A DNA stretch of 64,000 nucleotides, from positions 21,222,450-21,286,449 of the forward strand of contig NC_134029.1 in NCBI RefSeq assembly GCF_964204645.1, given 5' to 3'. The position numbers and the translations under genes were made by a program. Within the stretch, counting starts at the first letter, position 1. The number at the start of each line of letters is the position of its first letter. The notes below the pieces were generated by a model that ran no database searches, was not told where the DNA came from, and saw only the letters and a program-made list of their open reading frames with translations. The DNA comes from Tubulanus polymorphus (taxonomy: Eukaryota > Nemertea > Palaeonemertea > Tubulaniformes > Tubulanidae). Shown piece after piece: positions 1 to 64,000 of the stretch.

Positions 1-1590
1 GAGTTTAGAGTAGATTTAAAGATGATACAATGAATTGAGTGATAGTTCAAAACACATACGTACAAAAACTTGATTCTATCATTTCGTATTGGTTATATAT
101 ATTTATATATCAATACTTACCCAACGAGTTGTATTCTTGTTCAATAATGTTATATTCAACCAGGCCGTTTTTGAATTTTCATTATTAAACTTAACCAAAC
201 CAGTAACGCCGTCAAATACAACCTACAATTTTCAAAAAATATGTTTTTGGGGAATTTTCAATTTCGTAAGAAATAACGAAAACAGCAATTCTTTGTGATT
301 CTTTTTTTTATATATAGTTATAAACCACATTTTGTGATTAAATATGATTCCGGACTACATTATAAAGATGGATGCCAATTACGAAATATGTGCATATATT
401 TATACCATGGCGATTCGGAGGTCTGAATCAATACATCTCCATCTATCTGCTTACTATCATGAGTGCATATTTCATTTACTACAAAATGTGAAAAAAGTGG
501 GAAGCTAGTGTGTATATGTACATACGACAGTCACATTGTCACACTGCTGTTACAAGTTTTAGGAGTATATAGTAATCGGAAGAGCCGTCACGCTGTGTAG
601 ACCTGTCATAGCACTATCCGCGAGAGAAAATCTATAAATATCTATTTATAACGGAAAAAAGATGTCGAACAGAATCGATGCCCGTTAAATCCTCATAATC
701 TATCGAAGATCTCAGTGATGCTGTGATTTAGTATTCTAATCGCGCGCTGATTTATTCGATGCTAATGTACAATTAAATGATGTCGTATTGTACTCTGCGT
801 TCGGTAGATTAGAGCACTTTCAAGACGTATCTCTCGTGGTTTATATCATCGCCCCCCGGATGCTTCGAGCTGTTGCGACATGGCCGAGACGTGCCGCCGA
901 TACCGAATTCGATGTCATAAAAGATACATAATAACATCATATCGAGTTCGTACACGATATCAGCAGCAGACGTATTTCGATTGAATCGCGAGAACTCTAT
1001 GACCGCACGTTGCTTAGAATATTGGTTTATTGTTGGCGCCCACGATTTGGAGACGGTGGAGCTGAATAAAACTCGGGCTCAAATTGCCGACGATCTGAGA
1101 ACGGAGTAGAAGGACTGTAACACACTGCAGCTCTGTTGTCGACCAGTAGTAGAGCTCTCTACTAATGAGAATTACAGAGTCAATAATACCCCAGTTTTTA
1201 TGAGAAGTCGAGTACCACTTTAGAAAGTATGGTATCACTGGAATTCTGCGAATACTGTATTATAGTAACGCTAGTATGTTGTCTAATATTACTCGCGTAG
1301 ATCGCTTTTAATTGACAGTTTTTGTTTCGTGTGTTGCCTAATTGTCTGCGGGCAAGTACGTTAGGCAAACGGTCATCTTAAAGATTCGTCCGAACTAACA
1401 GAAAACCACTAATTTTTCCTATTTCATTTTAGTAGAAAAATTGCTGATTTAAGAACGATTCCCGCGAACGAATGTTCGTATAGATTTTAACCTCTTAAAG
1501 TGTTACATCAGTGTTCCACGAAGATGAGGGAACATGGATCACCCGGGTCATATTTCGACCTTCGAACGACGTTTTTTTGGTAGTATTTAC
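1..1590. other. No supported gene; intron or 3' region of the first iGluR gene
   Basis: The minus-strand iGluR gene must continue to the left, because its last visible exon ends with a donor at 1590. No exon for the end of the amino-terminal domain or for the ligand-binding core could be recognised here. An open minus-strand frame without a good start lies at about 815-1077, but it resembles nothing known to me. The most likely reading is intron. Confidence 0.5.
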
Positions 1591-16003
<14,413 letters not shown>

Positions 16004-16688
16004 GATCCAAAAAATACTTCCAACAATTCAATAATACTTAGACCCGAAAATCGTTTCTTGAAGTTCAACTGAAATATAGCCGTTTATCATCTTGCGAATG
16101 TGCAAACATCTAGGCGCAGACGAACTTCTTCCGACACTGTTATCATCTGGCTAAGTAGGTATATCCTTTTTGTCAAAAATATCTATCCCGTTTTTGTAAT
16201 TCCTACAGCGTTAACATTTTATCCAGGGCGATAATCTTTATGCAGTTTATAATTGAATGTTGAACCAGCAGCAGATTGCTGATTCTGAATCGCGGCAATA
16301 CTCGCGTTGGTGACTGCTGTTTTTCACTGTGGGATAAGTCTCATTCACTGGTGCTACCATCTACTGGATCCAGTTAGTACTTACAGCGTGCAGACCAAGC
16401 GCCAAATGACCACAATACCCGCGTAATTTTATTCATGTAGTCAGTTCAACTTTGCAATTCGTAGAAACGAATATTACCGATAAACATAATATCTATGAAT
16501 TACTACTGGTGTTTCAGTCACAGGTTGACGAAATTAAATTCATTTCGTTTCTAATACGACCGATACCCACAGGTGATAGTCGACGTGGATATAGCATATC
16601 AAAATGCATAGACAATACTGGTCCGTATGACGAGTGCCCATGATACATGAATCAAAGTCCTGTGAACTGGTCGTATGGTCAGTACTGG

Positions 16689-16819
16689 CTATTGTTTTAG
16701 ACTTTCGATGACGTGGTCGTCTGGGTGTATAAAATCCAGAGCCAGACGACTCTCGCCATCTCTTTTGCTCAGACCGTGGCAGCCATCGGTTAGAAGTTGT
16801 TTAGATCCCATGAAATCGC
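16689..16819 (-). CDS. Candidate orphan terminal exon or gene fragment
   Basis: On the minus strand an acceptor-like CTAG precedes an open frame of 42 codons ending in TAG at 16689. It contains DFMGSKQLLTDG and LALDFIHPDDHVIESLK, with a normal amino-acid mix unlike the surrounding AT-rich DNA. An AATAAA on the same strand lies near 16430. I do not recognise the product. No upstream partner exon was found between here and 19.4 kb, so it may be the last exon of an unseen gene, a pseudogene piece, or chance. Confidence 0.25.
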
Positions 16820-16880
16820 CTAGTTTTGTTAAATTTGTTTTGGAGACGTTGCGATGGACTACAGGTGTAGAGAGAATCCC

Positions 16881-17077
16881 ACAATTATAGCGAAAAAGTC
16901 CGAAAATGTAACTTTAAGATAGTAGTTTATTCAACGTTTCGACTATATCCTAATAGTTATCTTCAGGGAATAATGGTCATCTTCATTATTCCTGAATATG
17001 ACTATTAGGATATAGTCGAAACGTTGAATAAACTACTATCTTAAAGTTACATTTTCGGACTTTTTCGCTACAATTGT
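16881..17077. mobile_element. Foldback element, 197 bp, arms about 90 bp
   Basis: The left arm starts ACAATTATAGCGAAAAAGTC and the right arm ends with its complement, GACTTTTTCGCTACAATTGT. The arms are almost identical over about 90 bp around a short centre near 16975-16985. Each arm contains CGAAACG next to a 6-bp hairpin GACTAT/ATAGTC preceded by a CTGAAGA- or CTGAATA-type motif. No coding capacity. Confidence 0.9.
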
Positions 17078-17277
17078 CTCTACATCGCGTCAACACGGAT
17101 ATAGTGTTCTATCAATCGGGATCACAGGTATTGTTCTGCAAAAGTACAATCGGTATACTCACTAACTACAGTTTAACTACAGTTTAACGACCCTTTCATG
17201 GAATGGATTTTCCAATAACCAATGATTCAAAACTATATTCGTCATTGCGTTTTCCTGTAAATGAAATAGGTAGTTTT

Positions 17278-17477
17278 AAAGCCAAACGCACACGACACGG
17301 GGAAACACAGAAACAGGGAAACAAACTTGTTTGATCTCGGTAACATTGTTCCCGAAACCAAGTTTATTAAACCTGTTTGATCTCGGTAACATTGTTCCCG
17401 AAACCATGTTTATTATTTTTTGTAAACCGCACGACACAGAGAACATGTTCTGTGTTTCCCTGCGTTATGTGCGTTTT
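17278..17477. mobile_element. MITE-like palindromic element, family 1, copy C (internally duplicated)
   Basis: The left end AAAGCCAAACGCACACGACA and the right end TTATGTGCGTTTTACT match family 1. The interior carries a direct duplication of a roughly 50-bp block (TTTGATCTCGGTAACATTGT twice), which makes this copy longer than A, B and D. Confidence 0.65.
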
Positions 17478-19400
17478 ACTGGCGGATCGAAATCCTCATT
17501 TCTTTTGTCACTCGCTACATTTTTCACACAATATTTAAAAAGAAAATTGGCTTCATAGCACGAAAGTGCTACAGCCATTTTTCATATATATGATATCTAT
17601 CTGTCATGTCATCCGGAGCACTTCATATTCACTGTGATGCAATTCACTATAATTTAATGCATACGCATCAATAGTAACACTATGCAGCGAATTTTGTCGT
17701 AGATAAAAGCCTAGGAAATATAAATATCAGCGATTAAAAGGTTAATGGTACTCAAACGCTCATATGGATTATTGAACATTAATTACCAGGTATTCAAAAC
17801 GGGCCGTTTACAGTCATATATACATTATATATACGCATATATACATTTAAATAGAATCATTATTTCTAAAATCCTCGACTGATAAAACACGAATAAAACT
17901 TCTGCTGATTTCTGAATATTTTCCTTTGTTCGGCTAAGTGCTGCATTGGAACTTAACAATGGCTTTTAACGTTTTTTTTTTGTTGGTATTTTCCGCAAAT
18001 CTGTATTGACTGTAAAAAAGACTAGTCCACAAAGTAACGAGATAGAACCTGGTTGTGAGTTCCACTGTAGTCAGTCACTGACTTCATTAGACCCCTGTAG
18101 ATATTCTTGGGATGTTTATAGAATATCTATGATGCATTTAGTTCAATGGAAAGGAATTGAAATTTGACTCTGTTGAATGCCATGATAGTCACATGCGTGG
18201 TAGGATAACATTTTTGGATTATCATATGCAAACGAATGACGGAACACCATAACTGTGTCAGTGTATTTATTAATAAGATTTACATCAGGTATGAATTAAA
18301 ACTATACGTACGTCGTGATCATCAATTCACATTAACCCGAACGAATCGAGGTGGATAATAACGTACATAATAGAACGATGTTGAAACGCTTCAATGAAAT
18401 CATACTTGTGACAGAAATCTCAGAATTCCGGAAATTTTCTGCATTAAAAAAACAGAAGTCTGGAAAATAGAAAATTTCTGCAGAAAAATATATTAACTCT
18501 TTAAGAGAGGGCGCTGTCGCAGAATTTCGGAATTTTCTGATTGATGTTCTTGGAGCCAAGTATTGATGATTCTGAGGCGGTGATTTTGTTGCCATTCACT
18601 ATCGCAATTTTGCGCGCACGTTGAATCCGCCATCTAACGATACAATAACCATGGTCTTTTAACAGTCTCACAGTTGCTTTCAATCCGTAGTCAACTTCAG
18701 TAATGATTCGAATTTTCACAAGGTCCCGCAGTTCGAATTAATTTTTTATGATTTCAAAATTTGCTCGTCGATCGATTTTTATAAGTTCTTGTCTTGCATC
18801 GTTATCGTTAACTAGCGTAATTTGAACCTTCTGAATATTTCAGTTTTTAGACGTGAAGTTAATCATATATACTTAATTCGACGAACTGAAAAGATATTCA
18901 CCAGCGCGCATACACGCGTCGATTCTGGAACCATCTGAACGGATGTTTGTAACACTGACTTAGGTTTGAATGTTCTCCGTGTTTGGTCTAAAGCTAGGAG
19001 AAGCAGGACAACATTACCTATAAATGCTGGTTTTTCGTAACAAGGCTTTCGGGTTACAACTTGTTTAGTTGCTCAGTTAATCATTAACAGAACTCAATGG
19101 GAACCGAATGGTAAATTTTTGAGAATAATGGCAAAACTATAGTGCCACGGGCATTGCCGCAAGAAGATTTGCTTCACGTTCGAGTCCGAGATGCAAAACG
19201 AATAGGGGTACATTTTTTCCCTTTTTCCTTTCGTGAGTTTCTCGTTTGTGCTGACTTCTATAATGACGAAACGTTACTTGATATGATGCCAAATTAGCGT
19301 TTACAAAAATACGCTGTATATTGGCATGAGTTGCGGTGATTAAATAGGTGAAAAATTGATTCAAAGAGATGCGGCAAATCGGAGTGACATTTCAGTGAGC

Positions 19401-20384
19401 ATGGACGACAGTTCCGCTGCACGGTTCCGGCAAAATGCAACCGGTATGATTGAACCGTTAAGGTACCCACCGACTTGGTTCCAACAATTGAAGATCGGTG
19501 TAGTTTATGTAGTCCTACCGGTGATTTGCTTCCTGGGAAGTATCGGGAATACTCTGGCTTTATGTGTACTCGTAGCCCCGTTCTATAGGACAACATCTAC
19601 CGGTGTTTACATGATCGCTTTGGAGGTTTTCGATCTTTATGTTGTGGCCGGTACTATTCCTGTCGCGTTCGTACGAATTGTCTTTCGTAACGAACTACTC
19701 AACACCCCGTTATGCATGGTGTATATATTTACAAATATTTCAGGTAATTGTTTATCGAATTTGACTCTCGCTTTGATGAGCATAGATCGAATGATTGTCG
19801 TCGTTCTCCCGTTGAAAGCGGCACAAATTTGCACCCCGAAAAAAGCGAAAATATGTCTGATTATACTATTCCTGTTTCAAATGACCAAAGTATCTGTGAA
19901 AACATATTTTACGGAAATGAAGACCGACGAAAAAGGTGCCAAATCGTGCGTGGCATTCGATCAGTTCGGGTACATTTCCATAGTTTTTATCAAGCAATTT
20001 CACGTATTACAAGAAGTGACATTACCGGTATCTGTGATAGTGATAACCAACATCATAATTAGTATAATAATGGTTAAAAAATCGAGGATCCGCACAAAAA
20101 TAATCGCACAGAATAATAATAATAGCGAAGATTCTGTTTTCCTCAAGATGATGCTCGCTATAACGAGTACATTTCTTATTTTGCATATACCACGCTTTAT
20201 CTATTTTACTATTCCGAGTTACTCCGATCCCTTGGTGCAAGCCGCGTTCTATTGGGTCGCCTTGTCATTCACTAACGCGAATTCGGCCGTCAATTTCTAT
20301 CTGTACTGTTTAAGTTCGGCGCGTTTTAAAACATCGGTTAAGTTGATTCTCAGAAAAATATATAATATTTTATTTTTCACTTAA
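19401..20384 (+). CDS. Rhodopsin-class GPCR 1 (peptide-receptor-like, orphan)
   Basis: Intronless, 327 aa from the first ATG (19401); an upstream in-frame TTG at 19356 is not a credible start. Seven hydrophobic segments are visible. TM1 has GSIGNTLALCVL, TM2 the conserved Asp in ALEVFDLY, TM3 ends in IDRMIVVVLPLKA (DRM in place of DRY), TM5 begins LPVSVIVITN, TM6 has LILHIPRF without the usual Trp, and TM7 has NANSAVNFYLY in place of NPxxY, a form common in invertebrate peptide and chemosensory receptors. The N-terminus has an N-glycosylation site (NAT). Cysteines before TM3 and in the second extracellular loop (AKSC) could form the usual disulfide. Its tandem copy lies 1.2 kb downstream. The ligand is unknown; a neuropeptide or environmental peptide is only a guess. 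Confidence 0.9.
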   Translation: MDDSSAARFRQNATGMIEPLRYPPTWFQQLKIGVVYVVLPVICFLGSIGNTLALCVLVAPFYRTTSTGVYMIALEVFDLYVVAGTIPVAFVRIVFRNELLNTPLCMVYIFTNISGNCLSNLTLALMSIDRMIVVVLPLKAAQICTPKKAKICLIILFLFQMTKVSVKTYFTEMKTDEKGAKSCVAFDQFGYISIVFIKQFHVLQEVTLPVSVIVITNIIISIIMVKKSRIRTKIIAQNNNNSEDSVFLKMMLAITSTFLILHIPRFIYFTIPSYSDPLVQAAFYWVALSFTNANSAVNFYLYCLSSARFKTSVKLILRKIYNILFFT

Positions 20385-21596
20385 ATACAGCAATGGAATG
20401 AAAATATAAACGCAGAGTTTAAATCAATAAGTGATAATGCAGTCACAGAGTTCATAGGCTGTAACAACTCTGGACCAAGCAAAGTGGTGACTGTATCCAA
20501 ATATGCGAATGGTAATATTGATGGGATGGTTTAATGTTCTTTGATGCCATTTCTTTGCTTCTTCTAAAACACAATTTGAAGAAGCAATTTGATCATGAGC
20601 GAGGAAATAATTTTATTGAATTCGAAATTTTCATATTCGCTCTTGCAAATTACTACGTATATATACTTAATATATTCAAAACATATTGCAGCCATGTATG
20701 GAATTTGTCAGAGCAAAAGAAGAATTGTACGCGATAGCGTAAAACATACGTATATACATGCCAGACAATGGTATCTGCTAGAATGGAGGTAAACGAATGA
20801 ATCGCAAGACATTTACAAAAGTCCTGATTAGAGAAAATGAATAGACCTATATTGTCATTATCAAATGACGGTTATAACGCTATATGTCCATGAAAATAGA
20901 ATTAATTTTGGTGCAGTCGTTTCCTTGCTGTGGTATGGTTCAATTTTAGTTTCCACCATAGGTTTGATTAGTCCAGATGTGATTTATTTCTATTCTGCCG
21001 AACTATCTTGTGGAGCGTTTAAGATTCACGTTAGATCGCTTTTTCTCTTCTCAATTTATCGTGAATCGGTTTAAAAAGTTGGGTCTATTCGAGCAAATCA
21101 CAGATCAAATACAGATAATCATTTTAACGATGTTCAACAGACACTAAAATATTCGATGATCAAGAAAGGTAAATAATTTTGCATTAAGAACACCGATTCG
21201 AAAGGATTACCTGTTATTTTGAAATTTTCTCACATGTAATTAATTGATCTGATAAACATATACATGTTCCGTACATAAAATAACGGTACTATAGGTTTTT
21301 AACAACACAGAATCATTTCCATGATATAGTTTCTAGACTTATTTTCTCTGCATTTCTAACATCAATTGAACCTGATTCAAAACTCCAGGTTCGATTACTT
21401 CAAAGCTAAGTCCTCCATTATACTACTATGTAAGTTTCTCATATTTACTGCGTATGAATAATAAGTATAGATACGCTACTGGGCTCGAAATTCGATTCGC
21501 CGCATAATATTACCTCATTATAAATTCTACGCGAGAATGTATATATATTTACTACGAGAAAAATCGAAGTCGCGAGAGTCGAATTTCTAACTTAGC
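20385..21596 (+). other. Spacer between the two GPCR genes
   Basis: About 1.2 kb, AT-rich. It holds the 3' end of GPCR 1 and presumably the promoter of GPCR 2. Open frames of 60-70 codons (20534-20792, 20865-21074) look random. No clear duplicated flank of GPCR 1 was seen, so the duplicated segment seems limited to the coding region. Confidence 0.5.
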
Positions 21597-22562
21597 ATGA
21601 AAAACATTTCTACAGCATGCTTGCAACTGAACACGACTGGTTTGATCGACGCGGCAACATCATCGGAGTATCCGCTTTGGTTCCGGCAGCTGAAGATCGG
21701 TGTAGTTTATGTAGTCCTACCGGTGATTTGCTTCCTGGGAAGTATCGGGAATACTCTGGCTTTATGTGTACTCGTAGCCCCGTTCTATAGGACAACATCT
21801 ACCGGTGTTTACATGATCGCTTTGGAGGTTTTCGATCTTTATGTTGTGGCCGGTACTATTCCTGTCGCGTTCGTACGAATTGTCTTTCGTAACGAACTAC
21901 TCAACACCCCGTTATGCATGGTGTATATATTAACAAATATTTCAGGTAATTGTCTATCGAATTTGACTCTCGCTTTGATGAACATAGATCGAATGATTGT
22001 CGTCGTTTTCCCGTTGAAAGCGGCACAAATTTGCACGCCGAAAAAAGCGAAAATATGTCTGATCATTCTTCTCCTGTTTCAAATGACGAGGGTTTCGATG
22101 ATAGCATATTTCATTGAAATGGAAACCAACGAAAGATGCGCCAAATCGTGCGCAGTGTTAGCTCAATTTGGTGAAATACTCAGATTTGTAAACAAGCAAT
22201 TTCACGTATTACAAGAAGTGACATTACCGGTATCTGTGATCGTGATAACCAACATCATAATTACCGTTATACTGATTAAACAATCAAGGATCCGCACAAA
22301 AATCATTGCACAAAATAATAATAGCGAAGATTCTGTTTTCTTCAAAATGATGCTCTCTATAACGAGTACATTTCTTATTTTGCATATACCACGCTTTATC
22401 TATTTTACTATTCCGAGTTACTCCGATTCCTTGGTGCAAGCCGCGTTCTATTGGGTCGCCTTGTCATTCACTAACGCAAATTCGGCCGTCAATTTCTATC
22501 TGTACTGTTTAAGTTCGGCACGTTTTAAAAGATCGGTGGACCTAATTCTTAGAAATTCATAA
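21597..22562 (+). CDS. Rhodopsin-class GPCR 2, tandem paralogue of GPCR 1
   Basis: Intronless, 321 aa, ATG at 21597. Same motifs as GPCR 1: GSIGNTLALCVL, ALEVFDLY, IDRMIVVVFPLKA, LILHIPRF, NANSAVNFYLY. The N-terminus differs completely and carries two N-glycosylation sites (NIS, NTT). From TM1 into TM3 (21693-21931) the DNA is identical to GPCR 1, synonymous sites included. The end of TM4 and the second extracellular loop differ at about 20 of 45 residues, and similarity is high again from TM5 to TM7. It ends sooner after TM7 (LILRNS). The ligand pocket seems to have diverged while the scaffold was kept identical by recent duplication or gene conversion. Confidence 0.9.
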   Translation: MKNISTACLQLNTTGLIDAATSSEYPLWFRQLKIGVVYVVLPVICFLGSIGNTLALCVLVAPFYRTTSTGVYMIALEVFDLYVVAGTIPVAFVRIVFRNELLNTPLCMVYILTNISGNCLSNLTLALMNIDRMIVVVFPLKAAQICTPKKAKICLIILLLFQMTRVSMIAYFIEMETNERCAKSCAVLAQFGEILRFVNKQFHVLQEVTLPVSVIVITNIIITVILIKQSRIRTKIIAQNNNSEDSVFFKMMLSITSTFLILHIPRFIYFTIPSYSDSLVQAAFYWVALSFTNANSAVNFYLYCLSSARFKRSVDLILRNS

Positions 22563-23244
22563 GCGGTAACATATGTATTAAATTGAATCAGATTCATGGC
22601 TAAATGTGTTCTTGTTGACCAATCTAGGTACCGAATATTTGACACTGCAATAAAGCTTGGCCCTGAATGACAGAAGAAATAAACTGAAAATAAAAAAGAT
22701 TTTAGTTTTCTCACGCGTAAAAATACAAATTTAATAATCATTTCATATACACAAACATATTTTCATAATAAATGATATTATTTGTACATGGGATTCATTG
22801 GCACGAAAAGTAGTAAGATGGCGCAACAAAGCTCTACAAGGCAGGTAATGATATTCCGGTAAAATGGATGCGAAAGGAAGAACTTCGGAAAATCCTTTTA
22901 AAGGAAAATATATAGAATCCTATACTCGATGAAATCGAATGTCACATTTATAAGTCGTTAAAAACAATGTTGTATATGCTGGAATCAATGCTATATGTGG
23001 TACATTGAAATTTTCCGAATGAAATTGGATTATCGTCTCATCCAAATCGCATTAGTCTAGTAGTACGGATACCTCCTGGCTTTCAACCCGCAGGTGGCCT
23101 CAGGTTTCCCGGAGTGGGAATCTATACTTTTGTTGATAATCGGATACACAAACCTAACAATAACATTATACATTATTTAGCACCATAAATCACTAATAAC
23201 ATAAACCTGATCTTAATATACCACTAATATACAATATTTCTCTA
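22563..23244. other. Intergenic, convergent 3' ends of GPCR 2 and the second iGluR gene
   Basis: AT-rich, with no coding frame I can support. It should contain the 3' UTRs of both flanking genes. Confidence 0.5.
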
Positions 23245-23463
23245 CTATACCAAACTCTCTTGGCGACTGCTTAACGGAGTTTTGGGGTCTTCTTCGATCA
23301 AGTCGATAGATGGCGTGTTGCCACTTTCTGGTGAGGCTAGTGGCGCTAACTGGGAAGTATTACTGCCGTAGCTTCGCAGCCCGTTTAGATCTTTTACCCC
23401 AATTTCCTCCCAATTATTCGATGGACTTCGGCTTCCATCATACACAACATTGTTCTTTTGTCA
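23245..23463 (-). other. In-frame TGA plus 71-codon open extension ending in a PDZ ligand
   Basis: In the last iGluR exon, M4 and the basic segment MRRWRKRSSTA are followed by TGA (context GCT TGA CAA). The frame then runs 71 codons to TAG at 23247-23245. The extension is polar and acidic (NNWEEIGVKDLNG, SIDLIEEDPKT) like a receptor tail, and its last residues, ESLV, fit the class I PDZ-binding rule (S/T-x-hydrophobic). It could be programmed readthrough, a CGA-to-TGA allele in this haplotype, a sequencing error, or a recent loss. Confidence 0.6.
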
Positions 23464-26400
23464 AGCGGTCGAGCTCCTCTTTCTCCATCTGCGCATACAG
23501 GGCGTAAATTCGCATATGAATAGTAATATGGCCAGAACGACACCACCAAGCAGGACGAAAAATACACCGGCAACATTCACTAATTTCAGTTCAGTAGTTT
23601 CGTCATCAGATGAAGAATCTTTGCTACATTTTGATGATCTCCACCATCTATAATAAAAAGACAACAAGAAAATAGATTATGAATCAGTGGAGAGCCTGAG
23701 GCGATGACAATGCCAACGCACACAACGCTCGGAAAGAGGAGACAGAAACTGTTTCCGAGCGTTTCGTGTGTCGTGTGCGTTGGGCTTAACTATCTGCCTT
23801 TATACTAGAGCATGACCAGTACTAACTTGTGTTCTAGTTCACCAAGTCTTCCAGAATCACTAAGGTTCAAGATAGCCATTGTAAGTTGCTCGCGGTATGG
23901 AGCTCCGACAGGTAAAGCGATACCAAATCCTTTAGTATTGTCGAATTCCGGACCGATCGCCATCAGTTTACAGTTCTGCGAAACTTCGTAATCGATTACA
24001 GTACTGTCCCAGAGAAAAGCGTAATTCCCCTCGAGGACCCGAGCTAAACCTGCCGATGAATTCAACACCATATCTTCTTTAATCGTATTCATGTGAACGT
24101 ACATTTTATTAAACTGTTCTATAGACGTATATTTGAGGAAGTTGAGGACGCCACTGTTCTCTACGGAGCCGTATCTGACAGTCGTCTGATAAGCGAGATC
24201 TGTAACAGACGATATGGGCGCTTGAATCTGACGGATGGTAAGAAATGCGGCCAAATTGGCCGTATACGACGACACGAGGATCAGCGCGAAAAACCACCAC
24301 GCGCTTGTTAAAATTCGTCCCGGTATCGTCATCGGAGTCGATTCGGTGCTGCCCCCTACAATCGCGCCAAATACGAACCAGAAACTCTCGTACCAATCGA
24401 AAAATACAGCCCCTTCATCGCGAACTGTGCGACATTTATTTTCAAAAATGTATTCGAGTACGGCGACTAGTACCACAGACAACATCACACAGAACCACAC
24501 CAACCCATGGAACGGTTTCAGAAACTGTAGATACGACATTTCCGGTGGGATTTTCTTCATGATGACCGATATTCCTCGAGTTTTGAACGGTTTAGTGAAA
24601 TCTATCGCTTGTTCGCGTTCAGCGTTGATACTAAGCGGAGCGACAGACATGGTAGCATTCTGAAATGATAAATGATTAAATACATGCTAAAAATCAAATG
24701 AAATAATTCCAAATTCGGTTCTCATACCCCGCTTAGTAGTTGTCTGACGATTCCGTTCCATTCGCCAAATTTGTTTTTCGCCCCATACTGGCCGTCCGGT
24801 ACTTCATATAACTCATAACTGAAACCCATATTGCGACTGATTTCTTCAATTAGATCAATGCAGTATCCTTTCCAGCGGCTGTTACCTTTCAATTCATTAA
24901 ACCGATGTCTTCTCATTACGAAGGGCGGTTCCTGAACAAAAGAAAAACCCACAAAAAAAGATGTAGTTTTTATTGTGTGTATGACCGAATTGATTCCAAT
25001 TTTCAAAATCATTATAAAGGCATTTGATCGAACCAATGGAAGATCATAGATCACTTTAATTTTAGAAATGCATTTCTCAGGACGACCAATTACACCGTCT
25101 TTGTCGTTGGACAATCTCATCAACCAGCTACTTCATGTCCTCGCCCCAATCTTGGCACTGGTATCTTGATACTTATCTTTATTTTCTTGATACTAATACT
25201 TATTTCACGGGTGTACTTATGAGGGATTTTATTCACGAGTGTTCAGGTCGCCCAAACCTTATCTTTCTTTAGTTCTCATCACGTTAATCCATTTACACGG
25301 ACTTCGGTGCGATTGCCTGCGAGATCACCGATTTACACACAACATCAACCCCTTCATGAATAAAACATGTTACCTGTATAATGACGACCTTGGCAACGCT
25401 TTTTCCTAATGTGGCTTCCGTCAGATCTGGGACTATATGCGTGAATTGAAGACGCTTCTCGAACATAGTGGCATTTGAGCACCAACGAGCACTCTGAAAT
25501 ATTTTTGAAAATATAGATTATACAAACAGCATCTTACTCAGCACACTCAGAATCTTACCTGATTAGAATATGATGCATAGATACGACGCGGCTTGACGTT
25601 TACTCACGTTCAGAATCGTGTCTTACCTGAAATGCTTTGGTTGACTCGAGATTCGTTATACCCAACGTGAAATTCACTCTTCTTCCCTGACTATCAAATT
25701 GAATATTTCCACCTTTGCCTATGTAATGATTCTGTAACGAAATAATGCGCTGAGATTGATAACAATCGTATACGACACGAAGAGTAAATGCAAATGCGAT
25801 AGACTCGCTGAAGCCGTTTTCATTAGGGTCGCTAACATCTTAGATAATAAAGACTATATAAGTGCCGCTACTATCATCCTGACGATCATGAGAAACCTGG
25901 CTAAACTAACCGTGGAAAGTTGATCGTTGACATCATTAGCGACCAGGTCCCCGTTCCAACCTATCATTGCCATACCAATACTAGCCAACATCGTCGATAT
26001 ATCAGAAAATATAACAGCTTTCAGATTGCTCGGGCGTTGGCCAGAAGCGATAGTGTCGAATAGGGTTACTTGAGAAACATTCGGTTTTATATGTTGGAAT
26101 TTGTCGTATCCGATGTTTTCAAATCCCTGGATAGAAATATTTCGTGATTATTCTAATAATTTCAATATCTTCAATCGTGTATTTTTTCATGTCGATGTCA
26201 ATCAATACTTACTGGATTCAACGTTATCCATCGATTATTTCGTCCCAAAATTGATAGATATCTGGCCTGAAAGATGTTAAAACGATTATCAACGTCGGTT
26301 TTATGCTCCACCGGTTGCGTGTGTTTAGATCGCGACCAGTTCCACTGGTAGCCAATCGTGTTAGAACGATATGTGGCGTATGGGCGATAGCCAAAACTCA

Positions 26401-29400
26401 GGGCGGATCCAAGGCGAGGGTGTAGGAAGTGCACATCCCCTAAAATATCTAGTTACCCAATGATTTTAAGGGGGATTGAAAAATATTGATACTAGAATAT
26501 CAACTGGTACTTAGAAATTCATAAGCTTGCTCTCTGTACTTCCAAAATGAAGTAATGTTTCCCGATGATCGGATGCCCTTTTCATCATATGCTCTATTTT
26601 GGGCTCCTCTCTGAATGAGACCCTAGATCCGCCACTGAAATCGAACGTTGAACTCCAAAGAATCAAAAAAAAGATTAAGAGATTGATACCTCTTTTAGAA
26701 TTATCTGTATGAGCGTCGGGTCAACGGCCAACACGTAATGATCGATATCGTGATCTGCTGCTGCGGTACCGAATGTTTGCCGTACAGTCAACACACTGAC
26801 ATTACCTCTTAGGCGCCATACATTCATCGATACCCACGATTTAAGCACAAACTGTTGACTGATTTCCGATCCTGAAAAAATACCAGTCATTCGTTCATTT
26901 CATCTTAAAGCAACCTAAAAGAAATCTGCTTATCAACCGCCCGGACAAAGTTTATATGAACCAGTTTCAGTGACAAGAAAATCTTGGTATTGATGCTTAT
27001 TCTTGGTCCAATTTCATAAACAGCGAAATACATAAATTTCTTCTAGATTTTATGTTTCTTAGCACTACGTTTTCCTGAAAATTCTATCATTTTATGATTA
27101 TGATATGATGGGTATTCTAACTATTAGGCATAGTTATTCAATTTATGGGTCATACGTAGTTGCACCAAGAATGTTCCATGCTGGATTGGTTTCCGGCAGG
27201 CATATCTTCCTTGCATCTTTTGTTGACTCGACTCGCAGTTACACCGGTAACGATGTCATAAAATCTAATAAATGTCTAGTTTTTGGTATGGTATCCATGG
27301 ATACAAATTACATTCAATCAGGCATCACATGTAGGGCATATTCACAGATTCCACAATAGGTAACCAGGGGCGAATTACTGCCCTCTGTCAATCAGTCAAA
27401 TCTACTAAAAAATCTAAGTTGGAACCAAATCATTTCTCACATAAATTTGAATTTACGAAAATTACGATATTCTATTTACGAAACGCTACAGAAATAACTC
27501 TTTTGAAGATATCAAAGATCTAGTGTTAACCATCTTAAGAAAACGGATAGATGTTTATAGCATATTTCAAAGGAGTAGACTTTTTATCATAATATTCAGC
27601 ATAATTTTTCTTGAGTGACCTTCAGGCTGTAGATATCAAACGCACCGATAAATTGGTATAGTCAATGGAACGGAATCTTTATGAGCTCTGGGTACCATAA
27701 ACGGAGAGACGAACTCTCGTAAATCAAGCCGTCTTACCGTCGATAAAGTGCTTAAGCACGCAGAAGGCTTTATTATCGATAGGTTCAGTGGCAAGGCAGG
27801 CAATCTACGAAATAAACTTTAATGTTTGATCAGGAGCAAAAATTCCATCAAAGATTAAGCATTTACAACGATTTTTATGATCTCGAAATGTAACATTATA
27901 ACTATTGAAGTGCTCGAGCTAAGTGAATCATCTAAGACTTTCGTCGAACGTAATAAAAAAGATGAAAGCAGTTTTTGTGTTTTAAAAATTACATACTAAA
28001 ACTAGTTACGTATATACGGTATAAAACATGATCAAAAGCATTGTGTAAACACTCATTTCCTAAATAAATTCACGGTAACTATCTGTAAGCTACAGAACGT
28101 AGAAAATAATGTGTTGCATTTTGCTTTTTATGTATTTGTGATGTAAATTCATAGCGAAATGAAGAATAGTTTTATAGTGAATTCGAAATTCGACGTTTGA
28201 ACAATAAGTTTGTTGAATTCAATTTTTTCCGCGAATATTTCTATAGACAAAGCCCGTTTCTACGTCATTTGGGATTTTGCGGTTGTTGAGTACACGCTGG
28301 GATATTGCTCGATTCAAGTCACTGCAGTGATTTATACAGATATAAACGGTGTAATAAGCCATAAACAAAAGGTCGGTAACCTTCATTAGCAAAATAACGA
28401 TCGTCGGCTACATCAAAATGAATTCCCTTATCTTCAGAAGGCTTATGCTCTATTCAAAAATATGGTTGAATGAAATCATTGCGAAGATTTATTGGTTCAT
28501 CTATCATAGAATGCTCCCCGATGAGGAATGGCTTAATGGAAATTATATCTTATTTAACAAAATTATGGAAATCACGTAGAAATAAATCAGTTCTTTTAAT
28601 CGTGTAAAGCGCAGCATTCTCTTCAATAAACATTTTATGCGTGTATTTTGTATATATTCCTGATTTTTTCATTTTCATTGGTGTTTTTTATGGGGGATTT
28701 TCTCGCAAAGGGATCCTCGTATGCCAGGGTTCGATTGCCTCCCACTTGAGCTCGGGTGGGAGGCAACCGAATCCTGGCTTGGGCCCCATGCTTGGAGTAC
28801 TCCGAGATCCTGGCAAGCGAGGATGGCAAAGGGGGATTAAAGTTGAACCGAATCTAGGTGTTTCTAACCCACTCGATTGAGAAGCGTAACATGAGTTCAC
28901 ACTCACCCAAGGTTTTGTCGTAAACCAACGCAAATCGCTGAATATCGTAAGCTTCGACCAAGTCGATCATAGCCTGGCCAAAATCTTCCGGTTGAGGTAA
29001 AAAACAGAACTGATACGCGCCCAAACATCTGGACAACGATATCGTCATGTACGGTATCTTCAAAGATTCAGTGACGATCAGAATAGTCGCATCTTCCGGT
29101 GCTATCACTAGAGCAACTTTCTGCGACTTCAGGATATTTTGGACTGAAATAGAAAATGTTATTGTAGTTCTGCAAACAAAAAATGTAAGGTTCATTAAAG
29201 CTCCATATTAGCTTAGACCTATAAAGACTATATCAGAGACTGCACAAGTAAGAACTTCGAACCGTTGTGGAATATTAAGGCCATTGAGCCAGTATAAATT
29301 GGTAACAAAGAAGAAAAAGAAATTCATTACTCGAGGTTCAATAAACTTTCGTGTTTGCATATCTTAACATGCGCCGACATTTTCACGACCGATTTTCTAT

Positions 29401-31105
29401 CGGACCGTTTAGATTAAGCCTTTTAATACGTCGTCTAAATTCAAAACAGGCATATCTTGATTTAGTGGTTTGACGAAATAGATGATAAGGGGACATAGAA
29501 ATAATGCGCCTCAATTTAAAACCTATCAAAACACAATGGCTCGAATAACGGAATTTAACGTATCGCTAAACAGAATAACGAATATCTTTTTTGATCAAAT
29601 TGTCCATTCGAATCAACGGACACTGATACGATGACGTCATCACCAGGAATACCCCGAACATGGAGATCAAGTAACTGTCATGATTTTACCGTGAAAGCTA
29701 TGAAATTTATAATCATCATTAAGCAACATTATTGATGAACATGTACACATACCCTCTGTCAGTCTCTGATATTCTTTCGATTTATCAGTAGCTGGATCGG
29801 GTAATTCTATATACGTGATAGTAATGGCACCACTTTCCCGAGTTTCGGTACGTGCCGTCTCCTTATCACTGGCCAATACACCTAGAAAATTAACGTAGAC
29901 GATTTATTTTGGTAATCTTTCATCTTGTTATGTCATTCAATCGTTCTTTCGGGGGTCCGGGTTGAGGATTTTTGATGCGGAAAACCATCGCAGTCGCAAT
30001 CGAATGTGCCGTACTTGGTTGGATTTCGAAAGCGACCTTGTCCTGTTTCACACTGTCACTGTCTGATTGATATTAACTATATCCTTGTTTATGGTCATTT
30101 AGAGACGTTTCACTGGATATGCAATAGGCGGTGGGATTTAATTACTTAGTCAGTGGTGGTTTTTTATGATTATGACCAGACTGTGCTATTATATTGTGCG
30201 TATCAGCATAGCAAAAGCATTGACGCATTGACTGTGGCCGCGATCGAGCTCGTTGATCTTATGATAACCACCACTAGAGCAGCATTATGTCGAAAGAAAC
30301 ATGGCAACTCAAATAGCTTTATTTCTCAAAAAGAGGGTCTTCTTCGTGTCTGACTGAAAAAAATGAATATATAAGACATCGATGCATATGTCTGACAAAA
30401 GGGAGGATACGGATCGGTTAATTGAGACAGAAAATATGGAAGTTCCAGTTTCAATCGCTGAAGCTCTACTACGTGTACAGCCATTTTTTACATTCATTGG
30501 GCTTATACTACTCCTCGGCCTTCAAGGCTGAAATTCTCTTAATTTCCCGGTAGTGCTGATAATTAAACAATGATAGATTACAAAAGGTCGTTGGAGTTCC
30601 AATTTTCGCTTGGTGATGGTATCAAGCATTTTCATCAAGTCATCAAGGTCACTGGTCATATCGCGCACAAATGGTATATTTGTGATGTGATATGAATAAC
30701 AAGTATGGACATTATCTGCCCAGGGGGCGGATTGCCAATAGCATACAATTAATCTACATACATCTTCAACTTCACTAACGATTTGCGCTTTGAATGTCAA
30801 TGCAGCATTTACTGTCCTAGAAATTATCTCCAAAAGATGTACATTCTACGACAGAAAATCGTTCATATTCACCATCGCTGCCGGCTCAGACAAAATGTAA
30901 TTTTTCCCATTTAACAAATTGCTTTCAACTATTTCCAATAATTCATATTTCAATATGGTATGTATCTATTATCATTCATCATCTTCACGACTGAATGGAA
31001 AAAATGTTTCATTTACGTACCAACTTTCACTCCAGGAGCTACAGCCTCTTGCACCAGTACCAGTACCCATAAAAACACCGTCACTACGAGGTGTGCACGC
31101 TTCAT
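23245..31105 (-). CDS. Ionotropic glutamate receptor, glycine-type pocket (GluN1/epsilon-like), in-frame TGA before the tail
   Basis: Eleven exons, minus strand: 31021-31105 (ATG 31105), 29753-29881, 28907-29143, 26690-26871, 26213-26266, 25911-26126, 25627-25731, 25374-25493, 24728-24931, 23827-24659, 23245-23647. All junctions keep phase, giving 783 aa to a TGA at 23463-23461. Signal peptide 1-22; amino-terminal domain to about 360; binding core S1 from EPPFVM (377) with Arg459 in INAERE; M1 about 497-516; pore loop with Gly546-Gly547 at the Q/R site; SYTANLAAFLT 575-585; S2 with Trp661-Asp662 (FLWDS); cysteines 674 and 729 as the usual disulfide; M4 about 745-767. Trp-Asp-Ser and INAER match the glycine-binding GluN1 pocket better than the glutamate pocket of AMPA/kainate subunits. 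After the TGA the same frame stays open for 71 codons and ends ESLV. A plasma-membrane cation channel subunit is inferred. Confidence 0.9.
23711..23787. mobile_element. MITE-like palindromic element, family 1, copy D
   Basis: About 77 bp inside the last intron of the second iGluR gene. Left end TGCCAACGCACACAACGCTC; right end GTCGTGTGCGTTGGGCTTA. Central inverted blocks CTCGGAAA/TTTCCGAG make it nearly a full palindrome. Confidence 0.7.
26872..31020 (-). other. 5' introns of the second iGluR gene
   Basis: Introns 26872-28906, 29144-29752 and 29882-31020. The first contains a small open frame (27105-27359) with no family resemblance. The last contains a 103-codon minus-strand frame (30522-30833) that is not needed by the gene model: exons 31021-31105 and 29753-29881 join directly to give VKVGVLASD, a good first strand of the domain. 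A nested hairpin lies at 28707-28826, just downstream of the exon at 28907-29143 on the minus strand. Confidence 0.6.
28707..28826. repeat. Nested inverted repeat (hairpin) in an iGluR intron
   Basis: The inner arms TTGCCTCCCAC and GTGGGAGGCAA are complementary, and the match extends outward over about 30 bp. An outer pair, ATCCTCGTATGCCAGG and CCTGGCAAGCGAGGAT, encloses it. The block is markedly GC-richer than its surroundings. GGTTCGATTGCC resembles a tRNA B-box, so a SINE-like origin is possible but unproven. Confidence 0.6.
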
Positions 31106-31943
31106 TTTGTCAAAGATCCTATTTCACGTACAAAATCACCACGATCTTTTTTATATCACCAATATCATCATAACAGAATTTTTGCGAGATTTTTACTGGT
31201 ATCTCTATCGTGATAGAGATATCTAAGCCAGTTAGTAATGGGAATGATTTCCAGGATGCAACCACACAGGTAAATGAATGCCTATATCTACGTGAAGAGT
31301 AGATGAAAAGAATTTTCGTCGACAGCTGTTCACGAATAAAACACTTTTGTTTTTGTCTTGTTGTTGTTGATATATATTATCAGTAAACTACAGTGTTCAT
31401 TGTAATTCCGCTCTGTAAGGTTGAGATTTATGTAACGACGTCGATGAAAGTAAATTTGCCGCCTGTAAGAAGTACGAGCCGTACGGCGTACTGACTGATA
31501 GTGAAGCGCCGACTGCTGCTAGGTCGTAACTCGGCCGATGTCGGTAATAAAACTGTCGCTGCGATGAACGCGTTAGATCAGTTCCTCCGCCAGTTGACAG
31601 GACGTCTAATTGGGATTTTCGACCAAATCTTCAATTCCCATCCTTAGGATCCCCAACCTCACCCAACTTCATGGTCCACTTCAGGAACCTAGCTTCCCTA
31701 GCTCCCCCAGCTATTACTCAACTAACCACACGTCCTATGAAGTTGTTCAAGACTTTGTGAAGTATCGTCAATCTGTCAGATTATTATGTCACTTATCTAA
31801 GAAAATATAAAACATTGATTTTATTGATAGGCAAAGAGAACTGTGTCGTTATCAATAGATTGATTTTGCGCTCCAATTTGCAATTCATACACACATACAC
31901 GCGCGAAGATAATCAGTCAGTATACCGACCTTCTAGACCGAAG
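31106..31943. promoter_or_regulatory. Shared upstream region of the second iGluR gene and carbonyl reductase
   Basis: The two genes start in opposite directions 838 bp apart, so both promoters must lie here. No clear TATA box was assigned. A GC-richer block near 31430-31600 is a candidate core promoter. Confidence 0.4.
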
Positions 31944-33475
31944 ATGTCTAAAATTGCCGTGGTAAGTACTAAACGACCAAACGTACCTACTCAGAATTGG
32001 TCATAAACTTTCTAATCAAATTTCATTCAATCTAGTGTGTTTTTATAAATGTAATTTCATTATGAATTTCAGGTAACAGGAGCAAATAAAGGAATAGGAT
32101 TTTGCATAGCTGAACAGCTATGTGAGAAACTAGGCCCAGACTCCATCGTTTATCTCACTGGTAGATTCTAATTTTTCACTAAACTGGAATTATTTCCCAA
32201 CTTGCATCTGTTGAATATGATACATTTCTTAGCTAGGGATGTCGGACGTGGTGAGAAAGCCGTACAGGATCTTGCAGAAAAAGGTTTAAAACCGAAATTC
32301 CACCAGCTCGACATCGCTAGCGTCGACAGCATTAGGACATTTGCGTCCTTTCTGAAAGAAACCCACGGTGGTTTAGACATCTTGGTTAACAATGCGGGAA
32401 TCGCTTTTATGGTACGTAAATATGTCAAGAGAAAAGAAGATCGGGGGAATTTAGACTTGTTAACCAATTTGTCAAAGGGTCTATTCATATATTGTCTTGT
32501 AGAATGATAAGGGTATTCCGTTCTCGGAACAGGCGGAAAAAACTATAGAAGTGAACTATACAGGCTTAGTGAATGTATGTAAAGAGTTATTTCCCCTTCT
32601 CAGACCTCATTCAAGGTCAGTCAGTTTCAGGGAGCATTGTTCATGATTGTAGAAAATTTGAAAACCATTATTTTGGTTTCGATAATCTTATGCTAGACTG
32701 ATTTTTCTGAAATGAGAAACTGATTTAGTTAGCTTCGACGAGTGCTACAACGTTTGCGTCTTTACCACTTGCAGAGTCGTTAACGTATCCAGCATGCTCA
32801 TCCGTATGACGTTGAAAAAGTTCAGTCCTGAAATGCACGAACGGGTAAAATCCGAAATGACTATGGATGAATTGGGTGCCTTCATGCAGGAATTCGTCGA
32901 GTAAATTCTAAAATCTATTGAGCTTAAAGTGTTCGAATTACGTTATTATTTGATATAATCATGTTTCATGCTTCATTCTAGACTTGCAAAAGCGGGAACG
33001 CACCAGGAAAAAGGCTTCTCCAACTCCGCCTATTCCGTTTCGAAGATTGGAGTGACGAAATTGTCTTACATTCAACAGAAACTGTTTGACACCGATGAAC
33101 GCGAGGATATCATCGTAAATGCTGCAAGTATCAACTAACCGAATTTTCATGAATTTCTATTAACCAGTTTTTAAACGCTGACAAATCTCTACGTATTTCT
33201 CTGATCAGTGCTGTCCAGGATTCTGCAAAACAGATCTCAACGGGCATAGAGGAGCGAAGAGCCCTCAGGATGGTCAGTATTTCTATCACGCGAAATAGAT
33301 GATATCTAGTTCCGGGGGGTCTCTTTCGCGTGATTTTTCTCTATACTGATTTGAATTTCTTTTCCTTTTTCCAGGTGCTGATACGCCCGTGTATCTAGCA
33401 TTATTACCACCGGGGACTGTAGAACCGAAGGGTGAACATGTGGAGGATAGAAAGATTATCAAAACACTCGAATAA
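31944..33475 (+). CDS. CBR1: Carbonyl reductase [NADPH] (short-chain dehydrogenase, CBR1-like)
   Basis: Eight exons: 31944-31961, 32073-32160, 32233-32411, 32503-32615, 32775-32900, 32982-33123, 33209-33272, 33375-33475; 276 aa, close to the remembered 277 of human CBR1. Cofactor loop VTGANKGIG (7-15), NNAG (88-91), catalytic Ser139 in VVNVSS and the Tyr192-x-x-x-Lys196 pair in AYSVSK are all present. CCPGFCKTDLNG and GADTPVYLALLPP match the family's C-terminal part. The enzyme reduces carbonyls (quinones, prostaglandins, aldehydes) with NADPH in the cytosol. The intron after 33123 uses a GC donor (GCAAGT); only this gives VNACCPGF. A poly(A) signal AATAAA lies at 33530. The 3' end meets the Misato gene. 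The ATG at 31944 gives the short MSKIAV start typical of the family. Confidence 0.95.
33124..33129 (+). other. GC-AG splice donor (GCAAGT) in carbonyl reductase
   Basis: The exon ends AATGCT and the intron starts GCAAGT; the next exon begins TGCTGTCCAGG. The result, NACCPG, is the conserved family segment. The GT two bases later would shift the frame. Confidence 0.8.
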
Positions 33476-33529
33476 AACCTTCCGAACTTTGATGAAAAAA
33501 ATCTTACAAGAATTCATTTATACACATTG

Positions 33530-33543
33530 AATAAACATTTATT
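33530..33543. terminator. Two-way poly(A) signal, AATAAACATTTATT
   Basis: A 14-bp near-palindrome carries AATAAA on the plus strand (33530-33535), 55 bp after the carbonyl reductase stop, and AATAAA on the minus strand (33543-33538), 55 bp after the Misato stop. Cleavage 10-30 nt past each signal would give transcripts overlapping by a few tens of bases. Confidence 0.7.
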
Positions 33544-33597
33544 AACAGCAAAAGCACCGATAAATAGAATTCTCGAGAATGAATCATCATTCGATTA

Positions 33598-36500
33598 TCA
33601 CATTACTTCTGAGGAACTATAATTCGTAATTAAATTCTCTAATTTCTCGATAACTTCGTTGTATTCGTCTAAATCGATGTGCGTCTCTAGGAAGATGTGC
33701 GCGAATTTATGAATATTGATTCGTTTAACTTCGTCTCTCAGCGATGACAGCATGTCCGCCGTGCTGGAGTTCGACTGAAGACTCGTCAACACGGGAACAG
33801 AATCAACACCTATAATTATAGTAATAATCTAATTCATGAAATTTATTTCAAACAACAGTAACTTGAAATGAAATTCTCGGCATTTAACAATTTCAGACAG
33901 GAATTTAAGCGGAGGACTCTTCTGAAATAAGCGTGTCTTTAATTGCCAGATAACTAGTGTAAACAATTTCAATCAATATTTTCTCTGAAGACTGAAGGTA
34001 TAATGTACGGGTACCTTGATTGATGGGTCTTGGAAAATTGTCGTGAATCAATCCGTCAGTTTTCAGATTAGGGTGGAATATATGCGGATATGGCTTAGAT
34101 GTTTTACACGCTGTATTGTAAGCATTCACCATACTGAAATAGAAAATACATAGGTGTATACCAATATGCTTAATCTTATTCTACCCTCCTATATATGATT
34201 TTATATGATCTCCTGGATATGATTTAATGAAAACGTTTTAAGCTTAAAATGGTTAAGTTGTTGATGGAGCCACCAGCAACAACAATCTATAGTTTTCATG
34301 AAGAGGAGCAAGTGATATGAAATAAACTTGATTCGTTTACCTGTTAGTTGCAGGGTACAAATCCTGTAAATAAATCTGCAAAACTTCATCAGCTGATTTA
34401 CAATTTTTCAATGAAGTCGGCAAATTTTGCGTCATTGAACTGAAAAATGAAGGATTCTAAAGCTTATCATGGATTTTATATACAAATTTGAGCAAACAGG
34501 ATTCGAATTTTGATGAAAATACGTTTTGATGTTGGTGATTCCTCTGAGAACAACTGATTGTGATGCAACGTCGCCGGTGGCGCTGCCCGAGCAAGGTGTC
34601 AACGAATACCACAGAGGATTATCTCCTAGTCTTAAAAGCTTATCGATTAAACCTTCACCCGGTGATAAACTGAATGGAAATGTAGCCTGTAAATTAGCGA
34701 CCTAAAACGAACGAAGCGAGTTTAACGATGAACGATATTATTGAATAATTACCAACAATAATAATTACCAAAAATGTACAATGTATTTCAGTTACCTTTC
34801 GGCCAGAAAATGCAAGTACGTGTGACAGATCATATAAGTCTAGACAGTTAGTGTCACTTCTCAGCGGTAGAGTGGCTGTATCCAAACAAGCGGCTAAAAC
34901 CGCACTTGTGTGATATGATAAATTAGCCTGGAACAAGAATTAGAACAAATGAGCCAAAATCAACGAAATTTGGCACTCAAACTCACTTCAGTGAGGTCAT
35001 TCATTAATAGCTTACATTGTACTGAAGGTTTGGAGATTGTAAGTAGTTTGACGGTTTTCTCCATTGATTCATAGCACATGAAAGTGGTAACATAATTGAG
35101 GATTGTTCGACCATTGAAATATAAGATAGCATAGTGTTGATCATACGACAGTTATCTTGAACTGCCGTCTGAAAGAGACAATTAAACGGAGATACACCTT
35201 ACACATATCTTAGAAATTATGGCTATATTTGAGTTATCTTACAGTATCTCCGTAAACAGTGGGCATGGCGCCGATTGTAAATATTGGTCGTTCGTATTGA
35301 TCACAAATCTCCTCAAGTAAAGATCCAGTTATTCCCCCGAATCCATTGTGTACATCAGACATTATCTGAAAGCCCTAAAAAACCGAGACCAAGAAAAACT
35401 GATGATTACATTCCTCATTTTGTTTCGCAGCATAAATAAAGATCTAGAAGAATCAAGTTGTCAGGAACAAGATTTTGTGAAGAGATTGATTTATTTACCT
35501 GTAGATGATCACATTCTTCAACAAAGACATGAATTCGATCTTCAAGCTGATTATGGAATCCACGATCCTTGTACACACTTAAACCATAGTTATACACATC
35601 AAACGGGCTAAATTCACTATAAGTAATGAGTCAAAATTAAACTTAATTTATCGAATAAAAAATGATGCAAGAAATTCTCGTGGCATACCTTTCATGTGTG
35701 AAGTTCTCGACAATGTTGAGGGTTTTCGGGTGAAGATGTATTTTGAGGAAATCTGACCAGACTTTGATGTCATCATCGAGATTGTACAATGATTTTGGAC
35801 CAAAAACTTGGCTTTTTTCAGCAGGGCCTGTAAAACAAATTTGACGATTCTATTTTAACCGACCCTTGAAGAAAATGTTGCTGCCAAAAATTATCGGAGT
35901 TAGGGGCCCTACATACCTTCTACTTTCATTTCTTTGTCTTCGTCATCCTCATCAATACTCTCTGGTTCATGATAATAAGCCTGCATCATAAAAAGGTGAG
36001 TTAGAATAATCAAATATTCAAAGAATAACTGAACAAGTTTCCTTTGTTTTTCAAATACCTCTTCTTTTTCCAAATCTCGTAGAAATTCATTCTTTACGAA
36101 TTGTTCAGATTTGTGTAGGGTTATATCATTTTGCCTGAAATTAAGATTTCAAAGATTCCTGAATTCCGTGTAAATAAACCATGAAATATCATAATGGAAT
36201 GTTGCAATAATAAGTAAGCTACCAATTAATGTTCTCCTCTTCGCCGGGTAGGGTGTAAAGAACGCCCTCTTTTTTCAGTGTATTCAAACTTCCTACAACC
36301 GAAAACAAATGAATAACTAAATATCTGAATATGATTTTCATTAGTTGAGTCGAGAAGATACACAGATCCGTGTAAGATGAAAAACAAGAGAAATCTCAAT
36401 AGATTCAGCCAAAAATGAATGTTTTGGCTAAATTCTATTAGCCATCATCGGGAGTACACCTGCTGATAGTTTAGCCGTAATGTTGCTTGAAATACATTTC

Positions 36501-37068
36501 ATTTTACTAAAGAACTTTTCATTTTTTGGGTCTGAATCTATTGTGGAATTTCTCTCATTCATTAGTTGCTTACCTTTCAAATCCACAGATATCAATCTTG
36601 GAGTATAAGTAATTTCACCCTTGAAAGTAAAAAATGGAAATATTAAATTTTGAAAGGAAATGATGAAATTCATCAATCATTCGGATTCAACAGAAGTAAT
36701 GGGGTTATAATCCGATTACCAAAAGGTTGGCGCCTTCCCTGAAAAGGACGTCATTGTCGATTTCTTTTTTATGTTTTTCCTTAGCATCGTAGATAAAAGA
36801 AGCCTCCTGAAAATATATATTACAAAAAATAAAAAAAATGATAATGTATGATTTCACTGCTAAAAATGAATAAATTATTACAGCAAAACCTGTTAGTTAT
36901 CTGAGCCAGCACCTGCTGTCACCTAGTCACAGTGGTTCACACTTCAAATTTGCAATTAGCACCATTTAAAGCTTTAAAACATACCTGTAAATTCCACCAA
37001 TGACATCCTACGAAGTTTGAGTAGTGGCCGAGTTGTAAAGTTACAATTTCTTTCGTTTGAGAACCCAT
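33598..37068 (-). CDS. MSTO1: Misato homologue (DML1/MSTO1 family, tubulin-like mitochondrial protein)
   Basis: Fifteen exons, minus strand: 36985-37068 (ATG 37068), 36720-36806, 36574-36619, 36223-36292, 36059-36134, 35917-35980, 35689-35827, 35499-35616, 35243-35374, 35016-35168, 34796-34927, 34523-34701, 34341-34439, 34015-34133, 33598-33809; 569 aa, close to the remembered 570 of human MSTO1. Family segments in order: LQLGHYSNFVGCHWW (tubulin-like start), EITYTPRLISVDLKG, VWSDFLKIHLHP, QLEDRIHVFVEECDHLQGFQ, LSYHTSAVLAACLDT, ATFPFSLSPGE, SQSVVLRGI, and the C-terminal INIHKFAHIFLE. Misato proteins act in mitochondrial distribution and shape and, in fly, in spindle assembly. An acidic insert (SIDEDDEDKE) lies near residues 130-145. 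It diverges from Shroom and converges with carbonyl reductase. Confidence 0.95.
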
Positions 37069-37621
37069 TTACCTTCAGAATGAAGAACCAGAGATGATTA
37101 ACAAAATTATTTTTCACCAAAACAGGATTTACGACGCCATGACAGTTTAGACTCCACACGACCTTCAAAATCAAGAAGAGCGAAGTAATTACTGAACATC
37201 AACTGCCAAAGTCCACTCTACTGACGTCACTAATTACCTTATCCAAAATTTTTGGAAAAATTTTGCCACTTTATTCTAATTTCATATTTCGATGTTTGTT
37301 TCACTAAGTTATCGAATTATTTGCACTCACCTATTCTACATAGAATCAGACATTTGTAAATAATAGGTGGCAATTAAATTAAATTGAATTGATCGAAGTA
37401 AACTCTGTCAGATGTGAACGAGCCCGTAATGTCGAAAGTAAGCCTATGTGACATGTCGAGTTTTACTGGGGTTTTTTAGATTTTTTAGGATGGAAAAATA
37501 GCCACAATGGCCATTTCTTTTTCCATATCGAGTGAACAGTTGCTCAGACATGTGGTGCTGATATTTGTCGTGTGACAGAATTCAAGTTTACCCAGTGACA
37601 GTTTCGGATTAGCTTTAAATC
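37069..37621. promoter_or_regulatory. Divergent promoter region between Misato and Shroom
   Basis: Only 553 bp separate the two start codons, which point away from each other. Both 5' UTRs and both promoters should lie here unless an upstream non-coding exon exists. No core promoter motif could be assigned with confidence. Confidence 0.5.
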
Positions 37622-40600
37622 ATGGATGAATCACAAAAGAAGATTTTGTTGACGGTTGTTTTACAAGGTGGAAGTCCGTGGGGTATAAGTCTACAGGGAG
37701 GCGCAGAACTGAACTCCCCACTCGTAATATCGAAGGTTTGTTCACAAAAAAGTATTTTCTGCTGAAATTTTATTGATATTTGAAAGCGCTGTCTTCTGGC
37801 TATTTTGGCCGGCCTTTCGTGAAATATGCTCTAATGCTGAATTTGTGGGGGTTGGGCCTTGGTTTACCAAGTCATAACCAATAGGTCTTTTATTTACTTA
37901 AAATAAATACTGACTTTTTGCATCTTCAACCCTTGTATCTTTATTTCTCAGGCGTCCTCAGTTTGGCCGCCAATATTAAGGGCTCTTCATTTCTTTTTCC
38001 TTCACAAATGTCAGTTTTTCTGTCTTGAAATGATGCCATAATCCGTCAAAATTTTGAATAAAGGGTTGTTGAACATTTCAGAATGCAGTAGGCCGAACTG
38101 ACACCTAGAAAAAAAAGTTGGTGGTCAATGTACTTTTATCGGGTTAACTGCACTCACAGGTTTTCTAGGGTTGTGTTAATGAAATGAAAGTGTGAAAATA
38201 TGTCTAACTTCATCACATTCTGGTGTTTTTGAACAGTCTATGATTTTGCAGACTTATCTTTGATTTATATGAATTTCGTATGATAGCTTCAGTCACTTTA
38301 GTTTTTTCATGCAGAATCATGAGGTGGATGCAGCCATTTCAAGTGGTTAATTGAAGCTGATTTATGGGGTCCATAATCACATGAATCTTTATTACTGTGT
38401 AACACAGTTATTATTGACGGATAATTTCGGGCATTTTTTTCTTAAAATAACAATCATTATTATTCCTGGATCAGCTGACTATTTATCTACTTGTTATAAT
38501 TATACATTGTAGACCAAAAATTTGGATTTCGTCCAAGTTGACGTCCAATATACGTATTAATCCAGGGCTAGGTAATGGTAGGTAGCAGGCCTAACCCCGA
38601 ATAACCTTTCTATCCCTAAACAAACTTTAGATCTAATTTGTCAATAAATTTCCTTATTCGACCCATGTGTTAGTTAGTTGACAAGCACAAGGCATGACTG
38701 AAGGTACAGTTTATATCATTCAGATTTTTAGGCTTTTATTGTTTTATGATTCAGACCTACGAATAAAATCTAAATGTGGATTGCATAATTTAAGGGTCAT
38801 ACATTCGGGGTTCCCTCGGGACATTAGTCACCTCAAATGCTCTAATTTTAGCTTAAGAATATTTCCAGGGAGGGGAAAAAGACATTTTTGACCTCTAGAG
38901 ATGCTGTCATGTAGCCTATGATAGATGTCTGAACATTTTCAGTGTTCTGCATTTATGGGCTGCATTAATTTGATATTAGTATAGGGGGGGGGGGCCTATG
39001 ATGTTGTGGCTGGGGAAGTAGCAAGGCTTTCGATCTCCCCAGAAAATATAGAAAACTAAGCTTTATTTTGGTGTAATCTTCTTATTTTTCACGTTGACTC
39101 ATTTCAAAGGAATTTTACGACGAGACCTTTTGCATTCTTACTTCATTCTGTTTCGAAGTGGAAAAGTAGAATATTAGATTTTCTCCTCGAATGTTTGGGA
39201 CCGACGCAGAGTGAAAGTGAATTTTCGCAATATGCCAACCGAGTTGTCGTCTGTTCGTCTCGGTGGTTGGTCATATTGTACGCCGAATCGAGAATACGTG
39301 TTCGATATAAGAGAGACTTGGAAACATTAATGCATTCCGTTGTAAATAGAAACAAAATCCGCAGGAATTCTCGTCGTCGATAATAGACTTGTGTGCTCAG
39401 TATTTCCTGAATTACTCGAATGTAAAATGTTCTCAACAGCGTGACAAATGGCCGGCCGTTTTCTCCATCGGAATTTTAAGCATTTCCTATTCTTTAGTAT
39501 TTTAAGTATTTCCTATTGTGTAGTAATCGATTGTGTCTTCGGCAAATATATTTCAGTTTCATAATACGCGAAGTGTTGTTAAACGTCAATCAAACTGATT
39601 CTATTCACGGACACCCTCGTACCCGTGTCGAAACCTAAATCCCGGAAAATTTACTTTTTTTAACTGAAAACATATTATTCGGCAAACATATTTCAGTTTC
39701 ATAATACGCAATGTGTTGTAAAACGTCAATCAAAGTAATTCTATTCACAGACCCCTGGTACCCGTGTCGAAACCTAGATCCCGAGAAATTTACTTTTTTA
39801 GAAAAAAAAGAAAACGCACACTTGGATAATTTTCGATAATGCTGTTTTATTGTTGTTAAGAAATGGGAATATTGATTCAAGATATTGCCATATTTGGATG
39901 TTTGATGTTAGAATATCAGCTGCTTGAGGACTGAAACGCTTATTTTATTCGTTCCTGCAATAGTTTTAAGAATCTCTTCACGCTTTCAATAAATGTTTTC
40001 AATTGTATATTATTAATTGTATGAATAAATTCTTGAATTCCTGAATGAATTACATTTCTTTTTTTTTTGATACAGGTGGAAACGCAAGGTGCGGCCGATG
40101 GTCACTTGCAAATCGACGATGTTCTAGTGAATATAAATGGATCTGAGGTGTTATCTCGAGCGCAGGCTATTCTGCTGATTCGAGGGGCTCAGAGAACCCT
40201 CACTCTTACAATACTCAGGTAAGTGACCAGGACGTGCTGCCACCTGGTATATGTATCATGGAACTATTGAATAGCATAGCATGAGGAAATGAGAATGTAT
40301 TGCAGCGAGACACTATTGACGTGGTTATGTAAATAATTCATTATTCCCCTATTTAGGTTTCACCCTTGAGTTCGTGAGTGGTATTGAAAATCTATATAAT
40401 TTGTTTCCCTTTTGGAAACTGACATTACGGTACCATAGCCTTATTCAATACCCGTACGTACATTTTGCTTTGATATGCCAAGAATATTGATGCATATACG
40501 ATGTGTTATAAATTGTTTCTTTTTATAAGAAAGCAAGCCACAGGTGACAACAATTCTCTGCCTCGAATCTGGAACTCCGAAATTACCACGTGTTCGCTCT

Positions 40601-43600
40601 TATTGCATTGTTGGATATATTTTGTTGTATTTGGGGCCAATAGCTAAATTTTGTCAAGACGACTTTTTGATTTTGGACCCCTTTCTTCAGTTGTGAGGTT
40701 ATCTTCAAGGTCTGTTGCTAGGTGGCGCACTGGACCCATTCTTTGCGCTTCACAACTAGAACCCCTACTAACATTACCCAAGTTTCATCAAGATCGACCC
40801 ACTATTCATGAATCTAAGCAGCTGAAGGACTCGAACAGTACGAGAATAAGGGTCTCCGGCTCAAGAACCAAAACCTTTTCCACGGTTAGGCCTTAACACC
40901 TTGTTCCATTTGTGAGTTTAATTTTAACCCTTATCGGAATAATTGAAAATGAGCAGGTTTAGCTCGTATATGCTGGTACTCAGTATCGATAGGATTTTAT
41001 TGCAAATCGCATGTTGTAATATTTCATTGTTCGTCAATCGGGTTTACGCACTTCAAACAACGCTCGTAATTAATTGATTGGTTTTGTGAAGGTTTTTCTC
41101 GGTACGTCTGACTGCGACGACGCCTGACTGCGACGACGATGCCTGGATGTGATGAATAACGCAAACAGGCATAATATACAACGACCGCGTACACGCCTTT
41201 TAGTAATAGTAGTGAAATAGTCACAGTCAGCTGCTCGATCAGGCAACATCTTTAACAACGTCTGTGCGTCGCAAGCACCGCGCGGCGTGGGTATAGTGCG
41301 CACGGTACAGAGACTATACATGTTTAATTTCACCTGTCTCACGCGAAAGACGGAAAAAGCAGGAAAAAGCGCGTACATTTATACAACGTTTTCTCTTTCG
41401 TTCGCGTTGAAAAGCTCGCGCGAATAATTTCATTTTTGAAACGTATTCAACGCCCGTAATTGTTGGTGGTTTTGTTGTAAGAACGTCTCGACGCGAGTTA
41501 TCGTCGTCGTCGTTGCCAGAATTTCGATGAATCGACACGACCGGAATTTATTAATAACTTCGTATTCAGCGTTTCTGTCGACAAGTATTCATTCTTGATA
41601 TGATAATATCGGCTGTATTTTTTTTCTATCGCGCCAATGATTATATATATATATATATATATCCCGTGTGTGTGTGTGACGAATCACGACAACAAAAAAA
41701 CAATTTTTGAGTTCAGCTCGCCGCGTTTGCGTACATGCGGTTAGTCATCTCGTAAATGGATTACAGATTTGGCGACACGCGCATATAAGAGATCGTCAGA
41801 TTAACGGATTTTTAATCGAATGATTACCGTAATCTGATCCGTAAATAAATAGCTATAAATATTTTGACGATCGAATCGAATTGCGAAAATGAGTTCCATA
41901 ATCAGAAGATTGAGTCATAGGAAGAAGAAAAGAAAGTAAGTAAGAAATGTATTTTGAACACCGGCCTTAGTGCGATCATTTTTTTCAATTCCCTCAACCC
42001 ACTGAGCACCACGTAGGGCATTATAAGCGAATTCGATGTTTCTTTTTCCCATTGGGGGAGAGACCAGAGAAGAACCTTCGACCAAGAAACTCTGTCTCCA
42101 CGAGATTGACGAGACCAGTGGCCGGCAGCTTAACCCACTCAGCCTCTGCTCCTCTCTTTTGCCATGGTGCCATACATTGCATTTTGTTACACAGGGTGAA
42201 CACTTTTCCCCCATTTTCATGAGTTTCCATATTATCCGACGAATTTCCTTGATTGAGTCTACTGGTGAATGAAAAAAAATTTTTAGGTTTAGAATGCCGT
42301 GATTAATTTCATTTTTAATGGATCAGGTATTGATAAGTCACACCTGATACCCGACTTTTCCAGGTTTTCTAGGTTACTGGCCACTCTATCTTAGTTTCAC
42401 TGCTATTTAGTGAATTCTGTAGGACTCGTGTTGTTATGGGGTGATAACCGTATCATTCTCAATTATCAATTATCCCTGCTTTACCGACTCGTCTGGCCTA
42501 CACCTGGATTGATTACCACCATTTAAACATTTATTTAATAAAAATTGGATTAGAATGCCATGTGGCATGTTTCGAAACATTTCTCGTATGCATTCCTGAA
42601 TAATTTTCATATGAAGCATATGTTTTATTGGATATAACCAACCCGGAATGGTGCCGTTGCAGATTTTATTGAATTTGTCGCAGGATTGATTCATTGGACT
42701 GGTTCTGCAGTTTCCTCTCATTTCAGCCGATCATTTTTTGACGGACCGGAATTTTCAATTTCCGTCTGAATATCTCTTTTTCAATCATTCACCTATCAAA
42801 ATTACATTTTGGTAAGTAGCTCATTCTGGGATGGTCTCTCTGAGTTGAACTGTAGGCTACCAAGATCAGACAATTTCATTTAATTTTTTTTTGCGGAATT
42901 CCAAATCTTCGAATATTTGTTGGATATCTTGTTCATTTGCCGTGAGTCATTTCGATAAAATCCTTGGCAAACATGGAAAATTTGACTTTGAAAAGGAAAT
43001 TTGTCAACTCCTCCAAACAGGGGATAGAATACAATATTTCAATCCTATTCATTCCTATCAAGTTACATAGGGAGGATATGTCATTGTATTGTTGTCTATC
43101 ACTGATGTTATTATTGAGTACACTTCCATTTTATTGCTGGTTTCCCCTGATTTTATTGTAGCATATGTTCTGTAATTCTACATGGTTTCCATAGCGCTGG
43201 GAAAAATTGATGATTTTGAAATGATGTTTCCAGGTTTGGAAATATTTGGGAACTTGATAGATTTTCCTCTTATCCTGGAAATATTTGAGAAATTGATGTA
43301 GCATTTACCGAGGGCGACTTACTTCAGTGTTCATTGAAAATCACCTTTATCAACCAGTTACCATTAAAATGTTGAAAGTGATGGTGATATCTGTTCAAAG
43401 GCCATATTTCCATTGGGGAAAATTTGAAAAATCCTTCACACTGAGATGCTTCGTTAAAACTTGGGAGTTTTGAATTCATGTAACTGTATGGCAACCATGA
43501 TTCTTACCAATACTGTCGTGATTATTTATATCCGATGCACAGTTATATCATCGGGTATGTTACGTTTTATTTTTGGTATAAATTATAGGATAGACATCGA

Positions 43601-46600
43601 ATAAAATTCGAAATCCGGAATCGTATATGATTGAGAAACTAATTTATTACAAATGTATTACGTAATCTAGGAACTATAATCCGTAGGGTTGGTTCAGTCA
43701 TGATCTGAAGTCAAAAGGAATAATATGAAATCATAATCGTGGCTCATTTTCTGGGATAATCATGCGTACATTGTGTCGGTCTAGTACCTACAGTACAGTC
43801 AGGACTAGAACCTAATTTAATTATATTGTTTACTCATATTTCACGGATCTATACGGTATTTGTTGACACTTGCCTTATATGGTTAATACTCGTATTTGCC
43901 TTTTATGTCTGACTGTCATGCGCCATGCGTCCGAGACGCTACGATACATTTGTGGGTTCGTCCGCACGCCGTGAAGCGTGGGTTTAGCGGGCAGGCGTCA
44001 AGGGGGGGGTGGGCAAGGGGATGGTATAGTGTCCCCCTGTGCGAGTGTAGCTGTCCTCAATTAATAGCGACACATGGGACCCTTGTGCGGGTAACGGTAC
44101 TGTGGTCGTATATCTCTTTGTCAATATACCCATATGGCACACATTCCACGCATAGTGGAATATATTGTAATGAAATTTATTACACGTAACTATATATGTC
44201 GGCCGGTTGAATCGAGAACGGTTATTGTATATTTTTAACAGGTTTATGCACGCCGTTTTTGGTCATGTATTAATGTTCGCCTTTAAAATCGCGTATAAAC
44301 ATTCCACAATGTTTTCATAATATTCCCTAAAAACGAAACGCTTTCTTCGTCGGTATTTCCAAGGTGAACTCGTGAATGTGATTCATTTTGAGAGGGAGTT
44401 GTGGAGATATAAATAGAAATGTTAGATTTAAGTAAATTACCACAGCTATTTATAGGACATAACTGACTGCCTTGCAGCCATTTTGGAATATTCTGTACCG
44501 AGTGAACTGAACTGCTGACCTCGAACACGGCACAGTCGTTCAGATGAACTCGTCGTCGTCACACTCGATAATAAAAACATCGATTGATTTTTGTTGTGAT
44601 GACGTTGATTGTAGTCGATAGATTTCGCACGATTCATTCAGGAAAAAATCGAAGTTGCCACAAGCGACGACGACATCGATGATATATAGTAGTGTCATCA
44701 CGCGGAATTAGATAGACACTCAGCTGGATACAAATCAAAAAGCTATTTGGTCTTGGAGTAATCGATTGAGACATTTATTATCATATCCTCCCGCGGAATA
44801 GTGTAGTGATAAACGTTAGGTCTAGGCTGAGTCGACTGTTTCCTGAGAATGTCAACTGTTATTGATAATTGTCTGGTATATCGGTGAATACTCTAACTGG
44901 AATACCTACCTGCGATCAGTAACATATACGGCAGGTATATTTAGGGTAATTTATGTATAAACTACAGCACTGTAGCGTCTATAGAAGAATGAACTAATGT
45001 ATGTGATAATAGTTTGTAACAGTGATTGTCTGCGCGATACCCGGGGCAGATGTGTCGTATGTTTACTCAGGACTGCGAAACAGCCCTGTCGGTTTGTGAC
45101 GGTTTTTGCGCGTCTGATCTCCGGGCGACCAGACAGATTACCCTTTAAACTCGGCGCAACGGTCGATTCGGACCAAACGTTCGACGATTTGATAAACGGT
45201 CGTGGATTTTATGGATTTTCTTCGTAATCCGAACTGATTTGTCGCTATAGAAACCGCGTAGTTTCTTCTTTCGAGGACACTGGGAGGACACCGGGCATGT
45301 ACGAGCAACGGACTTGTTTATTACGATTGAAAAATAAATGTGATAATGTTGAAATTTAAACTTTCCAGGTACGTAATGCGCAATAGCGAATTTAGATTCA
45401 TGTAACCTCTGCATCACCCTAACCATTAACTGTTAATGTCGGATCATTCATATTTAATGCAAATGTGATGAACTTTTGATTTCATGATCCAACGCAATCT
45501 GCGTTGTGCTGAATTAACCTCATTAAATCATCCAACACTTACAGCGTCCCTACGAATCCTTGATTCCTTAAAAACTCCTAAACGGAAAATGCGTTTAAAG
45601 AGCAAAATGCCCAAAATTTTGAAATTTCTGTCTAGTTTATAGTTGTACAATGAACTATGCATAAAAATTGGTAAGTTGAAATATTTTTTTACTCAGGCCA
45701 AATTAGAAACAAGTTTATGTAGTGTAAAGGATAAAAATTTGCTTATGGAACCACCAAATGAATGGTTTACCGGGATAAACAGAACCGATTTAGGAGGAGT
45801 CTTCAGTCATTGGGATATGAAAATGATGCAGACGCTTCCTCGAAATTTGAAATCTTCCACTTTGAAACGCCTTGAAAACTCCTTTTATCCAAGAATGACT
45901 GGTCTTTAGGGACCCTGTATATCCAGGAATGACTGATCTGTAGGGACCCTGACTTATTTTCATGTACATGAGCTGTACAGAGTTTGAGACGCTGTTATTG
46001 TGCGAGACACCTGTATTAATGAAACCGCTTCATTCGCCCAGAGTTTAATCAGACACTCATCGATTGGTTTATTGATTAATTGATCGATCGAGAAAATTGA
46101 TTCGGAGCTTCGTTAACGCTAGGCAATAAATATACGCGCGTAGTGAACAGAATTAAACCCCGGACTCTAAAAAAAAAAAAAAAAAAAATTTCTAATATCG
46201 AAGCCATGTTCTCGTGGTCGGTTCCTGCTGGTTGTGAATAATGTATATTATTCCACCCGACTAGAATTCATTCGAATACCTTCGGCATAATTTGCGCATT
46301 GGATGGTGAATAATTGATAATATAGATCGAGGCGGTGGTAGACGCATGTCTGACTGTGGGACGCTCGTGGGAAACTATATCAACAGTTTCATCGCTCCCA
46401 GTCCACGCGGAGAATGAGGAGACGATGAGGACGAGTCGCTGTCTTCCAGCTTTCGATAGTTAGAAAATTGCAAATACGGATATTCGCAAATATTTCGAAC
46501 GGTATTTGCAATTTTATCGCGCGTGGATAATAGAATTGTGTCTCGCTGATAACTGCTTCATCGATTGTCAACGTCGTATAATTCTTGAAATGTCAATTTC

Positions 46601-49600
46601 GTTGTTTTCGTCGCAAACAGGAAAAACATATGAAAAGGAATTTCCGTTGTGCGCGCTCTTGACGAACTGCTTGTGTATATTTTGTTTACGTTTTCTCTCG
46701 TGAATAACTTTTATTTTTCTAATTCGTCGGCCTGTATTCCGATTAAAAAGGAAGGACCGTGTATAATCGGGCGTTTGTCCGTTAGTCCTCGTTTGCGGAA
46801 ACGTTCGTCTTGAAATGTTGAAATATCTATTCGTTTATGTAAGCGTTTCATTTGTTTATCGAAAAAAATAAAAAACTAAAATGTGACCGTCATTTGACAC
46901 TGCCGAGGGACCTTGATATTAATTACTGAGCGGTCGATGCTGTTTTTCATAATAGGAATGCTGTTTTATGGATTTGACGAACGTTATTTATTTCGAATCG
47001 CTCGAGCGCGATGGAGGAATATGAAAAGTCGTCGTTTTGACAAGATTTACGAGGAACCTGCCCTGGGATTACCTCGACAAAACACAGACGTTTGTATTAT
47101 ACACACAAATATGTTATTCCTTTAGTGCCCTTTGTAAAATCTGTTTCGGATTTGCTAGTATTTATGTAAGTTATCGCGTAGGATTTAAAGACGCGAGTAT
47201 CTTGATGGATTTTTGAGAATTCTAGCGCGGCAAGGATTTAAAACACCTCGCATCGATAGGTTTCGCCAGTAATGAGCGTCAGTTTTACGGGGTAGACGCG
47301 CTTCACACGCAGAATGAAGACGTATGGAGTATTTTACATAACGGCTCAATCGCAAGTTTTATACTTGAAACGGTGAGTGTGTGTGAATCAGTTTATTTTT
47401 CTGGAATCGTTTTTGGTTGTGACAATCGAGGGTGGTAATATATGTATACGCGGAAGTAGGTATTTTTTCGTGTCTTTGTTTGCATATGAATCACATATAA
47501 CGAACAATGTAACGATGCATTTTTATGCAATATGTCGCAATATGCCGGTGGGATTAAACCCAGATTTACGGGAGATTTGCGAAGTATTTACTGTCTGAAA
47601 GGCATTGAATGTATAATAAATATTGGATCAACTAATACCAGTTTTGCTGCACTTCTCTTTCCTTCAGGGATCAACATCTCGCCGGATATATCTGATAAAT
47701 TTCAAAAGATTATTATGAATTCTCCATGAGCATTAAGCTTATTTCTCTGTTCAGTGTGGAGGCAGTGTTCTACGGGAATCAGCGCCATTTAAAAGCCATT
47801 ACCTCTTCAGGATTTCATCTGTGTACTGCTTACACTTTGTCGCCTTAATTTCAAATCCCACAATAATTCAGCCAAAGATGAAAAAGTTCTTAAATAGCAG
47901 TGTATATTGTGTATTTGAGCATAGTTTCAGCTTAAGACTAATAGCCATCATCAGAGTATGGTACTGATGATGGCTTTAAGCAGTACCGTGCACCTGATGA
48001 TGGCTATTAGTCTTTAACCGAAACGTTGCTCAAATATATAATACACTCTTTTACTACAGAACTTGTTAACTATTTTATTTGACGCACGAGCTTTCGCTAC
48101 TAACGTGTAGTAGCTTCATCACTCATTCACCTGATGAAGCTACTATACATTAGTAGCGAAAGCTCGTGCGTCAAATAACAATTATATTTGAGCAATGTTT
48201 GGGTTAAAGACTAATAGCCATCATCAGGTGCACGGTACTGCTTAACCCTTTCAGTGCGTCTACACCGCAGTGCGGTGTATAAATCAGTGATGGATTTTGC
48301 TAGTACACCGCACTGCGGTGTATTGATGTAATTAGTAATTTGTAATTATCTCTATTGAAAAATGGCAGCAAGTGTCAAACATAGTGAAATACTAGTAACT
48401 AACGATACACCGCACTGCGGTGTAGACGCACTATAGTGGTATTTCCATTGTTCAACACACTAGGGTGGAATTTTTTAGAATTTTCAAATTTTCTCCAGCA
48501 CTATAGAGTATTAATTAGTCAGCACTGAAAGGGTTAAGCCATCATCAGTACCATACTCTGGTGATGGCTTATAGTTTTTAAGCCATCATCAGTACCGTAC
48601 TCTCATGATGGCTTATAGTCTTTAAGCCATCATATCAGTACCGTACACCTGATGATGGCTATTAGTCTTAAGCTGAAACTATGCTCAAATATACATAATG
48701 TATACACTTTTATTCATGAACTTTTCATCTTTGCCTGAATTATTGCGGGATTTCTCCACTACATTCATCTTCTCGGCTAAATTTGAATTGTTTTTCTCGA
48801 CTTCCGGTCGAATTCAAACCCTCCATTGTCTTTGCTGTGAGGTCATCACTACCTGGTATTGATTCAAACATTCAAAGATTTCTGGGAACGGTCGATTTTT
48901 TCGCCCTCTCGTCGAAAGCTCATCTTGAACGACTTCCAGTCCGGGCGGCCCGCCGATAAATGAAATAAATGCCTGTACAAACAGCCAGGAAGCAATTGTC
49001 GCTTTACATGTATAAGCAAACTAAACACTTAACAATTGTTAAATATTTGCACATAAATTCCTCTATTAACTGTGTCTCTCTTTTCGGTTTTTACCGTGGC
49101 TCGGCGTGAACTTTTGATTCTGGAATTCTGATAAAAAAAGTTCCGAATTCTCGTTCGAGGTTTCGTTGGCTTCGGCAAATAGTTTCATCGATCCGATCGC
49201 GTTTCAATGATATGCCGTATTCGATTTGAAGTTTACTTTCCGTCAAATTGAAATATTTCGTTTATCGCCCGTGTAAATACGACGACGCGCATCGAATTCA
49301 TCGGATTCGATTCAAATCATGTTTACCGACTGTCAAATATAAAAATCATTAATTTACCCAACATTTCTGAAAACGTATGTTTCGTTGATTTTAGTTCTTT
49401 TTTTTGCTAGAAAAAAAGAACACTACAGATCATTATAGGCCTAGATATGACATGCGAAATATTTGATATGAAATTCTTTCGCTCTTGGACTTAGAGCCTT
49501 TTGCTGCGACGTATGTCACCTCTATCGTCGGATCACATTCCGCGGGTATTCGACTACCTTTTGATTTGATAACGAAAATATTTTCATTTTTGATGGCATT

Positions 49601-52600
49601 TTTTTCCTAAACGGAATCGAGTATTTTATAAGAATATACCAACATTGGGAAAAGGTGTCTTGTCGAATCTTGTATAGATTGAATACAATTTCACATTCTA
49701 GACATTCTGCACTTTTGAATATGTTTCGCCCTAGTTCTAGCTGTGTTGTGTCTAGGGGTACCTGAAAATACTGTTCAAATACATGTTTCCAGCTAGAATC
49801 CTGTCTGTATTGGTACCTGGGATAATTTTTATGCGCTTCCGGGACATTGATGAGTCATATCGTATTGAATTTATGTTAGATCGAGATTATTATTGATGTC
49901 TTACAATAATCAATAGTGATTGGTCTGTGAACTTTCAGTATTCAGTAAGTGCTTATACCGGTACTGCTGGACGAGTGTCTCCCAGTAAGACACTATTCAC
50001 GTTTTTTTTTTTGTGGTTGCCAGAAATTCCGATGTGTTGATATCAGATGACTTTTTAATCGGAAGGTGCCTTAGTTACGCTCAGTAAATATACCCTTCTC
50101 AGACGGTGTATTGTGTAATCATGCCTCATAAGGTTTTCATTAGGACTGTTGAACTATTAGGAGAAAATAGCATGTACGCTGAAAGTGTCTATGAAAGGTA
50201 ATTAATATTTCTGTTTTTGTGAATGGTATTAAAAGTATATATATATAGTATTTGATAAGGTTTTCATGAGGTCTGTTGAATTATTAGCAGAAAAGAGCAT
50301 GTTTCCTGAAAGTGTCTATCAAAGGTAATTGATATTTCCGTTATAATTGTAAATATTATTAGTATTTGACATCTACCCGGTACCTATGTAGGATCTGGTT
50401 GCAGGGTTCATAGCAAGTCTCCATGCTTTACACAAAAATTTCAAAAAGTGCTAACGAAGCGCCTACACTTTTGACAGTTGGTATCCCAAAAGTTTTTCTC
50501 AAATTATCTTTTGTCTCAAATGACAAGAAAGGAGTCTTACAAAATTGCTTAAAAGTGCTTACTAGCCTCGGCCTTACTATGCTATATGATCCATGTGGTT
50601 GTGCTCTCGGGCTCAAGCTACTGGCCTTTTGCCTAGACCACAGGCAGTCTTTCGGGTTTCAGGACTTTTTAAGAGTTGGATCTTGAGTCTTTGATATTGG
50701 GTCCTTAGTATTCAATAAAAAATATCCTCTTCATTATGAGGGACAAAATTGCAAGGTCCCACCTAGATGATGGGTTATCTCAGTTAGTTTACCCTGCGAG
50801 GCCCCGCAGTAAATAAGGGGGCACTGAATATTTCTATTTCGATTTTATTTGATAAAACAAATATTTTATCTCTGCTATTTCTAATACTTACCCTTTAAGA
50901 TTGTTTTTTCTGTCTAATGACCGTGTCAAATACCGGCAATTTATGTCAGGTACCTCGATATACATATTTGCTTTGTATTGTTGGATTCGAACGAGAAAAT
51001 CATGTGAATTTCCAACAAAAAAAAGATTTCATATCAATAATGTCATTGCGGAATTCGAAATTATGCTATAATTGATAACGAATATAGCGCAGCAAGGATA
51101 AAACTATAAGATAATGTTTTTATAAACGGTGTGAACCTGCTATAAATCAGACTCATAATTCTCAACTGAATGGGAACATATGAGTGCAGAAAATGTTGTA
51201 AATTTTATATGAGATGAGATTTTATTTACGAGATGAGAACATTCCGAGCAGCAGGTAGTTTAACAGGTAGTTTAACGCCGATCACTTTGTTTGAACAATG
51301 GTCAGGTTTCACTAACTGATAAGACACTTTGTCTTTCATCTGACCAGAGCCACTTCGCCTCTAATCTGAAATCTAACGGTTTTGTAAGAAGTGCAAAACC
51401 CACTCTATACAAAAATTCTAAAAGATTAAAAATAAAAGTTACTACTCAAGAATCGAAAATAAAAAAGACACAACATTTCGATGGTCTCTAGGAGAGTGTC
51501 TGAAACATTGTGTTCTTTTTTTTGTTTCTAATGCTTGAGTTGTAAATTTCTTTTCTAATCTTTTAAAAATGTTTGTATATAGCAGGTATTAAACATCAGA
51601 GCGTACAGGCTATTCTCTACGCGGTAGTGTACGTGGCTATTCTAACTATTATCGGTTTTGTCTTTACAGAGCGAGCAATGAAAGCAGTAAAGCCGCAGAG
51701 CCAGTGCCACCTAGTGGTGGAGGAGGAGGAGGGATACGAAAGATAGAACTACCAAAAACTGGTCCAGATATCGGAAAACCTCCTGTGAAACACTCTGACA
51801 TTCCGAGGTGAGTTAATAAAAGTCCAACAGGTGAAAATTGATTAATATTCATAGTTAATTTTACCCGTCGATGATCGGCATGAGTTGCTCAGTTAACCCG
51901 AGTTTCTATAGCAACTAGCAGCCACATACGCTTATATACGTTCGTCTCAGACAGGGCGGCCACTTACCTGGGAAATCTGGATTTAAACTCAAGCAATCAG
52001 AAAAATCTAGAAAACATCAGGGTAGACTCTTGAGCCCGGTTTCATAGACTGGTATTACCTTTAACCCAATAAAACTCAAACTTTAAACTCAATTCAAAAT
52101 GAATTAAGTTAGGCTCCGGGTTAAAGGTAATACCAGTCTATGAATCCTGCCTTTGGGAATTTGACAAATTTGACATAAAAACCCGGAAACTTGGGGATTT
52201 CGTATAGGCCTATGCTATTGACCATGCGTTTCTTAATCAATTTGTGATTCATGAAAAGTTAATATATTGTAACATTTTCAACCAAGAAATGTTTCCATTC
52301 ACCTGCCGCAGATTGACTCAGGGAATTTTGTGTTAAGACATAGAAACGTCAGGAAAATGAGGGGAAAATGGCCACTGTGTCAGAAGCAGATGAATCTTTT
52401 CTTGTCGATGTTTTCAATTTCTAGGAAATTTTCTTCGGCATAACTTCACCGAAAAGTCGTACGTAATTTAGCATTCCACGTCTGGTGGGGGTAATTGGGT
52501 AATCGTGTAATCGGGTAGGATTCCCAGACAGAAATTTATCTGAATAGTTCATTAAAGATCTTTTGATGAGCGAGAAATTCCGATCATAAAACCACCAGCA

Positions 52601-55600
52601 CCAGCGCAATTTTCTCCTGACATTCGTAAATAAATAACAATTACCCGGTTAGATAGATTGTGCAGACGATATTGTTAAAGATCTTTTCATAATTTGTTTT
52701 GGAATCTACGGAATTCATTCATTCGCTCACTCGCCGGTTTGTGTCGATTCGCTGTCGATTCGCTGTCGAAAGTTTGTAAAAATTCCGATCCCATAGATTC
52801 AGTCTACTGTATCATTTAAACAAATATCTCCAGCGACCGAAAATTCCATTTTACACAAAAGTTGTTTATTATTTTACGTGGATTTATTTCTGAGAATGAG
52901 TTCAGTCGTCTCTAGACCATGTGTTAGCCCCCATATAAAGTGAATAGCGATCTAATTTTGTGATCAGTTCTGTTCATGATGAAGGACCGTCTACATTCAG
53001 TTAGTTGAACTTATCGCTTAATTCATTAATCCTTCATTCATGATTTGTTCCAATATATTTGGGCTGGTTGGCTTGAGTAACGCTGTTAATTACGATTACT
53101 GGAATACCCTTGATTTAAGGTAGGACGATGCTCGAATATTCTGTTAGTTTTTAGAATCCATTTTCTTAAGGAACTGGTGCCCAATAGAGGCACAGTTGTT
53201 CGAGGCCATGTGCGTGATATATGTAATGAATGACGATCCAGCGTTCAGTTCAGTTCATGAAGCAGGATTTCAACTATCGGTTAAATGAACTTGTTGGTTA
53301 AAATTCACTTATGCCTCATTCATAATTTGTTCTGATTTACTTCGGGCTGGTTAGCTTGAGTAAGTCTGTTTGTAAAGGTTACTGAAATTAAGGTAGGAGG
53401 CCGTTGGAATATTCTGAAGATCTGCCGACCTACGCGCCCTTGCGACTGCCAGTGATGCCAGTTCCATTGAGTCGCATGTTCTACTTTCTGCAACGTGATG
53501 CGACCGCCTCTCCCAGTAGCAACCACTGGGCTGCCCTTGCGACTGACCTACACGTTTGCAACCAGTTGCAATCAGTTGCGTCACATCGAAAGTTTACCCA
53601 CGCCCTCCTTCAAACTATTCCAGGGTGACCACTGACCAGAAAAACCTGGAAACTAGGAATTTGAGGAATTTCACAAAAATCCTGGAAAACTCAGGGAATT
53701 TGGATATTGGCCACACGTCTCTTTGTCAATGCACGATTCATAAAAAATGAATAAATTGTAACATTTCAAAGCAGGAAATTTCCAAGATTCATTCTTGGAA
53801 TTTTCTTATATAATATGGAAAACTTTATTGGTAGTGTGGTCAGTCACCCTGTATTCTCACAGGCAGATTGTTCTTTTCGAATATCCATGAATTAGTTCCC
53901 ATTTTCGAAAGTACCTTCGAAATATTTGAAACGAAAATTCAGGATAGGTTTTGACCTCGGTTCACACTAATAAATATCACACACTTTGAAGTTGAATTTT
54001 AATGCATTCCTCGTCATGTTATAAATCGTGAATTATTTCATATCTTACAGTCACACTTTCAGTCGATTGTCGTGTCAATAAATAATAATTACTGCCGCGT
54101 GAATTTAGTTGAAAGCCCCGAACAGCTAGCCGTGACCGAAGTAAAAGTATAGGGAAGGTCAGCCCCCTATACTGACATTCTTCAAGACTTAGGTTGTTCA
54201 TTTATGTGAAAATGCTCGCGGCTTTTCGTTGGTAGATAATTAAGTATGGACTTCGACGAGTAAGTAAGATTATGATTTCACGTATGATAGGGTGAAGACA
54301 CCGACTAAATCATCTCAAGTATTTTTGAACAATTCGGAGCTGAAAATTGACCACAGCGGTTACACATAGCTAGATGTATACAGTTCGCTGTATATATGCT
54401 TCGTCGTCGTTCTACACATGGCTGTGAAACGTAATACGTTTTAGGGATTGATTTTAATAATCGTGTCACAGCTGAATGTGACATCGCCGCCGCCGCCGCC
54501 GCCGTGGTTCGTGTCTTCGTTTATGAATTTGTATATGATTCGAGTGTTTGTTTTGTCGTCGTCCGGCTGTAAAACTGTACAATGTAGATCGAATTAGTTG
54601 AATTAGCATCTGGATCAAGTTCGTGTCGTATTCGGCAGTGGTATCGTGTGCAGGTGCTTGGATTTATATCTTCACTCTGTAGCGGCTGTTGAAGATTTCG
54701 AGTGATACAGCGGTTATCTTACGTGTTTATCTATGCAGGAGTCCGGTTTCCCCTTATCCCCCCCTGGTTCATATCAGAGTTGAATTTTTTTAAATATCTA
54801 CCACGCATGATTGAATAATGTGAGGGGGTGATTTACAGCTAGGGGCAGACAACTGAATTGTTTTTATTTCACTTGATGGCAATGATCAGAGAGCATCGAC
54901 CGAACATTTCACTTGTTTGCCTGTTATGGCATCGATGACAATTTTTTCTGGTTGATTCAATTGCCCTGCCAGCAAATCGCCCGATATTTTTATTTGTCTG
55001 TCAGTGCTGACATATTGTGTTTAGAGATCGTGTGCTATTGGAGGCGTTATTGGTATATCGTGTAATTTATTAAAATGGCTGCCATAAGCTGGTGGCGTAC
55101 GGTGTCGGAAAATGAATTTGATCGCTACCTGTTGACGTTCGTATTTGGGCAAAAAATGCGCTTGTGCGCCCTTAGCTTTAGAGGGTGGCCACTCACCCGC
55201 ATGGAATCAGAAGAAAATCTAGACAAAATTTGGGGAAATACTCGTGGAATTGAATGAATTTTAACATTTTAAACCAAGAAATTCCTTGGATTTATTTGTG
55301 GAATTTTTTGTTATAACAAGGAAAAATCTGGGAAAATTCGGGGAATTTGTAAATTGGACAAAAGTGACGACCCTGAATTCGCTGTTTAGCATCGCTATCA
55401 GTTGTAAAAAGATTCTTGCCCGCCCTTAGCTTTAGTGTTAATGACCTGATGCATAGGTTGATATTTTCTTATGAATTTCACTTGTTTTTCTATTGCAGGT
55501 CGTCGAGGGACCGAATTTCGTGGACCGACCCGATGAAAACTCCTCAGCATCAGCAGCCGTCCGATACAAACAACTCTCATGGATCACAGCAACAGCTCAA

Positions 55601-58600
55601 CAATGATTTCCATCATCACTACCATCAGCCGAGACCGCAGCAGCAGCAGCAGCACCAGCAGCACCGTCGCAGTGATATATACCGTCCAACTTCCGATAAT
55701 TTCCTCGCCAAACGTTTGTCCGCTACTCAACGACACAGCGATTTTTACCGTCCGAGTTTAGACAACTTGGTCGAAACAGTGCACCAGCGCGCCTCGGCTC
55801 GACTGAACGAAACCCGAGGTGGGGGCACCACCGCCAGCGCGAGTACCGATTCGTTAGACAACGTTAACAAAACTACTGCTGAAGACTGTCACATTCCATC
55901 CACGAAATCCGTGCCCGATATTAGTTCATCGTTTCAAAAAAGTAAACATTCGTCCGCAAGCCGAACCGAGGACGGTTCTACGGATAAGGTAGAAACGCGT
56001 TCCCCGATGGAGAGAGGTACTTACCGCGCTTTGAACGTTCATTCCGGATTCGATTTCGCGCCGACGGCTGGCAACGGTAAATTATGGGACCGCGACGATC
56101 CCGTCGAGAAGGAGCGTAAATCGCGACAACGTCAGACGCGAGTTTCGCTCGGTCAGATGGGTTATCGTAAAGTCGAGTTCAATCCGCCCGATTCGAACCG
56201 GCGCGTGAGCAGTTACGAATCGCGCTCGCCCCGCGGCGGCGCCGAACATTTATCGCGATCTAGTCCGAATTTACAACAACGCGAAGACGATACCTGTGAT
56301 AATCCTCCGCCGATACCGCCGCGCGATACCCGTGATACGGTCAACACGCCCGCGACTGTTAGCACCGGTTACGAAAAAGACGATCCGCGCCACGCGCGAT
56401 TCCCTTCGTGGTCGGAGAACCAGCATTTATCGTCATCGGTCGCGGGTTCCGCGTACGCGAAATCGAAACGACGTTCGTTTCAGCCGAACGCGTACGAATT
56501 ACCGCACGAAAGATTATGTAAAAGCGAAGAATACGAACCACGGCGTTCGGTGGAAACGGTGATGAAGAGTTCGCCGCAGCCTCAGTACAAGAGCTCGGTT
56601 CAACGCGCCGTCGTTTCTAAGGTAGAATCTTCGTCCAACGCGCAGCAGCCGCCTAAACTCGGTAAAATGTCCGACGCTTTCGCGACCGCCGCGCTGCGTA
56701 AAGAAGAGACGAAATTGATGGAGACTTTCGAGAAACCGCCGAGCGACTTGTATCCTCGGTTCGACGCTTCGAGCTATCGATATCAACCGAATGAAGCGGA
56801 GGCGAAAATTTCCGATATCAATCGTCTGATTCGAGAGCCGAGTCCGCAGATAAATCCGCCGTCTTTAGAAAGCATGACCGATACCGAGAAGATCGAGGCA
56901 CTGATCGATGAATACGAAGCGCTCAACGAGCGTCCGACGAGTTTAGAGGTCGCGTCGTCGCCCGTTCATAGTCGGCAGTCGTCCCGATCGTCGGGCACCG
57001 CGTCGCCGCTGAAACTAGCGACTAGTTACAGCGTCGTGCGGAGTCCGCTCGAAAAACCGGCGTCGTTCAATTTACCGTGGCCCCCTCCGCCGCCGCTCGA
57101 GCAGCAAGAAGGCGTTCACGGTAATCTGAAAATATTCCGCACGACGCCGAAGGTTTGTTACAACACGAGCACACAGACCGAGAATACATTGGATTCGCCC
57201 GATGGTAAAGATATGGTATTTTACGATTCCGATGTCGGCGTTCACGACGTTCAAACGCAAGTCAATCACGAATTATCGGACGTCGAAGATAACGTCTCCC
57301 GTACGATCGCGGTCGGTACGGACGACGACTCCGTTCTGAATTCGCCGTTCACCGAATCGCCGAGCCGCTCGCGGAGTTCTTACTCGCAATATTCGGAATT
57401 CGGTCAACACAACGCGATCCACGACGTTCGAAATACCGAATTGTTGAACGTCGACTTTCCGCGCGTGAGAGCTTCGCTCGCCGGTCCGGTATCGCACGTC
57501 GGCCAAACCGAGCCGTCGAACGAGTTGCGTAAGTCGGACGGCTATCAACAGTACAGCATGTCGGTCAATCGATTAAACGATACGAACAAGATTCAAGAAA
57601 ACATCCGCGAAAAAAACATCAGCCAATCGAGCAACAGCATTTCGCAACGTAAACAAGATAATACGTTCAACGCCGGGGACGGGACGGCTCTCAGGCAGAT
57701 CCATGACTATAGTATGAGTACGGCGCCGATGTTGCGCAAACTTTCCGAGGAATTCTTCATCCAGCAACAAAACGCCGCGATTCGACAACGACAAAATGAG
57801 AATCTACGCAAATCATGTCAGCAGAACGTCGTTGCCGAAGAACCGGACGGTAATCTGATCGGCTGCGTTAAGAGGAATTCGACGGAGGATATCGAAAATT
57901 TACGAAATAATAACACGGCCGCTGTTGAGGTCGCGGCGGAGCCTACGCACTTACAGCATCATCGACAACACCAACAAAAACTCTCCGAGCAATTACGATT
58001 CGAAGAAATCGAACTTCCGTGGGAAAAATCGAAGAAGCTGAAAAAGGAGAAGAAATACGGAAAAGACGGTGAGAAAAAGAAGAAGACGAATCCGTTCGAC
58101 TTATTTAAGTCGTTCAACAAAAAACTGCGCGCGAATTCGGACTCGGATAAAAAACGGAATTCGTCTCAGTCGAGCGATTCGGATTTTACGTACGGAGCGA
58201 TGAGAAGAACGGACAGCGAGAAGGCGCTTTATCGTAAACACGATGAGGCGCCACCTCCCGGGAAATTGAAGCGAGCGTCGTCGGAAACGTTTCGACCGAT
58301 GAAAGAACGATTGAAATCCGCGAATCGCGACGAAGAAGAGATTCCCGTGTTCAATAGGGAGTCGATTTCGAGTCCGGTTTCGACGAAAACGACGACGCCG
58401 CCGACGAGAGAGACGGAGATGACGCGGGATGAAAGTTTCCGCGCCGAAAAACGTCATTATTCCGACCCGACGAAGGAGAATAAACGCGCGACGTCTTCGC
58501 GCAACGAACCCGACCGACGCCAGTGGTCGGATCCGGCGACGTCCGGTTACGAATCGAACGAAACGCTCGACAGCATCCAGCCGAGTATGAGCAGCTCGCG

Positions 58601-61600
58601 TAGCATCAGTCGACAGAGTTTAGAACCGTCGATCGTCGTCGGACTGTCGAAATATCACCGTCGCTCGCACATGGATTCGAGCAGCAGCATGCGATCGGAG
58701 GACAGCGTCGGTTCGAGCGAACGGTCGGCGTCGCGCGAGCATTTACACGCGATGAAAAACGCCACCGGCGCCGAAATCGCAACGACGTCGAAATCGCGTA
58801 AATCGTGGGACGGAATCCTCGACTCGGAACACGCGCGGATAGCGCTCGACCCGGCGATATCGGAGGAGAGCGGCGAGTACGTCGGGCCCGAGCGCCCGCG
58901 GTCATTGAGCACCGGTCAGAAACCGCTTAAAAACCAGTATATGCCGCGATTGAAATCGCCCAGCGGTCAAAGACTTATCTCGCCGAAGAGCGAACTCGAA
59001 GCCCTGTCTCCGTCTCCGAAAGAATTCCATCCGCGTCAGTCGCCGATTAATGTGCAATATATACTGAAAGATACTTTATCTCCGATGGACGTGCATACTG
59101 TCGTCAAACCGAGGCCGGAACCCCCGCCGGTGACGATGACACCGACATCAGCCCCGAAGCCCGCTGAATCGGTCGTCAATAATGAGAATCTCATTCAACC
59201 AGTACAAAAACAACCGATTCAAACTTGGGAAACGCGGGTAAGTTCTACGGTAAGACTTTACCCGGGCATGACCACTTTTTATTAACTCAGACAAAAATTA
59301 AATCAGTTTTGTGACTTTATAACGTATTTTTCTATCCTCAACTCGGAACAGTTTTGCTAGTCTATGTTCAACCAAGCTGCATGACTATTTGGTCAGTGTT
59401 CCCTGCTGAGGGATGATGAGCTGTTCGGTCTACGTTGACTTTTGATATTCTATTGTAAAAACTTTTGTTGTTAAATTGTAACTTAACAGGGCTTGATTAT
59501 CCAGGGTTGAGCATAAGCTGGGTTATATCTGCCCTGCTTTTGTGTCAGTCCCGGATTTCAGTCAGATTTCAGCCACGGTTTAATCTATCATCAAACATAC
59601 TTTATACTATGTAACATAACTGTTGCTAGCCATTAATGCATTGGTATAATCAATTTCATCTGATAACAACTGGTGCTGTCTGTATTATACAGCCTAGCGT
59701 TTGTACTATTGTAATTAGAGATACATAATCGTTTAATTTCGTACCGCAAAAACCTTTTAGCACCAAATCTCGTGAAAATAATTGTTGAACAGATGACGCC
59801 TTGAAAGAGCTCGATGATTCTAGAATGAGTGCGGGCGTTTCTGCTCGTTCACACGCAAATCATAAATTCATGTACGTCTGAGTGCTTAATCTTGTTCTGG
59901 TTTGTTTTTTTCAGGACAATCTCAGTTTGAGCGACGAATCTAATAATGCCGACCAGATGATTAAAACTCCTCCTAGCAGTCCGTACGCCGACGTTACAAA
60001 GCTTTCTTCACAGAATTCTACAGCCGACAACAATAGCAGGTATTTATCTACACTTAAAGGTGATCATCGATCAATTTCAGATTTATTCTTCATTTACGGC
60101 GTAAATTAGTTTCATGATTTATTGATTGATTTATTAGTCATTCACTTTTTATCTGTTTGCGTTGATATGGCCATTTTCACGTGCGGTACTTGCAAGCCGA
60201 GATAGCTGATTGGTTTGCGCTAAAGCCGGCGAGGTCGCCACTGTCTGGTCTACTTCATCGTTTTAAAAGTTGATTAATTGCTGATTATTCTAGTTAAGAA
60301 ATGAAGAACTCGTTCTCGATTATTGACTGTAGTTCATTCACCTTTTTGCCTTTCTGTGATAGATAAACTGTTATTGGCGAAAACTTAGAATAGCATTTCT
60401 TAAGTTATCTGGTCACAATTCATGTTATCTCTCTTAGCCAGTGTTTGCTTGTGACCTGTTATTATTCCTTTAGAGAAAAAGAATTATCAGCTCAGAAGCA
60501 CTGGTTTCCCATAAAAGATTACGTAATAATGAGTATTTCCTTCGAGTACTGTACCCGTTCCTATGGTTTTTGCCAATATTTTCTAAATTTGGATTGATCG
60601 CCAATGCCGGTGTTTCTATACGACCCCGGCCCTGCGGTATTGTGGCTCAGAAGCACTGGTTTCCCATAAAAGATTACGTAATAATGAGTATTTCCTTCGA
60701 GTACTGTACCCGTTCCTATGGTTTTTGCCAATATTTTCTAAATTTGGATTGATCGCCAAAGCCGTTGTTTCTATACGACCCGGCCCTGCGGTATTGTGGC
60801 TCAGAAGCACTGGTTTCCTATAATAGATTACGTAATAATGAGTTTTTAGTTACGCAATATATGTAGCTTAGACCAGATCCGAATAGTTTGCTAATTGTGC
60901 GAAAAAATTTCCACAAACAAGTCCTAAACCAATGGTCTTGTTTCATGCGGTTTGTCGAGTTACTTTGTTGACATAATCTGCATAGTTGTGTTATTACAAT
61001 CACCAGACTGCGATGTGAATGTATAAATAGTAACTTATCTAATATACACGATGACCGAATGACTTTCAACGTCGCTGTAACATTTAGGATTGATACAAAT
61101 GTATCGCAGTCAAGTGTTCATAAACCTCAGGTAGGGACGAGAAAACAAACTTGAAGTTTATTGACGCCTTCAAAAATAACGCATATTGCTTGATATTGTC
61201 GATGATAAATAATATGATATAAATTATATCATGGTAATATTACGAATGAAGTTATTTTGGAATTGAATTGACCAGCAACCAGTCTAGCCCTGATATATTG
61301 ATGATCTAGTGCACTTCCTCTAAAAAAATAGATATTGAAATCATCAAGAATTTCGAAAAGGTTATGAAATGTATTTAATTACAAAACAAACACTAAAATT
61401 CACAATTGTTATCTTGAAATGTCAATATTGATGATGCACACGCCTACTAGGTACTACTGTGTGTAAACATTATTGTAACAGTTTTACGGCATCAAAAAAT
61501 CTTTTTTAAGAAATGGCCACGAAATATGCAATCTTTATTGAATTTAGAATTGGTGTTTTCCCATTTAAAAAAAATCATATTTTTTCAAATCGTAAATAGC

Positions 61601-63516
61601 ATATCTAGAATGTCATATGAATAAAGGGCATTCTTATCTAAGCTCTAGGTCCATGTGTTATCTAATCGGTTTTCGCGGAGAGAAAATGACATATTACGTG
61701 TTAAAATGAATCATATTTCATAAGGTGTTTTGTTAGTCAGTATGTTATTGTGTTGAGACTCTTCGAGGACTCTCAGATGTAACTGTCTGGAATGTCAATT
61801 CACCGGAAAAAAAATGGAATTTTTGTAGCGCGTTCAAATCTTCAACACACTGTCTCCTATTGTCTGTATTACGAAGATAGCTTGAATAGAGATCATGGAC
61901 ATTCGCTGTTCTGTTTGGACACTGATAATCTTTGGATAGATACGGCCTAGTTCAAGAAAGGGGAATTTTACTTCTCGATGTAAAAATATGAATCCTTCTT
62001 TTCGCTGTCTTGTGTTTATGCAATCAAACTAAATGGCAACTAGATACAATATATTAGGACGCGGTTTAAGTTTGTTCGTGAATTGGAACGAACAGGACAG
62101 CGTTTTCGATGCGAAAAATGAAGCAAACAGGTAAATAGATCCGTTTAACCAATTGTACTGCCATCTATTGGGTTTTTTATGTACTGTTTGAGTTAAGGGG
62201 ACGAATTGACCAGTGAGATTTCTTATCTACCGAAAATGACATTAACCGACACTTTCAGTTTAGTGAATTGAGATTTTGAAAGTCACTTAGCGTTATACGA
62301 GGGGCTATCATGTCTCCATTATCTGGCGACCTTTTAACGATATTTAATCAGTGAAATTATTCAAACTTAACCTTAATATTTCAACATTCATGTTGTGTGT
62401 AGTATGTGTAAAGGTTCTATTGAATGGTAGTCTAGCTTAAACATATCGTCGGTTTTGGAAAAATTTGCGCGAAATGGATTCGAACGTGACTCACTGTTTG
62501 CATTTCATTGTAACATATTAATTTATCAGTCAGCTGTTAATGGTCACAATAAACATTAGGGCAGATTCTATATGTTGATATGTGCTATGGAGAGATATGG
62601 TTATTAATGTATATAAGTGTTGCCGGTCGGAAGTTTCACTCTTAATATATACCGTGTTCTAAGGATTTTAGCCGTATAGGAATAATGAGACGATACAGTT
62701 GCTTTACGTACGCGAGTCCTTATTCGAGTCCAATTTCGAGTCCGCAGTCTAGTCCTTGTTCTAGTCCTCGTTTGAGGGCGAAATTATCTAGATCTCCGTC
62801 TAGACCGAGACGGTGAGATTCAATCGTACCTGTTCACGTATTTAGGTAATATTTATTCTAATCCTGTGATTTTAATTTTCGCTGTTTTCCAGTCGTATGC
62901 GGCACGAAGAAAGGAGTAAATCGGTCGACGATGCCTCGGCGCCAGTGCTGCCACCTAGGAAGTACTTGCAAGACGAAGAATGGGCCGAGACGTCGTCTTC
63001 GAACGCTTCGGAAAAATCCCCGGAGAAAGGTTCGTCGTCGTACGCCGCTCAGCTACGCCAACAAGCGAAACGATTCTCTCAACCGCAACAACCGGCGACA
63101 TCGTCGACGGCGACCGCTCGTACGGGTGTTTACCGCTACAAAATGTTAGGATCTATGCCGGAAACGTCGTCCGTACGAACATCAGCTCATTTGGTGCAAA
63201 GTAAAAGTGAGTCGAGCGTTCCGTCGCAGTTGAGCGTCGATTTTCATCACAATCGACCGCTGCAGACGTCGTCGCCGGTTACGACGACGGCAGACGTCGA
63301 CGAGTCGAACGACAGCCCGAAACTAGTGCGAACCCCGGAACGACGGTATTTAGAGACTTCATTTCCGGCGAGTCCGGAACTGCCCCTTCCACCTCCGCCT
63401 GTTGCTCGAGATGGTTATAATAGCTCGTATAACGAAGACGATATCCCATTACCGGAGCCGCCACCTCTTCCTGCTGACCCTCCTCCGAGCATTTCTACTC
63501 CGACCGATACAAATAG
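37622..63516 (+). CDS. Shroom-family actin- and Rho-kinase-binding protein, N-terminal part (3' end outside window)
   Basis: Main exons: 37622-37735, 40076-40218, 51670-51807, 55499-59237, 59915-60039, 62893-63516; 1,627 codons with intact phase, open at the right edge. Residues 8-85 form a PDZ domain with the Shroom-type loop QGGSPWGISLQGG, then SPLVISK, DDVLVNINGSEVLSRAQA and RGAQRTLTLTILR. The 3.7-kb exon is low in hydrophobics and rich in Ser, Pro, Arg and Gln: a His/Gln tract, a doubled YRP-DN-L motif, SH3-type PPPIPPRDT, a proline run (WPPPPPLE), and a Lys-rich block near 58030-58100. The last exon has LPPRKYL and more proline runs. In the family, Shroom recruits Rho-kinase to apical actin through a C-terminal domain not reached here. 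PDZ and gene layout support Shroom; the middle cannot be aligned by eye. Confidence 0.88.
37736..40075 (+). other. Shroom intron 1
   Basis: Joins the two halves of the PDZ domain in phase 0. It contains an approximately 140-bp tandem duplication (39536-39803). Open frames at 38694-38891 and 39143-39436 have no family resemblance. Confidence 0.7.
39536..39803. repeat. Tandem duplication, period about 140 bp, two copies
   Basis: TTTCAGTTTCATAATACGC, AACGTCAATCAAA, TTCTATTCAC and CCCGTGTCGAAACCTA all occur twice in the same order, 140 bp apart, with several substitutions between copies. Confidence 0.85.
41889..41935 (+). CDS. Candidate alternative first exon of Shroom (isoform without PDZ)
   Basis: ATG at 41889 starts a short frame, MSSIIRRLSHRKKKRK, ending in a strong donor (GTAAGTAAG) in phase 2, exactly the phase needed by the exon at 51670. 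The join would read KASNESSK and skip the two PDZ exons. The 800 bp upstream is CpG-rich, with a TATATA run and a GT run at 41643-41678, as expected of a separate promoter. PDZ-less Shroom isoforms are known in other animals. No transcript evidence is available here. Confidence 0.5.
48076..48178. repeat. Inner hairpin with GACGCACGAGCTTTCGCTAC arms
   Basis: Left arm GACGCACGAGCTTTCGCTAC and right arm GTAGCGAAAGCTCGTGCGTC are perfect complements. Each strand also contains TGATGAAGCTACTA, a short loop, TAGTAGC, then GAAAGC, so a small 7-bp hairpin sits inside each arm. Confidence 0.9.
48242..48537. mobile_element. piggyBac-type MITE with TTAA target sites, 296 bp
   Basis: Begins TTAACCCTTTCAGTGC and ends with the exact complement GCACTGAAAGGGTTAA, so TTAA flanks CCCTTT ends, the hallmark of piggyBac-superfamily elements. 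Three near-palindromes of the type TACACCGCACTGCGGTGTA lie inside, at about 48260, 48304 and 48405. No transposase, so non-autonomous. It interrupts one arm of the surrounding foldback. Confidence 0.85.
50130..50340. repeat. Tandem duplication, period about 127 bp
   Basis: AAGGTTTTCAT, CTGTTGAA, TATTAG, GAGCATGT or TAGCATGT, and CTGAAAGTGTCTAT recur in the same order about 127 bp apart, with moderate divergence. Confidence 0.75.
52034..52150. mobile_element. MITE-like element with TTCATAGACTGGTATTACC ends
   Basis: Left end CCCGGTTTCATAGACTGGTA and right end TACCAGTCTATGAATCCTGC form an inverted repeat of about 30 bp, including ACCTTTAACCC/GGGTTAAAGGT. About 117 bp, no coding capacity. It lies within a copy of the CCTGGAAA-rich repeat. 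Confidence 0.8.
52900..53420. repeat. Diverged tandem duplication, about 290-bp units
   Basis: GACCATGTG/GGCCATGTG, TCAGTTCTGTTCATGA/TTCAGTTCAGTTCATGA, ATGATTTGTTC/ATAATTTGTTC, GGGCTGGTTGGCTTGAGTAA and GGTAGGA recur in order in the two halves. Clearly related but heavily mutated. Confidence 0.65.
54246..54259 (+). CDS. Candidate mini first exon of Shroom (MDFDE)
   Basis: ATGGACTTCGACGA followed by the donor GTAAGTAAG ends in phase 2, the phase required by the 3.7-kb exon (55499), and would read MDFDESSRDRISW. The donor is identical to that of the candidate start at 41889. The stretch is only 14 nt, so chance is quite possible. Confidence 0.2.
55183..55421. mobile_element. 239-bp insertion flanked by 15-bp direct repeats (SINE-like)
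   Basis: CGCCCTTAGCTTTAG occurs at 55168-55182 and again at 55422-55436, immediately around the insert. The insert begins AGGGTGGCCACTC and contains the CCTTGGA/GGAAAAATCTGGG segments shared with 53622-53850. A 15-bp target-site duplication suggests target-primed retrotransposition rather than a cut-and-paste element. Confidence 0.6.
60490..60842. repeat. Tandem repeat, period about 155 bp, 2.3 copies
   Basis: GCTCAGAAGCACTGGTTTCC begins at 60490, 60645 and 60799. The first two units are nearly identical over their whole length; the third is cut off after about 44 bp. High identity implies a recent event. Confidence 0.95.
62672..62812 (+). CDS. Candidate Shroom cassette exon or alternative first exon with SP repeats
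   Basis: From a TTTTAG acceptor at 62671 to a GTGAGA donor at 62813 runs a 141-bp open frame, phase 2 at both ends, so it can be included or skipped between 59915-60039 and 62893 without frame change. It encodes RRYSCFTYASPYSSP, then more SSP units and a basic stretch (RLRAKLSRSPSRPRR). An ATG at 62687 gives a plausible alternative start instead. Codon pattern and the conserved phase support a real exon; which type cannot be decided. Confidence 0.5.
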
Positions 63517-64000
63517 GTAAGTGCGAACGTTCCATTCAGTTTTCTCAATTCATAGATTTTCTGTTTTCCGGTAGTTAGAAATTATTGATCTAGGATTCGG
63601 TGCAGTTCATGTTTGAAATTTTGAACGTTTTGAAATGGAAATGGGTCAATTCTAGGCCTTGAGTATCATGGAAAAATGTTGAATGGCATCAGTCATGCTG
63701 ATTACAAGAATGCCTGGAAAATGTTGATTACAGGATTCCTGGCAATTGTATATAAGTCATGGATTCGGAGTCCTTGAAAATCATTAATTAATGAGATAAA
63801 CATTTAGGGCTAGGTCATGAGCACTATGAACCCTGTCAGTGTTTGATTTGCTTTGATTCCGTGAAATATTGAATATTACACATTTGAATTCTCTGTACAT
63901 CTGATCATCGATTATATTATAATCAAAGATGACCACATGCGGTAGATCAGATATGTACATGTCTGATTCTATTAGTTTCGGTAATTACTACAAAGCTAGG
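63517..64000 (+). other. Start of the next Shroom intron
   Basis: The exon ending at 63516 closes with AATAG|GTAAGT in phase 2. The remaining 484 bp are AT-rich with no coding frame. The C-terminal exons, including the expected Rho-kinase-binding domain, lie to the right. Confidence 0.8.

Follow-up and report, generated by a model that had tools for sequence, protein, structure and literature searches.

A candidate leaky UGA stop codon and a possible long-range RNA stem at the end of a predicted glutamate receptor gene

The receptor locus

The stretch of DNA analysed here, the window, spans 64,000 nucleotides and carries on its minus strand a gene that, judged from its predicted product, is an undamaged ionotropic glutamate receptor (iGluR) gene of the AMPA/kainate type (AKDF). 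The marks of this type that are present include the ligand-binding S1/S2 regions, a channel domain with the motif SYTANLAAF, the fourth transmembrane segment (M4), and an intact frame. The features of the gene and of its 3' end are as follows.

23464..31105, minus strand: iGluR gene, from the predicted ATG to the last sense codon before the TGA (12 exons, 815 codons)
31105-31021, 30062-30015, 29881-29753, 29143-28869, minus strand: exons 1-4 (gene model)
28809-28746, 26871-26690, 26126-25911, 25731-25627, minus strand: exons 5-8 (gene model)
25493-25374, 24931-24728, 24659-23827, 23647-23464, minus strand: exons 9-12 (gene model)
23512..23577, minus strand: M4, approximate (GluA2 and GluK1 alignments)
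23461..23463, minus strand: TGA stop codon, context GCU-UGA-CAA (sequence)
23248..23460, minus strand: 71-codon in-frame extension, QKNNVVYDG...RQESLV (sequence and composition)
23248..23259, minus strand: ESLV, a C-terminus of class I PDZ-ligand type (sequence, read by the class I rule)
23245..23247, minus strand: second stop codon, TAG, with a further TAG at 23242-23244

The gene model was obtained by dynamic programming with its start fixed at the signal-peptide ATG (31105) and its end at the TGA, and has GT-AG sites throughout and no internal stops. A complete exon chain emerged only with looser limits on the splice scores and one relaxed donor weight, stricter limits giving none; a pseudogene reading was rejected because under these relaxed settings the model shows no disablement. 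Domain searches place PF00060 on the channel exon (4.8e-29) and PF10613 on the S1 exon (1.1e-21). The channel exon resembles GluK2 (2.5e-61), the M4 exon resembles GluA2 (1.1e-9), and a match to GluK1 covers residues 336-803 of the predicted protein (phmmer, 1.1e-101). The N-terminal exons are less certain than those predicted for the ligand-binding and channel regions; the exon at 29207-28857 gives only a weak match to ANF_receptor (E=0.22), and residue 336 is where the best phmmer alignment starts. Within the 268-Mb assembly (77 contigs) there are 76 Lig_chan matches, and a DNA search in which 40 of 50 candidates were scored found no second copy or haplotig of the gene.

Several other open frames lie in or beside the window. 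On the opposite strand, immediately 3' of the receptor gene, two single-exon frames of rhodopsin-type GPCRs (19344-20384 and 21591-22562, plus strand) form a tandem pair with 83% identity. A paralogous receptor gene on the same chromosome (gene C) is also trailed by two related GPCR frames (L034), which share 60% identity with each other and about 24-26% with the first GPCR frame of the window. A frame of 1302 residues (55377-59285, plus strand) has no Pfam match at E 0.01 and is of low complexity, serine-rich, with a PPPIPPR proline motif; a second frame without a Pfam match (62876-63520, plus strand) contains a PVLPPR run. A further receptor exon (L035, G000:C5:21216450-21222449), on the strand of the window's receptor gene and about 4 kb beyond the left edge of the window, is only 22% identical to that gene.

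The nearest relatives of the receptor found in the genome are members of a tandem array on its chromosome, with channel-exon identities of 46%, 46%, and 37%. A phase-0 GT is found exactly 12 residues past the EF that follows M4 in six of 13 other loci (the chance-level locus L022 being counted among the 13), as would be the case for a conserved donor. This GT is missing from the window gene, whose TGA comes two codons beyond that point. With introns of 53 and 288 nt predicted by eye, the tails of gene A (L010) and gene C (L012) would end in ETTL and NVHI, respectively. These models suggest that PDZ-type ends occur within the paralogue set, but gene A ends in LGDF when its predicted intron is left in place. 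Around the stop codon of the window gene only one in-frame pair of splice sites scores positively (23568 to 23327), and its use would delete most of M4. A spliced transcript that bypasses the TGA had been named beforehand as one of the findings that would refute the original prediction, and appears unlikely on this evidence.

The 3' end of the coding region reads, on the minus strand from 23646 to 23248, WWRSSK, M4, RKRSSTA, TGA, and 71 sense codons, followed by TAG TAG. The arrangement that had first drawn attention to the site, a TGA placed after M4 and RKRSSTA with 71 open codons leading to a TAG, is thus borne out in the sequence and belongs to the last exon of a genuine receptor gene. Class I PDZ ligands follow the rule [ST]-x-hydrophobic-COOH, a pattern that ESLV satisfies at the level of sequence. 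The extension contains no in-frame ATG (three ATG triplets occur in one other frame), and re-initiation was rejected on this ground, and none of six scanned types of poly(A) signal occurs between the TGA and the TAG. The stop codon has the leaky UGA-C context; the full context, UGA-CAA-AAG, matches neither CUAG nor CARYYA. Selenocysteine decoding was rejected, as Rfam gave four matches in 19000-25000 up to E=5, none of them a SECIS element.

Coding character of the extension

The extension is judged very likely to be coding, or to have been so until recently. Its frame-0 composition resembles that of coding DNA and that of the 3' flank does not; the coding signal of frame 0 is clear by a discriminant and narrow by a codon model. 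The discriminant, a home-made one of Z-curve type, was trained on 152 coding and 912 non-coding overlapping windows, and had a cross-validated accuracy of 0.90 with 86% of the windows being non-coding; four open frames taken to be non-coding on visual inspection were left out of the training of the codon model, the gene model, and the discriminant alike. Frame 0 of the extension scores +2.70, the 46th percentile of coding windows and a value reached by 1.3% of non-coding ones; the score is -2.3 in frame 1, -5.1 in frame 2, and -4.8 in two 3' flanks. The discriminant is not sharp on single windows, since a stretch with the genuine M4 that spans the stop (23437-23649) scores -1.2. In the codon model frame 0 narrowly leads the six frames (0.105, the runner-up on the opposite strand having 0.078). 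Its score stands at the 63rd percentile of the coding windows (82 in all), and is reached by 0.8% of the non-coding windows (3114, overlapping) and by 5.8% of those that are open (69). Synonymous codon choice by itself does not discriminate the extension as coding.

The length of the open frame on its own is a 1-2% event. At least 71 open codons follow 170 of the 7206 stops in the window (2.4%, the TGA site included). Of 3000 shuffled sequences each, 35 stayed open when the extension was shuffled by dinucleotides and 5 when the 3' flank was shuffled by letters. An [ST]-x-[VIL] ending is found in 3.7% of in-window segments of at least 20 amino acids (78 of 2113) and in 8 of the 170 of at least 71 amino acids, the extension included. 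Length, frame-0 composition, and motif support the earlier suggestion of a receptor-like tail with a PDZ-type end of class I. Similarity between the extension and two paralogue tails was not significant (shuffle fractions of 0.29 to 0.82), and the sole match inside the extension in a genome search was L022, at the chance level (E=2.4).

A predicted long-range pairing that reaches past the second stop codon

Folding of the RNA close to the stop codon was unremarkable, with short-range z values of 1.31, 0.00, -0.79, 0.05, and -0.41 after the UGA. During a search for double-stranded RNA that might permit editing, made after these negative folds, a predicted stem surfaced that would join the bases after the UGA to the presumed 3'UTR past the TAG. 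Its arms and the candidate poly(A) signal are as follows.

23433..23457, minus strand: 5' arm of the stem, from the 4th base after the UGA (inverted-repeat search, folding)
22960..22984, minus strand: 3' arm of the stem, in the presumed 3'UTR (inverted-repeat search, folding)
22730..22735, minus strand: ATTAAA, a possible poly(A) signal past both arms (signal scan)

A TATAAA, a weaker variant of the poly(A) signal, starts at 22952, also past the 3' arm, and AATAAA is absent from 21000-23700. Of the 25 positions in the two arms (23457-23433 and 22984-22960), 24 can pair as RNA, two of these pairs being G-U. The duplex between the 40 nt after the stop and 448 nt of 3'UTR has an energy of -32.6 kcal/mol, which none of 1000 shuffles equalled (lowest, -32.0), and the same test at six other stops gave -15.2 to -22.7 kcal/mol. 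In a fold of 526 nt the stem is part of both the minimum free energy and the centroid structures (z -2.80), and none of 100 shuffles was as stable. The predicted pair probability of the stem averages 0.91 across four contexts, in an analysis from which arms with simple dinucleotide repeats were dropped.

The background against which the stem is seen is a demanding one. Equally strong duplexes were found at 93 of 4000 random places and at 34 of 1608 sampled places after a TGA, counts from which AT-repeat and dinucleotide-repeat places had been dropped and, for the random sample, the site's own surroundings excluded. The energy of the duplex thus lies only in the top 2.3%, because this DNA is rich in inverted repeats. 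After removal of simple dinucleotide repeats and of runs of A or T, stems pairing at 24 of 25 positions and starting within 10 nt were found for 20 of 6859 TGA triplets, that of the receptor included, and a single cluster of repeats at 47.9-48.7 kb accounts for 11 of these 20. The evidence for the stem is suggestive only, since these 20 triplets have comparable stems. In the cluster itself (47900-48700) long inverted repeats are densely packed, with as many as 25 of 25 bases paired between arms.

The arms of the stem do not look like members of a repeat family, as the stretch around the 3' arm (22760-23240) matches itself alone in the genome and the other matches of the stretch around the 5' arm fall elsewhere. 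Among the matches of the latter, 1501 bases long, one is the stretch itself, two fall on the channel exon, and 38 on an intron repeat (40 of 50 candidates scored). The intron repeat, a hairpin within the final intron of the receptor gene (23713-23783), looks like a family of short inverted-repeat elements, given that 38 of the 40 further DNA matches fall there.

Proposed readthrough, its rivals, and known parallels

The tentative reading, held at a little under an even chance, is that the UGA is a leaky and probably regulated stop, at which stem-aided readthrough of UGA-C would give a minority of receptors a PDZ anchor. Most ribosomes would halt at the UGA and release a receptor with the stub tail RKRSSTA. 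A minority would decode the UGA through a near-cognate tRNA, aided by the following C and by the long-range stem, which would clamp the mRNA directly ahead of the ribosome, at its entry, and which a ribosome reading through would melt. Readthrough would add 71 residues ending in ESLV, and this end may dock on a PDZ scaffold so that the channel is held at synapses. We infer all four of the elements involved, namely readthrough itself, its promotion by the stem, a disordered tail, and binding of ESLV to a PDZ domain. The stronger proposition, that the stem joining the bases after the stop to the 3'UTR past the TAG is what drives readthrough, and so sets at translation the share of receptors that can be anchored at synapses in a non-arthropod animal, is possible and on balance doubtful. 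Readthrough together with the stem accounts for the coding-like open frame, the UGA-C context, the stem, and the lack of access to the extension by splicing or by an ATG. Passages of PMC4132726 describe UGA as the leakiest stop and a 3' C as especially important; the same passages report little readthrough for two structure-bearing candidates, which counts against the stem model. Readthrough at this locus is also disfavored by a context outside CUAG and CARYYA, by the silence of synonymous codon choice, by a tail that shows no detectable similarity to the paralogue tails, and by passages of PMC5100048, which report abundant readthrough only in Pancrustacea. A family of arthropod cuticle proteins was not found in a search of the genome, in which control genomes gave no match either.

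The main rival is a recent nonsense mutation, by which the sequenced haplotype or the species would have lost the tail, the coding look of the extension being that of its recent past; an error in the consensus base of the assembly is a sub-case. This is judged rather unlikely, although it would explain an undamaged gene with a coding-like and motif-bearing extension. The predicted tail of paralogue gene A, ending in the class I-type ETTL, suggests that an anchored tail may be ancestral. In passages of PMC5100048 recent nonsense substitutions are excluded as a false signal of readthrough and estimated at 17 in D. melanogaster, from which it may follow that such alleles outnumber true readthrough cases outside Pancrustacea. 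A nonsense allele leaves unexplained the UGA-C context and the stem pairing at 24 of 25 positions from the 4th base after the UGA, and no alternative haplotype displays a sense codon, the assembly search having found one copy. The original prediction had offered readthrough or an allele of CGA changed to TGA by a CpG transition; both readthrough and a nonsense allele remain candidates, the former gaining from the stop context and the stem, and the CpG form of the latter has little support. The observed-to-expected ratio of CpG is 1.30 in the whole window, 1.19 in its non-coding DNA, and 1.55 in the coding training ORFs, so that CpG is undepleted overall and the idea of a transition is weakened, though the ratio is lower in the last exon (0.99 up to the TAG and 0.94 in the extension, both short stretches). 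The preference for readthrough over a nonsense allele is a matter of judgement, in which frame, context, and stem are weighed against prior rates outside Pancrustacea that favor the nonsense allele.

Ordinary termination, with the UGA as the true end and the 71 codons as 3'UTR that is open by chance or is the relic of an older tail, is improbable. Several observations are compatible with it, among them the 2.4% of window stops followed by an equally long open stretch, the lack of significant similarity to the two paralogue tails and of any genome match beyond that to L022, the uninformative synonymous codon use, and the fact that the site was picked out of 64 kb. Under this explanation it would be unlikely for an open frame, its frame-0 composition, the change of composition at the TAG, and the motif to occur together.

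Recoding of iGluR transcripts by ADAR makes use of long-range duplexes, and a near-perfect duplex of 25 nt from the 4th base after the UGA might likewise act as a switch for A-to-I editing of UGA to UGG (Trp). A G on the 5' side of the edited A is a poor context for ADAR. The target A here would have such a G and would fall outside the helix, and editing is given very little probability. Least credible is alternative splicing that removes the TGA, which would suit the spliced tail usual in this receptor family and the donor position shared by six of the 13 other loci, and which runs against the lack of that GT in the window gene and the cost of the sole positive splice pair to M4.

If the readthrough reading is true, the synaptic anchoring of a receptor would be tuned by ribosomal readthrough rather than by splicing, and the mRNA would hold a long-range switch testable in one reporter assay. 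It would also be a case of structure-driven readthrough outside Pancrustacea, where few are reported according to passages of PMC5100048. Literature on stop-codon readthrough of glutamate receptors and on readthrough with PDZ motifs yielded no such receptor among the titles and beginnings of abstracts listed. What is new in this analysis is the predicted stem pairing the bases after the UGA with the 3'UTR, for which the evidence is, as set out above, suggestive.

Vertebrate AMPA and kainate receptors offer the closest parallel in protein architecture, in that the tail past M4 can carry a PDZ ligand at its end, and the GluA2 alignment runs across the stop position of the receptor described here. 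In vertebrates these tails are chosen through splicing near the corresponding place, whereas the window gene has a stop codon there. For pairing of a stop codon region with a distant 3' segment, a long-range readthrough element with a UAG stop is known from a plant virus. In passages of PMC4132726 such an element is described as pairing with a distant 3' segment, but its stop is UAG and its partner lies >700 nt 3', a longer distance than in the receptor. RNA stems right after a read-through stop are found in the Drosophila genes dfr, hdc, and kel (passages of PMC13170385 and PMC5100048), and in flies a stop-proximal stem drives readthrough of dfr (passages of PMC13170385). The stem-loop of dfr is local, from +9 to +59, whereas the partner arm in the receptor lies about 450 nt downstream, past the TAG. 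In an annelid, Platynereis, neuron-specific readthrough has been suggested for FVa/EFLGa, a non-arthropod neuronal gene that resembles the receptor in having a second open frame without its own Met after the stop, but encodes a secreted neuropeptide precursor and has antibody support (passages of PMC3890597).

The nearest functional analogue is AQP4ex, which makes up about 10% of AQP4 in the mouse CNS and is crucial for AQP4 anchoring (passages of PMC6444679). The extension of AQP4ex has 29 residues and follows a conserved UGA-CUAG, compared with 71 residues and UGA-CAA in the receptor; the PDZ-type end of AQP4, SSV, belongs to the M23 form and not to the extension, and the passages on AQP4ex describe no long-range stem (PMC6444679, PMC4132726). 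The two systems are alike in combining a membrane channel, a UGA-C stop, and a C-terminal extension that alters anchoring in a minority of molecules, as passages of PMC6444679 and PMC4132726 describe for AQP4ex and as is proposed here for the receptor.
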